A DNA stretch of 64,000 nt. Source: Gammaproteobacteria bacterium. Lineage in GTDB: Bacteria > Pseudomonadota > Gammaproteobacteria > S012-40. Below, piece after piece: positions 1 to 64,000 of the stretch; position 1 is the stretch's first letter; each line of letters starts with the position of its first letter. Both the position numbers and the translations under genes were made by a program. Location: contig JAOUHV010000010.1 in the NCBI GenBank assembly GCA_029884425.1, forward strand, positions 1-64,000, written 5' to 3'. Below the pieces are notes generated by a model, which did not search any database, was not told where the DNA came from, and worked only from the letters and a program-made list of their open reading frames with translations.

Positions 1-2
1 GC

Positions 3-173
3 ACTGCGCGTTTCAGCTCGCCGCTGGGCGTGTACGATTTCCAAAAACGGTCCAGCTTGATCATGTGCTCTGCCAAGGGCGCCTCCGAGCTGGGTAAGAT
101 TGCCTCGAAACTGGCGCGCGGAGAAAGCCTGACGGCCCACGCCCGTTCCGCCGAGTACCGCATACACCGATAA
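3..173 (+). CDS. hisD: Histidinol dehydrogenase, C-terminal end (partial)
   Basis: The last 56 codons of a gene entering from the left edge. The translation contains [11 protein letters not shown] and ends [14 protein letters not shown]; this matches the conserved C-terminus of HisD (LGVxDFQKR, then an LTAH segment). HisD is the cytoplasmic zinc enzyme that oxidises histidinol to histidine in two NAD-dependent steps. The stop lies 10 bp before hisC, so this is the visible upstream end of the histidine operon. Catalytic residues are outside the window. Confidence 0.9.
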
Positions 174-183
174 AAATTACGTC

Positions 184-1275
184 ATGAATGATTTGATTCA
201 ACGCTGGGTTCGTGACGAGGTTCGCGCCATTTCTGCCTACCATGTGCCGTCGGCACATGGCATGGTCAAACTTGATGCCATGGAAAATCCCTATGGCTGG
301 TCGGATCACCTGCAAAGCCAGTGGCAGTTCGAACTGAGCAACGCGCCGCTGAACCGCTATCCCGATCCCGCCGCCAACACCTTGCGCCAGCGCCTGCGCC
401 ACAGCATGAACATTCCTGCCTGTGCCGAAATTATGCTGGGCAACGGTTCGGATGAACTGATCCAGATCATGGCGATGGCAGTGACTGCGCCGGGTCGTAC
501 CTTGCTTGCGCCAGCGCCGGGCTTTGTCATGTATGACATGATTTCCCGTTTCACCGGCTTGCGCTATGTGGGCGTGCCCTTGCAGGCGGATTTTAATCTG
601 GACATGCCGGCGATGCTGGAAGCGATTGAAACCCACCAGCCTGCGATCGTGTTTATTGCCTACCCCAACAATCCTACCGGTAACTTGTTTAAGCGCGACG
701 ATGTGAAACGCATCATCGAGGCTGCACCAGGTTTGGTGGTGCTGGATGAAGCCTATCATGCGTTCGCCGGCGACAGTTTCATGAATGAGCTGGCGAATTA
801 TCCGCAGCTGGTGGTGATGCGTACGGTGTCCAAAATGGGTCTGGCGGGACTGCGCCTGGGCTATATGGCTGCGAGTCCGGACTGGATTCGTGAATTCGAC
901 AAGGTCCGCATGCCGTACAACATCAATGTGTTGACGCAGATTACGGCAGATTTTGCCCTGCGCCATCGCACCATGTTTGATCTGCAAACCCAGCAAATTT
1001 GCGCCGACCGCGCCCAGTTGGTGGCAGCACTCAGCGCTACTGCCGGACTGCAGGTGTTTCCCACCCAGGCGAATTTTATTTTGTTCCGCGTGCAGGATGT
1101 GGATGCAACCGCGGTGTTTGAAGGCTTGAAGCAGCGCAAAGTATTGATCAAGAATCTTAGTGGGCAGGGTGGCTTGCTATCCGGCTGTCTGCGCGTTACC
1201 GTGGGAACGAGTGACGAGAACGCTCAGTTTTTGAACGCATTGAACGAGACGCTGGCGCAATTGCGCCGCGCATAA
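184..1275 (+). CDS. hisC: Histidinol-phosphate aminotransferase
   Basis: Fold-type I PLP aminotransferase of 363 residues, normal for HisC. It transaminates imidazole-acetol phosphate with glutamate to give histidinol phosphate. Visible motifs are NPYG near residue 35, the GNGSDELI cofactor loop near 87, the AYPNNPTGN substrate/PLP segment near 159, [10 protein letters not shown] with the PLP-binding Asp near 185, and [14 protein letters not shown] with the Schiff-base lysine at K217. It sits between hisD and hisB. Its stop overlaps an in-frame ATG of hisB by one base, though hisB probably starts 15 bp later. Function is clear from motifs and operon position. Confidence 0.95.
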
Positions 1276-1289
1276 TGACGAGGTTGAAC

Positions 1290-1883
1290 ATGGCAGACCG
1301 TACCGCATCGGTAAAACGCGATACGCTGGAAACCCAGATCAGTGTCAGTGTGAATCTGGATGGCACCGGCAAGGCCAATTTTAAAACCGGTGTACCGTTT
1401 TTGGAGCACATGCTGGATCAAATCGCTCGCCACGGCATGATGGATCTGGACATTGTCGCCAAGGGTGATTTGCACATCGATGCCCATCACACGGTGGAAG
1501 ATATCGGTATTACCCTGGGTCAGGCGGTGGCCAAAGCGCTGGGTGACAAAAAAGGCATTCGTCGTTACGGTCACGCCTACGTTCCGTTGGACGAGGCACT
1601 GAGCCGGGTGGTGATTGATTTTTCTGGTCGTCCCGGCCTGGAATTTCACGCCCAGTTTACCCGTTCCAGCATTGGCTCGTTTGACACCGAGCTGTTTTAC
1701 GAATTTTTCCAGGGATTTGTGAATCATGCCGGCGCGACGCTGCACATTGATGCAATTCGTGGCCGCAATGCGCACCATATTGCCGAAACTATTTTCAAGG
1801 CATTTGGCCGCGCAGTGCGCATGGCTACCGAGCGTGACGAGCGCATGGCCGGCGTTATTCCGTCAACCAAAGGCAGCCTGTAA
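1290..1883 (+). CDS. hisB: Imidazoleglycerol-phosphate dehydratase (monofunctional)
   Basis: 197 residues. It dehydrates imidazoleglycerol phosphate in histidine synthesis using two Mn ions. The two metal-binding His motifs are visible: [11 protein letters not shown] and [14 protein letters not shown]. The protein lacks the N-terminal HAD phosphatase domain of the enteric bifunctional HisB, so histidinol-phosphate phosphatase must come from another gene. I chose ATG 1290 ([10 protein letters not shown]) rather than 1275 because a GAGG ribosome-binding site lies about 7 bp upstream and family members begin at this residue. Confidence 0.95.
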
Positions 1884-1888
1884 TTCTC

Positions 1889-2527
1889 ATGACTAGCATT
1901 GCTATTATTGACTATGGAATGGGCAATCTGCATTCCGCGGCCAAGGCAGTCGAGCGGGTGGCCGGCAAGACCAAAGTGATAGTGACCGACGATGTGGCCA
2001 AAATTGCCAAGGCAGACCGGGTGATCTTTCCCGGTGTTGGTGCTATTCGTGATTGTATGGCGGCGATGCGTGCCCAAGGTGCCGATCAGGCAGTACGTGA
2101 TGCCGTAGCCAGCGGCAAGCCGGTGCTGGGAATTTGCGTAGGCATGCAGGCATTGATGCGTCACAGCGAGGAAAATGGCGGTATTGATTGTCTGGGATTG
2201 CTGCCGGGGGATGTGAAGTTTTTTGGTGACGATTTGCATGTGAATGGTGAGCACCTGAAGGTGCCGCACATGGGATGGAATCAGGTTCACCAAACTGGCA
2301 AGCATCCGATGTGGGCCGGCATAGAGCAGGATGCGCGTTTTTATTTTGTACACAGTTATTACGTCCAGCTGGACGAGGCCGCTTTGGTCGCGGGTCAAAC
2401 GGATTACAGTGTGAAATTTGCGGCGGCGGCGACTCGTAATAACGTATTTGCTGTGCAGTTTCACCCGGAGAAAAGCGCCAGTGCCGGGTTAAAGCTGTTA
2501 GAAAATTTTGCCAATTGGAAACCATAG
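1889..2527 (+). CDS. hisH: Imidazole glycerol phosphate synthase, glutaminase subunit
   Basis: Class I glutamine amidotransferase, 212 residues. It supplies ammonia to HisF. Visible are the oxyanion region [10 protein letters not shown], the nucleophile elbow GICVGMQAL with Cys83, and the C-terminal AVQFHPEKS supplying the catalytic His and Glu. It starts 5 bp after hisB, within the operon order hisB-hisH-hisA-hisF. HisH forms a heterodimer with HisF, encoded two genes downstream. Confidence 0.95.
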
Positions 2528-2544
2528 GAAATAGAGGAAATGTC

Positions 2545-3276
2545 ATGCTGATCATTCCAGCGATTGATCTCAAAGACGGGAAATGTGTTCGCTTGCGCCA
2601 GGGTGTGATGGACGACTCGACGGTGTACAGTGATGACCCGGTGCAAGTGGCTGCCCGTTGGGTTGAAGCCGGTGCCAAACGTTTGCATCTGGTGGACCTG
2701 AATGGTGCGTTCGCTGGTAAACCCGTTAACGGCGAGGTCATTAGACGTATTTGTCAGGCATTCCCGGATGTTCCGGTGCAAGTCGGTGGCGGCATTCGCG
2801 ACGAAGACACTGTGCAGGCGTATTTGGACTCGGGCGTGCAGTACGTCATCATCGGCACCAAGGCTGTGAATGCACCGCATTTTGTGGAAGATCTCTGCCT
2901 GGAATTTCCCAGTCACATTATCGTTGGCCTGGATGCCAAAGATGGCAAAGTGGCCATTGATGGCTGGTCCAAACTGTCCAATCACGACGTGATCGACATG
3001 GCGCAGCGGTTTGAACACATTGGCGTGAACTCCATTATCTACACTGACATCAGTCGCGACGGCATGATGAATGGCGTCAACATTGAAGCGACGGTCAAAC
3101 TGGCGCAATCCATTCGCATTCCAGTGATTGCCTCTGGCGGAATCACCAATCTGGATGATATTCGTGCGCTCAAGGCAGTGGAAGGCGAAGGTATCATGGG
3201 CGCGATTACTGGTCGTGCGATTTATGAAGGCACGCTGGATTTTGCCGAAGCACAGAAATTGGCGTTGGGCGAATAA
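2545..3276 (+). CDS. hisA: ProFAR isomerase (HisA)
   Basis: 243-residue (beta/alpha)8-barrel isomerase that converts ProFAR to PRFAR. The first strand [16 protein letters not shown] carries the catalytic Asp8, and [12 protein letters not shown] carries the second catalytic Asp and a phosphate-binding region. The chosen ATG at 2545 follows a GAGGAAA ribosome-binding site. An upstream in-frame start at 2515 would overlap hisH and adds residues absent from the family. Confidence 0.95.
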
Positions 3277-3281
3277 ACTTC

Positions 3282-4055
3282 ATGGGATTGGCCAAACGCA
3301 TTATTCCCTGCCTGGATGTCGACAACGGTCGCGTTGTAAAAGGCGTGCAGTTTCTTGATATTCGTGACGCTGGCGATCCGGTGGAAATTGCACGTCGTTA
3401 TGATCAGCAGGGCGCAGACGAAATCACGTTTCTCGATATTACGGCCAGTTCAGACAATCGCGAGACGATTGTCCACGTGGTTGAGCAAGTGGCTTCGCAG
3501 GTGTTTATTCCACTGACTGTGGGTGGTGGCATTCGCAAGGTGGATGATGTGCGCCGCATGCTCAATGCTGGTGCCGACAAGGTCGCGATCAATACCGCAG
3601 CGGTGTTCAATCCTGAATTTGTGCGCGAAGCGGCAGAGAAATTTGGTTCGCAATGCATCGTGGTCGCCATTGATGCCAAAAAAGTCAGCGGCGAAGGCGA
3701 GCCAAAACGCTGGGAAATTTTTACCCACGGTGGTCGCAAGCCGACGGGGCTGGATGCAGTGGAATGGGCCAAGAAAATGGTCGCGCTGGGCGCGGGTGAA
3801 ATCCTGCTGACCAGCATGGACCGCGATGGCACCAAGGCTGGTTTTGATCTGGATCTGGTGCGGGCCGTTTCCGATGCGGTGCATGTGCCGATTATTGCTT
3901 CCGGTGGCGTGGGTAATCTTGATCACCTGGTGGATGGCGTGACCAAAGGCAAGGCCGACGCGGTATTGGCAGCGAGTATTTTCCACTTTGGCGAATACAC
4001 GGTTGGTCAGGCCAAAGAGCGGATGCAGGCTGCGGGCATTGAGGTGCGGTTGTGA
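3282..4055 (+). CDS. hisF: Imidazole glycerol phosphate synthase, cyclase subunit
   Basis: 257-residue barrel protein that is the cyclase partner of HisH. It produces imidazoleglycerol phosphate and AICAR. The N-terminus [19 protein letters not shown] holds the catalytic Asp near residue 12, and [15 protein letters not shown] holds the second catalytic Asp. The gene begins 5 bp after hisA and its stop overlaps the GTG start of hisI by 4 bp, so the two are probably translationally coupled. Confidence 0.95.
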
Positions 4056-4438
4056 GCCAATGGCTGGATGAGGTGAAGTGGGATGCCGATGGTCTGGTGC
4101 CCGCCATTGCCCAGGACGCAAACACCGGGCGTATTCTGATGATGGCCTGGATGAATCGCGAATCCCTGCAGCAAACCGCAGACAAAGGCGAAGCGGTATA
4201 CTGGTCGCGTTCGCGCCAATCCCTGTGGCATAAAGGCGAGCATTCGGGCCACACCCAAAAGGTGCGCGAGTTGCGCCTGGACTGCGACAATGATGTTATT
4301 GTGATGCAAATCGAGCAAATAGGCGGCATTGCCTGCCATACCGGACGTGAAAGCTGCTTTTACAAAGTGCTGGAGCAGGGCGGCTGGAAGAGCGTTGACC
4401 CGGTACTAAAAGACCCCAAAGAGATTTATTCCCGATGA
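4052..4438 (+). CDS. hisI: Phosphoribosyl-AMP cyclohydrolase (separate HisI)
   Basis: 128 residues with a GTG start overlapping hisF (GTGA). It opens the purine ring of phosphoribosyl-AMP. Metal and substrate motifs are visible: [16 protein letters not shown], then [13 protein letters not shown], then [12 protein letters not shown]. The cysteines and Asp residues expected to bind Zn and Mg are present. In enteric bacteria this domain is fused to HisE; here hisE is a separate gene overlapping by 4 bp. Confidence 0.95.
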
Positions 4439-4755
4439 GCGATGTGCTACAACAGCTGGCCCATGTGCTGGAACAGCGCAAAGGGGCTGATCCTGATTCG
4501 TCTTATGTGGCCAAGTTATACCATAAGGGCCTGGATTCCATTTTGAAGAAAATCGGCGAGGAAGCCGCCGAGACCATCATTGCCGCCAAAGGCGGTAATG
4601 CGGATGAGATTATCTATGAAACTGCAGACCTGTGGTTTCACACGCTGGTGATGTTGGCCCAGCAGGGATTGGGGCCGGAACAGGTGCTGGCTGAGTTGCA
4701 GCGCCGGTTTGGGTTGTCAGGGCTGGAGGAAAAATCCTCCAGAACAGAAAAATAA
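4435..4755 (+). CDS. hisE: Phosphoribosyl-ATP diphosphatase (separate HisE)
   Basis: 106-residue all-alpha MazG-like pyrophosphohydrolase that hydrolyses phosphoribosyl-ATP to phosphoribosyl-AMP. The motif [18 protein letters not shown] with its EExxE Mg-binding acidic residues is clear, followed by [13 protein letters not shown]. It overlaps hisI by an ATGA junction. It is the last histidine gene; tatA follows 69 bp later on the same strand. The 3' end contains a strong hairpin, listed separately. Confidence 0.95.
4723..4742 (+). other. Hairpin at the 3' end of hisE
   Basis: A perfect 8-bp inverted repeat, CTGGAGGA / TCCTCCAG with an AAAA tetraloop, lies inside the last codons of hisE. No U-rich tract follows, so it is not a classical intrinsic terminator. 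It could stabilise the his mRNA 3' end or reduce read-through into tatABC. Confidence 0.45.
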
Positions 4756-4824
4756 AGTCCACAAGTTGGGCGCGATTAACGAGCTGTGCCACAGCGGCAC
4801 AATCATAAATTTAGGAGAGTAGTC

Positions 4825-5109
4825 ATGGGCGGTATCAGTATTTGGCAATTGCTTATTATTCTGGTGATTGTTCTGGTGCTTTTTGGTGCCAAGCGTTTGC
4901 GCAATGTGGGTGGCGATTTGGGTCAGGCGGTCAAGGGATTTCGTGACGCAATGAAGAGCGGCGAAGATGATGGTCGCAAGGATCAGCAGGCGGCGTCTTC
5001 TTCTGCTTCTTCAACCGCACAACCACAGCAGTTGGATCAAAAAGGCAATCCCGTAATCGACGTGGCCGCTCAGCGGGAAGAAGTGAAAAAAGACACGCAG
5101 CGTTCTTGA
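4825..5109 (+). CDS. tatA: Twin-arginine translocase subunit TatA
   Basis: 94 residues. It has the short N-terminal TatA membrane helix (about residues 5-21, [17 protein letters not shown]) with the FGxxxLR hinge, then the amphipathic helix [15 protein letters not shown] and a polar tail rich in Ser, Gln and Asp. TatA oligomerises to form the translocation pathway for folded proteins. The ATG at 4825 has an AGGAGAG ribosome-binding site; an upstream GTG at 4786 has none. It heads tatABC and probably continues from the his operon. Confidence 0.93.
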
Positions 5110-5134
5110 TTAATGCCGCGAGCAGTCTGACCTT

Positions 5135-5659
5135 ATGTTTGATATTGGCTTTTGGGAACTGGTGCTGATCTTTGTGGTGGCGCTGCTGGTCGTCGGGCCG
5201 CAGCGTTTCCCGGGCATGGTCCGCAGTGCCGCGTACTGGATTGGTCGAGTCAGACAAGCGATTACCGATGTGAAGTCGGAAATTTCCGTGGAGCTGGAGA
5301 AAGCCGAACAGCTCAAACGTCTGATCGATGAGCAGAACGAGTTGCTGCGAAAAAACGAGCAGCAATTTCGCGAAACCTGGAACGCCAATATTTTAAAGCA
5401 GGAAGCGGAAGCCAAGGCATTGGCCGAAAAGCAGGCGGCGTTGTCCTCGCCTGAGGTGGTCAAGCCAACGGAGGCGGCGCCACAAAATGCGACTGCTGCG
5501 CCCGCAGTGGAGATTTCTGCAGAAAATGACGCGCAACCGATAGTGAGACCTCGGCCAGTGCCTGCGTCACTGACGGCTCCTCGTCCCCTTGATATTCACG
5601 CCTCAGCGCCGGCGACTAGTCCGGTGGCTCAGGCCGCCAAAGACGAAACCAAATCGTGA
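5135..5659 (+). CDS. tatB: Twin-arginine translocase subunit TatB
   Basis: 174 residues beginning MFDIGFWELVLIFVVALLVVGP, the typical TatB helix with its early Glu. An amphipathic helix follows (QRFPGMVRSAAYWIGRVRQA), then a long charged coiled coil to about residue 110 and a Pro/Ala-rich tail. TatB forms the signal-peptide receptor with TatC. Length and tail are normal. The stop overlaps the tatC GTG start by 4 bp. Confidence 0.93.
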   Translation: MFDIGFWELVLIFVVALLVVGPQRFPGMVRSAAYWIGRVRQAITDVKSEISVELEKAEQLKRLIDEQNELLRKNEQQFRETWNANILKQEAEAKALAEKQAALSSPEVVKPTEAAPQNATAAPAVEISAENDAQPIVRPRPVPASLTAPRPLDIHASAPATSPVAQAAKDETKS

Positions 5660-6477
5660 ACGAACAAAAACCCGGTGATCCCTACGCGGCAATGCCACTG
5701 GTTGCGCATCTTGTGGAATTGCGCGATCGATTAATTCGCGTTTTGTTGGCGGTGCTGGTGATGTTTGTTTGCCTGGTGCCGTTTTCCAACGAAATTTATT
5801 TGTTCGTCGCTCAGCCGCTGATGGCGCATTTGCCGGCGAATGCGTCGATGATTGCCACCGAAGTTACATCGCCATTTTTGACGCCATTTAAATTGACTAT
5901 GGTGGTGGCGATCTTTTTATCCATGCCGGTGTTTTTCTATCAGGCGTGGTCATTCATTGCGCCAGGACTGTATAAAAAAGAAAAACGCTTGATGATGCCC
6001 TTGCTGGCGTCGAGTATTGTGCTGTTTTTCTGCGGAGCATTATTCGCCTACTACGTGGTGTTTCCGATTATCTTTGCCTTTTTTACTGGTGCAGCGCCCA
6101 ACGGCGTCACGGTGATGACGGACATTTCCCGTTATCTGGATTTTGTGCTGGTAATGTTTTTTGCGTTTGGCTTTGCCTTTGAAGTTCCAGTCATAACAAT
6201 CGGTTTGGTGTGGATGGGCTTGGTATCGCGGCAAAGTCTGGCTGAAAAACGCGCCTACATCATCGTGGGTGCGTTTGTGATCGGTATGTTGTTGACGCCG
6301 CCAGATGTGTTTTCACAAACGTTGTTGGCGGTGCCGATGATCATGTTGTTTGAAATCGGCCTGTTCTTCTCCCGCTTTTTTGAGCGGGACAATGAATCCG
6401 TCGAGGATGAAGCGGAACAAATGGATCGCGCCGAAGAGACCGAGCGCGAATTGAACGCCAAAAAAGACGAGAAATAA
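5656..6477 (+). CDS. tatC: Twin-arginine translocase subunit TatC
   Basis: 273-residue polytopic membrane protein with six predicted helices. It is the docking subunit for twin-arginine signals. The N-terminal MPLVAHLVELRDRLIRVL contains the conserved cytoplasmic Glu and Arg residues, and YKKEKRLMMPLL opens the third helix. The C-terminus is a charged cytoplasmic tail. GTG start coupled to tatB. The stop directly abuts the stop of the convergent protease gene, with no room for a separate terminator. A likely client in this window is the RRNFLK-type ActB1 encoded at 9.6 kb. Confidence 0.95.
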   Translation: MNEQKPGDPYAAMPLVAHLVELRDRLIRVLLAVLVMFVCLVPFSNEIYLFVAQPLMAHLPANASMIATEVTSPFLTPFKLTMVVAIFLSMPVFFYQAWSFIAPGLYKKEKRLMMPLLASSIVLFFCGALFAYYVVFPIIFAFFTGAAPNGVTVMTDISRYLDFVLVMFFAFGFAFEVPVITIGLVWMGLVSRQSLAEKRAYIIVGAFVIGMLLTPPDVFSQTLLAVPMIMLFEIGLFFSRFFERDNESVEDEAEQMDRAEETERELNAKKDEK

Positions 6478-7677
6478 TTAGTCCTTGGCTGGCGGCGTTG
6501 GTCGCTGTTCAGTCAGGGCGCTGACTTCCATTTCCTTGCCGTTACGAACGATGGTTAGATTCGCCTTGTTGCCGGGGCGAATCTTGGCGATGGACTTAAG
6601 TGCTGCAGAAGTGTTGTTGACGGCATTGTCGTTCACCCGTATCAGCACGTCACCGGGGGTCAGACCAGCTTTGTGGGCCGGCCCGCCCTGCAATACGCCA
6701 GCAATGATGACGCCGCTGGTATTTTTCAAATTAAAAGATTCTGCCAGGACTGGCGTGAGATCCTGGATTTCAATACCTATCCAGCCACGGGCAACGAAGC
6801 CATGCTCAATGATTTGGCTGCTGATATCTACAACCACGTCAATCGGGATGGCAAATCCAATCCCTTGAGATCCGCCAGACTGTGAATAAATCGCGGTGTT
6901 AACGCCGACCAGGTGACCGTAGGCGTTAATCAATGCGCCGCCGGAATTGCCGGGGTTAATCGCAGCATCGGTCTGAATGAAATCTTCAAATGTGGAAAGG
7001 CCGAGCTGTTCGCGGCCAGTGGCGCTGACGATGCCCATCGTTACCGTTTGGCCAACACCGAAAGGATTGCCGATAGCCAGAACCACATCGCCGATGCGTA
7101 GAATGTCGGCATGACCAAAGGTGATGGCAGGTAAGTTATCGAGATTGATTTTGAGTACCGCGACATCCGATTCCGGGTCAGTGCCTATGACTTTGGCTTC
7201 GGCATTGCGGCCATCACGCATTGCCACCAGTATGATATCGGCATCTTCGATGACATGATTGTTGGTGAGGATGTAGCCATCTTTATTGACAATAACGCCT
7301 GAGCCGAGACTGGATTCGAGCTTGTCCATGGGGACGGGTGGACGATCACCAAAAAAACGTTGCAGCAATGGATCGTCCATTGGGCCGCGATCGCGCTTAA
7401 TCTTTTTTGTGGTGTAAATGTTTACTACCGCAGGTGCAGCTAAATCCACAGCCGTTGCATAGCTCGCGGCATTATGGGTTTTGTCGCCGTAGGTGGCGGT
7501 GAGTGCCAGCGCATCTTCTTTGCTGATTTGATTGATCTCAACGGAGCTGTTGGGTAAGTGAAGGTCTTGGTGTTTGATAAAGTCGACAAGAAAGAAAACG
7601 ACAAACGCCGAACCCATGCCTACCAGCACGTATTTTAACGTGCCGCTGAAAGAGCGAAGCGAAGAGACGATCGACAT
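6478..7677 (-). CDS. DegS/AlgW-type membrane-anchored serine protease
   Basis: 399-residue S1C (HtrA) protease. One N-terminal membrane anchor (about residues 15-33) is followed by a trypsin-like domain with the full triad: His141 in LTNNHVIEDA, Asp171 in ESDVAVLKI, Ser245 in NPGNSGGALI. A single PDZ domain follows (about 295-385). One PDZ plus an anchor is the DegS/AlgW architecture, which cleaves an anti-sigma factor of the RseA/MucA type in envelope stress; DegP/MucD have two PDZ domains. The gene is convergent with tatC. In Pseudomonas algW lies next to hisC, so its location near the his operon agrees. The exact orthologue is not certain, so no symbol is given. Confidence 0.88.
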   Translation of the reverse strand: MSIVSSLRSFSGTLKYVLVGMGSAFVVFFLVDFIKHQDLHLPNSSVEINQISKEDALALTATYGDKTHNAASYATAVDLAAPAVVNIYTTKKIKRDRGPMDDPLLQRFFGDRPPVPMDKLESSLGSGVIVNKDGYILTNNHVIEDADIILVAMRDGRNAEAKVIGTDPESDVAVLKINLDNLPAITFGHADILRIGDVVLAIGNPFGVGQTVTMGIVSATGREQLGLSTFEDFIQTDAAINPGNSGGALINAYGHLVGVNTAIYSQSGGSQGIGFAIPIDVVVDISSQIIEHGFVARGWIGIEIQDLTPVLAESFNLKNTSGVIIAGVLQGGPAHKAGLTPGDVLIRVNDNAVNNTSAALKSIAKIRPGNKANLTIVRNGKEMEVSALTEQRPTPPAKD

Positions 7678-7739
7678 GCTGGAGATCCTGAAAACAGTCA
7701 GTTATCCTGTCTATATTACACGAGTTGTGGAGAAAGTTG

Positions 7740-8501
7740 ATGATCGCCCTGTCTGTGTTGGCGGCGTACTGCGATGACTTGTTACAGGTGAAGCAGTTTA
7801 AGGATTATTGTCCCAATGGATTACAGATTGAGGCGGGGGCGGAGGTGCGTCGCATTGTGGGTGGCGTTACTGCATCCAAGGCGATAGTCGATCAGGCGGT
7901 GAAGAAAAAAGCAGATGTGCTACTGGTGCATCATGGCTATTTTTGGCGAGGTGAACCTGAGCCTATTGTCGGTATCAAAGGCGCGCGAATTACATCATTG
8001 ATCAAACATGATGTCAGTTTATTGGCGTATCACTTGCCGTTGGATGCGCATCCGCTGTATGGCAATAACGCACAACTAGCATCACTCTTGGGTCTTCAGG
8101 TTAGCGGTGCGTTTGGTGGTCGATCTGGTGAGGTGTCAGTTGGTTTGTATGGTTCATTGGAACTGCCGCAAACTGCCGAAATGTTTGCGGCCAGACTGGA
8201 ATCAGTATTGGGCAGGAAGCCGCTACATATCAAAGGGCATGACAGGCCACTGAGTCGAATTGCCTGGTGCAGTGGTGCGGCACAGAATTATTTTGAGCAG
8301 GCCATTCATTTGGGTGTTGATGCTTTTTTCACCGGCGAAGTGTCAGAGCAAAGTTACCATTTGGCCAAAGAATATGGCGTCGATTTTTTTTCAGCGGGAC
8401 ATCACGCAACTGAGCGCTATGGCGTGAAAGCGTTGGGAGCGCATCTTGCTGAACAGTTTGATCTACATTTTGAGTTTGTCGACCTCGATAATCCGGTTTG
8501 A
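7740..8501 (+). CDS. Nif3/YbgI-family dinuclear metal protein
   Basis: 253 residues of the Nif3-like (YbgI, GTP cyclohydrolase I type 2/NIF3) family. The metal ligands are visible as LLVHHGYFW, YHLPLDAHP and the C-terminal SAGHHATERYG; DAFFTGEVSEQSYH is also conserved. Proteins of this family form hexameric rings with a dinuclear metal centre, and their physiological role is unsettled. I chose ATG 7740, which has GGAG 8 bp upstream, over the GTG at 7725. Divergent from the protease gene, with about 60 bp between the starts. Confidence 0.9.
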   Translation: MIALSVLAAYCDDLLQVKQFKDYCPNGLQIEAGAEVRRIVGGVTASKAIVDQAVKKKADVLLVHHGYFWRGEPEPIVGIKGARITSLIKHDVSLLAYHLPLDAHPLYGNNAQLASLLGLQVSGAFGGRSGEVSVGLYGSLELPQTAEMFAARLESVLGRKPLHIKGHDRPLSRIAWCSGAAQNYFEQAIHLGVDAFFTGEVSEQSYHLAKEYGVDFFSAGHHATERYGVKALGAHLAEQFDLHFEFVDLDNPV

Positions 8502-8940
8502 GTTCGGATTGAGGTCGGCTGAGTGAACAATATGTTTAACTGATCGCGGCGCGGCTTGTTTTTTAGGCGTTTTTTACGGCAAAAAAGGGTGCTTTACGCA
8601 GTCGATATAATTGACAGAATTCGTTGACAATTCTGCGACGAATGGTCTACGATCGTGAGCCATATTGATTCTGTTGATAACTGCACAAAGTTTTTTCAAT
8701 AGTTAATCAGCGATTTCTGATATTGAGGATTTGCATTTTGCAAACGGGGGGGCTCAATACTCAGTGCGACGTGGGCAGGTAATGCCTGTTTCTTTGCGCC
8801 GATACTTTCGTGCGTTTCTCCCCGGGTTCTTAATCAGTGTTTGAAAAAAATGTTTACCGTATCTATTAGGTGTGGTGAGGATTTTTTTCTTGCGTTTGGT
8901 TAGTAGCCATAAAAACACATAGCAATTTTGAGGATGGGAA
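8502..8940 (+). other. Long leader/intergenic region before the ACIII operon
   Basis: 439 bp with no convincing gene. It holds a tandem TTGACA pair and a -10-like TACGAT (8611-8653), an inverted repeat overlapping these, and a short perfect hairpin TTTGCA-TTT-TGCAAA at 8730-8744 followed by seven G residues. If transcription starts near 8660, the act mRNA would have an untranslated leader of about 280 nt. That is long enough to carry regulation, but no known riboswitch was recognised. Confidence 0.5.
8611..8653 (+). promoter_or_regulatory. Predicted sigma-70 promoter with overlapping inverted repeat, ACIII operon
   Basis: A perfect -35 TTGACA at 8624-8629 is followed after 18 bp by TACGAT (8648-8653), a 4/6 match to the -10. 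A second TTGACA lies at 8611-8616. The inverted repeat CAGAATT (8615-8621)-N7-AATTCTG (8629-8635) brackets the -35 box, which is where a repressor or activator dimer could bind. The regulator is unknown. Confidence 0.45.
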
Positions 8941-9591
8941 ATGCAATTTGTAAGCGGGTTTAATCCGGATTTCCACGTTGATAAGGGCGTAAGAGGGGTG
9001 CGTCGAATGAATCTCTTCTTGTTGAGGAAGGTGTTTGCCTCACTGGGTTTGGTTGTGGCGATGATGTTGTCGTTTGCAGCTAACGCGGAGTTGCCTGTGC
9101 CGGCGCATATCACTCCGCCGCCAGGTGAGCATAAAGGTGAGCATGTGCCACAGCCTATCGATTTTCCGCACGATCGGCATGTGAAGGACATGGGAATCAA
9201 CTGTATGTACTGCCATACCTATGCGCGTCGCAGTAAAGTTGCAGGTATTCCACCTACTAGTAAGTGTATGGGCTGCCATAAAGTGGTAGCAACCGATAAA
9301 CCTCGCATTCAGAAGCTGACGGAATATTGGCAGAAGGGTGAGTCACCCAAGTGGCTGAAAGTGCACGATGTACCTGATTACGTACATTTCACGCACGAGA
9401 AACATATTCGCAAGTTTGTATTTGATGCCAATTTCCCTGTGGAAGATGTGCAACAAGTTTGTGGCATCTGTCATGGAGAAGTTCGCGCAATGACAGTTGC
9501 TGAGAAAAAGAAACCTTTGACCATGGGCTTCTGCCGTCGTTGTCACGAGGCGAACGGTGGGCCGGGTGACTGCTGGAAATGTCACAAGTAG
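8941..9591 (+). CDS. actA: ACIII subunit ActA, pentahaem cytochrome c
   Basis: 216 residues from ATG 8941 with five CXXCH haem-c motifs (C88-H92, C109-H113, C174-H178, C198-H202, C211-H215). Five haems is the diagnostic content of ActA, the periplasmic multihaem subunit of alternative complex III (quinol:electron-acceptor oxidoreductase). A hydrophobic N-terminal segment ending SFAANA looks like a signal peptide or anchor. A second in-frame ATG at 9007 also has a purine-rich ribosome-binding site (AGAGGGG) and would give a more usual signal peptide; the true start is open. First gene of a seven-gene operon. Confidence 0.9.
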   Translation: MQFVSGFNPDFHVDKGVRGVRRMNLFLLRKVFASLGLVVAMMLSFAANAELPVPAHITPPPGEHKGEHVPQPIDFPHDRHVKDMGINCMYCHTYARRSKVAGIPPTSKCMGCHKVVATDKPRIQKLTEYWQKGESPKWLKVHDVPDYVHFTHEKHIRKFVFDANFPVEDVQQVCGICHGEVRAMTVAEKKKPLTMGFCRRCHEANGGPGDCWKCHK

Positions 9592-9629
9592 TTAACTCGA
9601 ACTGGGCCTAAATACTAAAGGGTAATTGA

Positions 9630-11831
9630 ATGAAAAGTGTAACGGTAAATCGTCGTAACTTTCTCAAGATGCTCGGTTGGGGTGGTGCTGGTACTGCGTT
9701 GACCGGCTGTGACCTGCCTACAACCGTGACTTTGGAGGAAGGCAAGGAAGAAGTTGTTTCCTATTTTATGCCGGAGGAATATGCGATCCCCGGTATTGGT
9801 GTGTGGTATGCGACAACCTGTACGCAATGTGAAGCTGCGTGTGGTTTGCATGGTCGCGTGCGTGAAGGGCGCGTGCTGAAACTGGAAGGAAATCCTGAAT
9901 CCAGTGTAAATCAGGGTCGCGCATGTATGATGGGCCAAGCAGGTTTGCAGGCTCACTACAATCCTGATCGCGTAACTTCGCCCATGCTGCGCAAAGGTGG
10001 TAGTTTGCAGGCAGTGTCCTGGAACGAGGCCATGGCGGAGCTGGGTAATCGTTTGAAGTCGGTTACCGGTGATCGTTTTGCGCTGGTGACTGGCACGGTG
10101 AGTGGTCATCAATCTGTTTTGACCGCGGCGCTGATGAGTGAAATGGGTTCGTCCAACCATTTTGCGCACGAAACAATTAATACTGCAGTGTGGCAGCAGG
10201 TTTGTCAGGACATGCTCGGTGACGCGCATGCGCGTTTGCGTATGGACAAGGCGCAGTGCGTGTTGTCGTTTGGTGCAGATTTCCTGGGTACCTGGATGTC
10301 ACCTGTGCACATGGCCGGTGAATATGCCAAGTTCCGTTCAGGTCAGCGTGGTACGTTGATTCAGGTGGAGCCAAAAATGACCCTGACCGGCGGTAACGCT
10401 GATCTGTGGGTTGCTGCCAAACCTGGTACTGAAGGTGTGCTGGCGCTGGGTATTGCTAACTTTATCGTTGATCGTGGCTGGAATAAGGCGGAAGTGCCTG
10501 CCGCTGTTCGCGCTTCGTTGGCGACATACACACTGCCTCGCGTGCAAGAAATTACGGGCGTTGAACCTGCCAAGATCAAGCGCATTGCCAGTTTGCTGTC
10601 CGAGCGGGCGCCAAGTCTGGTGCTGGCTGGCGAGTCTGCCACAGGCTATGAGCACGGTTACGACACTGCTGCGTCTGCGATGTTGCTCAATATTATTTTG
10701 GGTAGCGTTGGGACGACTGTTGTGGGTAGCACAGCGTTCCCAGAAAAAGGCATGCGAGCCAATGCGGGTAACACTTCAAGCCTGGTTAAATTCGCTAACG
10801 GCTTGCAAAACAAGGCGTACGATGTGGTGGTGTTTGCCAACACCAATCCAGCCTTTACCGCGCCGGCGGCACTGAAGCTCAGAGAAGGTTTGGCGGGCGT
10901 TGGCTTTAAAGTTGCCATCACCATGTTCCCTGATGAAACCAGTATGGAAGCAGATCTGGTACTGCCACTTTCTTCTTCACTGGAAGACTGGGGTACGCAT
11001 GTGTCTGCTTACCAAGGCGCAGACAAGGCATTGATGAGCGTTCAACAGCCATTGATGGAACCGCTGCACAAAGATACTCGCGGGTTTGGCGATATTCTGC
11101 TGGGTATGCTCAAGGCGCGTGGCGAGAAGTACGCACAGTTTGCAGACTACTACGCATTCTTGCAGGCTTCACTGAAGAACATGCCAGCGGGCGTGACTTC
11201 TATCAGCAATGAAGCTGCTTGGAATGCGCTGTTCCAGAAGGGTGTAATTGAAGCCGCTGGCTCTGCCGGTTCACTGTCACCTCGCATTGCGTCGGTTAAA
11301 GCGGGCAAAGTTGAAGAATCCAAAGACTATCCAATGCACTTGGTGCCATCTGCGCGTCTGGGATTGTGGGACGGTCGTCATGCGAATCTGCCTTGGTTGC
11401 AAGAAGCTCCAGATCAAATTGCCAAGGTTGTGTGGGACTCTTGGGCAGAAATGCATCCCAAAACCGCAGCGAAGCTTGGCGTTAAGAATGGTGATTTTGT
11501 GAATATCACCTCTGCTAGCGGTGCAGTTAAGACGCAAGTTTATGTGCATAAAGGCGTGCATCCAGAGGCGATCGCTGTGCCAATGGGCCAGGGGCACTCT
11601 GCCTATGGTCGCTACGCGAAAGGTCGTGGCGTGAATCCGTTGAGCATCCTGAATCCTCTGGTGGATGCAACCACGGGTGAGTTGGCGACCCATGCGACGC
11701 GCGTAAAAGTGGCTAAAGCGCATGAGCATCAAGTGCTGGTCAAGATGGGATCATCTGAAACGCAATTGGGACGCTCATTAGTTCGTACCGTTTCTGCTGA
11801 TGTGCTGCGTCGTACTGAAGGGGAGGCTTAA
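9630..11831 (+). CDS. actB1: ACIII subunit ActB1, molybdopterin-oxidoreductase-like, Tat lipoprotein
   Basis: 733-residue protein of the molybdopterin oxidoreductase (CISM) superfamily, the B1 part of ActB. The N-terminus has a twin-arginine signal (R8R9 in NRRNFLKM) running into a lipobox LTGC with Cys27, so it should be exported folded and lipid-anchored. It retains C64, C67, C71 and C99, spaced CX2CX3CX27C; this is the [4Fe-4S] (FS0) pattern of catalytic CISM enzymes. The C-terminal part contains the MopB-type beta-barrel (LGVKNGDFVNITSASG, then VPMGQGHSAYGRYAKG). In many ACIII operons B1 and the ferredoxin domain B2 are one polypeptide; here B2 is the next gene, 2 bp later. ActB1 of characterised ACIII lacks a molybdenum cofactor. 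Confidence 0.88.
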   Translation: MKSVTVNRRNFLKMLGWGGAGTALTGCDLPTTVTLEEGKEEVVSYFMPEEYAIPGIGVWYATTCTQCEAACGLHGRVREGRVLKLEGNPESSVNQGRACMMGQAGLQAHYNPDRVTSPMLRKGGSLQAVSWNEAMAELGNRLKSVTGDRFALVTGTVSGHQSVLTAALMSEMGSSNHFAHETINTAVWQQVCQDMLGDAHARLRMDKAQCVLSFGADFLGTWMSPVHMAGEYAKFRSGQRGTLIQVEPKMTLTGGNADLWVAAKPGTEGVLALGIANFIVDRGWNKAEVPAAVRASLATYTLPRVQEITGVEPAKIKRIASLLSERAPSLVLAGESATGYEHGYDTAASAMLLNIILGSVGTTVVGSTAFPEKGMRANAGNTSSLVKFANGLQNKAYDVVVFANTNPAFTAPAALKLREGLAGVGFKVAITMFPDETSMEADLVLPLSSSLEDWGTHVSAYQGADKALMSVQQPLMEPLHKDTRGFGDILLGMLKARGEKYAQFADYYAFLQASLKNMPAGVTSISNEAAWNALFQKGVIEAAGSAGSLSPRIASVKAGKVEESKDYPMHLVPSARLGLWDGRHANLPWLQEAPDQIAKVVWDSWAEMHPKTAAKLGVKNGDFVNITSASGAVKTQVYVHKGVHPEAIAVPMGQGHSAYGRYAKGRGVNPLSILNPLVDATTGELATHATRVKVAKAHEHQVLVKMGSSETQLGRSLVRTVSADVLRRTEGEA

Positions 11832-11833
11832 TC

Positions 11834-12682
11834 ATGTCCTTTAAGAACATCATGGAGAATTTTTCCGCCTACCGTAAGGCGGCGGAAGATGGTGGTCATC
11901 ACAAGTATGAACATCGCTGGGCGATGGCGATTGACCTGAATCTGTGTACTGGCTGTAACGCTTGTTCCACTGCTTGTTATGCAGAAAACAACCTGGCGGT
12001 TGTTGGTAAGGAGCGTTTCGAAAAAGGCCAGGCCATGCACTGGATGCGCATTGAGCGCTACTGGGAAGACAAGGATGCAGATCGTGATCATCCAGAAAAT
12101 GGCGCGCAATTCTTGCCGATGCTGTGTCAACAGTGTAACGCTGCAACGTGTGAACCAGTCTGTCCTGTAGCGGCAACGTATCACACGCCGGATGGTTTGA
12201 ATGCGCAGGTTTACAACCGTTGTATCGGTTCTCGTTACTGCAGCAACAACTGTCCGTTCCGTGTTCGTTACTTCAACTTCTGGTCGTACTATGAGTCTTC
12301 ATGGCCAGAACCGTTGAATCAACAGCTGAACCCAGATTTGACCGTTCGCGATAAAGGCGTAATGGAGAAGTGTACATTCTGTATTCAGCGTATTCGTGGC
12401 GCCAAAGATCAGGCTCAACGCGAGAGTCGTCCAGTACAGGACGGTGACTTTGTTACCGCGTGCGCACAGACATGTCCAACAGGTGCGATCGTGTTTGGTG
12501 ATACTCAAGATCCAAACAGCAAGGTCAGCAAGTTGTGGGCGAAGCATGAAGTGGCGCGTGGTCCTTATACGCAGAAGAAACCAAAGTCCAACGGTGAACT
12601 TCGTGGATACCGTGTGTTTGAAGAATTGAACGTTGATCCTTCAATCATGTATCTCGAGCGTGTACGTGAGACGGAAGTTTAA
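11834..12682 (+). CDS. actB2: ACIII subunit ActB2, iron-sulphur (ferredoxin-like) protein
   Basis: 282-residue ferredoxin of the DmsB/PsrB/NrfC type. Four cluster motifs are visible: C38/C41/C44/C48, C98/C101/C106/C110, C130-S133-C136/C140, and C180/C183 with C210/C214. The third motif reads CIGSRYC, with Ser133 in place of the usual Cys. It therefore has three ligands, consistent with the one [3Fe-4S] plus three [4Fe-4S] clusters known for ACIII. It passes electrons from the quinol site in ActC towards the haem subunits. No signal peptide is seen; export with Tat-borne ActB1 is plausible. It starts 2 bp after actB1. Confidence 0.9.
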   Translation: MSFKNIMENFSAYRKAAEDGGHHKYEHRWAMAIDLNLCTGCNACSTACYAENNLAVVGKERFEKGQAMHWMRIERYWEDKDADRDHPENGAQFLPMLCQQCNAATCEPVCPVAATYHTPDGLNAQVYNRCIGSRYCSNNCPFRVRYFNFWSYYESSWPEPLNQQLNPDLTVRDKGVMEKCTFCIQRIRGAKDQAQRESRPVQDGDFVTACAQTCPTGAIVFGDTQDPNSKVSKLWAKHEVARGPYTQKKPKSNGELRGYRVFEELNVDPSIMYLERVRETEV

Positions 12683-12722
12683 GGCTTCTTTGGGTGCTTG
12701 AATAAAATTTAAAGGAAAAGTC

Positions 12723-14150
12723 ATGGCTCAAGTTATTCAAGACAAGATCATCGACGAGAACCTGAATTGGTCGCAAATCAACCATGATTTGATTCGCACC
12801 ATGCAGGCACCGCGCAAGGCATACTGGGTTGCCTTCGCAGTGTGTGTGGCGATGATTTTGTGTGCAGTAGCTGCAGAAATTTACCAGTACAAAATGGGTA
12901 TGGGTGCAGGTGGCTTGAACAATCCTCACATGTGGGATATGTACATTGCTACTTTCGTATTCTGGATCGGTATGTCGCACGCGGGTACGTTATTGTCCGC
13001 GATTCTGCATATCATTCATGCCCAGTGGCGTAAGCCGATTTACCGCTTTGCTGAGGCGATGACAACGTTCTCGCTGATGACTGCCGGTTTCTTCCCCATG
13101 ATCCACTTGGGGCGCGTGTGGAACCTGTACTGGGTACTGCCGTATGTGTCAGATCGTGGTATTTGGCCGAACTTCCGCTCACCACTGGTGTGGGATGCGT
13201 TTGCGATCTCCACTTACCTGTCTGCATCGGCGCTGTTCCTGGTTATCGGTATGATTCCCGATATGGCGGTTCTGCGTGACCACACCAAGGGCTGGCGCAA
13301 AAAGGCTTATGGTCTGCTGGCGCTGGGTTGGAGAGGTGACGACCGTCAGTGGCGTAACTTCCGCAAGACATACATGTTGATGGCGTGCTTCCTGATCCCG
13401 TTGGCGATCTCGGTTCACTCTATCGTATCGTCTGACTTTGCGATGTCCATCATGCCTGGCTGGCACGTAACGACCTTCCCGCCCTACTTCGTAGCGGGTG
13501 CGTTGTACTCGGGCTGTGCGGCGATCATGACTCTGTTCGTGTGCTTGCGTTACTTCTTCCATTGGGAAGAGTACATGACGCTGAACATCATGGAAAAAAC
13601 CGCCAAGCTGACTTTCGCCATTGCGATGGTATGGAACTACCTGTTGTTCGTTGAGTTCGCTTCTGTTTGGTACGGCCACAGCGTGTACGACAAGGAACTG
13701 CTGATTGCCAAGTTTGTCGGGCCGTATGCACCGGTATTCTGGACGATGCTGTTCTGTGCCACGATTGCACCGTTTGCACTCTGTTTCCAGAAGCTAAGAC
13801 GCCACATGCCGACGATGTTCGTGTTGTCGCTGGTTCTGCAGTTGGGTATGTACACTGAACGCTGGATGATTGTTGCGCCGACTCTGGCATATGCACATTC
13901 ACCGCATCAGTGGGACATCATGTGGGCTGGCGTTATCCAATGGGGTATCGTGTTTGGTAGCTTTGGATGGTTTGCATTGCTATTCCTGGTTTTCGTGAAG
14001 GTGTTCCCTGCAATGTCTGCTTATGAGGTTAAAGAATTATGCTTCCACCTCAAGCATGAACATGAGCACGACGCGCATACGTCAAGTGAGGCTGGACATG
14101 CTCATGGCGCGAAAACGGTGACCGGCAGACCAGGATTGGAGGGCGCATAA
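12723..14150 (+). CDS. actC: ACIII subunit ActC, NrfD/PsrC-like membrane protein
   Basis: 475-residue integral membrane protein with about ten hydrophobic helices, of the NrfD/PsrC polysulphide reductase family. Characteristic stretches are WVAFAVCVAMILCAV, FWIGMSHAGTLLSAIL, RFAEAMTTFSLMTAGFFP and the late ALLFLVFVKVFPAMSAYEVKEL. In ACIII ActC holds the quinol oxidation site next to the [3Fe-4S] cluster of ActB2. The cytoplasmic C-terminal tail is unusually His-rich (HLKHEHEHDAH, then AGHAHG). Begins 40 bp after actB2 with an AAAGGAAAAG ribosome-binding site; actD follows directly. Confidence 0.92.
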   Translation: MAQVIQDKIIDENLNWSQINHDLIRTMQAPRKAYWVAFAVCVAMILCAVAAEIYQYKMGMGAGGLNNPHMWDMYIATFVFWIGMSHAGTLLSAILHIIHAQWRKPIYRFAEAMTTFSLMTAGFFPMIHLGRVWNLYWVLPYVSDRGIWPNFRSPLVWDAFAISTYLSASALFLVIGMIPDMAVLRDHTKGWRKKAYGLLALGWRGDDRQWRNFRKTYMLMACFLIPLAISVHSIVSSDFAMSIMPGWHVTTFPPYFVAGALYSGCAAIMTLFVCLRYFFHWEEYMTLNIMEKTAKLTFAIAMVWNYLLFVEFASVWYGHSVYDKELLIAKFVGPYAPVFWTMLFCATIAPFALCFQKLRRHMPTMFVLSLVLQLGMYTERWMIVAPTLAYAHSPHQWDIMWAGVIQWGIVFGSFGWFALLFLVFVKVFPAMSAYEVKELCFHLKHEHEHDAHTSSEAGHAHGAKTVTGRPGLEGA

Positions 14151-14678
14151 ATGAGTAAAACTCGTTTGTTGGCAATGTTTAGTGGCTTCGATGATGCGGT
14201 AAAAACCATTGAAGACATTAAAAGCAAAAAACTAGCAGGCGTGGCTGTGGACGACATCACTGTGATGTCGCCCATTGAACACCCGAATATCGACGAAATT
14301 TTGGGGAAGCGCCCGGTAAACATTCAGGTGTTTACCTTCTTGGGGGCAGTGTTTGGCGTAACGTTTGGCTTTTTCTTCCTTTCGGCAGCGCAAGCCAGTT
14401 TCCTGGTGCAGCCACAAGGTGGTAAAGCGGTTATTGCCTTCCCCAGTAATTTTGTACTGATGTATGAAATGCTGATTTTCTTTGGTGTGTGGACGACGGT
14501 ATTCGCGTTCTTGTGGATGTCTGGCTTGTTCCGCAAGCGTGGAAATTTGTACAGTGAAAAGCTGACCGTTGATCAAGTAGGCATTGTTGTCGAAGTTGAC
14601 GAACATCAGTTGAATAACGCCCGGGCATTTTTTAACGGCAATAAAGCGTTGGAAATCCGGGAAGAGAAGGTGTCATGA
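14151..14678 (+). CDS. actD: ACIII subunit ActD (DUF3341)
   Basis: 175 residues of the DUF3341 family, the small membrane-anchored ActD subunit. An N-terminal cytoplasmic domain (KTRLLAMFSGFDDAVKTI, then DDITVMSPIEHPNI) is followed by two transmembrane helices (about 60-85 and 100-125) and a C-terminal segment (VGIVVEVDEHQLNNARAFF). It carries no cofactor motif and is a structural subunit in solved ACIII complexes. Starts immediately after the actC stop; overlaps actE by 4 bp. Confidence 0.9.
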   Translation: MSKTRLLAMFSGFDDAVKTIEDIKSKKLAGVAVDDITVMSPIEHPNIDEILGKRPVNIQVFTFLGAVFGVTFGFFFLSAAQASFLVQPQGGKAVIAFPSNFVLMYEMLIFFGVWTTVFAFLWMSGLFRKRGNLYSEKLTVDQVGIVVEVDEHQLNNARAFFNGNKALEIREEKVS

Positions 14679-15214
14679 AGCTTAAAAAACTAGCAATCAT
14701 CGGCGCGGTGGCCCTGTTACCAACCACGGTCATGGCATGGCCTTGGTCGACGGATATGATGAATCAGCCGAGCATCAAACCTCAGGAAGGCGCACCTGCG
14801 CCTTTTGCGAAGCGTTCGGTGCCGGTCAGCGGCATACCAACAACCTACAAGAATCGGGAAGAGACAAGGGATTTAAAAAATCCGTTCCCACCAACTGCGG
14901 AGTCCATCAAGACCGGGCGCAATCTGTTCAAGATTTATTGCGCGGCCTGTCATGGTTTGACTGGAAGAGCAGATTCACCAGTGACGCCAAAGATTGGCGC
15001 AATTCCTTTGCATGAGGAATATGCACAATCGTTGACCGAAGGGTGGATGTGGGGAACGATCACGTTCGGCAGCTATGTGATGCCAGCTTATGGCAAACCT
15101 GGCGAAGGTGGTGGTTCAAACGACTTGTCTCCGGAAGAACGTTGGCACGTAGTGAACTACATGCGTCACCAGTTGATTAAAGACGGCGCTGTCAAGGCAG
15201 CGGGCGCGCACTAA
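14675..15214 (+). CDS. actE: ACIII subunit ActE, monohaem cytochrome c
   Basis: 179 residues. An N-terminal signal (MKLKKLAIIGAVALLPTTVMA) is followed by a class I cytochrome c domain with one haem motif C89-A-A-C-H93 and a probable axial Met136 in SYVMPAYG. ActE is the monohaem electron-exit subunit of ACIII that hands electrons to a soluble cytochrome or a terminal oxidase. ActE proteins are often lipoproteins, but no lipobox Cys is seen here; cleavage is more likely after Ala21. ATG overlaps actD by 4 bp. Confidence 0.9.
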   Translation: MKLKKLAIIGAVALLPTTVMAWPWSTDMMNQPSIKPQEGAPAPFAKRSVPVSGIPTTYKNREETRDLKNPFPPTAESIKTGRNLFKIYCAACHGLTGRADSPVTPKIGAIPLHEEYAQSLTEGWMWGTITFGSYVMPAYGKPGEGGGSNDLSPEERWHVVNYMRHQLIKDGAVKAAGAH

Positions 15215-15240
15215 AACGAAGAAAAAGGGTAGGGTTTGAT

Positions 15241-16275
15241 ATGGAAGGCTTTGGTAGCTGGTCCGTACTGACGACAAACTTTCTGATTGTGCTGTATTTG
15301 GCTCTTAATGGCGTGACATTGGCAGCGTTGCTGCATTTGGCAAATGCCCAATGGCGTTATAAGGTGCGTTATTTTGCGGTCGCAACAGCCGGTTTGTTTC
15401 CAGTAGCGTTTGTATTGTTGTGCATTTTGTTGATCAACGGAGAGTCTACTTTCCAGTGGTTGGCGCATGCGCATGACGGTGAACATCATATGCCGGGATG
15501 GCACAACTACACGTTCCTGGTGGTGCGTGAGGTGTTGGGTTTCTTTGCAATTGCCGGCTTGTATGGCTTGTTCATCAAATATCAGCATGAATCTGTGATT
15601 GATAGCAGCTATGAGGCGCAGCGTCGCTTCCGCAACGTGGCGATGTTGATTCCGGTGGCATACGTGCTGTACGCGACCATGGTTGCTTGGGACTTTGAAA
15701 TGACACAGATCCCGAATTGGCACAGCGCCAGCTACGGTGCGTACCATTTCGTGAGTAATTTCCATTTGTTCCTGGCATTCTTTGCGACCGTGCTGTACTT
15801 CCTGATGCGCTCAGGCAAGGCTGCTAAAGAAATTCCTCCGTATGTGTTGAATTTCCTGGCGCAGTTCATGCTGGCGATGACGATTCTGTGGACATACCTG
15901 TACTTCACTCAGTATCTGATCATTTGGTACGGTCGTTTGCCTGAAGAAATGTCACGCTTCGTGTCGATGATGACTCACGAACTGAGTCCGGTCTGGTGGA
16001 CCTTCCTGGCACTGAAATTTGTGATCCCCTTCTGCTCGCTGATCTTCGCTCGCGTGCGTCATACGCCAGCCCTGATCGTTGGCGTGGCTTGCAGCATTAT
16101 GCTGGGTAGCTGGCTGGAGCGTTACACCTGGATTTCAGGTTCCGTTCCTGGTGAGTTCCATCGCCTGCCGATGACATCTTTCATGGATCTGGTTTATACC
16201 GTGGCCGTGTTTGGTGCAGCGTTTGTTGCATTGCGCTGGAGCTATACGCGTTTCGGTCTGGTGAAGCAGTCCTAA
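15241..16275 (+). CDS. actF: ACIII subunit ActF, second NrfD-like membrane protein
   Basis: 344-residue polytopic membrane protein with about ten helices, the second NrfD/PsrC-like subunit of ACIII. Recognisable regions are FLIVLYLALNGVTLAALLH, WHNYTFLVVREVLGFFA and LWTYLYFTQYLIIWYGRLPEE, the last shared with ActC (MVWNYLLFVEFASVWYGHS). Such subunits are proposed to contribute to proton translocation. It is the last gene of the operon, followed 25 bp later by an intrinsic terminator, so the genes of its terminal oxidase are not in this transcript. Confidence 0.9.
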   Translation: MEGFGSWSVLTTNFLIVLYLALNGVTLAALLHLANAQWRYKVRYFAVATAGLFPVAFVLLCILLINGESTFQWLAHAHDGEHHMPGWHNYTFLVVREVLGFFAIAGLYGLFIKYQHESVIDSSYEAQRRFRNVAMLIPVAYVLYATMVAWDFEMTQIPNWHSASYGAYHFVSNFHLFLAFFATVLYFLMRSGKAAKEIPPYVLNFLAQFMLAMTILWTYLYFTQYLIIWYGRLPEEMSRFVSMMTHELSPVWWTFLALKFVIPFCSLIFARVRHTPALIVGVACSIMLGSWLERYTWISGSVPGEFHRLPMTSFMDLVYTVAVFGAAFVALRWSYTRFGLVKQS

Positions 16276-16299
16276 ACGAGAGCAATTTGTGGTATTCTG

Positions 16300-16330
16300 A
16301 GGCGGCTGTGGTTCCATAGCCGCCTTTTTT
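16300..16330 (+). terminator. Intrinsic terminator of the ACIII operon
   Basis: An 8-bp perfect stem AGGCGGCT / AGCCGCCT (16300-16307 and 16318-16325), extendable inward by a few pairs, is followed by six T residues. It lies between actF and sspA. Confidence 0.85.
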
Positions 16331-16377
16331 GCGAACGGTTGATTTTGATTGTTGTCCAGAGTTAAAGGACGATGCCG

Positions 16378-16406
16378 TTGATGTCGATATTCTAGCTTTA
16401 TATACA
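16378..16406 (+). promoter_or_regulatory. Predicted promoter of sspAB
   Basis: TTGATG at 16378-16383, 17 bp, then TATACA at 16401-16406 (each 4/6 to consensus), within an A+T-rich stretch 23 bp before the sspA ATG. It follows the act terminator, so sspAB has an independent promoter. Confidence 0.4.
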
Positions 16407-16428
16407 AAGGGTTATAGGGGATTAAACA

Positions 16429-17055
16429 ATGGGTGCAGTGGCTAACAAACGCTCGGTAATGACTTTGTTTTCCGGGCATTCTGATCCATACAGTCATCGG
16501 TCGCGTATTGTTCTGGCAGAAAAGAATGTGACCTACGATGTAGTATTGGTGGAGCCTGGCCAGTTGCCTGAGGATTTGATTGATCTCAATCCCTATAATT
16601 CCGTCCCTACCTTGCTTGACCGGGATTTGGTGCTATACAACTCTCGTGTGGTAATGGAATACCTGGATGAAAGATTTCCTCATCCGCCATTAATGCCGGT
16701 CGATCCCGTTGCCCGGGCGCGTACGCGTCTGATGCTGCATCGAATTGATGCGGATTGGTATGGACAGGTAAAGGCCATCGAAAGCTCTGACGAGAAGAAG
16801 CGGGAAGCCGGACGGAAAGAGTTGCGTGATTCGATTGTGTCTGTTGCTCCGGTCTTTGAGGCCAAGCCATTCTTCATGAGTGAAGAGTTTTCGCTGGTGG
16901 ATTGCAGCGTGGCACCGATTTTGTGGCGACTCAACAGTTATGGTATTGAATTGCCTGCCCAGGCGGCTTCGGTAAAAGAATATATGCGACGTTTGTTTGA
17001 TCGTCCTGCGTTCCACGAGAGTCTGACTGCGGCGGAAAAAGAGTTCAACAGATAA
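16429..17055 (+). CDS. sspA: Stringent starvation protein A
   Basis: 208 residues with a glutathione-transferase fold: thioredoxin-like N-terminal half (MTLFSGHSDPYSHRSRIVLAEK, PYNSVPTLLDRDLVLYNSRVVMEYLDERFPHP) and helical C-terminal half. SspA binds RNA polymerase and modulates stress transcription; it is not an active transferase. It overlaps sspB by one base (TAATG). In many proteobacteria sspAB directly follows petABC (cytochrome bc1); here the preceding operon is ACIII. Confidence 0.93.
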   Translation: MGAVANKRSVMTLFSGHSDPYSHRSRIVLAEKNVTYDVVLVEPGQLPEDLIDLNPYNSVPTLLDRDLVLYNSRVVMEYLDERFPHPPLMPVDPVARARTRLMLHRIDADWYGQVKAIESSDEKKREAGRKELRDSIVSVAPVFEAKPFFMSEEFSLVDCSVAPILWRLNSYGIELPAQAASVKEYMRRLFDRPAFHESLTAAEKEFNR

Positions 17056-17459
17056 TGGTTGATAAGCCTGGAATGACATCGAGTCGGCCTTATTTGTTGC
17101 GTGGGCTGAATGACTGGATTGTCGATAATCAGATGACACCTCATCTTGTTTGTGATGCCAGTGCCGAAGGTGCGGTATTGCCGATGCAGTTCGTTGAAAA
17201 CGGCAAAATTGTGCTCAATATCAGCCCGTCAGCGGTGCGGGATCTGACCATCAGCAACGACTGGATCTCGTTTGGTGCCCGTTTTTCGGGGACGGCAATG
17301 AATGTGCTGGTGCCGGTGATGGGGGTGATGGCGATTTATGCACGGGAAAATGGTCAAGGCATGGTCTTTGTAGATGAAGACCCAGGCAGCCCGCCTACTT
17401 CCCCCTCCCCGGACCAAGAGTCCAAGCCCAACCGGCCTCAGTTAAAACTAGTCAAGTAG
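17055..17459 (+). CDS. sspB: ClpXP adaptor SspB
   Basis: 134 residues. The N-terminal substrate-binding domain (SSRPYLLRGLNDWIVDNQMTPHL, ISFGARFSGTAMNVLVPV) recognises ssrA-tagged proteins. A Pro/Ser-rich linker leads to the C-terminal ClpX-binding (XB) motif RPQLKLVK. The last 8 bp overlap the 3' end of the convergent aminopeptidase gene. Confidence 0.93.
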   Translation: MVDKPGMTSSRPYLLRGLNDWIVDNQMTPHLVCDASAEGAVLPMQFVENGKIVLNISPSAVRDLTISNDWISFGARFSGTAMNVLVPVMGVMAIYARENGQGMVFVDEDPGSPPTSPSPDQESKPNRPQLKLVK

Positions 17460-18528
17460 TCGAAGCTTGCTGCAAGGTGATGTTGCGTTGCAGCAATTGT
17501 TTGACCGTTTCCTCACGCTGCTGACGCGGCAACTTTCCTAGCTTTTTTATGCTATTCAGGAATGTTGGCCAGTCTTTCTGTGAATCAAGATACAAGGCAT
17601 AAAACGCGGGTGTCTGCTGCAAATACGTCATGCTCGCGGTTATGTGGGCGTTATTTAGTGGGCGCGCAAACCAACTGTCGAAGGCATTTGGCCTGGGCCA
17701 GTGTTGTTTCGTTTGGCTATATTTCTGCTGCAGGTCGGCAAATACTTGTGCCTTGTCATGGCGCTTTGTCTCGGTCGTTTGATTGGACGAGTAGATCTGG
17801 CGAAGCTGTTGCGATGTTTCCAGTAACAGTTGACGGAATTCGGCGTGTTGCCGGGTTAAGTCAAAGTACTCATTAAGTTTGTCGGGATGCTGGGTTTGAT
17901 ACCAGCGCACCATTCCAAGGCGAGCCACGGCGGTGGCCATGCTTTCATTAAAGTCAGTTTCGCTGGACAAGTAGACGACCTGATGCGCCAGTTCATGAAA
18001 AATCAATTCAATGCGACGATTGTCAGACCACTGCAACATCGTGTTCAGTAGTGGGTCATTAAACCAGCCCAAAGTGGAATAGGCGCTTACGCCTTCTACG
18101 CTAACGTCATAACCTTGCTGCGCCAAGCTGTCAGCCGTGAGTTTCGCTTCGGTGGCGTCGAAATAGCCACGATAATTCAGGCAGCCTACCATCAAATAAC
18201 ACCAGGATTTGGGTTCCAGCGAAAACTCGCCTGCCGCGAATACATTCCAGACCACATAGGGGCGACCAAGGTCGGTATAGGTTGTGTAGCTTTTGTTGTC
18301 TGGAAGCGCAAGTTCGTTACTGGCGAATTTACGAGCTTTGAGCATTAACGCCAGGCGCTGTCTAAAATCCTCGGGTTGAGATTGGTCATGAATCACATCA
18401 TCAATCGGTTTTTTAGGCCACCAAACTTCTAAATGACCTTTTACTCCCTGAGAGTAATATTGGACTGAGGCGCAACCGGATAGCAGTGCGGTGATTAATA
18501 GCGTTGCTGTCAAGCGAAGTGTAAACAA
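17452..18528 (-). CDS. Predicted lipoprotein aminopeptidase (COG4324 family)
   Basis: 358 residues. The N-terminal lipoprotein signal has lipobox LLSGC (Cys19). The zinc-protease signature HELAH is at residues 178-182, with NES at 194-196 likely providing the third (Glu) ligand. This matches the predicted aminopeptidase family PF10023/COG4324; substrate and physiological role are not established. Near residues 110-120 is the conserved WCYLMVGCLNYRGYF. The gene is convergent with sspB (8-bp overlap) and divergent from cca. Confidence 0.8.
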   Translation of the reverse strand: MFTLRLTATLLITALLSGCASVQYYSQGVKGHLEVWWPKKPIDDVIHDQSQPEDFRQRLALMLKARKFASNELALPDNKSYTTYTDLGRPYVVWNVFAAGEFSLEPKSWCYLMVGCLNYRGYFDATEAKLTADSLAQQGYDVSVEGVSAYSTLGWFNDPLLNTMLQWSDNRRIELIFHELAHQVVYLSSETDFNESMATAVARLGMVRWYQTQHPDKLNEYFDLTRQHAEFRQLLLETSQQLRQIYSSNQTTETKRHDKAQVFADLQQKYSQTKQHWPRPNAFDSWFARPLNNAHITASMTYLQQTPAFYALYLDSQKDWPTFLNSIKKLGKLPRQQREETVKQLLQRNITLQQASTT

Positions 18529-18597
18529 GGCTCGTACCTATGATGATAATTGATTAAGCTAATCCTATTCGAACGCATTGGTAAGGATAGGTCAATC

Positions 18598-19851
18598 ATG
18601 AAAATTTATTTGGTAGGTGGAGCCGTTCGCGATCGCCTGCTGAGCCGACAGGTGAGCGAGCGTGATTGGGTTGTCATCGGAGCAACACCTGAACAAATGT
18701 TAGCACTGAATTATCGACAAGTCGGTAAGGACTTTCCGGTGTTTTTGCATCCTGAGACGTCCGAAGAATATGCTTTGGCCAGGGCGGAAAGAAAAATCGG
18801 ACCAGGCTATACAGGATTTGCTGTTGATGCGACACCGCAGGTGAGTTTGGAAGAAGATTTGCGCCGCCGCGATCTAACCATTAATGCGATGGCTGAGGAT
18901 GAAGCGGGAAATATTACTGATCCCTATGGCGGCATGCAGGACTTAAACGCACGAATACTGCGACACGTGTCAGAGGCGTTTGTTGAAGATCCATTGCGGG
19001 TGTTGCGAGTTGCGCGTTTTGCGGCACGATATGCGACCTTGGGTTTTTGCGTTGCCGAACAGACCATGGATCTGATGCGACAAATAAGTGCTGGCGGAGA
19101 GCTGGCGACTATCGCACCAGAGCGAATTTGGGTTGAAACACAAAAAACGCTGCAGGAAGAAACGCCTTCGGTATATTTTGAAGTGCTGCGGCAATGTGGT
19201 GCGCTGCAACAGCTGTTCCCTGAGCTGGCTGCATTGTGGGGCGTGCCACAACGAAAAGATTATCACCCTGAAGTCGATACCGGAATACACACGATGTTGG
19301 TGGTTGATGCCGCAGCAAAGATATCATCCGATGTTGGGGTCAGACTGGCTGCGCTGTTGCATGATCTTGGCAAGGCGAAAACGCCCGCAGAAATATTGCC
19401 ATCACATCATGGGCATGAAGTTGCCGGTGTGCCACTTATCAGAAAACTATGCGACCGAGTTCGTGTCCCTACCCAAATGAAAGAATTGGCAATGCTTGTG
19501 GGCGAATATCATACCCATGCGCATCGAGCATTGGAACTTAAGCCTGTGACTGCCTGGAAATTGTTGGAAAAGCTGGATGTCATGCGCAGGCCAGAGCGAG
19601 TAGAGCAGTTTTTGATGGCCTGCTTGGCGGATTGTCGCGGCCGGCCTGGATATGAAAATGAGCAGTACCTGCAGGCAGACTATCTACGCGAGCTGGCAAA
19701 TGCATGCAGGAGCGTCTCAACGACAGAATTCTTGACTCAGGGGTTAACGGGTAAAGCGGTTGGTGCAGCGCTCTTGCAGCGTAGACTGGAGCGGATTGCG
19801 GAGATAAAACACGATTTTACCCCAAATAATAAGCCGTTTGATAATAGTTGA
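18598..19851 (+). CDS. cca: CCA-adding tRNA nucleotidyltransferase with HD domain
   Basis: 417 residues. It adds or repairs the CCA end of tRNA. The N-terminus has the class II signature (LVGGAVRDRLLSR, then ERDWVVIGATPEQM), followed by RRRDLTINAMA and the LRVARFAARY region. The C-terminal HD phosphohydrolase domain (LAALLHDLGKAKTP, near residues 255-270) is the extra 2',3'-cyclic phosphodiesterase part found in gammaproteobacteria. ATG 18598 follows AAGGA at about 10 bp; an upstream in-frame start at 18550 would add non-homologous residues. Confidence 0.92.
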   Translation: MKIYLVGGAVRDRLLSRQVSERDWVVIGATPEQMLALNYRQVGKDFPVFLHPETSEEYALARAERKIGPGYTGFAVDATPQVSLEEDLRRRDLTINAMAEDEAGNITDPYGGMQDLNARILRHVSEAFVEDPLRVLRVARFAARYATLGFCVAEQTMDLMRQISAGGELATIAPERIWVETQKTLQEETPSVYFEVLRQCGALQQLFPELAALWGVPQRKDYHPEVDTGIHTMLVVDAAAKISSDVGVRLAALLHDLGKAKTPAEILPSHHGHEVAGVPLIRKLCDRVRVPTQMKELAMLVGEYHTHAHRALELKPVTAWKLLEKLDVMRRPERVEQFLMACLADCRGRPGYENEQYLQADYLRELANACRSVSTTEFLTQGLTGKAVGAALLQRRLERIAEIKHDFTPNNKPFDNS

Positions 19852-19924
19852 TTCGAATTTTTCCTAAGGTTGGATTCAGAAACTGCAACTACGATCATTA
19901 TTGCTGTCTAATAAGGAGTGGAAT

Positions 19925-20392
19925 GTGCGGGTGGAAAAGTTGGCATCTGAAGATCGAATTGACGTGCTGATTTTTCGTGTCGATGGGCGCCTACTTTGCC
20001 TGTCAGCACATTTTGTAAATCGCATAATTCCACTGGTACATATTGAACCGATAAGGAATTCAGCCAATTTTGTCGTTGGCAAAACCATAATTAATGCAGA
20101 ACCCATCGAAGTCTTTGATTTGACCGAGAGACTGGGGAAGCGTCGGAAGTATGGATATGCCATGGATGCATCTTTGTTACTTCTAAATAATTCAGGGGCA
20201 AAAAAGGCATTTGTTGTGGATTCTATAGAGGATGTTGTCAGTATATCCTGCTCATCAAAAACAGATGTGGTTCACCCTGTTGTATTGGAAAAATATGGTC
20301 AAGTCCTCATGATCAGTGACTTGGAGGTGGTCGTGGACTATGCTCAATGTGGAATGGAAACCGATCTAGTAATTAACCTGGGGAATGAATGA
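19925..20392 (+). CDS. CheW-like coupling protein (WspB-like position)
   Basis: 155-residue single CheW domain (VLIFRVDGRLLCLSAHFVNRII, NFVVGKTIINAEPIEVFDL, AFVVDSIEDVVSI). CheW proteins tether CheA to a chemoreceptor. A GTG start is chosen because AAGGAG lies 6 bp upstream; no in-frame ATG is available. First gene of a six-gene chemosensory operon. The order cheW-cheR-cheW resembles wspB-wspC-wspD. The DNA is visibly more A+T-rich than cca upstream. Confidence 0.8.
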   Translation: MRVEKLASEDRIDVLIFRVDGRLLCLSAHFVNRIIPLVHIEPIRNSANFVVGKTIINAEPIEVFDLTERLGKRRKYGYAMDASLLLLNNSGAKKAFVVDSIEDVVSISCSSKTDVVHPVVLEKYGQVLMISDLEVVVDYAQCGMETDLVINLGNE

Positions 20393-20393
20393 A

Positions 20394-21806
20394 ATGACTC
20401 GGGTGTATGAACGACAGCCTAGCGAGTGTGGGCAAAAAATAGCCGCATTGCTCAGGGAGAGAACATATATCACGGTCCAGTCCTATCAGTCAGAGAGTTT
20501 AGAAAAGATTGTTGCTGAACTGATTAATGATTGCGCAATGCAGTCATGTCTAGAATTGTACGAATTTCTAAGGTTGGCGTCTCACCTTAGTCCGCCATGG
20601 CAAAAATTGATAACCAAAATTGCGGTAGGCGAAAGTTATTTTTTTAGAGATAACAATTTAAGACAGTTTTTAACTCAGAAGTACTTCCCTCAGCTAATAA
20701 ATAAAAAGCGAAATATTGGAGATCATAGTCTAAAAATATGGAGTGCGGGCTGTTCGGCAGGGCAGGAATTGTATTCTGTCGTATTTATCTTGGATGAGTT
20801 GCTGCCAAAAAATGAAGTTTGGAATATCACGGCAGTCGGAAGTGATATTTGTGAGGAAAGTATTGCGAAGGCGAAGAAGTCTGAATATGGCGCATGGTCA
20901 TTTCGAAATATCGATCCTGTGGAAGTGGACCAATTTTTTGAAAAAAATACCAATGGGGGGTATGTAGTAAAAAAAATATATCAGGAAAAGTGTGAATTCA
21001 AAATGCAAAACTTAGTGGATGTTGATGAATGCATTGATGGCGAGTGTGGAAAATATGATCTAATCTTGTGCAGAAATGTGTTGGTTTACATGGATTCAGA
21101 TTTGGCGTCAAAGATCAGTGAAAAATTGATAGGCCAATTGAATCTGGGAGGCGTTTATATTCCGGGAACTATTGATACAGTTAATGAGGATTATTCGCTG
21201 GCTCAACGTGGTGGCTATGGCGGATTGACATATTGGACGAGATTCCATCCGGATAAAGACGAAAATTTCACTGAAAAAGCTACTCATGTGAAGTTTAGAT
21301 TGCCCGATGCGGATGGTGAAGATGCTGTAGTTTTACAGTCAGAGACTGAGAAAGTTAAGAAAGCTATTCCTGAACTTCGTGATGCAGAAGATTTAAATAT
21401 AGATAGGCTGGCAAATCATGGAATGCTTGAGGAAGCGATCGAATCTGCGGAGCTGTATCTGGTACAAAATCCCTTTGATTATAGTGTTAAGTTTACGCAG
21501 GCACTGATTCAAATTGAATTGGGGAAATATGAAGTCGCAGAGAGGATCATTAATGAAATTCTCCTGGTTAGCGATAGGTTTATGGATGTTTACTATTGTG
21601 CAGCGAAGCTGGCATTCCGACAAAAAAAATATCAGGTCGGTACTGAGTACCTGCTAACAATGCTAAAGAAATACGAAGAAAATGCAGAGACAATGCGGAT
21701 TGTAAAGGCTGGCGAATTGACGATTCCAGAATTGCTGGATATGGCCAGGTCTGACATTGATCGATATGGGCGGGCAGCGAAAAAAAGTGATGGAAATGAT
21801 TTGTAG
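20394..21806 (+). CDS. CheR-type chemoreceptor methyltransferase with TPR tail (WspC-like)
   Basis: 470 residues. The CheR domain (about 1-275) shows GESYFFRD, the SAM-binding loop WSAGCSAGQELYS, AVGSDICEESIAKAK and CRNVLVYM. It methylates receptor glutamates. The C-terminal part (about 335-465) is helical with TPR-like repeats (MLEEAIESAELYLVQNPFDY, IELGKYEVAERIINEIL), as in WspC-type enzymes of alternative chemosensory systems. ATG 20394 is favoured over 20385 because GGGG is then 10 bp upstream; both overlap or abut the preceding cheW. Confidence 0.85.
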   Translation: MTRVYERQPSECGQKIAALLRERTYITVQSYQSESLEKIVAELINDCAMQSCLELYEFLRLASHLSPPWQKLITKIAVGESYFFRDNNLRQFLTQKYFPQLINKKRNIGDHSLKIWSAGCSAGQELYSVVFILDELLPKNEVWNITAVGSDICEESIAKAKKSEYGAWSFRNIDPVEVDQFFEKNTNGGYVVKKIYQEKCEFKMQNLVDVDECIDGECGKYDLILCRNVLVYMDSDLASKISEKLIGQLNLGGVYIPGTIDTVNEDYSLAQRGGYGGLTYWTRFHPDKDENFTEKATHVKFRLPDADGEDAVVLQSETEKVKKAIPELRDAEDLNIDRLANHGMLEEAIESAELYLVQNPFDYSVKFTQALIQIELGKYEVAERIINEILLVSDRFMDVYYCAAKLAFRQKKYQVGTEYLLTMLKKYEENAETMRIVKAGELTIPELLDMARSDIDRYGRAAKKSDGNDL

Positions 21807-22347
21807 TCGTGCTTACAGCTATATGCCATCTGAGGAATCTGATGTTATTGAGTTGCGCTCAAGGCTGGAACGTGTGGAATCAGTGGTAAAGACAGATATT
21901 TTCCCGGAAATTCAGGATGAGGATCATATATTCTTTTATTTGGACGAAGGACTATTTGCATTACATTGTAAGCTGGTAGAGAAGATTGTAGAGTTTAAGC
22001 ATATTTTTAAGGTGCCATTTTCGCCTGACTTTGTCGCTGGCGTTATTAATTATCATGGAGAGTTGGTTACAGTACTTGATTTAGTTGAGTTATGGCGACA
22101 TGAGAAGGGTGTAATGGAGCCAAATCTCGTTATAGTCCTAAAGTCCGGTGAGCGAATGCTGGCGTTTTGCGCTGACAAAGTGGTAAACGGAAAAGTCTAT
22201 GTTGCAGGCTTCAATAAGGAAGTTGGAGAAAAAAAAGGTGATATTTTTGTCGATACGAGCATTTTTTTTGGAAAAGACAAGGTTGTTCATGTGAATGCGG
22301 ATCTTCTTTTTGAAGATGGTGCGCTAGAAGGGCTAATAAAGGAGTAG
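21790..22347 (+). CDS. CheW-like coupling protein (WspD-like position)
   Basis: About 185 residues. A short N-terminal extension is followed by a CheW domain (about 45-185: IFFYLDEGLFALHCKLVEKIV, PDFVAGVINYHGELVTVLDLVEL, NLVIVLKSGERMLAFCADKVV). It overlaps the methyltransferase 3' end. The start is uncertain: ATG 21790, ATG 21796 and GTG 21787 are all possible and none has a good ribosome-binding site. A second, divergent CheW in the same operon is typical of Wsp-like systems. Confidence 0.75.
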   Translation: MEMICSRAYSYMPSEESDVIELRSRLERVESVVKTDIFPEIQDEDHIFFYLDEGLFALHCKLVEKIVEFKHIFKVPFSPDFVAGVINYHGELVTVLDLVELWRHEKGVMEPNLVIVLKSGERMLAFCADKVVNGKVYVAGFNKEVGEKKGDIFVDTSIFFGKDKVVHVNADLLFEDGALEGLIKE

Positions 22348-22351
22348 CGAA

Positions 22352-23881
22352 TTGTTTGAAAATGACGTGTGGAAAATAGACTCGGTTGAGTGGGAGTCTA
22401 GGAAAAAATATATCGGATTTGATGAGGTCGATATCCGTATTCTGAAATCGCTTCATTCATTGGTAGAAAAAAATGCAGATGGAATAGTAGATTACTTCTA
22501 CGGAAATATTGAGCGCCATCCAGATTTGCTTTCCATAATTGAGAAATCTAATTCGTCAGTATCTAGATTGAAAATTGTCCAAAAAAAATATCTGATAGAA
22601 CTATTTGAGGGAGATTATGGTGAGTTGTATTGTAATCGGAGGTTGAGAATTGGGTTTATTCATAACAAAATTGGACTGACGCCAAAGTGGTATCTTGGTG
22701 CATATAGCGTATATTTTCAGCTGATAAACCCTCTTATTCAAAAAAAATATCGATTTTTCCCGAAGAAAAGACAAAAGGCTGAGCAGGCGTTGACCAGGAT
22801 TTTGTCGCTGGATTCCCAGTTGGCAATAGAATCTTATATCTACTCGATGACAAAATATATTGAGAGCGTGACTTTTTCCAAGGGGGAGATAGAGTCGACA
22901 GTTGCTTCATACCGGGCCGCAATAGAGCAAGTGTCCCATGGAAATTTGCGTATAAAACTGGATGTCGAAGATACCAAGGGTGATGATATGTCCGCTCTTG
23001 GCGGTCATATCAATCACATGGTCAGCAGTTTGAGTTCGATGAGTTCTTCGATCAAGTCCGCATCAAGCTCGTTAATGGTAACCTTAAGCGAGTTGCAGTC
23101 CGCGGCAAGCATGCAATCAGCAGCGGCATCACAGCAGGCTGTCTCCATTAATGAAACAACCACAACCCTTGAAGAAGTCCGTGTCAGTGCCAATCAAACC
23201 CTAGAGAAGGCGACGACGCTTGGAGCCGCCTCTGAAAAGACGCGCAAGAAAGGTGAGGATGGCTTAAGAGCAGTGGAGAGAATGATTGCCTCGATGGATG
23301 AGTTAAAATTTCGCGTCGATGGTATTGCGACAAACATATTGGCTCTAAGCATGCAGATTCAGCGAGCAGGTGAAATTGTTGCGATGGTAAGCGGGTTATC
23401 GCAGCAGTTAAAAATCCTTGCGCTGAATGCATCCATTGAAGCGGTTAAGGCGGGAGAGTTTGGTAAAGGGTTTGGGGTGGTTGCTGCGGAAGTTAAGAGT
23501 CTTGCGGAACACTCTCAGCAGGCAACATTGCAGGTGCAAAGCATATTGACAACCATTAGGGACTCCGCCGGCAAGGCGGTGATGGCTACTGAGGAAGGGA
23601 GCAAGGGTGCAACTGCGGGTGCAACTATTGTGGTTGACGTTGGCGAATCCATTCGGGAGCTAATGGGTGTTATTCACGAAGGAAATATCGCTAGTCAACA
23701 AATTGTGGCGGCGATTAGGCAGGGGAAAGCAGGGATTGATCAGATTGCAGCAGCTATGGAGGAAATTAATTTTGTAACCAGGCAGTTTGTTAGCGCAACG
23801 AAACAGACGACAGAAGCTGCTGCGGATTTGGGGAACATCGCTAAAACTCTGGATGATAGTGTCGGTGTATACACTCTTTAA
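22352..23881 (+). CDS. Globin-coupled sensor chemoreceptor (soluble, HemAT-like)
   Basis: 509 residues, no transmembrane segment. Residues about 10-175 form a sensor globin: the F-helix signature RIGFIHNKIGLTPKWYLGAY gives proximal His104, and Tyr50 is a candidate distal ligand. Residues about 230-500 are a methyl-accepting signalling domain with the hairpin tip LALNASIEAVKAGEFGKGFG, followed by VVAAEVKSLAEHS. HemAT-type proteins bind O2 at haem and signal to CheA. The gene uses a TTG start, supported by AAAGGAG 7 bp upstream. It sits between cheW and cheA, exactly where this operon needs its receptor. Ligand (O2, CO or NO) is inference. Confidence 0.88.
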   Translation: MFENDVWKIDSVEWESRKKYIGFDEVDIRILKSLHSLVEKNADGIVDYFYGNIERHPDLLSIIEKSNSSVSRLKIVQKKYLIELFEGDYGELYCNRRLRIGFIHNKIGLTPKWYLGAYSVYFQLINPLIQKKYRFFPKKRQKAEQALTRILSLDSQLAIESYIYSMTKYIESVTFSKGEIESTVASYRAAIEQVSHGNLRIKLDVEDTKGDDMSALGGHINHMVSSLSSMSSSIKSASSSLMVTLSELQSAASMQSAAASQQAVSINETTTTLEEVRVSANQTLEKATTLGAASEKTRKKGEDGLRAVERMIASMDELKFRVDGIATNILALSMQIQRAGEIVAMVSGLSQQLKILALNASIEAVKAGEFGKGFGVVAAEVKSLAEHSQQATLQVQSILTTIRDSAGKAVMATEEGSKGATAGATIVVDVGESIRELMGVIHEGNIASQQIVAAIRQGKAGIDQIAAAMEEINFVTRQFVSATKQTTEAAADLGNIAKTLDDSVGVYTL

Positions 23882-23896
23882 AAGGTATGGCGATCA

Positions 23897-26119
23897 ATGG
23901 AGTTAAGTGAAGAGCTGAAAATTCGCCTAAAAGCGATGTTCCAGCTGGATTTGGCGAAGCAAGTGAAAACGCTGCAGGGGGGCGTTCTAACTCTAGAGAA
24001 GCAAAATTTGGCCGAAGATGAGCGCGCACATGCTATGTCGGAGATTTTTCGTGCGGCGCACAATATCAAAGGGACTTCTGCCAGTATTGGTCTTGATACG
24101 GTAAGTCAGTTGGCTAAAGAGCTTGAGGAGTTGTTTTCATTTTTACGCGACTCAACCCTGGCGCTTCCTGCAGTTGCGGCAAACCTATTGCTGGATATTT
24201 GTGATTTCCTTCCTGAGCTTGCCCGGGAGGAGAAAGGTTCTTCTCAGAAAGCAAGCAAGATTATCAGTGATTTGCAGAACTTACTTGTGGCGATAAAGGC
24301 GGGTAGTGGTGATGCGTTATTGCTAAGTGAGTCGATGTTGTCGACTATCTCTCCCGGGATTTCTCCTGATTATTTGCAAAAAAAAGATACTGATGATGCG
24401 TCATTAGCGGTCGTTCGCCAATTGGAAGAATCCGCAGAGCAATTGGTATTGGGGTCATCGGGGGTTGCTGATCTTTTGTTATCAGTCGCGGAAATTCATG
24501 AGCAACTGTTAGGGCTCAGTGAGTTGATTGATCAGTGCAATGAAATTATGGCAAGGGAGAAAGATAGGTCACGGAGAGTGGCAATTGAACGAGTTTCAAT
24601 TTCCCTTGGTAGGTTGCTTGGTAGAGTGGGCGGTGGATTTGATCATGTGAATTATTTGGGTTCCATGGCATCAGATCATTTGAAGTCGGCAACTGTCGTT
24701 TTGAATGAGCAAATTAAAAACTTCAGGTTGATGCCGGTTGATCTTTTGTTTTTGCCGCTACCAAGACTTGTTAGAGATCTTAATCATCAGCTAGGGAAGC
24801 AGGTGAAGTTGGTGATGGAGCATGGAAATTTCTCGGTAGACAAACGGATAATCAAAGAGCTGGGGAATGCCATTGTCCATTTGGTAAGAAATGCGATGGA
24901 TCACGGTATTGAAGGGGTGGATGAGCGGAATGGTTGTGGAAAATCTATGGAAGCAACGCTATTCATAGAGGCTAGAAAGAACAATGATCGATTTGAAATA
25001 TCAATTAGCGACGATGGTCGTGGCATAGACCGAGATATGATTTATAAGCGCGCAGTTCAAAAAAATATAATTGAAGAATCGGCGGTTATGACAGATGAAG
25101 ATAAAGATTCTCTAATTTTTCTTCCTGGATTTAGTACTGCTGAGGTGGTGTCAGATATCTCTGGCCGAGGCGTTGGGCTTGATGCTGTTTATAATACAGT
25201 GGTCTCATTGGGTGGATGGTTGCGTTACACGACAAATGTAGGCAAGGGGACGAGATTTGATTTGTCGTTGCCAATTTCCATGCTGGCTGAGCACGGTGTT
25301 GTGGTAAGCGTTGCTGGTCAGCTCTATGCTTTTCAAACCATTTGGGTGGATTCGGTCGTTGATATTGCTACATTGAAAACTGAAGCCAGGCAAAATAAGG
25401 TGGGGGTGGTCATTGATGGTGATTGGGTTCCGTTGGTAAATCTCTCAGATTTGTTCGCGTTATCTCCTGTGGATGCTATTAATGATAAAGCAATGTTTGC
25501 CGTGGTTGTAAAAGATTCGTTGTCACGTATTGCCTTTGTTGTTGATGACGTTGTTGGTGATCGGGAGTTGATGGCAAAGAAATTGAATTTTCCCCAAGTC
25601 GGTTCAAAAATCATTAGTTCTGGAGCAATGACCAGTGCTGGCGAAGTGATATTTATTCTGGATCATCGAGAACTTGTTGATTATGTCTCTCGGGAGAATA
25701 AATTTGCAGAGTCTGGTGTTGCCATGCCAGCGAGAGGGGATGGCCATGTCTTGGTGGTTGATGATTTGATAACTTCGCGAACATTGATTCGTTACATCCT
25801 GGAGGCGGTTGGTTTTAAAGTGACTTCTGCCGTTGATGGTGCAGATGCCTGGAAAATGTTAAGCAACGGATTGGTTGTCGATTTATTGGTGACTGATGTG
25901 CAGATGCCAAACATGGATGGTTTTCAATTGACACAGAATCTTCGTTCTGACTCTCGCTTTACAACGCTGCCGATTATCATCGTGAGTTCTTGTGTGGATG
26001 CAGAGAGCTATCAAAAAGGCATGGACTGTGGGGCAAATGCCTACGTCGGCAAGAAAGATTTAGAGGCGACCGCTTTAACGCAAATGTCGCAGACATTGCT
26101 GAAGAAAGGGTTGCATTAA
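23897..26119 (+). CDS. Hybrid CheA histidine kinase with C-terminal receiver (WspE-like)
   Basis: 740 residues. An N-terminal Hpt domain has phospho-His55 (AAHNIKGTSASIG), then a dimerisation region, a HATPase domain with N box IVHLVRNAMDHGIEG, G1 box DDGRGID and later GRGVGLDAV, a CheW-like regulatory domain (about 485-615), and a receiver domain (about 625-740) with phospho-Asp667 in LLVTDVQMPNMDG. Fusion of CheA to a receiver is the WspE/FrzE arrangement. Stop overlaps the cheB ATG by one base. Confidence 0.88.
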   Translation: MELSEELKIRLKAMFQLDLAKQVKTLQGGVLTLEKQNLAEDERAHAMSEIFRAAHNIKGTSASIGLDTVSQLAKELEELFSFLRDSTLALPAVAANLLLDICDFLPELAREEKGSSQKASKIISDLQNLLVAIKAGSGDALLLSESMLSTISPGISPDYLQKKDTDDASLAVVRQLEESAEQLVLGSSGVADLLLSVAEIHEQLLGLSELIDQCNEIMAREKDRSRRVAIERVSISLGRLLGRVGGGFDHVNYLGSMASDHLKSATVVLNEQIKNFRLMPVDLLFLPLPRLVRDLNHQLGKQVKLVMEHGNFSVDKRIIKELGNAIVHLVRNAMDHGIEGVDERNGCGKSMEATLFIEARKNNDRFEISISDDGRGIDRDMIYKRAVQKNIIEESAVMTDEDKDSLIFLPGFSTAEVVSDISGRGVGLDAVYNTVVSLGGWLRYTTNVGKGTRFDLSLPISMLAEHGVVVSVAGQLYAFQTIWVDSVVDIATLKTEARQNKVGVVIDGDWVPLVNLSDLFALSPVDAINDKAMFAVVVKDSLSRIAFVVDDVVGDRELMAKKLNFPQVGSKIISSGAMTSAGEVIFILDHRELVDYVSRENKFAESGVAMPARGDGHVLVVDDLITSRTLIRYILEAVGFKVTSAVDGADAWKMLSNGLVVDLLVTDVQMPNMDGFQLTQNLRSDSRFTTLPIIIVSSCVDAESYQKGMDCGANAYVGKKDLEATALTQMSQTLLKKGLH

Positions 26120-27153
26120 TGCTGAAGGTGTTGATCGCTGAAGATACCCAGGTCGTTGCACAAGTGATTCGCTACGTGCTTGAGCAGGTAGGCGATATCG
26201 AGATTGTTGGCATTGCCGAGAATGGTGCGCAGGCCGTTGAGTTGGTTCGAACCTGTCAGCCAGATATTGTCACCATGGATATTCATATGCCGGTGCTTAA
26301 CGGCTTGGACGCAATCCGCCAAATTATGGCAGAGTGTCCGGTGCCAATTGTTGTGGTTAGTGCAACGGTAAATGCTGCGCAGCAATATGACAGTTTTGAA
26401 GCAATAGAAAGTGGCGCATTGGCCTTGTTGCCCAAGCCGCCATCGATTGATTCAGCGGCATTTGTCGAGTATTGCGCATTGCTGGTGAATACAGTTCGTG
26501 CGATGGCTGAAATAAAAGTAGTGCGCAGAAAGCGCGAAAGTATGCCGCGGGTTACTGCACCGCTAAATAAAATGTCAAGCGCATTGGTGACGCGAAAATT
26601 GGTGCTGCTTGGTGCCTCCACTGGTGGGCCGCATGCTGTACGAGAAATTTTGCAAGGATTGCCGGCCAATTATCCCTGCCCCGTTGTTATTGTGCAGCAC
26701 ATTACATCTGGTTTCCTGGATGGATTGATTGCCTGGTTGCGTAGCAAGTGTGCGCTGAAAATCAAGGTGGCGAGTAATGGCGAGGTTTTGCAGGCTGGCT
26801 CGGTGTATTTTGCGCCGGATAATGTTCACTTGGAGTTAGACGCTGTCGGGGATCAGATAGTTGCTCGATACAGTGATGCTGCGCCAGTGAATGGGTTCAG
26901 ACCGTCGATTGATCGTTTATTTGGTTCGATTGAGCCTGGGTTGGCGCGTGGTGTCGTCGCCGCTGTATTGACCGGCATGGGGGGCGACGGTGCGAGAGGT
27001 TTGTTGGCGCTAAAATCCAGCGGTGCACTCACTTTGGCGCAAGACGAGCAAAGCAGTGTTGTGTACGGCATGCCGGCTGTTGCAGTACAAATAGGGGCGG
27101 CAATGCAGGTATTGTCACTGGAAGGTATCGCGGCAGTGTTGGCCGACCGATAA
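26119..27153 (+). CDS. CheB-type receptor methylesterase/response regulator (WspF-like)
   Basis: 344 residues. An N-terminal receiver (phospho-Asp54 in VTMDIHMPVLNG) is joined by a linker to the methylesterase domain with the catalytic triad Ser167 (GASTGGP), His194 (VQHITSGF) and Asp290 (GMGGDGARG). It removes methyl groups from the receptor when phosphorylated by the kinase. The ATG overlaps the cheA stop by one base. It closes the operon; no cheY, cheD, cheZ or GGDEF response regulator follows. Its base composition is closer to the genome average than the genes before it. Confidence 0.88.
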   Translation: MLKVLIAEDTQVVAQVIRYVLEQVGDIEIVGIAENGAQAVELVRTCQPDIVTMDIHMPVLNGLDAIRQIMAECPVPIVVVSATVNAAQQYDSFEAIESGALALLPKPPSIDSAAFVEYCALLVNTVRAMAEIKVVRRKRESMPRVTAPLNKMSSALVTRKLVLLGASTGGPHAVREILQGLPANYPCPVVIVQHITSGFLDGLIAWLRSKCALKIKVASNGEVLQAGSVYFAPDNVHLELDAVGDQIVARYSDAAPVNGFRPSIDRLFGSIEPGLARGVVAAVLTGMGGDGARGLLALKSSGALTLAQDEQSSVVYGMPAVAVQIGAAMQVLSLEGIAAVLADR

Positions 27154-27175
27154 TTTTCTCCCGATCTGCACAAAG

Positions 27176-27817
27176 TTACCGCGCGCGCCGTTGTTGCGCA
27201 CGGCTCAAGGCCAACAGACCCAAAACGCCAATCATCATCAGTAGTCCACTGGAGGGGTTGGGCACGTCAGCAACATATTCGCGCTGTGATTGACGAATAA
27301 AGTACGCAGCCCGATTGTTGCTGACAGTGGTGAGAATCAGGTTGTTGGGGAATTTGAAAAATTGTTCTTGTGACTGTCCCGCGTTGTTTAGTGACAGTTG
27401 GCCAAGTACCGGGTTGGTGAAGGTGGTCTCGGCGATGATGCCGTTGGCACCTCTGCCTTGGTTATTGCTGTAGGTGTAACCGATGTTGTCTAGCAATGCA
27501 GTGACAGCAGCGTAGTCGGCGGTGCTGAAACTGCCCAAGCTGCTGATGCCGGCATTGCCCCAAAATTCACTGACCTGGAGTTTGCTGGCGAGTGTCCAGT
27601 CGGCGAAGTCAAAGCCATTGCATTTTTTTGCGCTAATCTTGTAGATGTCACATCCTTGGGTGACAGTCAGATCCAGCCACTCCAGGCCAGTTTGCGTATC
27701 CCAGGTGATATTGTTGCCCGTGCCGTAATCCGGGTCATTGGCTTCAATCAGTACAGCAGAAGCCGAGTGGCTGACGAGCAGCAGGCCGATAGCAGACAGT
27801 GCATGACGTAGTTTCAT
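27176..27817 (-). CDS. PEP-CTERM-type exported protein
   Basis: 213 residues. It has an N-terminal signal peptide (MKLRHALSAIGLLLVSHSASA) and a mature domain with TQTGLEWLDLTVTQG, common in PEP-CTERM proteins. The C-terminal sorting signal is a VPNP motif at 185-188, a hydrophobic helix (GLLMMIGVLGLLAL) and a basic end QQRRAR. The motif is VPNP rather than the usual VPEP. Such proteins are processed by an exosortase (EpsH family) and go to the surface or matrix. No exosortase gene is in the window. Molecular function is unknown. Confidence 0.75.
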   Translation of the reverse strand: MKLRHALSAIGLLLVSHSASAVLIEANDPDYGTGNNITWDTQTGLEWLDLTVTQGCDIYKISAKKCNGFDFADWTLASKLQVSEFWGNAGISSLGSFSTADYAAVTALLDNIGYTYSNNQGRGANGIIAETTFTNPVLGQLSLNNAGQSQEQFFKFPNNLILTTVSNNRAAYFIRQSQREYVADVPNPSSGLLMMIGVLGLLALSRAQQRRAR

Positions 27818-27934
27818 AGGAGCTTCCAGAAAACAGGACTGGCCGGTGGGATTTACCCCATTCTTTTTATTATTTCGGCCTGTGGCGGTCAGGCATTAGA
27901 GCGGAAGGAATTATATTTTCGGATCGATCAATTT

Positions 27935-27965
27935 GCGCGGTCCAAGACAAGTTGCTGGACCGCGC
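27935..27965. repeat. Perfect 10-bp inverted repeat between uppP and the PEP-CTERM gene
   Basis: GCGCGGTCCA (27935-27944) and TGGACCGCGC (27956-27965) with an 11-bp loop, 33 bp after the uppP stop on the minus strand. There is no strong U tract in either direction, so it may be a weak terminator or mRNA-stabilising hairpin for uppP. Confidence 0.5.
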
Positions 27966-27997
27966 GAATGTTGTATCGCATTGATTCGTTGAGTTTT

Positions 27998-28795
27998 TTA
28001 CCAGAAGATGACGAACAGCGCGATGCCCAACAGTATTCGGTAGATGACGTATGGCCCCATGCCCATCCGGTCCAGCCACTTCATGAACAGGAAAATACAG
28101 GTGTAGGCACTGACGGCGGAGAACAGCACGCCAAGCGTCAAGGTGCCCCAGTCGACCGGGGCACTTTGTTCGATCAAATCCTTGGTGGCCAGAACGCCAG
28201 CACCGAGGATGGTGGGAATGGACAGCAAAAATGAGAAGCGGGCGGCAGCCTGGCGATTCAGGCCCAGCATCAGCGCGGCGGTAATGGTGATGCCGGAGCG
28301 CGAGGTTCCAGGGATTAGCGCAATGGCTTGGGCAAAGCCGATGATCAGCATGTCGCGCAGGGTCAGGCTGTGCTCGTCACGGTCGCGAGTGCCTTTGATG
28401 TCAGCCCACCACAGCAGCAAACCGAACAAAATTGAGGTGGTGGCCAGAATTAATGGGCTGCGCAGGCTTTCCTCAACAAAATCCTTGGTTACAAAACCAA
28501 TGACAATGACAGGAATGGTGGTGATGATGATGGCCCAGGCAAGGCCGCTGTCGCCAACGCGCTGGCGCGCCACCAGCGATTTACCCCAGTCGACCGTGGT
28601 GCGCAAAATTTCCTGGCGCAGATAGAACACAATGGCAGCCAAGGTGCCGACGTGTACGGAAATATCGAAGGCCAAACCTTGATCGGGCCAGTGGAGAATT
28701 TCAGGGACAAGAATCAGGTGGGCAGAGCTGGAAATGGGAAGAAATTCAGTGAGACCCTGTACCAGGGCAAGTACCACAATCTGTATAAAATCCAT
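27998..28795 (-). CDS. uppP: Undecaprenyl-diphosphatase (BacA type)
   Basis: 265-residue membrane protein that dephosphorylates undecaprenyl pyrophosphate to recycle the lipid carrier for peptidoglycan and other envelope polymers. The two active-site motifs are visible: LTEFLPISSSAHLIL near residues 15-29 and IPGTSRSGITI near 160. About eight hydrophobic helices; normal length. Divergent from the acetolactate synthase gene. Confidence 0.93.
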   Translation of the reverse strand: MDFIQIVVLALVQGLTEFLPISSSAHLILVPEILHWPDQGLAFDISVHVGTLAAIVFYLRQEILRTTVDWGKSLVARQRVGDSGLAWAIIITTIPVIVIGFVTKDFVEESLRSPLILATTSILFGLLLWWADIKGTRDRDEHSLTLRDMLIIGFAQAIALIPGTSRSGITITAALMLGLNRQAAARFSFLLSIPTILGAGVLATKDLIEQSAPVDWGTLTLGVLFSAVSAYTCIFLFMKWLDRMGMGPYVIYRILLGIALFVIFW

Positions 28796-28929
28796 GGAGT
28801 AAATTATTCATGCTGGTGAAAGGTTGATAATGATACCGTAGTTATCTGGAAAATGTATGTGTTCAATTTGCTGTTGTTGATGCGTTCAGGGCATGATTGG
28901 CCCAATGTGACGGTGTGAGGATGGTTTAA

Positions 28930-30561
28930 GTGAAAGCCGCAGAGTTGTTCGTGCGTTGTTTGGAAAATGAAGGCGTGGAATACATCTTTGGTATTCCCGG
29001 CGAAGAAAATTTGGATGTCATGGATGCGCTGCTGGAATCGCCTATTCAGTTTGTGACCACGCGTCATGAGCAAGGGGCTGCGTTCATGGCGGATGTCTAT
29101 GGGCGCTTAACCGGCAAGGCAGGTGTGTGTCTGGCGACGCTTGGGCCGGGCGCGACCAATCTGGTGACCGGGGTTGCCGATGCCAATATGGATCACGCGC
29201 CGCTGGTGGCGATTGCTGGTCAGGCTGACACCGAGCGCTTGCACAAGGAATCACATCAAGTACTGAACCTGGATGAAATGTTTAGCCATGTCACCAAGTA
29301 CAGTTCCAGTATTTTGACGCCCAATATCATTGCCGAAGTGGTGCGCAAGTCGTTCAAAGTGGCGATGAGTGAGAAGTTCGGCGCCAGTTTTATCGAGTTC
29401 CCGGAAAATATCGCCAAAATGCAGGTCGAAGGCCGGCCCATGAAGGTGAAAAATTCGGTGCTGCCGGAGCCAGAAACGGGTCGGGTGGCTGCTGCGGTGG
29501 AACTGATTTCACAGGCCAAGGCGCCGATTATCCTGGCGGGTAACGGCGTAATTCGCACTCGTGCCTGGGAGGCTCTGGCGGATTTTGCCGAAAAACTCAA
29601 CATTCCGGTCGCCAACACCTTCATGGCCAAGGGCGTAATTCCGTTTCGGCATCCCATGGCGCTGGGCAGTGTCGGCCTGCAGGCAAATGACTACGCCAAC
29701 GTGGGATTTTCGCGGGCCGATGTGATCATTTGCGTAGGCTATGACTTAGCGGAGTACCACCCCAAGTTTTGGCATCCTACCCGGGATCGGATACTGATTC
29801 ATATTGATACAACCAGTGCGGAAGTGGATGCTCACTATGAGGTAAGTGTCGGCATTGTCGGTGATATTGCCAAGAGTTTGGAGCGTATTGCTGCACAGGC
29901 ACTGCCCCATGAGGGACGTCTGATGAGTCCGCTGCGCGACGCGCTGATCAGTGAAATGAAGCACCATGCCCATGACACCGATTTCCCGGTTAAGCCGCAA
30001 AAACTGATCTGGGATTTGCGCACGGCGATGGACAGTGATGACGTGGTTATTTGCGATGTCGGCGCACACAAAATGTGGATGGCGCGGATGTTCCGCTGTG
30101 ATCGGCCCAACACCTGCATTATTTCTAATGGATTTGCCAGTATGGGAATTGCGGTGCCTGGTGCCCTGGCCGCTAAACTTGTCTATCCCGACCGCAAGGT
30201 GGTGGCGGTAACCGGCGATGCCGGTTTCTTGATGAATTCACAGGAAATTGAAACTGCCATGCGCTTGAAAACTCCGTTTGTCATCCTAATATGGAACGAC
30301 AACGGTTATGGCCTGATCGAGTGGAAACAAATGCGCGCGTTTGGGCGTCCGTCCAATGTGCATTTTACCAATCCGGATTTTGTGATGTATGCACAGGCCT
30401 TTGGTGCCAAGGGCTACCGGATTAGCAAAACTGAGGACTTGTTACCTACTTTGCGTAGGGCCTTGGCCGATAACACGGTTAGTATCATTGACTGTCCCGT
30501 GGATTACGGCGAGAACCTAAAGTTGACTGAACAACTGGGCGAAATGGTGATGCCATTGTGA
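28930..30561 (+). CDS. Acetolactate synthase, catabolic (AlsS/BudB-like) type
   Basis: 543-residue thiamine diphosphate enzyme. The N-terminal domain has GIPGEENLDVMDAL and the catalytic Glu47 in TTRHEQGAAFMADVYGR. The ThDP-Mg motif near residues 430-465 reads VTGDAGFLMNSQEIETA then WNDNGYGLIEWKQ. The length and motifs fit acetolactate synthase of the AlsS type, which condenses two pyruvates. No small regulatory subunit (ilvN) and no acetolactate decarboxylase lie beside it. Other ThDP decarboxylases of this superfamily cannot be fully excluded. GTG start supported by a purine-rich GTGAGGATGG 10 bp upstream. Confidence 0.8.
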   Translation: MKAAELFVRCLENEGVEYIFGIPGEENLDVMDALLESPIQFVTTRHEQGAAFMADVYGRLTGKAGVCLATLGPGATNLVTGVADANMDHAPLVAIAGQADTERLHKESHQVLNLDEMFSHVTKYSSSILTPNIIAEVVRKSFKVAMSEKFGASFIEFPENIAKMQVEGRPMKVKNSVLPEPETGRVAAAVELISQAKAPIILAGNGVIRTRAWEALADFAEKLNIPVANTFMAKGVIPFRHPMALGSVGLQANDYANVGFSRADVIICVGYDLAEYHPKFWHPTRDRILIHIDTTSAEVDAHYEVSVGIVGDIAKSLERIAAQALPHEGRLMSPLRDALISEMKHHAHDTDFPVKPQKLIWDLRTAMDSDDVVICDVGAHKMWMARMFRCDRPNTCIISNGFASMGIAVPGALAAKLVYPDRKVVAVTGDAGFLMNSQEIETAMRLKTPFVILIWNDNGYGLIEWKQMRAFGRPSNVHFTNPDFVMYAQAFGAKGYRISKTEDLLPTLRRALADNTVSIIDCPVDYGENLKLTEQLGEMVMPL

Positions 30562-30585
30562 TTTTATCTTGTTATGGGAGACTAA

Positions 30586-31401
30586 ATGCCTGATTCTAAT
30601 AAAAATCTAACAAGGCATTGGCGTGAGTCGCCAGTGGGCGAGCGGCGACTGCGACTGTTGAGTTACAACATTCAGGTGGGGATAGCCTCCAACCGTCCAC
30701 ACCATTATCTAACGCGCAGCTGGAAGCATGTCCTGCCGCACGGTTCGCATTTTCACAATCTGGATGCCATTGCGGCGGTGATTCGTGATTATGACGTGGT
30801 CGGCCTGCAGGAGGTGGATTCGGGCAGTCTGCGCAGCAGTTTCGTCAACCAGGTGCACTATTTGGCCGAGCGGGCGGGCTTTGAGCACTGGTATCAACAG
30901 CGCAACCGTAATCTTGGTCACATTGCCTGTCACAGCAATGGTCTGTTGACGCGTTATCCGGCGCTGGATGTCGAAAACCACAAGCTGCCGGGAACCATGC
31001 CGGGGCGTGGGGCGATGATGGCGCGTTTTGGTGATCCAACCGATCCGTTGGTGGTGGTGCAGATGCACCTGGCGTTGAGCCGGCGCGCGCGTATGCAGCA
31101 GTTTGAATATGTGGCGGAAATGGTGCGTGGCTACCGCCATATTGTGCTGATGGGTGACATGAACTGCCAGCCGGGCAGTGAGGAAATGCGCTGGTTACTG
31201 GATAAAACTGGTTTGCAGCAACCCTTGCTGGACATGCACACTTTCCCGAGCTGGAGTCCCAACCGCATGTTGGACCACATTTTGGTTTCGCCGACATTGA
31301 AAGTTGAGAATATGCACGTCCTCAGTGAGGTTGATATCTCAGACCATTTGCCGATCAGTATGGAAGTAGTGATTCCCGAAGCGATCAAACTTGTCGCCTG
31401 A
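30586..31401 (+). CDS. Endonuclease/exonuclease/phosphatase (EEP) family protein
   Basis: 271 residues with the EEP fold motifs in order: LRLLSYNIQVG (Asn), VVGLQEVDSGS (Glu), VQMHLAL (His), VLMGDMNCQPGS (Asp/Asn), DHILVS and ISDHLPISM (Asp-His). The family hydrolyses phosphodiester or phosphomonoester bonds in nucleic acids, lipids or sugars; the substrate cannot be read from sequence. No signal peptide. It directly precedes a diguanylate cyclase gene by 57 bp, a pairing I recall in Pseudomonas near dgcP. Confidence 0.8.
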   Translation: MPDSNKNLTRHWRESPVGERRLRLLSYNIQVGIASNRPHHYLTRSWKHVLPHGSHFHNLDAIAAVIRDYDVVGLQEVDSGSLRSSFVNQVHYLAERAGFEHWYQQRNRNLGHIACHSNGLLTRYPALDVENHKLPGTMPGRGAMMARFGDPTDPLVVVQMHLALSRRARMQQFEYVAEMVRGYRHIVLMGDMNCQPGSEEMRWLLDKTGLQQPLLDMHTFPSWSPNRMLDHILVSPTLKVENMHVLSEVDISDHLPISMEVVIPEAIKLVA

Positions 31402-31458
31402 GTGCACAACTGTCGGGTGATATGAAGTTATTCTCAATCGGACAGGAATAGTACAGCC

Positions 31459-32994
31459 ATGGCAGAAGGAACAAAAGGGAGTGATGTTGATCGTTGGCGT
31501 TTGATGTTGGAGGACGCTGAACGTGAGCATCAACAGGCTCAGCAGCGTTGGTCGGAGGACCAGGCAACGCTGTGTACGGCGATCAGTCGCCTTACACACC
31601 AGCTGGATCACACGGAGGGCGCGAATGACCTGATCCGGGTTATTCGTGATGCGGTGAAAGGCTCGGTCGATTTGGCCGCACTTAAAGCCGCGAGTGAGCA
31701 ATTGGCGCATCGCAGCTTGCAGCCGTCATCTGCCAAAAAAGAAAATTCTTCGGTCACCGACCTGCACCATCTGCAATATTTTTTCAGCAAACTGAGCCTG
31801 CCTGATAGCCGCCAGATAACGCTACAAGAATTGGTTGGGCGTATTGAAAAAGCGCACCAGCCCGAGGAGTTTATTGAAATTCTGGATGCTTCCGTAGCGT
31901 TGTTACAGCCGCTGATCAGTGTTGGCGAGCAGAACGCCAGTGCGCAAGTGTGTTCGCTGATGGTGTCAGAAATCATGGTTCAGCTATTAGAACGGTTGAG
32001 TCTGCCATCAGAAGTTAGTCAGCGTCTGCAGACGCTCAGAAAAAGTCTGGAACAAGGCGTAGAGCAGGGAGCCTGGTCTGGGGTGCTGGAAGAAATTGCC
32101 GACATGGCGGCTGATATTCGCGGAAAAATTCACGCCGAACGTCTTGAGACAGAACAGTTCTTGAAGGGCGTTACCGAGCGGCTGGATGACATGGATGGAT
32201 TTTTGTCGGGCTCAGAAAAAAACTTGTTGCGATCGCAACAAGAGGGTCAGCAGCTCAACGATGCGGTCAGCAAAGAAATGCAGGGTCTGCATGCGACTAT
32301 TACGGCGAGTAAAGATATTGATAACCTTCGGCGCGATATCAGTTTACAACTCAAAAATATTACTGGCCACTTGAGTGTGTTTCGCTCCAATCAGAGTCAA
32401 CAACATAGCGAGGCTGTACTCGAAGTCAAAAAGCTCAAGGAGCGTTTAAGCAAGGTTGAAGGCGAAGCGAAGAAATTGCGCGAGCGTATTGTGTTTGAGC
32501 GCAAGCAGGCGGTGACGGACAGTTTGACAGGCTTGGGTAATCGTCTGGCCTATGATGAACGCATTGCGCATGAATTGGCGCGCTGGCGCAGGTTTCATCA
32601 AGACTCTGCGTTGGTGGTGTGGGACGTTGATTTTTTCAAACGTATCAACGATTCGTATGGACATGCTGCCGGCGATAATGCGCTGCGTAGCATAGCAAAA
32701 ATTGTTGCAGGAAAAATTCGTGAAACTGATTTTCTTGCCAGGTATGGCGGCGAAGAATTTGCGCTGTTTATGCCTGGCGCAGATTTGGCTGCAGCGATGA
32801 ATGTAGCTGACAAGCTGCGTTTGGCGGTTCAGGAAGCCAATTTCCGGTTTCGTGGCGAACCGGTACAAATCACGATTTCTGCCGGTGTAACCCAGTTGCG
32901 CGAAGGCGATACGCCGCACACCTTGTTTGAACGTGCAGACCAGGCGTTGTACAGGGCAAAAGAACAAGGACGAAATCGCGTCATATCAGGCTGA
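31459..32994 (+). CDS. Diguanylate cyclase with N-terminal helical domain (DgcP-like)
   Basis: 511 residues. The first ~330 are almost entirely helical and charged, with a long coiled coil just before the catalytic part (VLEVKKLKERLSKVEGEAKK). The C-terminal GGDEF domain begins DSLTGLGNRLAYDE, has VVWDVDFFKRINDSYGHAAGD, and the active-site signature RYGGEEF. A product-inhibition I-site RETD lies exactly five residues before GGEEF. It should make c-di-GMP from two GTP in the cytoplasm. Domain layout resembles Pseudomonas DgcP, a polar diguanylate cyclase, but orthology is not proven. ATG 31459 lies 57 bp after the EEP gene. Confidence 0.85.
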   Translation: MAEGTKGSDVDRWRLMLEDAEREHQQAQQRWSEDQATLCTAISRLTHQLDHTEGANDLIRVIRDAVKGSVDLAALKAASEQLAHRSLQPSSAKKENSSVTDLHHLQYFFSKLSLPDSRQITLQELVGRIEKAHQPEEFIEILDASVALLQPLISVGEQNASAQVCSLMVSEIMVQLLERLSLPSEVSQRLQTLRKSLEQGVEQGAWSGVLEEIADMAADIRGKIHAERLETEQFLKGVTERLDDMDGFLSGSEKNLLRSQQEGQQLNDAVSKEMQGLHATITASKDIDNLRRDISLQLKNITGHLSVFRSNQSQQHSEAVLEVKKLKERLSKVEGEAKKLRERIVFERKQAVTDSLTGLGNRLAYDERIAHELARWRRFHQDSALVVWDVDFFKRINDSYGHAAGDNALRSIAKIVAGKIRETDFLARYGGEEFALFMPGADLAAAMNVADKLRLAVQEANFRFRGEPVQITISAGVTQLREGDTPHTLFERADQALYRAKEQGRNRVISG

Positions 32995-33060
32995 AACGGT
33001 TGGGTTTGGCGGTCACCGGTGTTTATGGTACCGTGAATGTTTTCATGATTGAGATTGGCG

Positions 33061-33975
33061 ATGAAACTTCGGTACTACACGCTGGATGTTTTTACGGATC
33101 AGATCTTTGGTGGTAATCAGTTGGCGGTGTTTCCCGAGGCCGGGGTGCTGACCGATAGGCAAATGCAGTTAATTGCCGGTGAACTCAATCTTTCCGAAAC
33201 GGTGTTTGTCACCGAATCAAAAAATCCTGAATGCATAAATCGATTGCGAATTTTTACTCCTCGCTGTGAATTGCCTTTCGCGGGACATCCGACGGTGGGC
33301 GCGGCGTTTTTATTGGCAAAAATAGGCGCCATCTATCTGGAATCTGGCGACACACGTGTGGTGTTTGAAGAAGGCGTGGGGCAGGTGCCGGTAGAGATTC
33401 GTTCGCGTAATGGTCAGCCCGGATACACCCAGTTGACAACGGCTGTGCGGCCACAGTTGGGTAATGATGTCCCCGGTCGCGAGATCGTGGCCTCAATGTT
33501 GAGCTTGGCGGTGGGAGATATTGTCAGCGATGAGCACGCCATCCAGACGGCATCATGCGGTGTACCCTATCTGCTGGTGGAGTTAAATTCGCTGGCAGAT
33601 GTTGCGCGGGCAAAGCTGAACTATCTGGTGTGGAAGCAATATCTGCAGCAAACCGAAGCGGCGGCAATTTATTTGTATGCACGCGAGGCCATATTACCCA
33701 GTTCGCACCTCCATGCACGGTGCTTTGCGCCAGGCTTGGGTATTTTTGAAGATGCTGCCACCGGCAGCGCGGCGAGTGCCTTGGCCGGGGCGTTGGCGAT
33801 GCGTTCGAGCAAGTCCGATGCGGAATTCCGCTGGATTGTGGAGCAGGGCTTTGAACTAAAGCGTCCCAGCTTTCTGGAGGTCCAGGCAGTAAAACGCAAT
33901 GGCAATGTAATGACGGTAAAGGTGGGCGGAAGCTCGGTGATTGTCGCCGAGGGACTGATGACTGTGCCGGAATAG
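33061..33975 (+). CDS. PhzF-family isomerase
   Basis: 304 residues of the PhzF (diaminopimelate-epimerase-like fold) family. Conserved segments are YYTLDVFTDQIFGGNQLAVF, the probable catalytic Glu46 in LNLSETVF, RIFTPRCELPFAGHPTVGAA, and GIFEDAATGSAASALAGAL. Family members isomerise diverse small metabolites; phenazine synthesis is one case only and no other phz gene is near. ATG 33061 is preferred to TTG 33049 because family proteins begin with this M-K-x-x-x-YTLDVF segment. Confidence 0.85.
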   Translation: MKLRYYTLDVFTDQIFGGNQLAVFPEAGVLTDRQMQLIAGELNLSETVFVTESKNPECINRLRIFTPRCELPFAGHPTVGAAFLLAKIGAIYLESGDTRVVFEEGVGQVPVEIRSRNGQPGYTQLTTAVRPQLGNDVPGREIVASMLSLAVGDIVSDEHAIQTASCGVPYLLVELNSLADVARAKLNYLVWKQYLQQTEAAAIYLYAREAILPSSHLHARCFAPGLGIFEDAATGSAASALAGALAMRSSKSDAEFRWIVEQGFELKRPSFLEVQAVKRNGNVMTVKVGGSSVIVAEGLMTVPE

Positions 33976-34806
33976 CCGTTATTGCGCATTTTGCCGAGAA
34001 ATTGTCGCTTTCGAGCAAGAAACTTATATCGTGTGCGTGTATTATGCGGGCGTTTGCAGTGCATGCCGATTGCGGTCAGGAGACTGGGTCGTTCCACGGA
34101 TTGAATGATGTTGTTGGAACTGCAAACCGCGCAGTTGCGCAGGACGCGGAATATCTTCTATGGACGGAGTTTGACCCTGGTCGAGGAACTCGGATGGTTT
34201 CTTGGCCGGGGAAGAAGCGCGTATCTTCCCTCGTTTATTCCTAACCCTAACCAGTCAAAATAAACAGACGCAGTTATCAATCACCTGATGCGATTTGTTG
34301 CGAGCAATCATGTTGGCGATCTAATTTGTTTGGCCGATGCCGTTGTTCGGCGGATGAATATTTTGGGTGTACAGAGCGTTTGTCGTGCAGATGCAACTGG
34401 AAGTGGTGTTGACGGATGAGATGTTCTGCTGCGTTGTCGTTAAACGGCAAAATATGTTTGTTCGGATACGGCAGAATTTTACGTTTCCACATTTTGGTGC
34501 AAAGGTGTTCGCTGTTATTGCTGAAGTATATGGTGCGTCGTTGCGGAAAAATAAGGAAAGTGCGACTACTATTGACGTTGGTCACCAACGGGAAACTACG
34601 ACGAGCGATTTGTCGGGCAGAAGAATTCTCACGACCATGCGAATGCTCCGATATCCCACCGATCGAATGTTTAACATAGGCAAATAAGAACCAGCAATAG
34701 TACTATGGGATTATTGTTTGTTGCGGCGTAAAAATGCACAGTATGCTTAACATTCCTATAGCTGGAAATTTGCAGCTTCGTTTAATGGCAGAACTGGAGA
34801 AAGAGG
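33976..34806. other. 831-bp stretch without a convincing gene
   Basis: Short open frames exist on both strands (for example 34002-34244 plus, 34277-34588 minus), but none shows a recognisable family, good start signal or codon bias like the neighbours. The minus-strand frame has a segment (LPFNDNAAEHLIR) vaguely like the C-terminal DNNxAERxLR region of IS66-type transposases. That suggests decayed mobile DNA but is not proof. A weak promoter for the downstream regulator lies at 34718-34747. Confidence 0.4.
34718..34747 (+). promoter_or_regulatory. Possible promoter of the AraC-family gene
   Basis: TTGTTG (34718-34723), 18 bp, TATGCT (34742-34747), located 59 bp before the regulator's ATG. 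Match is moderate; no operator was identified. Confidence 0.3.
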
Positions 34807-35643
34807 ATGATCGAGTTGGCTTCGCGCTTGACGCCGGCGAGACAGGATATCAACCGCGTTGATGTGGATGGAATAAACCGGTCGTGGTATTCCCAGCACG
34901 TGAAGACCGGGCCGTTTACCTCCGATTGGCACAGGCACAACAAGGCGCAGTTGCTGTATGCCGAGGGCGGAGTAGTGCATTTGCAGAACAAGCGCCGCAG
35001 TTTGTTATTGCCCGCACACCACGGTGCATGGATTCCGGCGAACATGGAGCACCGCATGAATTCAGCCTCACCGGAATTATACCTGCGGACGGTTTATTTT
35101 GATGAACCCTGCCCCGAAGAGGTGGTGTTGCGCGATTTGAATGTATTTCCTATCAGTTCATTGGCGCGGGAAATGGTGTATTACACCAAAATCTGGAACA
35201 GCCAGACTACCAATCCTGATGAAGTTGAGCGCAGCTTTTTCCATACCTTGCGGATTTTATTGCCTCAGTGGGCAGCAGCAACAATGCCATTGACCTTGCC
35301 GACGACCGATCATGTTCGGTTGCGGCCAATGCTGGAACACGTGATCGCACACCTGGAGAAGGATATTCAGGTTGAGGATTTGGCGAGTCGCTTTGGTGCG
35401 TCATCGCGGACGGTGATGCGCTTGTTCCAGAACGAATTGGGTATGGGGTTTTCCACTTACCTGCGCGTTGCGCGCGTCATCAAGGCGTTGGATTTGTTTA
35501 GTCGCCCGGGGATGAATGTTTCCAGTGTGTGCTATGCCGTGGGTTACGAGAGCATCAGCGCGTTTAGCAACACCTTCCGCCAGCTGGTGGGTTTGCGGCC
35601 CAACCAATATCTGAAAATGGCGCTACAGTCTCAATACGGCTAG
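34807..35643 (+). CDS. AraC-family transcriptional regulator
   Basis: 278 residues. The N-terminal cupin-like sensing half (SDWHRHNKAQLLYAEGGVVHL, LPAHHGAWIPANMEHRM) carries His residues typical of this class. The C-terminal AraC DNA-binding domain has two helix-turn-helix motifs (VEDLASRFGASSRTVMRLFQ and VSSVCYAVGYESISAFSNTF) ending GLRPNQYLK. The regulated genes are not evident: it is isolated from the PhzF gene by 831 bp and ends in its own terminator. GGAGAAAGAGG precedes the ATG. Confidence 0.88.
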   Translation: MIELASRLTPARQDINRVDVDGINRSWYSQHVKTGPFTSDWHRHNKAQLLYAEGGVVHLQNKRRSLLLPAHHGAWIPANMEHRMNSASPELYLRTVYFDEPCPEEVVLRDLNVFPISSLAREMVYYTKIWNSQTTNPDEVERSFFHTLRILLPQWAAATMPLTLPTTDHVRLRPMLEHVIAHLEKDIQVEDLASRFGASSRTVMRLFQNELGMGFSTYLRVARVIKALDLFSRPGMNVSSVCYAVGYESISAFSNTFRQLVGLRPNQYLKMALQSQYG

Positions 35644-35679
35644 TCAGGCTTCCCTCCCCTCTGACGGCTATCGAGGTGA

Positions 35680-35710
35680 CAATGCCCGCATTCACGGGCA
35701 TTGTTTTTTT
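35680..35710 (+). terminator. Intrinsic terminator after the AraC-family gene
   Basis: Perfect 9-bp stem CAATGCCCG / CGGGCATTG with a six-base loop, followed by a run of T (TTTTTTT). It lies in the convergent gap before the 3' end of ubiI. Confidence 0.85.
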
Positions 35711-36943
35711 CTAGGCCTGGTTGGGATTGCGCGATAGCGGCGGCAGCTCGCCCTTCAGTCCCATGGCATGCTGGATAACTTCGTGTTTCAGCGGTGCCAG
35801 CCGGTCCATGGCATCCAGTCCCAGATTGCGTCCCAGGCTCAGTGTGCGGATATCGTTGCTGAACAGCCGCTTGAAACCATCCATGGAGGCCATCATCAGC
35901 AGGTTGTCGCTTTTGCGCGCACGCTCGTATTTACGCAGGTTGTGCCGGCGACCAAAATCCCGCCCCTGTTGCAGACGATCACTAATCATTTCCACCAGTG
36001 CCGCCGCGTCCAGCAGTCCCAGGTTCACGCCCTGTCCAGCCAGCGGGTGAATGGCGTGAGCGGCATCGCCAGCCAGGGCAACGCGTTCGCGCACGTATTC
36101 GTGACTGTGCTGCAGGCGCAGCGGAAACGCAGCGCGCTTGCCAGTGCTGGCGACTCGTCCCAGTGGCGTGTCGCCCAGGGCATCGGTCATGCGTTGCAAA
36201 AAGTCGGTTTCATCCAGTGCGAGTAATTCTTCGGCCTGTTCATGACTGGTCGACCAAACAATGGCGCTGTGATTGCCGGCCATGGGCAAAAACGCCAGCG
36301 GGCCAGTGGGCAGAAAGCGCTGCCAGCAAGTGTCCTGGTGGCTGTGTTCGGTGGTGACCACGCACACGACTGCCTTTTGGCCATACGGCCAGCCGGTGGT
36401 TTGAATGCCCAGCGTTTCGCGTACCCAGGAGCGCGCGCCATCGGTGCCGATCAGCAGTTTGCTGTGCAGTTCGCGACCGTCCTGCAGTTGCAGTCGGGCG
36501 TGTGTGGCGTCGGTGTGCAGGGCCACGGGCTTGCTGGGCGCAAAGTAGTGGATGTTGGCAAAATCGCGCATGCGCTCGACCAGGGCTGCCTGGATGACGG
36601 AGTTTTCGATGATGTGGCCTAGATCCGGCTCGGCCAGTTCGGCGCTGTCAAAATGAATCTGTCCCTGGCCGGTGGCGTCCCACACCCGCATGTCGTGATA
36701 GGGATGAACCCGGCGGGCGACCATGTTGGGCCAGGCACCAACGGCAGTCAAAAAGCGTTGCGAAGCGCGAGTAATGGCGCTGACGCGCAAATCGAAGGGC
36801 TGGTCGGGTTGCCAGTCGGTGCGGGCCTCATGGGCATCCAGCACGGCGATGCGCAATTCCTGAGGCGCGAGCGCGCAGGCAATCGCAGCGCCCACCATGC
36901 CGCCACCAACGATGACGACATCATATTGCAGCGGTGAATTCAT
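35711..36943 (-). CDS. ubiI: Ubiquinone biosynthesis flavin hydroxylase (UbiI/VisC type)
   Basis: 410-residue FAD monooxygenase of the UbiH/UbiF/UbiI family. The N-terminal dinucleotide fold is DVVIVGGGMVGAAIACAL; the GD motif LLIGTDGARSWVR and the second FAD motif VALAGDAAHAIHPLAGQGVN are intact. In the pepP-ubiH-ubiI order known from E. coli this third gene is the C5 hydroxylase. It overlaps ubiH by 4 bp. UbiI versus UbiF/UbiL identity is inferred from gene order. Confidence 0.85.
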   Translation of the reverse strand: MNSPLQYDVVIVGGGMVGAAIACALAPQELRIAVLDAHEARTDWQPDQPFDLRVSAITRASQRFLTAVGAWPNMVARRVHPYHDMRVWDATGQGQIHFDSAELAEPDLGHIIENSVIQAALVERMRDFANIHYFAPSKPVALHTDATHARLQLQDGRELHSKLLIGTDGARSWVRETLGIQTTGWPYGQKAVVCVVTTEHSHQDTCWQRFLPTGPLAFLPMAGNHSAIVWSTSHEQAEELLALDETDFLQRMTDALGDTPLGRVASTGKRAAFPLRLQHSHEYVRERVALAGDAAHAIHPLAGQGVNLGLLDAAALVEMISDRLQQGRDFGRRHNLRKYERARKSDNLLMMASMDGFKRLFSNDIRTLSLGRNLGLDAMDRLAPLKHEVIQHAMGLKGELPPLSRNPNQA

Positions 36944-38160
36944 AGCGGTAATCCTCGTGACAGTCGCGGCAGTCGACCACGCAGGCCCATGGCCTGACGC
37001 GCCAGGGCGTGTTTGATGGGCGGAATCAGATTGGTGAGTCCCAGTGCCTTGCTGCGCGCCATTTCTACCGGCCCGAGGGGATTGGTGAAAATTCGAATCA
37101 GGCTGTCGGTGAAGCGGGCAACGTCGCGCTGGTCGCGATCACGCCACTGCGAGTACGCGCGCAGCAGTGCGTCGCTGCCGATGTCTTGTTGATTGCGTAC
37201 TGCATCAGCGATCAATTCCGCCAGAGTGGCAACATCACGGATGCCCAGATTAAATCCCTGGCCGGCTACCGGGTGAACAGTATGGGCGGCATTGCCAATG
37301 AACACCGTGCTGGGGGCGATGTCGCGCTCAATGCGCATCAAGGCTAATGGATAGGCGGTGCGTGCCGAGCAGCGGGTAAAGCGTCCCAGGCGAAAACCAA
37401 AACGTTGTTGCAGTTGCGCCAGGAAGGCTTCATCGTCCAGTGCCATCAGGGTGTCGAGTTGATCATTTTTGACGGTGTATACCAGCGACAGGCGGTTTTC
37501 GCTGAGCGGCAGCAGCGCCAGCGGGCCACTGTCGGTGAAGCGTTCGTAGGCGACATGCTGGTGTTTTTTCTCGCTGGAGACGGTACAGATCACTGCCGTT
37601 TGCTGATAGTCGCGCTTGTGTGTGTCGATCTGTAATTGCTGGCGGACAACCGAATCACCGCCGTCAGCAGCGATCACCAGGCGAGCGCTTAGCTGACGCT
37701 GCTCGCCGTTTTGTTCGATGGTCAGTTGCGCACCTTGTGAGTCCGTTTGCAGTTGGGTCAGGCGGGCGGGAATGATTTGCTCAATCTGCGGTTGCTGATC
37801 CAGGGCGCGCTTGAGCGCCTGGCCGACGAAGCGGCTTTCTACCACGTAACCCAGCGCTGCCACACCTTCTTCGCGATGATTGAGACGGGTGACGCCAAAG
37901 TGGCCGCGATCGGAAATATGAATATCCAGAATCGGCGTGGCACCGGGCTGCATGTCTGGCCACAGCCCCATGCTGTCGATGATGCGTTGACTGCCCTGGG
38001 CCAGGGCAATGGCACGGACGTCGTAGCTGGGCTGCTGTTCGGAGCGGAACGGAAAGGCTTCGATCAGGCCAATGCGCAGCGGCAGCGGTGCGAGCGCACA
38101 GGCCATGCTGGCGCCCACCATGCCGCCACCGACGATCAGGATATCGTAGTCGTGGTTCAT
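36940..38160 (-). CDS. ubiH: 2-octaprenyl-6-methoxyphenol hydroxylase
   Basis: 406-residue FAD monooxygenase with DILIVGGGMVGASMACALAP at the N-terminus, LVIAADGGDSVVR in the middle and FIGNAAHTVHPVAGQGFNLG as the second FAD motif (GNAAH in place of GDAAH, usual in UbiH). It hydroxylates C6 of the ubiquinone precursor. I chose the ATG at 38160 (MNHDYDILIVGG), which has AGGGTGA just upstream. It starts one base after the pepP stop and overlaps ubiI by 4 bp. Confidence 0.9.
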   Translation of the reverse strand: MNHDYDILIVGGGMVGASMACALAPLPLRIGLIEAFPFRSEQQPSYDVRAIALAQGSQRIIDSMGLWPDMQPGATPILDIHISDRGHFGVTRLNHREEGVAALGYVVESRFVGQALKRALDQQPQIEQIIPARLTQLQTDSQGAQLTIEQNGEQRQLSARLVIAADGGDSVVRQQLQIDTHKRDYQQTAVICTVSSEKKHQHVAYERFTDSGPLALLPLSENRLSLVYTVKNDQLDTLMALDDEAFLAQLQQRFGFRLGRFTRCSARTAYPLALMRIERDIAPSTVFIGNAAHTVHPVAGQGFNLGIRDVATLAELIADAVRNQQDIGSDALLRAYSQWRDRDQRDVARFTDSLIRIFTNPLGPVEMARSKALGLTNLIPPIKHALARQAMGLRGRLPRLSRGLPL

Positions 38161-38161
38161 A

Positions 38162-39475
38162 TCACCCTGCCATGAGTGCTTCGATGTCTTTAATTTCCTT
38201 GATAACGCCGGCAGTAAGTACTTCGTTACCGTCAGCGGTGACCAACACGTCATCTTCAATCCGGATACCGATGCCATGCCATTTTTTGGCAACGCCTTTG
38301 GCGCCGGGCTCGATGTACAGGCCGGGCTCGACGGTCAGTACCATGCCGGGCTGCAGTTCGCGCCACTTGCCATTTTGTTTGTAGGCACCGACGTCGTGCA
38401 CGTCCATGCCCAGCCAATGGCCGGTGCGGTGCATGTAGAAACGACGATAGGCTTCGTCTTTGATCAGTTGTTTGACCTCGCCCTTGAGCAGGCCCAGATC
38501 GACTAAACCTTGAGTCAGGATCTGTACTGCCACGTCGTGCGGTTTGTTCCAGGGATTGCCGGGTTTGACGGCCTTGATGGCAGCCTTTTGTGCATTCAGG
38601 ACGACCTGGTACAGCGCTGCCTGTTCCTTGCTGAACGTGCCGTTGACCGGGAAGGTGCGGGTGATGTCTGCAGCGTAGTATTGATACTCGGCGCCGGCAT
38701 CGATGAGCAGCAGGTCGCCGTCATTCAGCGCCATGTTGTTTTCGATGTAATGCAGGATGCAGCTGTTGTGGCCGCAGCCGACGATGGAGTTGTAGGCCAC
38801 TTCGCAGCCATGACGACGGAAATGGCCAAGGATTTCTGCTTCGACTTCAAACTCCAGCATGCCCGGTTGGCAGCGCTGCATAGCCAGGGTATGTGCCTGG
38901 GCGCTGATATTGGCCGCATGGCGCATGAGTTTGATTTCTTCGCTGGATTTGAACAGCCGCATTTCGTGAATCAGGTCGTCCGAGCTGAGCAGTGCCTTGG
39001 GGGCGCCTATGCCTTGACGGGCTTTTTGTTTGACCTCACCCAGCCAGCCAATGACCATGGCGTCGAATTCGCTGTCGTCGCCCAAGGGGTAGTGGACGCT
39101 GTCGCGATTGGCCATCAGCTCGGGCATGATCTCGTCCAGTTGATCAATGGCAAACACCTGTTGGGCGTCAAAATCGCGCTCTGCGCCTTCCAGTCCAGCC
39201 CGGCGGCCATGCCAGGTTTCCATCAGTGGATCGCGTTCGCGGCAGAACAGCACATATTCGCCTTCCTTGCGTCCCGGCAGAAACACCGCGACGGCTTCCG
39301 GTTCGGCAAAGCCGGTCAGATAGTGGAAGTCGCTGTGGGGGCGGAAGCGAAACTCGGTGTCGCGATTGCGTTTGACTTCATGCGCGGTGGGAATAATGGC
39401 CATGCCGTTGCTGCCCAGTTGAGCGAGCAGCTTTTTACGGCGTTGTTTGAATTCGTTGCGGCTGAGTTTGAGCAT
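38162..39475 (-). CDS. pepP: Xaa-Pro aminopeptidase (aminopeptidase P)
   Basis: 437-residue dimanganese metalloprotease that removes N-terminal residues preceding proline. The N-terminal non-catalytic domain is followed by the pita-bread fold with all metal ligands: Asp in LLIDAGAEYQ and ADITRTFPVNG, His in YMHRTGHWLGMDVHDVG, Glu in LTVEPGLYIEPG and GIGIRIEDDVL. Translationally coupled with ygfB (one-base overlap) and ubiH. Confidence 0.95.
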   Translation of the reverse strand: MLKLSRNEFKQRRKKLLAQLGSNGMAIIPTAHEVKRNRDTEFRFRPHSDFHYLTGFAEPEAVAVFLPGRKEGEYVLFCRERDPLMETWHGRRAGLEGAERDFDAQQVFAIDQLDEIMPELMANRDSVHYPLGDDSEFDAMVIGWLGEVKQKARQGIGAPKALLSSDDLIHEMRLFKSSEEIKLMRHAANISAQAHTLAMQRCQPGMLEFEVEAEILGHFRRHGCEVAYNSIVGCGHNSCILHYIENNMALNDGDLLLIDAGAEYQYYAADITRTFPVNGTFSKEQAALYQVVLNAQKAAIKAVKPGNPWNKPHDVAVQILTQGLVDLGLLKGEVKQLIKDEAYRRFYMHRTGHWLGMDVHDVGAYKQNGKWRELQPGMVLTVEPGLYIEPGAKGVAKKWHGIGIRIEDDVLVTADGNEVLTAGVIKEIKDIEALMAG

Positions 39476-40047
39476 TAATGAATGGTTTTGCTTTCGGCTT
39501 GGTTAGGGTGATTGAGTTCGCCGTAGACGACCAATGCGCCGATGCGCACGTATTCGACAACCTCGGCATAGGCGGATTCGCCGGCGTCCTCGTCTTCGTT
39601 ATCGTCAAAGTCGGCCTTGGAAATGTGCAGTATGTCCTGCAGCACTTCGCGGGCGTCCTTGGGCAGATTGTCCAGATCCTTGATGCCAGCAATGGTCAGG
39701 CCATACAAAAATCCCTGGCACCACTCGCCCAGATCCTGAACGCGCTCTTCCAGTGGCTCAACGTCTGCGCGCAGCATTAGTTGCAGGGCAAACTGGCCTT
39801 GCTGAAATTGTTCAATGGTGATGTCATGCATCTCGGACAGCAGGTTCAGTGCTTCTTTGAGCAGCAGGTTTTGCGGGTCGTAATCGCCCATGATCTGCTC
39901 AATCCAGAGCTGCTTGGCGCTTTGGCCGGTGGCACAAAACAGGCCGCACAAAATGCCATGGGCTTCGGCGGCATCGGCTTCGGCACGAGCGGATGACAGG
40001 GATTGATTGAGTCGGAAAAAATCAACCTGTTGACGAGATTGCTCCAT
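39475..40047 (-). CDS. ygfB: UPF0149/YgfB-family protein
   Basis: 190 residues, all-helical YgfB/YecA family, with the conserved SSARAEADAAEAHGILCGLFC start region and LGEWCQGFLYGLTIAG. In Pseudomonas YgfB acts in gene regulation affecting an amidase and beta-lactam tolerance; in other species the function is unknown. Gene order ygfB-pepP-ubiH-ubiI is conserved across gammaproteobacteria. Confidence 0.9.
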   Translation of the reverse strand: MEQSRQQVDFFRLNQSLSSARAEADAAEAHGILCGLFCATGQSAKQLWIEQIMGDYDPQNLLLKEALNLLSEMHDITIEQFQQGQFALQLMLRADVEPLEERVQDLGEWCQGFLYGLTIAGIKDLDNLPKDAREVLQDILHISKADFDDNEDEDAGESAYAEVVEYVRIGALVVYGELNHPNQAESKTIH

Positions 40048-40049
40048 TT

Positions 40050-40334
40050 TTAGAATGCCTCTATGCGTGCTTCGTAGGGAAATAATAACAGACGGTACAA
40101 TGTTTCACCGAACTGGATGTGGGTCGCGCGCGGTTGATCAAGTTTAATGCTGCCATCGCTGCCGGACAACCCTTTGATGCCAAACTGCTTTTGCTCGATC
40201 AGCAGGTTTAGGAACTGTTCCAGTTCGAGGCGAGGGATTTCGCCGGTATTGTCGACCACCCGGCAAGGGCGGCCATTCGGTGTTTGACCATCGACAATGG
40301 TGGCGTGCGCCGACGGTGGTGGAGTATGGGTCAT
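40050..40334 (-). CDS. Small conserved-position hypothetical protein
   Basis: 94 residues from ATG 40334, 2 bp before ygfB, so probably the first gene of the ygfB-pepP-ubi operon. The sequence has a Pro-rich N-terminus, then RPCRVVDNTGEIPRLELEQFLNLLIEQK and a segment with FGETLYRLLLFPYEARIEAF. No family recognised, no signal peptide or membrane helix. The coding potential is supported by the tight spacing with ygfB and by the non-coding appearance of the other frames, but it could be spurious. Confidence 0.5.
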   Translation of the reverse strand: MTHTPPPSAHATIVDGQTPNGRPCRVVDNTGEIPRLELEQFLNLLIEQKQFGIKGLSGSDGSIKLDQPRATHIQFGETLYRLLLFPYEARIEAF

Positions 40335-40431
40335 GCCATTTCGCTTTAGCTTAATCGCGGAAAATGCTAGCATTCTAACGGAAAATTGTCGTGGGGTTGA
40401 GCTCTTTGGTGGGCGGATTGGGGTGGCAAAA

Positions 40432-40665
40432 ATGAATAAAAATATTGAACAGCAGCTGCAGACCCTGGGCGTGGACTCGCTTGAGCAGGCGGTGGAGTCC
40501 TTGATTCGTTTGGTGGAAGAGCTGCAGCAAGACAATCACGAATTAAAAGCGCAGGTGTCGCGATTGCTGGCGGAGCGTGCGGAGTTGATCGATCGCAATG
40601 ACATAGCGCGTCATCGCGTTGAGTCCATCATCACTCGTTTGAAAGAGATGGAAGAAAAAGCATGA
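40432..40665 (+). CDS. Small coiled-coil protein upstream of zapA (TIGR02449 type)
   Basis: 77 residues, nearly all one amphipathic helix with heptad pattern (QAVESLIRLVEELQQDNHELKAQ and onward). It matches the small coiled-coil protein family found directly before zapA in Pseudomonas and relatives; a ZapB-like division role has been suggested but I cannot confirm it. ATG 40432 follows a GGGGTGG purine-rich stretch. Stop overlaps zapA by 4 bp. Divergent from the ygfB operon. Confidence 0.75.
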   Translation: MNKNIEQQLQTLGVDSLEQAVESLIRLVEELQQDNHELKAQVSRLLAERAELIDRNDIARHRVESIITRLKEMEEKA

Positions 40666-40979
40666 GTTCCCACAACCAGATTACGGTAGTGATTGATATT
40701 CTGGGGAAGGAGTATCGTATTGCCTGTAGTAACCAGGAAAAAGATGCGCTATTACGCGCCGCGCAACATTTGAACGAAAAAGTGAATCAGATCAAAAATG
40801 GCGGACGCGTTGTTGGCGGTGAAAAAATTGTGGTGATGGCTGCGTTGAATCTGGCGCATGAGCTGCTGGATCAACAGGATGCAGAAAAAAACAGCGCCAA
40901 GGCGTTGGGGCAGCGTTTGGCAGGTCTCAAGCATCGGGTTGACACCGTGCTGGATGAGTGCTCACAGCTTGAAATGTAA
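40662..40979 (+). CDS. zapA: Cell division protein ZapA
   Basis: 105 residues. An N-terminal globular part (TVVIDILGKEYRIACSNQEKDALLRAAQHLNEKV) is followed by a long coiled coil (MAALNLAHELLDQ onward). ZapA binds and bundles FtsZ filaments at mid-cell. The gene is immediately followed by the 6S RNA and ygfA, the standard gammaproteobacterial order zapA-ssrS-ygfA. Confidence 0.92.
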   Translation: MSSHNQITVVIDILGKEYRIACSNQEKDALLRAAQHLNEKVNQIKNGGRVVGGEKIVVMAALNLAHELLDQQDAEKNSAKALGQRLAGLKHRVDTVLDECSQLEM

Positions 40980-41046
40980 AATATCCCAATAAATTCTTGG
41001 CGTTCGTGTTCCTTCCGGGTATAAAATAGCAGTAAGTTCCAGTTTT

Positions 41047-41228
41047 GGCGTGCTCTACGGCGTTCGTGGATGCTCTTATATTTCTTGAGCCGATAATCTT
41101 CTTTAGGGAACTAACCTTGGTGCTGTGTGCATGTCCGCACGACGGAAAGCCTAATGCACTAATTGCTGTTCCCACTTGAACCGTTGGGTTCGAGAAGAGT
41201 GAGCGTTGCGGCGCAGGTGGAGTACGCC
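41047..41228 (+). ncRNA. ssrS: 6S RNA
   Basis: 182-nt RNA between zapA and ygfA. The closing stem is GGCGTGCTCTAC (41047-41058) with GTGGAGTACGCC (41217-41228), 12 bp including two G-U pairs. Internal segments match the enteric 6S RNA: TGAGCCGATA, the GTCCG...AGCCT region, and ACTTGAACC...GGGTTCGAGA, then TGCGGCG before the 3' strand. 6S RNA mimics an open promoter and binds sigma-70 RNA polymerase in stationary phase. Ends are approximate to a few nucleotides. Confidence 0.9.
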
Positions 41229-41241
41229 TCCTAAATTCCCC

Positions 41242-41835
41242 ATGACCAGAAACGAAATTCGGCGCCAGATGCGCGTCAAACGACGGGCTTTGTCGCTCGT
41301 GCAGCGTGAACACGCCGCGCGATGTTTGCTCACACAGCTCGCCAGGCATTTCCGTTTTGCCTCGTTTCAAAATATCGCCTGCTATTTGACCAATGACGGT
41401 GAGTTATCACCGCATTTTTTTGTTGAAGCCTGTTGGCGACAACGGCGTAAAATTTATTTGCCGGTTGTACAGGGGCGCGCATTTGCGCGAATGCGATTTG
41501 CGCCGTTTGATAAAACCAGTGTGATGCAAAAAAATCGCTTTGGCATTCCTGAGCCGAAAACGCGGATGGCGAATATGCGCGATGGTCGGAGAATTGATCT
41601 GGTGTTGATGCCGCTGGTGGCATTTGATGCGCAGGGCAATCGTCTAGGGATGGGTGGTGGATTTTATGATCGCACATTTGCATATTTGCGCCATCGCCGC
41701 CATTGGTGCAAGCCGATTTTGCTGGGCGTGGCGTATGATTTTCAGCAGATGGATTCTCTGCCGATAGAGTCGTGGGATGTGCCGCTGGATGGTATTGTGA
41801 CCGAAACCCGGTTGATCTGGTTTAAAAATAGGTGA
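41242..41835 (+). CDS. ygfA: 5-formyltetrahydrofolate cyclo-ligase
   Basis: 197 residues. It converts 5-formyl-THF to 5,10-methenyl-THF with ATP. N-terminal RNEIRRQMRVKRRALS, middle YLPVVQGRAFARMRF and NRFGIPEP, and the C-terminal nucleotide loop VAFDAQGNRLGMGGGFYDRTF are diagnostic. ATG 41242 comes 13 bp after the 6S RNA; the usual co-transcription of ssrS and ygfA fits. The stop overlaps the next gene by 4 bp. Confidence 0.92.
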   Translation: MTRNEIRRQMRVKRRALSLVQREHAARCLLTQLARHFRFASFQNIACYLTNDGELSPHFFVEACWRQRRKIYLPVVQGRAFARMRFAPFDKTSVMQKNRFGIPEPKTRMANMRDGRRIDLVLMPLVAFDAQGNRLGMGGGFYDRTFAYLRHRRHWCKPILLGVAYDFQQMDSLPIESWDVPLDGIVTETRLIWFKNR

Positions 41836-42299
41836 ATGACGTGAAGTATTGGTTAATGAAATCCGAGCCGGATGTTTTTGGAATCGATCACCTTGCATCG
41901 CGTGCAGATCAAACCGAGCATTGGGACGGAGTGCGTAATTATCAGGCGCGCAACATGATGCGCGATGAAATGCGTGTGGGTGATCAGGTGTTTTTTTATC
42001 ACTCCAATGCGGATGTTCCGGGTGTGGTGGGAATTGCTGAAGTTGTGCGCGAAGCCTACCCTGACTTCACCTCGTGGAATCCCGAATCAAAATATTTTGA
42101 TCCCAAAAGCACCGCAGACAATCCTCGTTGGTTTATGGTGGATGTTAAATTGGTGCGAAAGTTCAAGCGAACCATTTCGCTGAAAGAAATTAAGGAAGAT
42201 CCTGCGCTACAAGAGATGCCTCTGGTCAAAAAAGGCATGCGTCTGTCCATTATGCCGGTTACGCCGGATCAATGGTTTCATATTCTGGGTTTGGAGTAG
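41832..42299 (+). CDS. EVE-domain (THYN1-like) protein
   Basis: 155 residues consisting of one EVE domain (YWLMKSEPDVFGIDHL, GVRNYQARNMMRDEM, VGDQVFFYHSNADVPGVVGIAEVV). EVE domains relate to PUA/YTH folds and are thought to read modified bases in DNA or RNA; the target here is unknown. GTG 41832 overlaps ygfA (GTGA); GTG 41841 is an alternative. Same operon as ygfA and the following GST-like gene. Confidence 0.85.
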   Translation: MNDVKYWLMKSEPDVFGIDHLASRADQTEHWDGVRNYQARNMMRDEMRVGDQVFFYHSNADVPGVVGIAEVVREAYPDFTSWNPESKYFDPKSTADNPRWFMVDVKLVRKFKRTISLKEIKEDPALQEMPLVKKGMRLSIMPVTPDQWFHILGLE

Positions 42300-42988
42300 T
42301 GGCGAAAGCCGGCAGATTCTTTTATTTTGAATCGTCGGTTGCGGCGAAGCGAGTGCAATTGGCACTGGCCTTTAAACGCGCAAATGTAGAAGTTCATGCG
42401 CTGGATTATTTTGACGATCAAACCTTCTTTGATCTTGGTGTGCAACGCAAAGTGCCATTGCTGCAATTGGCCGATGGACGCTTGCTGCAGGACTCAGAAC
42501 AAATCCTTTGGCAAATCGATGAGTTATTCCCTCAATCTCCCGCGTTGGTGAATGATTGTATTGATGCTGATGCGTGGCAGGCGTTGCTGAACTGGCGCAG
42601 TCAGGCTGACCGCTATTTTCAGCGTCTGTACGCGCCATTGATGTTGGCCTATGTTGACGTGGGTGGAAATGAGCGCAGTGCGCGAGATTACACGCAGCGG
42701 GTGCAGCGCCAGTTGGGTGTGTCTGTTGAGGCGTTGGCCAGTGATCGTTATGCCCTGTATGCGCAATTGGAAGCCCTATCCAGTCTGAAAGCATTGGCTC
42801 GCCTGCTCGGCCAGCAAAAATATTACATGCCGTCGTTGAGTATTGCCGATTGTTTGCTGGCGGCGGATTTTTTTCCGCTGCAACTGATGGATGGCATAAA
42901 CTTGCCGATAGACCTGCTTTATTATTTGCAGCGTATTGAGCAGGAATCTGGCGTGAATATGCAGCAGGCGTTGCTGCGTCCTTTATGA
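42299..42988 (+). CDS. Glutathione S-transferase-like protein
   Basis: 229 residues. The N-terminal thioredoxin-like half (RFFYFESSVAAKRVQLALAF, VQRKVPLLQLADGRLLQDSEQILWQIDELFP) contains the cis-Pro VP and the DSEQI glutathione motif. The C-terminal half is helical. The catalytic identity is unknown. GTG 42299 overlaps the previous stop by one base; an ATG at 42272 would overlap the EVE gene by 28 bp and adds no conserved residues. Confidence 0.7.
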   Translation: MAKAGRFFYFESSVAAKRVQLALAFKRANVEVHALDYFDDQTFFDLGVQRKVPLLQLADGRLLQDSEQILWQIDELFPQSPALVNDCIDADAWQALLNWRSQADRYFQRLYAPLMLAYVDVGGNERSARDYTQRVQRQLGVSVEALASDRYALYAQLEALSSLKALARLLGQQKYYMPSLSIADCLLAADFFPLQLMDGINLPIDLLYYLQRIEQESGVNMQQALLRPL

Positions 42989-42997
42989 GAGGAAATT

Positions 42998-43336
42998 ATG
43001 ACTTTGGCACAACTGTTGGACTATTTTCAGCACCACACCAAATTTGAGTTTATGCAGGGCGATGCGCAGCAGACGCTGGATGCGGCGCGTAGTGGCAGTC
43101 ATCAGCATCAACTGGCGGCAGAAATGGTTGTTGCGATTGCGGCAGCCAATCACTGCGAGAGCGCCGCTGGCGAAGTGGTGCGCGAAGTGACGGTCAAATC
43201 GCTGGGGCCGCTGCGGCTGAAGTACATGGCCGATGATGCGCCTGTGGACGGATTTCGCATGCTGGAGCACACTGTGGTGGCGATAGATGATGCGTTCAAT
43301 GCGGAAGCGTTGGCGGCCAAGCGAGCAAAAGAATGA
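42998..43336 (+). CDS. Hypothetical protein between GST-like and fructosamine-kinase genes
   Basis: 112 residues, acidic, no signal peptide or membrane helix. I do not recognise the family. Features: TLAQLLDYFQHHTKFEF near the start, a His-containing stretch GSHQHQLAAEMVV, and VDGFRMLEHTVVAIDDAF near the end. A clear ribosome-binding site (GAGAGGAAATT) precedes the ATG, and its stop overlaps the next gene by 4 bp, so it is very probably real and co-transcribed. Confidence 0.7.
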   Translation: MTLAQLLDYFQHHTKFEFMQGDAQQTLDAARSGSHQHQLAAEMVVAIAAANHCESAAGEVVREVTVKSLGPLRLKYMADDAPVDGFRMLEHTVVAIDDAFNAEALAAKRAKE

Positions 43337-44208
43337 ACTGGGCCGAGCTGGTCGACGTTATTCCCGAAGTGACGCTGGAACAGTTCGACTTTGTAGCTGC
43401 CCGACGTGTGGGCGGTGGTGATATCAATGATGCCTGGGTGTTACAGGGCAAGGAGCAAAGTTATTTCGTCAAGCTCAACGATGCCGCCTTGCTGGATATG
43501 TTCGAGGCCGAATTTGAAGCGCTCAAAGCGATGTTGGCCACCGATACTATTCGTGTGCCGCAGGTCTATTGCACTGGCATTCTGGATGACAAGGCATTCG
43601 TGTTGATGGAGTACCTGGAGTTGTCTGGCCGTGGTTCGCCGCAGCAATTGGGTGAGCAGTTGGCAGCGATGCACCGGGTGACTCAGTCGCGTTTTGGTTG
43701 GTGGCGCGACAATACGATAGGTGCGACGCCTCAGAAAAATGAAGAAAACGCCGATTGGATTGCATTTTATGGTCAGCAGCGTTTGGCGTGGCAGCTGAAA
43801 TTATTGCGTGACAACGGCGTGTCTGGTTCGCTGCAAATCCTGGGGCAGACATTGATTGAAAAATTGCCGCTGTTTTTCACGGCTTACCAGCCAGTACCTT
43901 CCATGTTGCACGGTGATTTGTGGGGCGGCAATTACGCCTTTGATGAAACTGGCACGCCGGTGTTGTTTGATCCAGCCTTGTATTTTGGTGATCGTGAAGC
44001 AGACATGGCGATGACCGAATTGTTTGGAGGGTTTGATAGCGAATTTTATGCGGCGTATAACGAAGCATGGCCGCTGGATGCGGGGTATGTCACTCGCAAG
44101 ACGCTCTACAATCTGTACCACATTCTCAATCACGCCAATTTGTTTGGCGGCGGTTATGCATCACAGGCGGAAAGCATGATGCGCAAATTATTGGCAGAAT
44201 TGCACTGA
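43333..44208 (+). CDS. Fructosamine kinase (FN3K/YniA)-family protein
   Basis: 291 residues with a protein-kinase-like fold. VGGGDINDAWVLQ and YFVKLN (ATP-binding Lys) lie at the N-terminus; the catalytic loop is MLHGDLWGGNYAF and the metal-binding VLFDPALYFGDREADMAMTELFGGF follows. Family members phosphorylate sugar-amine adducts on proteins or small molecules, a repair of glycation. Coupled to the preceding gene by overlap; ends in a bidirectional terminator. Confidence 0.88.
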   Translation: MNWAELVDVIPEVTLEQFDFVAARRVGGGDINDAWVLQGKEQSYFVKLNDAALLDMFEAEFEALKAMLATDTIRVPQVYCTGILDDKAFVLMEYLELSGRGSPQQLGEQLAAMHRVTQSRFGWWRDNTIGATPQKNEENADWIAFYGQQRLAWQLKLLRDNGVSGSLQILGQTLIEKLPLFFTAYQPVPSMLHGDLWGGNYAFDETGTPVLFDPALYFGDREADMAMTELFGGFDSEFYAAYNEAWPLDAGYVTRKTLYNLYHILNHANLFGGGYASQAESMMRKLLAELH

Positions 44209-44238
44209 AAAAAAGGCCGGTGAAAACCGGCCTTTTTT
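44209..44238. terminator. Bidirectional intrinsic terminator
   Basis: A perfect stem AAAAAAGGCCGG / CCGGCCTTTTTT around a six-base loop. It is flanked by A on the left and T on the right, so it can stop transcription from the fructosamine-kinase gene (plus) and from lysA (minus). Confidence 0.9.
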
Positions 44239-44242
44239 GATG

Positions 44243-45490
44243 TTACGGCAGCAGCTTTTCGCCGCGAATCAGGTCGTCGAGTTTTTCCCGTTCGCGAATT
44301 ACGTGGAAGACGGTGTCATCCACCATGACTTCGGCCACGCGCGGGCGGGTGTTGTAGTTGGAGCTCATGCTGAATCCGTAGGCACCTGATGAACGCACCG
44401 CCAGCAAGTCGCCTTGCTCGATGCGCAGCTCGCGATCCTTGCCGAGGAAGTCACCTGTTTCGCAAACCGGACCGACGATGTCGTAGTGGCTGGCTTTGGT
44501 TTTACTGTGTTCCTTGACTGGAATGATTTTTTGCCAGGCGCTGTACAGCGATGGTCGCAGCAAATCGTTCATTGCGGCATCAACCACGGCGAAATCCTTG
44601 TGCTCGGTGTGTTTGATGTATTCCACCCGAGTTACCAGTATGCCGGCGTTGGCGACGATGGCGCGACCAGGCTCGATATGCAGTGGCAGTTTGCGCTTGC
44701 CCAGACGCTCAATGACTGCCTTGGTGTATTCCGCTGGCTGTGGTGGCGTTTCCGCGTTGTAGGTGACGCCCAGGCCGCCACCTAAATCCAGATGTTCCAA
44801 CTGAATGCCTTGAGCTTCGAGCGTGTCCACCAGCGCTAGTACGCGATCAAGCGCATCGAGGAAGGGGGACAATGAGGTCAGCTGCGAGCCAATGTGGCAG
44901 GCGACGCCCTTGATGCGAATGTGCTGCATCTTTGCCGCACGGGCATAGATGTCGGCAGCCTGGTTGATGTCGATGCCGAATTTGTTTTCTTTCAGGCCGG
45001 TGGAAATGTACGGGTGGGTGCCAGCGTCGACGTCTGGATTGACGCGCAGGGCGATCGGCGCGGTTTTGCGCATCTCGGCGGCGACTTCGTTCAGGCGGTC
45101 CAGTTCAGGAATGGATTCGACGTTGAAGCAGTGAATGCCTTGCTCAAGTGCGTAGCGCATTTCTTCGCGGGTTTTGCCCACGCCGGAGAAAACCACCTTG
45201 CCGGCGTCGCCGCCTGCCTGCAGTACGCGGAACAGTTCGCCGCCGGAAACAATGTCAAAACCTGATCCCAGGCGAGCCAGAACGTTGAGCAGCCCCAGGT
45301 TGGAGTTGGCCTTGACTGCGTAGCAGACCAGGTGCTCGTGGTTGCCAAAGCTGTTGTTGAAGGCGTGCCAGTGGCGTTCCAGGGTGGCGCGGGAATAGAT
45401 GTAACAGGGCGAACCCACCTGTTCAACAATGCGACTGACGGGAACCTGTTCGGCGTGCAAAGTGCCTTGTTTGTATTCAAAAAAATCCAT
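44243..45490 (-). CDS. lysA: Diaminopimelate decarboxylase
   Basis: 415-residue fold-type III PLP enzyme that makes lysine from meso-diaminopimelate. PLP lysine in LVCYAVKANSNLGLL near residue 59; HIGSQLTSLSPF, LDLGGGLGVTY, HIEPGRAIVANAG and GPVCETGDFLGKDREL are all present. Located 6 bp after lptM, as in many proteobacteria (lptM-lysA-dapF). Confidence 0.95.
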   Translation of the reverse strand: MDFFEYKQGTLHAEQVPVSRIVEQVGSPCYIYSRATLERHWHAFNNSFGNHEHLVCYAVKANSNLGLLNVLARLGSGFDIVSGGELFRVLQAGGDAGKVVFSGVGKTREEMRYALEQGIHCFNVESIPELDRLNEVAAEMRKTAPIALRVNPDVDAGTHPYISTGLKENKFGIDINQAADIYARAAKMQHIRIKGVACHIGSQLTSLSPFLDALDRVLALVDTLEAQGIQLEHLDLGGGLGVTYNAETPPQPAEYTKAVIERLGKRKLPLHIEPGRAIVANAGILVTRVEYIKHTEHKDFAVVDAAMNDLLRPSLYSAWQKIIPVKEHSKTKASHYDIVGPVCETGDFLGKDRELRIEQGDLLAVRSSGAYGFSMSSNYNTRPRVAEVMVDDTVFHVIREREKLDDLIRGEKLLP

Positions 45491-45496
45491 GAGTTT

Positions 45497-45625
45497 TTAC
45501 GGCTTCGGTTTGGTCTGTTGACTGGTTGATTGGGTGCGGGTGTCGTCATCAGGCAGGTAGAGTGCGCCTTTTTGACCACAGCCGACCAGCAGCAGAATGA
45601 GCAGTATTGTGGTTGCGCGGGCCAT
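45497..45625 (-). CDS. lptM: Small LPS-assembly lipoprotein LptM (YifL-like)
   Basis: Only 42 residues. A lipoprotein signal ILLILLLVGC has Cys16 as the lipidated residue, followed by the signature GQKGALYLPDD and a polar tail. LptM assists assembly of the LptDE lipopolysaccharide translocon. Six bp upstream of lysA, its conserved position. Short genes like this are easily missed. Confidence 0.88.
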   Translation of the reverse strand: MARATTILLILLLVGCGQKGALYLPDDDTRTQSTSQQTKPKP

Positions 45626-45694
45626 GACGATATCCAATGGGACAAAAACAGGCGCTATTCTAGCAACTGCCGGGCGGGGGCGTCACGCGGCGTA

Positions 45695-48511
45695 TCAGGC
45701 AATTTTCTGTACGGCCAGGCGCAGCTTGTCTTCCAGTACGCGACGATACTTGATGAAGTGGTGCAGGGGGATACGTTTGTCAGCATTGAGGCCGACCAGG
45801 GCGTGGTCCAGCTCAAGGCAGGAAATGATCGGCAGGACGTTTTGCTGGGCACAGTATTGGGCTACGTGGAGGAATAAATTATTGCCGTGCTCGGCGGAGC
45901 TGAACAGCTTGCCGTTGCACTCGAAGGAGAACACTTTCCGTCCATTGCGCATGCTGCCGAGTGCTTTGAGCAGTGTTTCGCGTCCCAGGCCCGCCAGGGC
46001 CAAATTGTCCTGCTGTTTTGCCACGTAGCCGATGGGTTCTTTTTTCAGGTGAAAAAAGGCCAGCAATTCGTGCTGGGTGGTGCGGAACTGGTTGAGCGCC
46101 TCGGGTTGATCTCTGCCGGAAAAGCGTGTTTGAATCAGGTAGCTGCGCAAAAAGGCGTAGTAGTGCAGCAGTTGGGTTTTAAGCAGATTTGCTTTCAGGC
46201 GGTGGGCATGCAAACAGCCTGTGTCATCCAGCGTGTAGATGATCCCCTGGTCGCCGCTGACGTAATAAAAAACCTCAATGCGCTGTGCTTCAAAGTTGTC
46301 GAACATCGGGCGCAGCAGCGTGGGGCGCAGTGAATTTTTTTCCAGCCAGATTTTTTGTGGCTGATCTTTCTCGTGATACAGAGCCGCGATGATTTCTGGT
46401 GAGCCACGCAGCGTTTGGTGTTGGGCCTTGTCGTTTTCAAAATCGATCAGATAATAGCGTTTGGCGGCTTCAAAAATCAGTCGATTGTTGGTGTCCAGGA
46501 CGCGGTTGGGCAAAAATGCCTTGTTGATAAAATCAAACAATTCCTGAATCGAGCCCTGGATGCGCTGACCGATATGTGGTGTTTGGCAAAACAGTGGGAC
46601 GTCAAACATTGTTTGCTGTTGCTGCTGATTGAGTTTGGCCCAGTTGAGATAATCGCAAATCCACAGTGCCAGACCTTCTGTGCCGGAGTAACTGTTGACG
46701 TGAACTTCACCCCAGCTATTGGTGTGGACGAAGTCGAGTGACGTGATTAGTGTTTCGTCGTCATGGCCATAATGCAATACGTCGGTCGTACCGTTGATGA
46801 CGCCTTTGATGTTGCCGGAGAAAATTGCACTGGGCGGGATGTTGGCGTTGATGAATAAAATACCCTGGGTGATATGAGCGGGACGAAGAAAGTCTTTGCT
46901 TTCAGTGTTGAGTTTGTCCGGGCTGGGAATCACTTGGCGCAAATGATCCAGGGTTTGTTTTAAATCGCTGGAGGTCAAACCGGTGGCTTGCGCATAGGCT
47001 AAAATTTGACTGCTGTTGGTGATGATTTGGTTGACGTGGCACCAGCTGAGCAGCTCTACCAAGCTGCTGCATTGTTTGACAGGCACGTAGTGCTGAACTT
47101 CGCTGGGTGACATTTTGCCGCGATACAACAGCCAGCGGGCTTCGCCGGATTTGTTGTAACCAAGAATAATGGTGACGCATTCTTCGCTGATGCTCTTGCT
47201 GATGCCGCGACTGAAAATTTCCAGTTTGCCGGGACGTTTTTCCAGTGCGGCATACAGTTTTCGACCAAGAATGGTGAGGTCGCGGGAGTTGATCAGGTTG
47301 TCGCTGTTGTTTTGTCTCGCTCGATCAGAAAGAAACAGGTAACTTTTTGTCAAGTGTTCGACCAGCAGCTTGCGTTCGTCCATGACCTCGAACACGCTCC
47401 AGTCTTCGCGATGATCAAGCAGGCTGATTTGAGTGTCGTTCCAGCCCCAGCGATCGGTGAGGCTGCGCGTTTGGGTGTGGCGCCAGTTCTCTTTGTGTGT
47501 ATCGCCGCTTAGTGGCAAATGCAGTTTGAGATAAAAGCTGCGGCGAATCAGTTCAAGTCGCAGAGGCTCGTCGCGTTTTTGCAGATAATTTTCCAGGTAG
47601 TTGAGCAGCATGGCGTAAGGGTCAAGTTGCTCCGCATCGTTATTGCCTTCGTGAACAGCGTGTTTCAGTTGATGGGAGATCAGCGCCTTGCCCGCATTGG
47701 CGTAGGCTTCCATCAGGGTGATTTTGAGAATGGATTTGTAGGGCGAATCTATGCTTTTGTAAATCTGCCAGACAGACGCGCCAAAGAATTCTTTTTCAGG
47801 GATGGCGGGGACGCCACCAAAGTCGATAACTTCATCACTGTGCAAAAAACCGTTATCGATCAGTTGCTGGCTATAGCTGTCGTAGTTGGCTTCCTGCTCC
47901 ACGGGCACAAACCACCAGCGCGGATATTTGCCGGCCAACCAAACGCTGGTGCGATAAAACTCATCCAGCAATAGTTGGTGTTGCGTGCTGCCGCTGCTTT
48001 CGCTGGACAGTTCGGCGACGTTGCCATTGCGAAAATTGTCCGCGTTCATCAAAAAGAAATGGACTTCCAGACCCTTTTCGGCGGCCCATTGCTCGATACC
48101 GGTGGCTTTTTGCTGTAGCTTCTGAAGTTGGGTAGCGTTCAGTTCGGGTGAATGACACAGCCAAATGTCAAAGTCACTGTCCTTGGAAAACGCCAGTGAG
48201 CCGCAGCTTCCCATGATGTACAGTGCTTCGATGTCGTTTTTGACCTGGACGCGGCGATCGTGCTCAATCCGGCCAAAGGTTTTCTGGACCAGTTTTAGGG
48301 TTTCTTCGGAGCTGTTGTAGTTGGCGATGCCGCTGGGGGTTTCATTGCCGGCAAAACCCGGCAGTTTTTGTTGATTGACATGAAACAGGTGCGCGAGCAC
48401 GCCAATGATGTCGGCCTGCTTGGCGCGCATAAGTTCCAGCGTACGCTGCAGGCGCTGCTGGTTGAGCGTGACAAAGTTTTGTCGGATTGTTTGTATTTGT
48501 TCAATGCTCAT
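45695..48511 (-). CDS. cyaA: Class I adenylate cyclase
   Basis: 938 residues of the enterobacterial-type (class I) adenylate cyclase, which makes cAMP for CRP. The N-terminal catalytic half carries the nucleotidyltransferase signature IMGSCGSLAFSKDSDFDIWLC with its two metal-binding Asp residues. The family Gly-Ser segment usually reads GSTSSIGQ; here it is GSCGSLAF. The C-terminal half is the regulatory domain. ATG 48511 (MSIEQIQTIRQNF) is preferred to an upstream start at 48547. It lies upstream of lptM-lysA on the same strand. Confidence 0.92.
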   Translation of the reverse strand: MSIEQIQTIRQNFVTLNQQRLQRTLELMRAKQADIIGVLAHLFHVNQQKLPGFAGNETPSGIANYNSSEETLKLVQKTFGRIEHDRRVQVKNDIEALYIMGSCGSLAFSKDSDFDIWLCHSPELNATQLQKLQQKATGIEQWAAEKGLEVHFFLMNADNFRNGNVAELSSESSGSTQHQLLLDEFYRTSVWLAGKYPRWWFVPVEQEANYDSYSQQLIDNGFLHSDEVIDFGGVPAIPEKEFFGASVWQIYKSIDSPYKSILKITLMEAYANAGKALISHQLKHAVHEGNNDAEQLDPYAMLLNYLENYLQKRDEPLRLELIRRSFYLKLHLPLSGDTHKENWRHTQTRSLTDRWGWNDTQISLLDHREDWSVFEVMDERKLLVEHLTKSYLFLSDRARQNNSDNLINSRDLTILGRKLYAALEKRPGKLEIFSRGISKSISEECVTIILGYNKSGEARWLLYRGKMSPSEVQHYVPVKQCSSLVELLSWCHVNQIITNSSQILAYAQATGLTSSDLKQTLDHLRQVIPSPDKLNTESKDFLRPAHITQGILFINANIPPSAIFSGNIKGVINGTTDVLHYGHDDETLITSLDFVHTNSWGEVHVNSYSGTEGLALWICDYLNWAKLNQQQQQTMFDVPLFCQTPHIGQRIQGSIQELFDFINKAFLPNRVLDTNNRLIFEAAKRYYLIDFENDKAQHQTLRGSPEIIAALYHEKDQPQKIWLEKNSLRPTLLRPMFDNFEAQRIEVFYYVSGDQGIIYTLDDTGCLHAHRLKANLLKTQLLHYYAFLRSYLIQTRFSGRDQPEALNQFRTTQHELLAFFHLKKEPIGYVAKQQDNLALAGLGRETLLKALGSMRNGRKVFSFECNGKLFSSAEHGNNLFLHVAQYCAQQNVLPIISCLELDHALVGLNADKRIPLHHFIKYRRVLEDKLRLAVQKIA

Positions 48512-48747
48512 GTTTCTGACAGTGTATATCCCTATGCGCCCTTTCAAGGCCGTACGGCGGAGAAAAGGCGAAAATGAGTCGGCGTCGATAATGGGTTATC
48601 GCGCATTGGCGCTATCGACTTTAGGCTGTTTCGCGGGCCGCCGGCGTGTTTCTGCGTCCTGTTGAGGGAGGCACTGGCGCTGTTTGTGCATAATGTGACA
48701 ATAGTGAGTTTTTGACAGGCTTAGCGATAGTTGAGGAGCGGATCAGG

Positions 48748-49590
48748 ATGGATGCATCCATAGCAAAAGAAGCGCTGAACCATGTGCCGATGGGCATTTG
48801 GATCACTGACGCCAACGGAAAGCTGAATTGGGCCAACGATGCCATGTGCAAGCAACTGGGCGTGAAGCTGCAGCAACTGGCGGGAAAGACGGAAGACGCC
48901 ATGATGGCGGCGCACTTCAAGCCCAGCGTGGAGAACGCCCAGCTGTTTCGCCAGACCTCGGTGGAAAAAGGCGTGGTGCGTTGGTTTATTCGCATTTCCC
49001 AGGCCCTGGAGGGCGGCCAGCAGGCCAGCTATTGGGCTGATGCCTCGGAAATCATGCGCTTGCGCAATGAGAACGATCAGCTGAATTACCAGGTAGATAA
49101 CCTGAAAACCACCGACAATTTGACCGGTTTGCTCAATCGCCGGGCGATATTTACCTCACTGGAACCCCAGGTTTCGCGTAGCCGTCGTTATGACAATCCC
49201 CTGGCGGTAATGGTGATGGAATTGCGCGGCATTAACGCCAATGTGCCTGAACCAGAGGCACTGACGGATCAGGCGCTGGTGTCGTTGTCATATTTCCTGC
49301 GCGACCAGTTGCGCTGGGTCGACTTGATTGGGCGGATTGATGACAAGCAGTTTTTGATGATTCTGCCCGAAACTTCGACCGTTGACGCGCAGATTCTGGC
49401 GAAAAAGCTCAAAGAGCGCATGACCGGTTTGATTCTGGCGGCGGATCCCAAGGTGAAGCTGGAGCTGGATGTGGCGTTCGGTATCAGCGGTTGGCAGAAG
49501 GGCGACGATACTGCCTTGCTGATGCGGCGGGTACACTCCGCGCTGGAAAATGCACGGGCGGATACCGCCGAAGCAGTGACCGTCCTGTAG
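48748..49590 (+). CDS. PAS protein with degenerate GGDEF domain
   Basis: 280 residues. An N-terminal PAS domain (about 8-115: MGIWITDANGKLNWANDAMC) joins via a coiled coil to a GGDEF-fold domain beginning DNLTGLLNRRAIF. The catalytic signature that should read RxGGDEF is GRIDDKQF, so the cyclase active site is lost. It may act as a c-di-GMP or GTP sensor or by protein contact. ATG 48748 (MDASIAKEALNH) is chosen; 48712 is possible. Divergent from cyaA. Confidence 0.8.
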   Translation: MDASIAKEALNHVPMGIWITDANGKLNWANDAMCKQLGVKLQQLAGKTEDAMMAAHFKPSVENAQLFRQTSVEKGVVRWFIRISQALEGGQQASYWADASEIMRLRNENDQLNYQVDNLKTTDNLTGLLNRRAIFTSLEPQVSRSRRYDNPLAVMVMELRGINANVPEPEALTDQALVSLSYFLRDQLRWVDLIGRIDDKQFLMILPETSTVDAQILAKKLKERMTGLILAADPKVKLELDVAFGISGWQKGDDTALLMRRVHSALENARADTAEAVTVL

Positions 49591-49600
49591 GACGGTCACT
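49575..49600 (+). terminator. Hairpin overlapping the stop codon of the PAS-GGDEF gene
   Basis: A perfect 11-bp stem AGTGACCGTCC / GGACGGTCACT with a TGTA loop. The TAG stop falls at the loop and 3' arm base. Only a short TTTGT follows, so termination may be moderate. It lies in the 19-bp convergent gap to argH. Confidence 0.6.
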
Positions 49601-49609
49601 TTGTCGCGT

Positions 49610-51007
49610 TTATGCCAATTTGCTACGGGCACGCTTGATCGCGGCGCGTACCTGGGCCGGGGCGGTGCCACCGATGTGGTTGCGCGCAGCGGCTGAACCT
49701 TCCGGCGTCAGTACCTTGTAGACATCATCCTCGATCACCGAGGAAAATCCCTTCAATATGCTCAATTCCATCGCAGCCAGGTCCAGCCCTGTCTTGACCC
49801 CGTGGGCCACGGCTTTGCCCACCACTTCGTGGGCATCGCGGAAGGCCACGCCCTTGCGCACCAGATAGTCGGCCAGGTCAGTGGCGGTGGAGAAACCCTT
49901 CAGCGTGGCGGCGCGCATGTTGTCGCGCTTCACCTTGATACTGGGGATCATGTCAGCGAATACCCGCAGCGATGCCTTCAGGGTGTCGATGGAGTCAAAC
50001 AGCGGTTCCTTGTCTTCCTGATTGTCCTTGTTGTAGGCCAGTGGTTGGCCTTTCATCAGGGTCAGCAGTGCGATCAGGTTGCCGTTGACGCGGCCGGTTT
50101 TGCCACGGATCAGCTCGGGTACATCGGGGTTCTTCTTCTGCGGCATGATCGATGAGCCGGTGCAGAAAGCATCGCCCATCTCAATAAAATCATACTGTTG
50201 CGACAACCAGATGATCAGCTCCTCAGAGGCGCGGGACAGGTGGGTCATGGTCACCGAGGCGACGAAGCAGAACTCCATGATGAAGTCGCGGTCGCTGACG
50301 CTGTCCAGCGAGTTTTCGGTCGGACGCTCAAAACCCAGCAACTGCGCGGTGTAGGCGCGGTCGATGGGGTAGGTGGTGCCGGCCAGGGCGGCTGCGCCCA
50401 GCGGCAGGATGTTTACCCGCTTGCGGCAGTCGCTCAGGCGCTCGGCATCACGTACCAGATTCTCAAACCAGGCCATCATGTGGTGGCCGAAGGTCACGGG
50501 CTGGGCCACCTGCAGGTGGGTGAAGCCGGGCATGATGGTGTCGGCCTCTTTTTCTGCCAAATCCAGTAATGCGGTCTGCAAACGGCGCATCTGGCCTTGA
50601 ATTTCGTCGATCTCGTCGCGCAGGTACAGGCGCATGTCGGTGGCCACCTGGTCGTTGCGCGAACGGCCGGTGTGCAGTTTCTTGCCAGCGATGCCAATTT
50701 TGTCGGTCAGGCGTGCTTCGATGTTCATGTGCACGTCTTCCAGTGATACCGACCAGGTGAACTCGCCGCGTTCGATTTCAGCCTTGATTTCGGTCAGGCC
50801 CGCAATGATGGCGTCGCGCTCGTCGTTGGTCAGCACGCCGACCTTGGCCAGCATGGTGGCGTGGGCGATGGAGCCGGCGATGTCCTGAGCGTACATGCGC
50901 TGGTCAAAGGTAACGGAGGCGGTGAAGGCTTCAACGAAAACGTTGGTCGGCTCGGAAAAACGGCCACCCCAGGGTTTGTAGCCAGCGGTATTGTGTAAAT
51001 CGGACAT
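49610..51007 (-). CDS. argH: Argininosuccinate lyase
   Basis: 465 residues, aspartase/fumarase superfamily. It splits argininosuccinate into arginine and fumarate. The mobile signature loop [20 protein letters not shown] contains the catalytic Ser. Also visible are [10 protein letters not shown] at the N-terminus, [17 protein letters not shown], and [16 protein letters not shown] with the catalytic His region. Normal length. Divergent from hemC. Confidence 0.95.
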
Positions 51008-51044
51008 GCGCTTCTCTGCTTGTTCGGGATCAAAATGGGGTGGG

Positions 51045-51073
51045 ATTATAGACTATTTCCGACTGCCAGACAG
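51045..51073 (-). promoter_or_regulatory. Possible argH promoter
   Basis: On the minus strand a perfect TATAAT (51050-51045) lies 38 bp before the argH ATG, with CTGTCT (3/6 to TTGACA) 17 bp further upstream. The -10 is strong and the -35 weak. No ArgR box was recognised. Confidence 0.35.
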
Positions 51074-51167
51074 CCGCCATCGGTGATATGCTAGGGGCCA
51101 TTTTGCACAACAACAGGTGCTTACGAGGCCCGGTCCGATAAGCGCCCCTGAGGGATAGGTTTTACCG

Positions 51168-52094
51168 ATGTCAGAAACACTGAAAATTGCCACGCGTCGC
51201 AGTCCATTGGCTCTGTGGCAGGCGGAGTGGGTGAAAGCCCGTCTGGAAGAATTGCACCCCGGCCTGCAGGTCGAGCTGGTGAAAATGGTCACCCAGGGTG
51301 ACAAGATCCTCGATGTGCCGCTGGCCAAGGTGGGCGGCAAGGGCCTGTTCGTTAAAGAGCTGGAAGTCGGCATGCTCGAAGGCGAGGCCGATATCGCCGT
51401 GCACTCCATGAAAGATGTGCCGGTGGAATTCCCCGAAGGTCTGCATCTGGCGGTCATCTGCGAGCGCGAAGATCCGCGCGACGCGTTTGTCTCCAACACC
51501 TACAAAAATTTCGACGAGCTGCCCCAGGGCGCCAAGGTCGGTACTTCCAGCATGCGCCGTGCGCTGCAGATTGCCGAGCGTCGTCCTGATCTGGAAATCA
51601 TTTCCTTGCGCGGCAACGTCAACACCCGTCTGGCCAAGCTGGATGCCGGTGAATACGACGCCATCATTCTGGCTGCTGCCGGTCTGATTCGTCTGGGCTT
51701 CCATGACCGCATTGCCGATTTCCTTGATCCATCTTTCAGCCTGCCCGCCATGGGCCAGGGCGCGGTAGGTATCGAGTGCCGCAGCAATGATCCGCGCGTC
51801 AATGCGCTGATTGCGCCACTGAATCACGAAGCTACCGCCATTCGCGTCAAGGCCGAGCGTGCCATGAACAATCGTCTGGAAGGCGGTTGTCAGGTGCCGA
51901 TCGGTGGCTATGCGGAAATTGTCGATGGCAATCTGTTTATGCGTGGTCTGGTTGGTCGTCCCGATGGCACCAAGACGCTGCGTGGTGATATTACCGGTCG
52001 CCTGGAAGACGCTGAGGAGTTGGGCCGCATTCTGGCGGAAGACCTGCTTTCTCGTGGCGCAGATCAAATTCTGAAAGAGGTTTATGGCAAATAG
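51168..52094 (+). CDS. hemC: Hydroxymethylbilane synthase
   Basis: 308 residues. It polymerises four porphobilinogens into hydroxymethylbilane. Visible: [16 protein letters not shown], the active-site [39 protein letters not shown], and [14 protein letters not shown] with the Cys that anchors the dipyrromethane cofactor. First gene of hemCDXY; overlaps hemD by 11 bp. Confidence 0.95.
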
Positions 52095-52872
52095 CCCTTT
52101 GGCCGGTGTCTCGGTGCTGGTGACGCGCCCCGAGCACCAGGCCGGTCCGCTGTGCGAACTGATTGAGGCCGCAGGCGGCCGGGCGGTGCGGTTTCCGGTG
52201 CTGGAAATTGCCGATCCGCAGGATCTGGCGTCAGTGCAGGCGCAGATTGATCGCCTTGACCAGTTCGACATTGCCATTTTCATCAGTCCCAACGCCGTGC
52301 AGCGCGCCGTCAATCTGGTGCGCGCACAGCGTGAATTTCCCGCATCGTTGCAGATCGCGGCGGTGGGCCGCGCCAGTGCCAAGGCATTGGCCAAGATGGG
52401 GCTGGAAACCGATATTTTTCCCGCCACTCGCTTTGACAGCGAAGCCTTGCTGGAAATGCCACAATTGCAACAGGTGGTCAACAAGCGCATTTTGATTTTC
52501 CGTGGCGAAGGTGGTCGCGAAGTGCTGGCCGAAACGCTGAAGCAGCGTGGCGCCCAGGTGGAATATGCCGAGGTCTATCGACGGGTGAAGCCTGGAGCCG
52601 ATGTGTCGCAGTTGATGCGTGCCTGGGCTCGCGGAGATATCGACTTGGTCACGGTGACCAGTAACGAAGGTTTGAGTAATCTGTACGACATGGTTGGGCA
52701 ACTGGGGCGGCGCTGGTTATTGGCGACGCCACTGGTGGTGGTCAGCGAGCGAGGCGTGCAGGCGGCGCAGCAATTGGGATTTTCCCGCATATTGTTGGCA
52801 GATCAGGCCAGTGATCAGGCGGTGTTGATGGCAGTGGAACGCTGGCGAGCATCGGCGCAGACGCCGACGTGA
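52084..52872 (+). CDS. hemD: Uroporphyrinogen-III synthase
   Basis: 262 residues, two-domain HemD fold. It closes and inverts ring D to give uroporphyrinogen III. The family is poorly conserved; recognisable parts are [62 protein letters not shown] and YAEVYRRV, then [12 protein letters not shown]. Overlap with hemC and the next genes confirm the identity. Confidence 0.92.
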
Positions 52873-52905
52873 AGCTGATGTGTGCGATTGAGGTGAAGGT
52901 TGAAA

Positions 52906-54147
52906 ATGGCAGACGACAAACACGATAGCGTTATAGAAGCGGCAACCGCAAAGGTGGCCGAGCCCGCGGTTGACACGACAGCGACCACCGCCAAGGCCGA
53001 TGATGGCAAGCACAAGACGTCGCACCCGCGAGCGAGTGGTGCGCATCGCACGCATTCCGGTGGCAGCAAAACCGCAGTTACGCTGGCGGTGTTGGCCATC
53101 CTGGCGGCGGGTGCCTCGGGCGGCGGCATGTACTGGATGTGGATGCAAATGCAGCGTCTGCAGCAGGACGAAGCGCAGCGCGCCGAGGGTGTGGTGTCAT
53201 CCGTGCGCAACGACATGGCGCAGTTACGAACCGACATTATTGCCAGTCAGCAAACCCTGGAGAATCAGGCCAGCCAATCGGTGACGCAGGCGGTGGAAAG
53301 GCTGGTGGAAGCAACCAGCCGGCAGCAGCGAATCGAACAGGAACAGGAAGCGCTGCGCATCAGTCTGGAGGGTGTGTATGCCCGCATCGGCAACACCAAT
53401 CGCGGCTGGATGCTGCGCGAGGCAGACTACCTGCTGCAGGTTGCCAATCATCGGCTGAAGCTTGAACGCGATTTGCCAACCGCAATTGAGGCGTTGCGCC
53501 TGGCCGATTTGCGCTTGAAATCAGTTGGCGATCCGGCGCTGCTGAATGTGCGCGAAACCATCGCCGCTGAAATTGGCTCGCTGGAACGATATTCCGCGCC
53601 TGATCGTGTAGCCATTTCCAGTACGCTGGCGGCCTTGTCGACGCAAATTGTCGAACTGCCGTTGCGCGGCAAATGGCAGCCAGAGGCGCAGCGTCAAGCC
53701 AGCAGTGCCGAGCAGTCGCATCGTTTTGACGAACTGCCCAGCATGATTTGGGAATCCTTGAAGCAACTGATTGTGGTGCGGGTTAACGACCGGCCAGTGG
53801 AGCCGACGTTGCCACCGGAAAAATCTGCGTTCCTTTATCAAAATCTGCAGCTCAAGCTGGAACAGGCTCGCCTGGCGTTGATGCAGCATGACACCACGCT
53901 TTACCGCAGCAATTTGCATGACACCCAGCGCTGGATCAAAGGTCACTTCAACATGGATGCGCCACCAGTGCGCGCTATGCTGGCCAAACTCAACGAGCTG
54001 GATGTCACCGAGTTAAATCCAGCCCTGCCGGACATCAGCGCGTCTCTGCGTACGCTGCACACTGTGCTTCCGCGTATCAAAGCAGATGGCAGTCGTATCG
54101 GTGGTGGCAATGCTTTTCCACCTGTCGCTGCGGCTGGAGGAAAGTAA
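52906..54147 (+). CDS. hemX: HemX-family membrane protein
   Basis: 413 residues. A low-complexity Ala/Thr/His-rich cytoplasmic N-terminus (about 1-52) is followed by one membrane helix (about 54-78, AVTLAVLAILAAGASGGG) and a long helical periplasmic domain with coiled-coil start (MQRLQQDEAQRAEG) and the conserved LREADYLLQVANHRLKLERD. HemX in the hem operon is often mis-annotated as a methyltransferase; no such domain is present. Function in haem synthesis is unproven. ATG 52906 chosen; TTG 52900 is two codons upstream. Confidence 0.88.
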   Translation: MADDKHDSVIEAATAKVAEPAVDTTATTAKADDGKHKTSHPRASGAHRTHSGGSKTAVTLAVLAILAAGASGGGMYWMWMQMQRLQQDEAQRAEGVVSSVRNDMAQLRTDIIASQQTLENQASQSVTQAVERLVEATSRQQRIEQEQEALRISLEGVYARIGNTNRGWMLREADYLLQVANHRLKLERDLPTAIEALRLADLRLKSVGDPALLNVRETIAAEIGSLERYSAPDRVAISSTLAALSTQIVELPLRGKWQPEAQRQASSAEQSHRFDELPSMIWESLKQLIVVRVNDRPVEPTLPPEKSAFLYQNLQLKLEQARLALMQHDTTLYRSNLHDTQRWIKGHFNMDAPPVRAMLAKLNELDVTELNPALPDISASLRTLHTVLPRIKADGSRIGGGNAFPPVAAAGGK

Positions 54148-54150
54148 TCG

Positions 54151-55362
54151 ATGAAAGTGCTTGTGTTGACGTTGGCGGTGTTGGTGGGAGGCAGTGCGCT
54201 GGCAGTGTTTCTCAGACAAGACCCGGGGCACGTGCTGATCAGCTACCAAAAATACACGGTTGAAATGTCGCTGGTGCTGTTTGTGATTCTGACCGTGTTG
54301 ACCGTGTTGCTGCTGTATGTGGTGGTGACCGTGGTCAATAATATTCGTCTTGGGCCAGAGCGTTACCGCAAATGGCGAGCGCAGCGCAATCAGCAACGGG
54401 CCTATGACACCTTGAACAAAGGTCTGCTGGCCTCTGCCGAAGGTGAATGGAAAAAAGCCGAAAAAAATCTGCTGGCCTACGTCAAGGACAGCAACAATCC
54501 ACGCACGGCCTATCTGGCGGCGGCCAAGGCAGCCCAGGCCCAGGGCGCGGCCGAGCGACGCGACGAATACCTGAAATTGGCGCACCAGTTTGCTGGCGGT
54601 GATGATGCCGCGGTCGACATGATTCGCGCCGAACTGCAAATTGACTCCGGCGAGTGGAATGAAGCGCAGACTTTGCTGGAACGGCTGCGTCAACGTTATC
54701 CAAAAAATTCGCATGTGCTGCTGTTGCTGATCAGTGTCTACGAGCAGTTGTCGAACTGGGAAGCGATGCTGGTATTGTTGCCCGAACTGTATCGTCGCAA
54801 GGTATTGCCCGAAACGCGTTTGCAGGAGCTGGAGCGTTTGGCTTATCAGGGCAAACTGATAGCGGCGAGCAACGCCGAGGATACAACCGAACTGACCAAT
54901 GTCTGGGAAGCTATCCCCAAGCGCTGGCGCGAAGATGCGGCGGTGCTTGGTCGCTATCTGCGCTACGTCATCGTGCGCGGTGACATGGAGCAGGCCGAAT
55001 CATTGTTGCGCGCATCGCTGGCGCAGCAGTGGAACGAGCAACTGGTTTATCTGTTTGGTTTGCTGCACTTGCCCAATGCACCACAGGCGCTAGGCTGGAT
55101 GGAAAAAACCTTGTTGCCCGGCCATCAGGGCGACACGGTGTTGTTGCAGGCGCTTGGCCGGGTCGCAATGCAGGCCCGCCTGTGGGGCAAGGCGCGCACT
55201 TATCTTGAAGCGGCGACGCGACAAGGAGCCGAGCCGGAAATTTATTTTAATCTGGCAACCGTACTGGAAAAACTCGATAACACCGACGCCGCACGCGAGT
55301 GTTATCGCAAAGGATTGGCTGCTGCATCGCAACAGCGGGAAAAGTTGGTGTTGAAGTCGTAG
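54151..55362 (+). CDS. hemY: HemY-family protein with TPR repeats
   Basis: 403 residues. Two N-terminal membrane helices (about 3-20 and 40-62) are followed by a TPR-type helical repeat domain (YDTLNKGLLASAEGEWKKAEKNL, NPRTAYLAAAKAAQAQGA, and so on). This is the enteric-type HemY, not the protoporphyrinogen oxidase of Gram-positives. Role suggested in late porphyrin steps. Last gene of hemCDXY; followed by a strong terminator. Confidence 0.9.
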   Translation: MKVLVLTLAVLVGGSALAVFLRQDPGHVLISYQKYTVEMSLVLFVILTVLTVLLLYVVVTVVNNIRLGPERYRKWRAQRNQQRAYDTLNKGLLASAEGEWKKAEKNLLAYVKDSNNPRTAYLAAAKAAQAQGAAERRDEYLKLAHQFAGGDDAAVDMIRAELQIDSGEWNEAQTLLERLRQRYPKNSHVLLLLISVYEQLSNWEAMLVLLPELYRRKVLPETRLQELERLAYQGKLIAASNAEDTTELTNVWEAIPKRWREDAAVLGRYLRYVIVRGDMEQAESLLRASLAQQWNEQLVYLFGLLHLPNAPQALGWMEKTLLPGHQGDTVLLQALGRVAMQARLWGKARTYLEAATRQGAEPEIYFNLATVLEKLDNTDAARECYRKGLAAASQQREKLVLKS

Positions 55363-55384
55363 AGCTTTTTGCAGCCGACAAATG

Positions 55385-55414
55385 AAAAAGGCGATGAATC
55401 CTCATCGCCTTTTT
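55385..55414. terminator. Bidirectional intrinsic terminator after hemY
   Basis: A perfect 13-bp stem AAAAAGGCGATGA / TCATCGCCTTTTT with an ATCC loop, then further T. It serves hemY (plus) and the convergent malate:quinone oxidoreductase-like gene (minus). Confidence 0.9.
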
Positions 55415-55438
55415 TGTTGGCTGATACTTTTGCCGAGA

Positions 55439-56758
55439 TTACTTCAGTTCTTGCTTCAGTAACGACTCGTTAATGTTGCAGCCCAGGTGTTCGCTGATGA
55501 TGCGCATGTCGCGTTCGGCGTTAAACAGGCAGCTGGTGGCGCCGGGGGAGGGCGTCATGTTGAAAATAATGCCGTTGCCAGGATTGATTTTCGCTTCGCC
55601 CAAATGCAGTTTGCGGTTGATCTTGTCGATCATTACCGGGCGAATGCCGCCGACATTTTTGGCGAATTCCAGATCTGACAATTGCAGCGTTGGTACCACT
55701 TTGCGCGCGTCCTTGAGGAACAGTCGGCGGCGGATCAGCGGAATTTCGAACAGGAAATTTTTCAGCAGATACTGGCGAATGTCTTTGACCTTGAACAGGT
55801 CGAACAGTACCGCCATGGCGCGCGCATCCAGGCCGAACACCTGGAAAAACTCATGCATGGTGCCGAAGTTGTAGCGCTCCAGCATGGGCAGCATCAATGC
55901 TGTGGGTCCAAAGCGGGTTTTGCCATCGACCAGTACGTCGGGATCACCATGGATCGCTGCGAAAGGCAGTTTGTCATTTTGTACGGTGTAGACTTTGCCG
56001 TTGAGCACTGAAGGCGTGTAGTAAAAACTGCCCGCAACCGGCAAACACGCGAACTCCAGACCAAAGCCCATGCGCTGGGCGAACAGCAAACTGTGACCGC
56101 CGGCAGAAACCACCACAAAGCGGGTGTTGATGGTGCCTTCGTTGGTGATGACGTCGTAGCCGTTATCGCGAGGCTCAATGCGCAGCACTTTGGTGTTGAG
56201 TCGTACTTCGATGTTTTTGCCGCTGGCTTGCTTGGCATCGCTGGCCATCGCTTCGGACAATTGCTGGAAGTTGACTGCGCTGTAGTCGTTGCGAGCACCG
56301 ACACCGACAATTTCTTCTTTGCGGCCTCCGACGACCTTGGGTTCGATCTTGGCGATGTCGCTTGATTCGAACAATTCCATGGTCGGAAAGTGCGGGCTGA
56401 ATTTTTCAAAACGTGCGCGCAGCGAGTCGCATTCGTCACGGCCTACACCCAGTACCATTTTTGGATAGCGGCGCATCAGGCGGTCGCGTGCACTGTGGGC
56501 GCTGGCATAGCGCTCCAGCATGGCGGCGGCAGACTTTACCTGAATGGCTTTTTCCAGCGAGTAATTGGTTTCGATGTCGCCACAATGCAGGGTCTGACTG
56601 TTGTTGCGGCCATGAGAATTGAGCGAGGCCAGGCTGGCATATTTCTCAGTCAGGGTGATGTTTTTCAGATCAGTGTATCTGGCGAGGGTGTGTAGCAGCG
56701 CGGTGCCGGAAACTCCGCCACCGATAATCACTACGTCTTTTGGTGAACTCTCGGTCAT
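55439..56758 (-). CDS. Malate:quinone oxidoreductase-like FAD protein
   Basis: 439 residues. The N-terminal FAD fold is DVVIIGGGVSGTALLHTLARY, followed by NSHGRNNSQTLHCGDIETNYS and a C-terminal GATSCLFNAERDM. This resembles the short Mqo-type branch (COG0579) known from epsilonproteobacteria rather than the ~490-residue enteric Mqo. It would oxidise malate and reduce the quinone pool at the inner membrane face. A different 2-hydroxyacid substrate (for example 2-hydroxyglutarate, LhgO-like) is possible. Confidence 0.7.
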   Translation of the reverse strand: MTESSPKDVVIIGGGVSGTALLHTLARYTDLKNITLTEKYASLASLNSHGRNNSQTLHCGDIETNYSLEKAIQVKSAAAMLERYASAHSARDRLMRRYPKMVLGVGRDECDSLRARFEKFSPHFPTMELFESSDIAKIEPKVVGGRKEEIVGVGARNDYSAVNFQQLSEAMASDAKQASGKNIEVRLNTKVLRIEPRDNGYDVITNEGTINTRFVVVSAGGHSLLFAQRMGFGLEFACLPVAGSFYYTPSVLNGKVYTVQNDKLPFAAIHGDPDVLVDGKTRFGPTALMLPMLERYNFGTMHEFFQVFGLDARAMAVLFDLFKVKDIRQYLLKNFLFEIPLIRRRLFLKDARKVVPTLQLSDLEFAKNVGGIRPVMIDKINRKLHLGEAKINPGNGIIFNMTPSPGATSCLFNAERDMRIISEHLGCNINESLLKQELK

Positions 56759-56917
56759 GGATGCAAAACTCGGATAGTCAGTCTTGTTGGTACCACATTA
56801 TCGACAGGAATGGACAAAAGTTGATCGAAATCAGTTGGCTGATTCGTGTCGGCAGAATGCGCAGTTGCGCCGCAGTATACCGGTTCCGTGGGAACGAATA
56901 AATATTTGGCTGGATGA

Positions 56918-56942
56918 CCCCGCAAGCGAATAGCCTGCGGGG
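56918..56942. repeat. Inverted repeat downstream of the ferredoxin reductase gene
   Basis: CCCCGCA (56918-56924) and TGCGGGG (56936-56942) with an 11-bp loop, 15 bp beyond the reductase stop on the minus strand. No strong U tract; possibly a weak terminator. Confidence 0.4.
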
Positions 56943-56957
56943 CCATGATGACGCGGC

Positions 56958-57968
56958 CTAATTGGCCGCGTACGTGAAGGCGTCGGCGTAGAAGTTATCG
57001 CTTTCCAGACCTTTTTCGGCAAACGCCTGGCGTCCGGCGTCTATCATCGCGGGTGGTCCGCAGGCATACACTTCGTAATTGCGCATGCTGTGGAAGTCAT
57101 TGGCGATGGCTTGATGCACCAAGCCACGACGACCCTGCCAGGGATGGTCTGCAGCGATGTTGGACAGCACCGGCTTGTAGCGGATATTGGCGTAGTTGGC
57201 GGCCCATTCCTTGGCCAGCGCGTCCATGTACAGGTCTTTTTCTTCGCGAACACCCCAGTATAAATGCATGGAACGCTGGCAGCCCTGGGCGATTAAATGC
57301 TCGATAATGCTCTTGATCGGCGCAAAGCCTGTGCCGCCGGCCATGAAAATGATGGGATTGGTGGACTCGTCGCGAACAAAGAAACTGCCCAGCGGGCCTT
57401 CGATACGCAGGATGGCTTTTTCCTGCATTTCGTTGAATACCATATTGGTGAAATAACCATCGGGAATCTGGCGAATGTGCAGTTCCAGCAGTGCGTCGTC
57501 GTGCGGCGCATTGGCCAGGGAGAAGCTGCGACGGCGACCATCCTTGAGCAAAATATCGATGTACTGGCCGGCGAGAAATTCCAGGCGCTCGGTCATGGGC
57601 AATTTCAGTTTCATCTGCATGACATCGTCAGCGAGTTTTTGCAGTACGGCCACGCGGGTTGGCAGAATTTTGATTTCCTGATCCTTGGTGGCGCCGATTT
57701 CTTTGACTTCAAGCACGATGTCGCTGCTGGGAATGGCCTGACAGAACAGCGCCATGCCGGCGGTGCGTTCGGTGGCGCTCAGGGCAATGGGGTCGTCCTC
57801 GTAGCTGACTTCGCCGGAAACGATTTTGCCCTTGCAGGCACCGCAGGCGCCGCCCCGGCAACTGTAGGGCAGGTTGAAGCCGTGTCGCAAGCCTGCCTCG
57901 AGCAGGGTTTCGCCGTCTTCTGCATCGAAGTGGTGGCCGCTGGGTTGAATTTCAATTTTATAGCTCAT
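56958..57968 (-). CDS. Ferredoxin-NAD(P)H reductase-type electron transfer protein
   Basis: 336 residues in three parts. A plant-type [2Fe-2S] ferredoxin domain has C37, C42, C45 and C76 (SCRGGACGACKG and LFCQA). An FAD-binding domain has RRSFSLANAP, and an NAD(P)-binding domain has IIFMAGGTGFAPIKSIIEHL and ends with YACGPPAMIDAGRQAF. The arrangement matches reductases annotated as CDP-6-deoxy-delta-3,4-glucoseen reductase, and also phenol/benzoate oxygenase reductases. The partner is not visible in the window. Confidence 0.85.
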   Translation of the reverse strand: MSYKIEIQPSGHHFDAEDGETLLEAGLRHGFNLPYSCRGGACGACKGKIVSGEVSYEDDPIALSATERTAGMALFCQAIPSSDIVLEVKEIGATKDQEIKILPTRVAVLQKLADDVMQMKLKLPMTERLEFLAGQYIDILLKDGRRRSFSLANAPHDDALLELHIRQIPDGYFTNMVFNEMQEKAILRIEGPLGSFFVRDESTNPIIFMAGGTGFAPIKSIIEHLIAQGCQRSMHLYWGVREEKDLYMDALAKEWAANYANIRYKPVLSNIAADHPWQGRRGLVHQAIANDFHSMRNYEVYACGPPAMIDAGRQAFAEKGLESDNFYADAFTYAAN

Positions 57969-58036
57969 CGTTCTTCTTTGCGTTTAGGATACGGGTAGTC
58001 GGGTATTCTCGCTAATTTAGGCAGACAGGAAAAGAC

Positions 58037-58918
58037 GTGGAGATCAAATCAGTTATTGTGGGCTTGGGCGATATCGGTTTGCGCATCGCTTATCGGATAA
58101 AACTGCAGACCGGACAGGCGGCGCTGGGCTTGTGTCGTCGGCCAGAAAAGGCGGCGGACTACACTCATGTGGTGGCGCGGCAGATGGATTTGGATGCGGC
58201 AGAGGTGGGGGCGGCGGATTACACTGGCAAGGCGGTGTACTATCTGGCACCACCTCCGACCACCGGTGATAGCGATCCACGCATGGCCGCGTGGTTGCGC
58301 GGGATTCCGCTGACCGGATTGCCACTGAAGATTGTGCTGATCAGCACCACCGGTGTGTATGGCGATTGCGAGGGGGAATGGATTGACGAGCGGCAGCCGC
58401 TGAATCCCCAAACCGACCGTGCGCGGCGGCGGGTGGATGCCGAGCAACAATTGCAGCAATGGGCCGATCCGCTGGGGGTGGAGTGGCTGATTTTACGCGT
58501 GGCGGGTATTTATGGCCCGTGGCGTTTGCCGCTGGAGCGGTTACGGCAGGGAATGACGATTCTGGCCGAGGCGGACAGCGGCTACAGCAACCGCATTCAC
58601 GCCGATGATCTGGCGGCGGCGTGCGTGGCGGCAATGTATGGCGGTGATAATCGGCAAGTCATCAATGCCACCGATGGACATCCATCAAGCATGGGCGACT
58701 ATTTTCGTCAGGTGGCGCGTGAGTATGGTTTGGCGGCTCCGGCGGAGGTGGACTGGGCGCAGGCACAGCAGCAAATGTCGGCGGAGATGCTGTCGTATCT
58801 GCGCGAGTCCAAGCGAATCGACAATCAGCGCCTGCTGGCTCTGCCCGGATTTACGCTGATGTATCCGGATCTGAAATCGGGTCTGCATGCCTGTCGGTTG
58901 GCTGAAGGGGATTATTAG
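58037..58918 (+). CDS. NAD(P)-dependent SDR/epimerase-like protein (YeeZ type)
   Basis: 293 residues, extended Rossmann fold (VIVGLGDIGLRIAYRI at the N-terminus; IVLISTTGVYGDCEGEWIDE in the core; LILRVAGIYGPWRLPLERL; NRIHADDLAAACVAAM). It resembles the YeeZ family of nucleoside-diphosphate-sugar epimerase-like proteins. The usual YxxxK is not evident, so catalysis is uncertain. GTG start with AGGA 6 bp upstream. Confidence 0.75.
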   Translation: MEIKSVIVGLGDIGLRIAYRIKLQTGQAALGLCRRPEKAADYTHVVARQMDLDAAEVGAADYTGKAVYYLAPPPTTGDSDPRMAAWLRGIPLTGLPLKIVLISTTGVYGDCEGEWIDERQPLNPQTDRARRRVDAEQQLQQWADPLGVEWLILRVAGIYGPWRLPLERLRQGMTILAEADSGYSNRIHADDLAAACVAAMYGGDNRQVINATDGHPSSMGDYFRQVAREYGLAAPAEVDWAQAQQQMSAEMLSYLRESKRIDNQRLLALPGFTLMYPDLKSGLHACRLAEGDY

Positions 58919-58984
58919 CCGATGGCTACAGTCGACGGCGTATGCCGCCGATAACGTCGACAAGGGGAACCTTAGGGAAACCAG

Positions 58985-59641
58985 ATGGCATTTACGATCT
59001 ATGGCCCAGGCATTCGCGACGAGGTGAAACTCGATAACCTGTTTCGCGAACCGCAACTGGAAGAAACTGCCGCTATCCGTGCTGCTCGCGGTGTGGATGA
59101 TCAGACGCAGCAGCAGTCGCAACAGCAGCCGACGCCGCGTCAGCGGCTGGTGCAATCGCATGCGGGTAAGGCCTATGAGTCCACGCGCAACATTCGCCAG
59201 GAGCGCGAACTGGCGATCCGTGCTCATCAGTTGATGAGTTCGCCGGTGGTGACCCTGCACGAGCAAGCCACGATTGTGCAGGCGTGGCGACTGTTTCGCG
59301 AAAGCCGCTTCCGCTATGTGCCGGTGGTTGATGGGCTGGGTAAGGTGGTTGGCATCATGTCGGACAGGGCGTTGCTGCGTTACGCGGCGACCAGCGGAAA
59401 TGTGCCGCCGTATGCGGATGATTCCGAGCAGTCGCGGCTGATCATTCGACCGCTGATGAGCGCGCGCGTGGTAACGGCGACGCCGGACACGGAAATTCGC
59501 CAGATTGCGCGCCTGATGTTCGAACGACGCATCGGCGCTATGCCCATCGTCGATTTTTCCGGCAGTCTGGTGGGTATCATTACCCGCAGCGACATCTTGC
59601 GGACGCTGGTGAACAACGCGCCGCTGGAGTTGTGGATCTAG
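58985..59641 (+). CDS. Protein with a pair of CBS domains
   Basis: 218 residues. A polar, Gln-rich N-terminal region (about 1-75) is followed by two CBS domains (about 80-140: LMSSPVVTLHEQATIVQAW; about 150-215: LMSARVVTATPDTEIRQIA). CBS pairs bind adenosine nucleotides and regulate partner proteins; no effector domain is attached, so it is a stand-alone regulator. Convergent with the GGDEF-EAL gene, with a 3-bp gap. Confidence 0.85.
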   Translation: MAFTIYGPGIRDEVKLDNLFREPQLEETAAIRAARGVDDQTQQQSQQQPTPRQRLVQSHAGKAYESTRNIRQERELAIRAHQLMSSPVVTLHEQATIVQAWRLFRESRFRYVPVVDGLGKVVGIMSDRALLRYAATSGNVPPYADDSEQSRLIIRPLMSARVVTATPDTEIRQIARLMFERRIGAMPIVDFSGSLVGIITRSDILRTLVNNAPLELWI

Positions 59642-59644
59642 TTG

Positions 59645-61903
59645 TTACATCTCTACCGGCTCGGCAATGCCGTGGCCTTGCACAAAATCAATTCCGATCT
59701 CTTCCAGGGCGTACAGAATGTCGTCGTTTTCAACAAACTCGGCAATGGTCTGGATGCCCAGCACATGGCCGATCTGGTGAAAGGCTTCCACCATTGCCAG
59801 ATCAACTTTGCTCTGCGTGATATTGCGCACGAAGGAACCATCAATCTTCAGGTAATCAATGTTCAGGCGTTTCAGGTAACTGAACGATGACATGCCGCTG
59901 CCAAAATCATCCAGCGCAAACCGGCAGCCGAGTGATTTTAATTCGCGAATAAATTGGGTCGCGTTGAGCCAGTTGGCAATCGCCGCAGTTTCGGTAATTT
60001 CAAAACAGATTTTGTGTGGATTAATGCCACTGTGCTGAAATTCGTTCAGCACATAGCCGAGAAAACTGTCGTCAGTGAACGATTGGGCGGAAATGTTGAT
60101 GGTCCACAATTCGGCATTGAGGTCATCGTGTTGTCCAGAGGCCAACGTGTGCAGTGCATGACGTATGACCCAGCGGTCAATGTTGGTCATCAGGCCAAAG
60201 CGCTCGGCAGCAGGAATAAATGCCAATGGCGAAATGAGCTGGCCATTGGTGTCTATCATTCGCAGCAATAACTCAAAATGCTGACCGCCAACGGTGTTGC
60301 GGGTGGGGCGAATCAGTTGGCGGTGAATCAAAAAGCGGTCTTCTTCCAGCGCGCGGGTGATATTGGAGGTTTGCAGCATGTCGCCGTGATGCTGATTGAT
60401 TTCATTGTCATCCAGACTATGAATCCAGGCGCGATTGCGGCCTTGATCTTTGGCGACATAACAAGCGGCATCGGCCTGACGCAACGCATCGATAGCGCCC
60501 TCGGAGAATTGATCGATCAGCACGATGCCGATGCTGGCGCCGACTTTGAAAATGTTGTCCTGCCAGGAAAAGCGGAAATTTTGTACGCGCAGCAGCAACT
60601 GGTTGGCTATGCTGAGCGCCTGTTCGGCTTCGCAGTTTTCCAACAGCAAACCAAATTCATCGCCACCCAGTCGCGCCAAGGTGTCGTTGTAACGAATGTC
60701 ATGCTGCAGCAGCTCTGACAGGTCCTGCAGTAATTTATCGCCAGCGTCATGGCCACAGGTGTCGTTGACGATTTTGAACTGATCCAGGTCAATGTACAGC
60801 AACGCGTGTTGCTCGTTGCGCAAGCGAGCCAGTTCAATGGCCTGACCAAGGCGACGCTCAAATTCGCGACGATTGAGCAGGCTGGTGAGCACGTCATGTT
60901 GTGCGTGCCAGTGAAGCTGGCTGCTGATCATCCGTGAATGAGTGACATCGCGGAATACAATCACATGGCCGCTGCAGATATTTTGCTCGCAACGCAGTGG
61001 CGAAATGCTACCTTCGACGGCATAAATTTCATGGTGGCGATTTTTCAGTTGCAACTCGCCGGGAAGATCTACTGTGGTGTTGTATTCGCTGGTCAGCAAA
61101 TCCAGTGGCCGGTCAGTGCGCTCATCAGAGACACAAATGACACCGCTAAATGGCTGGCCTTGGGCTTCATCATTTGTCCAGCCGCACAGCGATTCGGCGA
61201 CAGGATTGAGGAAAGTGATGCGTTTTTCGTTGTCTACGGAAATGACCGCTTCGCCCAGGGCTTTCAGGGTGGTCTGCGCCTGGTGTTTTTCTCGCCGCAG
61301 ATCAGTTTCCATGCGGCTGGTGCGGCGCATGACCAGTGCGGCGACGATAATGGCCAACGCAATGGTGGCGATATCAAACAGGCCGATGAAGCGTGCGATT
61401 TGCTGATGCTCATTTTTTGCGCTCAGGAGTCGTTCCTGTGTGGTGCGATCAAGGTGTTTGATGAGCGATTCCAGGTTTTCGGCGAGCTGTTGCCCGGTTT
61501 CCATTTCTGTTTGCAGGTCTTGGGTATGGTTCGCATGCAGTTGCACTACCTTGGTGAGTAGTTGGCTGGCAGGCGTCAGTGACGCACCCTGAGGGTGTTT
61601 GGCCAGTTCGTCGATGGTGTGTTTGATTTGTTGCAGTGGAACGCTGAGTCGTTGGTAGTTTTCCAGCGCCAGTGCGTTGCTGTTGGTCTGGATTTGATAA
61701 ATCGCCAGGTTGTTGTAGCGCAGTAGTTGCAGCAGCGAATGCGCAGCTTGGGTTTGTTGGTCGTGAATGCTGGCAATGGTGAAATTGGCGTCGCGAGTGT
61801 TATGGACGTAGCGTTGTCCCGTAAAGCTGACGAGTGCCATCAGGATGACAATCAGCAAGAATCCGGAACCCACGCTGTGTTGGGTGCTCATAATTTTATT
61901 CAT
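59645..61903 (-). CDS. Membrane sensor with PAS, GGDEF and EAL domains
   Basis: About 752 residues from ATG 61903 (start uncertain; 61891 also possible). Two membrane helices (near 10-28 and 175-200) enclose a helical periplasmic sensor. Then come a PAS domain (VISVDNEKRITFLNPVAESLCGW), a GGDEF domain with intact RLGGDEF and an I-site RYND five residues before it, and an EAL domain. The EAL signature reads FELLLR (ELL instead of EAL), but the other catalytic motifs are present: INISAQS, EITE, LDDFGSG, LKIDGSF and EFVEN. It may both make and break c-di-GMP. Confidence 0.85.
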   Translation of the reverse strand: MNKIMSTQHSVGSGFLLIVILMALVSFTGQRYVHNTRDANFTIASIHDQQTQAAHSLLQLLRYNNLAIYQIQTNSNALALENYQRLSVPLQQIKHTIDELAKHPQGASLTPASQLLTKVVQLHANHTQDLQTEMETGQQLAENLESLIKHLDRTTQERLLSAKNEHQQIARFIGLFDIATIALAIIVAALVMRRTSRMETDLRREKHQAQTTLKALGEAVISVDNEKRITFLNPVAESLCGWTNDEAQGQPFSGVICVSDERTDRPLDLLTSEYNTTVDLPGELQLKNRHHEIYAVEGSISPLRCEQNICSGHVIVFRDVTHSRMISSQLHWHAQHDVLTSLLNRREFERRLGQAIELARLRNEQHALLYIDLDQFKIVNDTCGHDAGDKLLQDLSELLQHDIRYNDTLARLGGDEFGLLLENCEAEQALSIANQLLLRVQNFRFSWQDNIFKVGASIGIVLIDQFSEGAIDALRQADAACYVAKDQGRNRAWIHSLDDNEINQHHGDMLQTSNITRALEEDRFLIHRQLIRPTRNTVGGQHFELLLRMIDTNGQLISPLAFIPAAERFGLMTNIDRWVIRHALHTLASGQHDDLNAELWTINISAQSFTDDSFLGYVLNEFQHSGINPHKICFEITETAAIANWLNATQFIRELKSLGCRFALDDFGSGMSSFSYLKRLNIDYLKIDGSFVRNITQSKVDLAMVEAFHQIGHVLGIQTIAEFVENDDILYALEEIGIDFVQGHGIAEPVEM

Positions 61904-62153
61904 TGTTGTAGCACAGCTTTCGCGGGCCATCCGTGGCAGTGGTCCGTGGCGTCTGGCGCACGGCATACAATGTCTAACAGTTAGTATTTACTCAATCTAA
62001 TTGATGAAATCAAGAACCAGAGTAAGTTTCCGTAATGTTTTCAATCTATTGACATATGGAAACCGGAAGAAAATGCCGGGATAAAAATGGCGTGCGCCCC
62101 CCGGCACCATTGATTAAAATAGGCGCCCCACGAAATTCCAGAGTAGATGTCCG

Positions 62154-64000
62154 GTGTCCGCCCAGCTCAATCCCCGTCAGTTAGAAGCGGTCAAATATAT
62201 TGACGGTCCATTGTTGGTGCTGGCCGGTGCTGGCTCGGGCAAAACCCGCGTTATCACCCAGAAAATCGCCTATCTGATCCAGCAATGTGGCATGCAGGCG
62301 CGCAATATCGCTGCCGTGACCTTTACCAACAAAGCCGCTCGCGAGATGAAAGAGCGTGCCTCGGCACTGCTGGAGGGCAAGCAGGGGCATGGCTTAAAAG
62401 TATCCACCTTTCACACCCTGGGCCTGAATATTATTCGCCGCGAGTATAAGCATCTGCGGCTGAAGGCCGGCTTTTCCATTTTTGATGCCTCGGATTCGCA
62501 TGGCCTGATTCGCGAAATCATGAATCGTGACATTGGCGGTGATCAGGACATTGTGCAGTTGGTGCAGTGGAAAATTTCCGGCTGGAAAAATGACCTGGTT
62601 TCTCCCTCTGCGGCGATGTCGCGGGTTGAAGATGAAACTGATCGTGTCGCAGCGGTGGTCTACGAAGCCTATGCCCGTCATTTGCAGGCGTACAATGCGT
62701 TGGATTTTGATGACCTGATTTATCGCCCGGTGGAGCTATTCCGCGATTTTCCCGAGGTGCTGCAGGAGTGGCGCAACCGGATTCGCTATTTGCTGGTGGA
62801 CGAGTGCCAGGACACCAACGGCTGTCAGTACGAGCTGGTGAGGTTGCTGGTAGGCAGTCGCGGCGCGTTGACGGTGGTGGGTGATGACGATCAGTCCATT
62901 TACGCCTGGCGTGGTGCGCGGCCGGAAAACATGGCGACACTAAAAAATGATTTTCCGAATCTGAAAGTGGTCAAGCTGGAACAGAATTACCGTTCCATGG
63001 GGCGCATCCTCAAAGCGGCAAACACCTTGATCGCCAATAATCCCCACGTGTTTGAGAAAACCTTGTGGAGCGACAAAGGCTTCGGTGATCCGTTGCGCGT
63101 TATTCGCTGCAAGGATGACGAGCACGAAGCGCAGCGAGTGGTCAGTGAAATTCTGGCGCATCGTTTCAAACATCGCACCGACTATCGCGACTATGCGGTG
63201 CTGTACCGCAGCAATCACCAGAGCCGGCTGCTGGAAAAATCTCTGCGCGAGCATCGTATTCCGTATTTTTTAACTGGCGGCAGTTCGTTTTTTGAGAAGA
63301 GTGAAGTTAAGGACATCATGTCCTATCTTCGTTTGCTCGCCAACCCAGATGATGACTCCGCGTTTTTGCGCATCATCAATGTGCCGCGTCGCGAAATCGG
63401 TGCTTCCACCATGGAAAAACTGGGCGCCTATGCGCAGCAGCGCAACGTCTCGTTGTACGACGCCTGTTGGGAGATGGGCTTGGCCACCGTGCTGCCTGAG
63501 CGAGCAGTGGTAAATTTGCAGCGGTTTGTCGAATGGATTTCGCGCATTCGTGATCGTGCCGAGCGCGGTGACTTCATGGAAGCGCTGCGCGACATGGTGC
63601 GCGAAATGGATTACGAAGTCTGGCTCAATGATCAGAGCAAGGACGAAACCGCTGCCGAAAAACGCATGGCCAATGTGTACGAATTGCTTGCATGGATACA
63701 GCGCGTGCAGGAGGCCGAAGATGGCGGCAAAGACAAAACCCTGGCCGAGGTGGTATCGTACCTGACGCTGATGAATATTCTTGATCGCCAGGAGGACGAA
63801 GAGTCCGGTGACGCGGTGTCGCTGATGACGCTGCATGCGTCCAAGGGTTTGGAATTTCCCTACGTGTTCATCATTGGCATGGAAGAAGAAATTCTGCCGC
63901 ACCGCACCAGTCTGGAAGAAGACAATATCGAAGAAGAACGTCGCCTGGCCTACGTGGGCATTACCCGCGCGCAACGTAATTTGACGTTTAGTTTTGCCTC
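62154..64000 (+). CDS. rep: ATP-dependent DNA helicase Rep (partial, runs off right edge)
   Basis: About 615 codons visible of a superfamily 1A 3'-5' helicase. Motifs: Q motif LNPRQLEAV, Walker A LVLAGAGSGKTR, VTFTNKAAREMKER, Walker B LLVDECQDTN (Cys in place of the usual Tyr), VVGDDDQSIYAWRGA, VKLEQNYRS, VSLMTLHASKGLEFPYVF and RRLAYVGITRAQ. The sequence follows Rep more closely than UvrD (for example LKAANTLIANNPHVFEK). Rep removes proteins ahead of replication forks. GTG start at 62154; ATG 62147 is out of frame. Confidence 0.93.
   Translation, partial: MSAQLNPRQLEAVKYIDGPLLVLAGAGSGKTRVITQKIAYLIQQCGMQARNIAAVTFTNKAAREMKERASALLEGKQGHGLKVSTFHTLGLNIIRREYKHLRLKAGFSIFDASDSHGLIREIMNRDIGGDQDIVQLVQWKISGWKNDLVSPSAAMSRVEDETDRVAAVVYEAYARHLQAYNALDFDDLIYRPVELFRDFPEVLQEWRNRIRYLLVDECQDTNGCQYELVRLLVGSRGALTVVGDDDQSIYAWRGARPENMATLKNDFPNLKVVKLEQNYRSMGRILKAANTLIANNPHVFEKTLWSDKGFGDPLRVIRCKDDEHEAQRVVSEILAHRFKHRTDYRDYAVLYRSNHQSRLLEKSLREHRIPYFLTGGSSFFEKSEVKDIMSYLRLLANPDDDSAFLRIINVPRREIGASTMEKLGAYAQQRNVSLYDACWEMGLATVLPERAVVNLQRFVEWISRIRDRAERGDFMEALRDMVREMDYEVWLNDQSKDETAAEKRMANVYELLAWIQRVQEAEDGGKDKTLAEVVSYLTLMNILDRQEDEESGDAVSLMTLHASKGLEFPYVFIIGMEEEILPHRTSLEEDNIEEERRLAYVGITRAQRNLTFSFA

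Follow-up and report, generated by a model that had tools for sequence, protein, structure and literature searches.

A chemosensory operon with a globin-coupled receptor, Wsp-like in gene content and separate from Wsp in lineage

The window, a stretch of 64,000 nucleotides from a gammaproteobacterium, contains a six-gene operon that is a complete chemotaxis-like signalling pathway with one receptor, a soluble haem sensor. We observed its gene content and domains, the conservation of its haem residues, its lineage and synteny, and the c-di-GMP enzymes that neighbour it in relatives. On this basis we consider it probable that the operon encodes a pathway of the alternative-cellular-function (ACF) class, in which a haem-globin receptor senses O2 (or NO/CO), adapts by methylation and controls c-di-GMP. 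The pathway probably serves to match the cell's lifestyle to oxygen, separately from the surface-sensing Wsp system. The six genes are packed on the + strand between positions 19925 and 27153, in the order cheW, cheR, cheW, protoglobin-MCP, cheA with a receiver domain and cheB, and neighbouring genes overlap or are separated by at most 15 bases:

19925..20392, + strand: cheW1, CheW-like coupling protein with a WspB/WspD-like role (PF01584, 3.3e-11); GTG start with AAGGAG upstream
20385..21806, + strand: cheR, receptor methyltransferase whose C-terminal tail is TPR-like (PF01739, 7e-36)
about 21790..22347, + strand: cheW2, second coupling protein (PF01584, 4.5e-14); overlaps the end of cheR
22352..23881, + strand: soluble globin-coupled chemoreceptor (PF11563, Protoglobin, 2.5e-37; PF00015, MCPsignal, 1.2e-25); TTG start preceded by AAAGGAG
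23897..26119, + strand: cheA, histidine kinase with Hpt, HATPase, CheW and receiver domains (PF01627, PF02518, PF01584, PF00072)
26119..27153, + strand: cheB, receiver-methylesterase (PF01339, 4.2e-56; PF00072, 5.8e-18); its ATG overlaps the cheA stop

The matches of the six proteins to Pfam and to HemAT are far beyond chance. All six frames are intact, and the catalytic and haem residues are kept. The start of cheW1 at 19925, as given in the preliminary description, is preferred over that of the longer open reading frame because AAGGAG sits just upstream. The start of cheW2 is uncertain; about 21790 was taken, and the open reading frame opens at 21757. In Pfam, the TPR tail of CheR gave sub-threshold matches to the TPR clan only (residues 345-423 and 322-434). 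Promoter and terminator scans yielded hits at chance level only.

The receptor consists of a protoglobin domain (residues 13-163 approximately), a HAMP-like linker and a signalling hairpin of 40H length. Sequence matches of its N-terminal domain are HemAT of B. subtilis (6.5e-21), the AfGcHK sensor and a Geobacter globin-coupled sensor. His104 aligns with the proximal His123 of HemAT and Tyr50 with the distal Tyr70, and both residues are invariant in the eight aligned receptors. The distal position of HemAT Thr95 is occupied by Val76, and therefore the ligand preference may differ from that of HemAT. An AlphaFold model built from five relatives (pLDDT 88.8, pTM 0.84) found the sensor domains of HemAT (1or4, the top match) and AfGcHK as its best PDB matches in Foldseek, with TM scores of at most 0.81 by query length. 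The receptor lacks a transmembrane-like segment, as its maximum 19-residue hydropathy is 1.24, compared to 2.2-3.1 in membrane-bound relatives. We therefore describe it as a soluble globin-coupled sensor, a protoglobin fold joined to an MCP signalling domain, with predicted haem binding. The cytosolic globin receptor with a haem-ligating His104 that had been proposed earlier is thus borne out as a prediction, and so is the idea of a haem-gas input into a Wsp-like pathway.

From the hairpin tip to the C-terminus the receptor measures 140 residues, as expected of 20 heptads per arm, which is the 40H length class of ACF systems. It aligns without gaps with a WspA and with a receptor of the Halomonas cluster-2 type, whereas flagellar-type receptors are about 14 or more residues shorter per arm. 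We discarded the heptad class as proof of an insulated array, because several other receptors of the same genome share this hairpin length. The signalling half of the receptor scored 220-290 bits against receptors of the same operon type, globin-coupled and membrane-bound alike. Against the WspA of Paraburkholderia eburnea it scored 71 bits, and the overall range was 48-83 bits for WspA, flagellar and other own-genome receptors tested. This sharp gap in scores indicates that the receptor and the kinase of the operon belong together as a putative dedicated pair.

We placed the window CheA in two trees inferred from the CheA core by maximum likelihood. It groups with CheAs from operons of the same gene order (support 98/97 and 97/96) and falls outside the flagellar clade (99/94), in agreement with the non-flagellar character suggested by the preliminary description. 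The WspE rows form a clade of their own (100/100) that excludes the window CheA, and AU tests disfavoured a constraint that joined the window CheA with WspE (p 0.030 and 0.047). The branch of the window CheA is long (3.3-3.7), so that its exact place inside the lineage is unsure. CheAs of globin operons were not recovered as a single clade, nor was such a clade rejected (AU p 0.147), and the globin fusion may therefore have had one or several origins. The catalytic motifs of the window CheA are intact in the alignment. Pfam identified a receiver but no P2 domain and did not detect the P3 dimerisation domain. A CheA with a receiver and without P2 is usual in the ACF, Tfp, F3 and F5 classes, and a missed P3 is common (PMC10782961). 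We assign the window CheA to an ACF lineage that is separate from the flagellar and Wsp CheAs.

These results bear on the possibility that the globin receptor, like HemAT, serves aerotaxis by feeding flagellar or pilus motility, via free CheY or via mixing of receptors. The window genome has a flagellar FlhA and 15 MCPs, and several of its receptors align with that of the operon without net length change, so that hairpin length permits mixing. Furthermore, the globin-MCPs with experimental validation function in aerotaxis (PMC13401364), and one related operon (L102, from genome G247) includes CheY and CheC. However, the window CheA lies outside the flagellar clade, the same genome has a separate CheA near its flagellar genes, and flagellar genes are absent in and beside the operon. 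The low scores of the signalling half against the own-genome receptors and the c-di-GMP enzymes that accompany the relatives also speak against a role in aerotaxis, which we consider unlikely.

The preliminary description had called the gene content Wsp-like and proposed a rewired Wsp pathway. The gene content fits: one MCP, two CheWs, a CheR with TPR tail, a CheA with C-terminal receiver and a CheB are present as in the Wsp system of Pseudomonas (wspABCDEFR; ACF class), and the receptor shares the 40H length class of WspA. The c-di-GMP output of Wsp is shared as well, on the window side as seen in relatives. A true Wsp operon in which a globin receptor has replaced WspA is nevertheless very improbable. 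Wsp is defined by wspA-wspF synteny with wspR or wspH (PMC8552884). In Wsp the MCP gene comes first, whereas in the window it is fourth, with neither a REC-GGDEF nor a hybrid kinase gene adjacent, and the input is a soluble cytosolic globin instead of a WspA-type membrane receptor. The GGDEF gene at 31459-32994 was considered as a WspR and rejected, as its product contains a DGC-coil but lacks a receiver. In addition to the separation of the window CheA from WspE and the low similarity of the signalling domain to WspA, the nearest kin of the operon share its gene order and are themselves not Wsp operons, and the globin receptor is fixed in this gene order across several bacterial lineages. Moreover, Wsp-type genes exist separately. 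Contig C44 of the window genome ends inside a run of cheW, cheA (908 aa), cheB and REC-GGDEF that matches wspD-E-F-R, and its CheA groups with the WspEs. Besides its globin operon, P. eburnea has a canonical Wsp operon that is complete (L103; MCP-cheW-cheR-cheW-cheA-cheB-REC-GGDEF). The globin operon is therefore no converted Wsp in these genomes. Most likely, the window pathway is Wsp-like in its working and not by descent.

A search of genomes for a globin-MCP within a cheW-cheR-cheW-cheA-cheB set, as proposed earlier, showed that the arrangement recurs. Full-length globin receptors in the gene order of the window occur in three Zetaproteobacteria, in P. eburnea and in five further genomes, which represent three families of the window's class; they are 42-54% identical to the window receptor. 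The full order cheW-cheR-cheW-MCP-cheA-cheB was found at six loci (L011, L012, L100, L101, L102 and L124), and three others (L009, L010 and L125) have the same order up to the contig end that cuts each operon. Judged by this synteny, the globin-receptor operon is a conserved module. Its distribution is patchy: of five genomes in one genus, three have it, and no globin receptor was found in 12 other genomes from the window's own family. The G+C content of the operon is 0.40-0.445 in five genes and 0.52 in cheB, with flanks of about 0.50. Horizontal spread of the operon is likely from these data.

An operon acquired in this way might be a decaying or orphan system that came without its output gene and retains little function. 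The low G+C content, the absence from family relatives and the long CheA branch would fit this explanation, as would the lack of an adjacent regulator gene and the finding that five of the six window proteins stand 6-12 points further from their orthologues than these orthologues stand from one another. In contrast, the window receptor is nearly as conserved as the other members (49% vs 54%), and the six frames are intact, with catalytic and haem residues retained. We regard decay as improbable, and a working pathway remains our preferred interpretation.

Of the 17 proteobacterial clusters in this lineage whose flanks could be seen, 15 encode a c-di-GMP enzyme adjacent to the che genes or close by, a count in which related genomes were entered separately and lineages are non-independent samples. 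Only the window and L101 lack such a neighbour; in L101 an Hpt protein is encoded at that place. In P. eburnea and three genomes that belong to a single genus (L011, L100, L124 and L125), cheB is followed by a REC-REC-GGDEF gene, and the proteins of P. eburnea and of this genus match at about 410 bits. In two Zetaproteobacteria (L009 and L012) a REC-HD-GYP gene overlaps cheW1, while in L102 genes for Hpt, CheY, CheC and PAS-GGDEF follow 3' of cheB. Non-globin gammaproteobacterial relatives with visible flanks have a REC-GGDEF or REC-GGDEF-EAL nearby in all eight cases, some of them a few hundred bases off or on the opposite strand; the regulator domains were identified by Pfam in L013, L015 and L018, and in the others by similarity to these three. 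This pattern supports c-di-GMP as the usual output of the CheA lineage, putatively in most cases via a receiver-domain enzyme.

The window operon itself has no adjoining output regulator, and tblastn detected no remnant of one beside cheB. Among the 28 GGDEF proteins of the window genome, none is a close counterpart of the REC-REC-GGDEF found in L011 and L100 (best match about 143 bits, vs 410). The window genome encodes a REC-HD-GYP protein on the unlinked contig C28, and this protein and the cluster-linked one of the Zetaproteobacteria are each other's best match (370-377 bits, next 175-218). Ideonella, however, has a 53.5% identical copy without che genes, and the C28 protein was therefore downgraded from proven partner to candidate. 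This putative phosphodiesterase is the best candidate output in the window genome.

We infer haem binding, the identity of the ligand, the assembly of an array, phosphotransfer and the output used by the window organism, and propose the following sequence of events. Haem on His104 of the receptor would bind O2 (or NO/CO), and the ligand-induced change would pass via the HAMP-like linker to the 40H signalling hairpin, which would assemble into an array together with CheA and both CheWs. CheA would then autophosphorylate. From it, phosphate would reach the kinase's own receiver, which would act as a sink, buffer or gate, as well as CheB and a response regulator that provides the output. The receptor would be adapted by CheR and CheB, giving the pathway a methylation memory. 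The output regulator would alter the c-di-GMP level, and in the window genome the candidate on contig C28 could fill this role. More tentatively, the operons may form a scattered family of dedicated cytosolic O2-sensing arrays apart from Wsp, in which the globin core is joined to c-di-GMP synthases or hydrolases depending on the lineage, with opposite outputs possible; the window member would then act on the unlinked REC-HD-GYP.

Several known systems resemble parts of this pathway. Chemosensory cluster 2 of Halomonas titanicae is Wsp-like, with the order MCP-cheB-cheR-cheA-cheY-DGC-cheW-cheW (PMC5907407). It shares with the window a non-flagellar character, a CheA with receiver, a CheR with TPR and a 40H receptor, and its DGC has two receivers, like the REC-REC-GGDEF of the window's relatives. 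Its gene order differs, and a Halomonas operon of this layout (L130) has a CheA outside the window clade and a receptor match of 72 bits. HemAT aerotaxis transducers share the protoglobin sensor, the MCP signalling hairpin, the proximal His and the distal Tyr, but work with flagellar chemotaxis kinases, whereas the window receptor is encoded within a dedicated ACF operon and has Val76 for Thr95. Cluster Cc-5 of Corallococcus coralloides contains a predicted O2-sensing globin and PAS MCP in its own separate che cluster (PMC6194562), and is a published precedent for the idea.

In the open-access literature, to which our search was confined, we found no description of a globin-receptor ACF operon with c-di-GMP partners; the missing description is therefore no proof of novelty. 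Reviews present validated globin chemoreceptors as steering swimming, and globin control over c-di-GMP as a property of single fused proteins (PMC13401364, PMC8846402). If our interpretation is true, a globin receptor in a full adapting array with c-di-GMP outputs would amount to lifestyle control by O2 with memory and gain. The question of sensing would become separable from the unclear stimulus of WspA, as the likely stimulus here is a defined, titratable gas. The exchange of synthases for hydrolases as partners provides natural experiments on the sign of the output, and different lineages could use one sensor for opposite lifestyle outputs.

Globin-coupled diguanylate cyclases of the DgcO type share an O2-type globin control over c-di-GMP with the proposed pathway, but they are single proteins, without an array and without methylation adaptation. 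The window genome also encodes a globin-coupled diguanylate cyclase, on contig C27.

In genome G247, the globin-receptor operon (on stretch L102) extends at positions 3589-6004 into genes for an Hpt-like protein, CheY, a CheC-like phosphatase and a PAS-GGDEF protein. The presence of a chemotaxis phosphatase together with a diguanylate cyclase in this operon is an uncommon combination.

Further protoglobins are encoded in the genome to which the window belongs. A protoglobin-GGDEF fusion on contig C27 (approximately 15829-16809) represents its second globin-coupled sensor, and a third protoglobin, of 196 aa, is located on contig C46. The same genome carries wspD-E-F-R-type genes on contig C44 (stretch L072, 6278-11586), where the gene run is cut by the contig end. 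At 908 aa, the CheA of this run is exceptionally long, and it has two Hpt matches. On contig C4, a 928-aa protein (stretch L075, 5525-8311) has a CheW domain at its start and a C-terminus that appeared LysM-like on inspection by eye; this protein is not a CheA.

Elsewhere in the window, an operon at 8941-14150 encodes a multihaem cytochrome c, a molybdopterin oxidoreductase, a 4Fe-4S protein and an NrfD-type membrane subunit, the products of which form a predicted respiratory complex. The window also contains the following genes:

41049-41227, 6S RNA gene (Rfam RF00013, 94 bits)
45695-48547, class I adenylate cyclase
48712-49590, PAS-GGDEF protein
59645-61966, PAS-GGDEF-EAL protein
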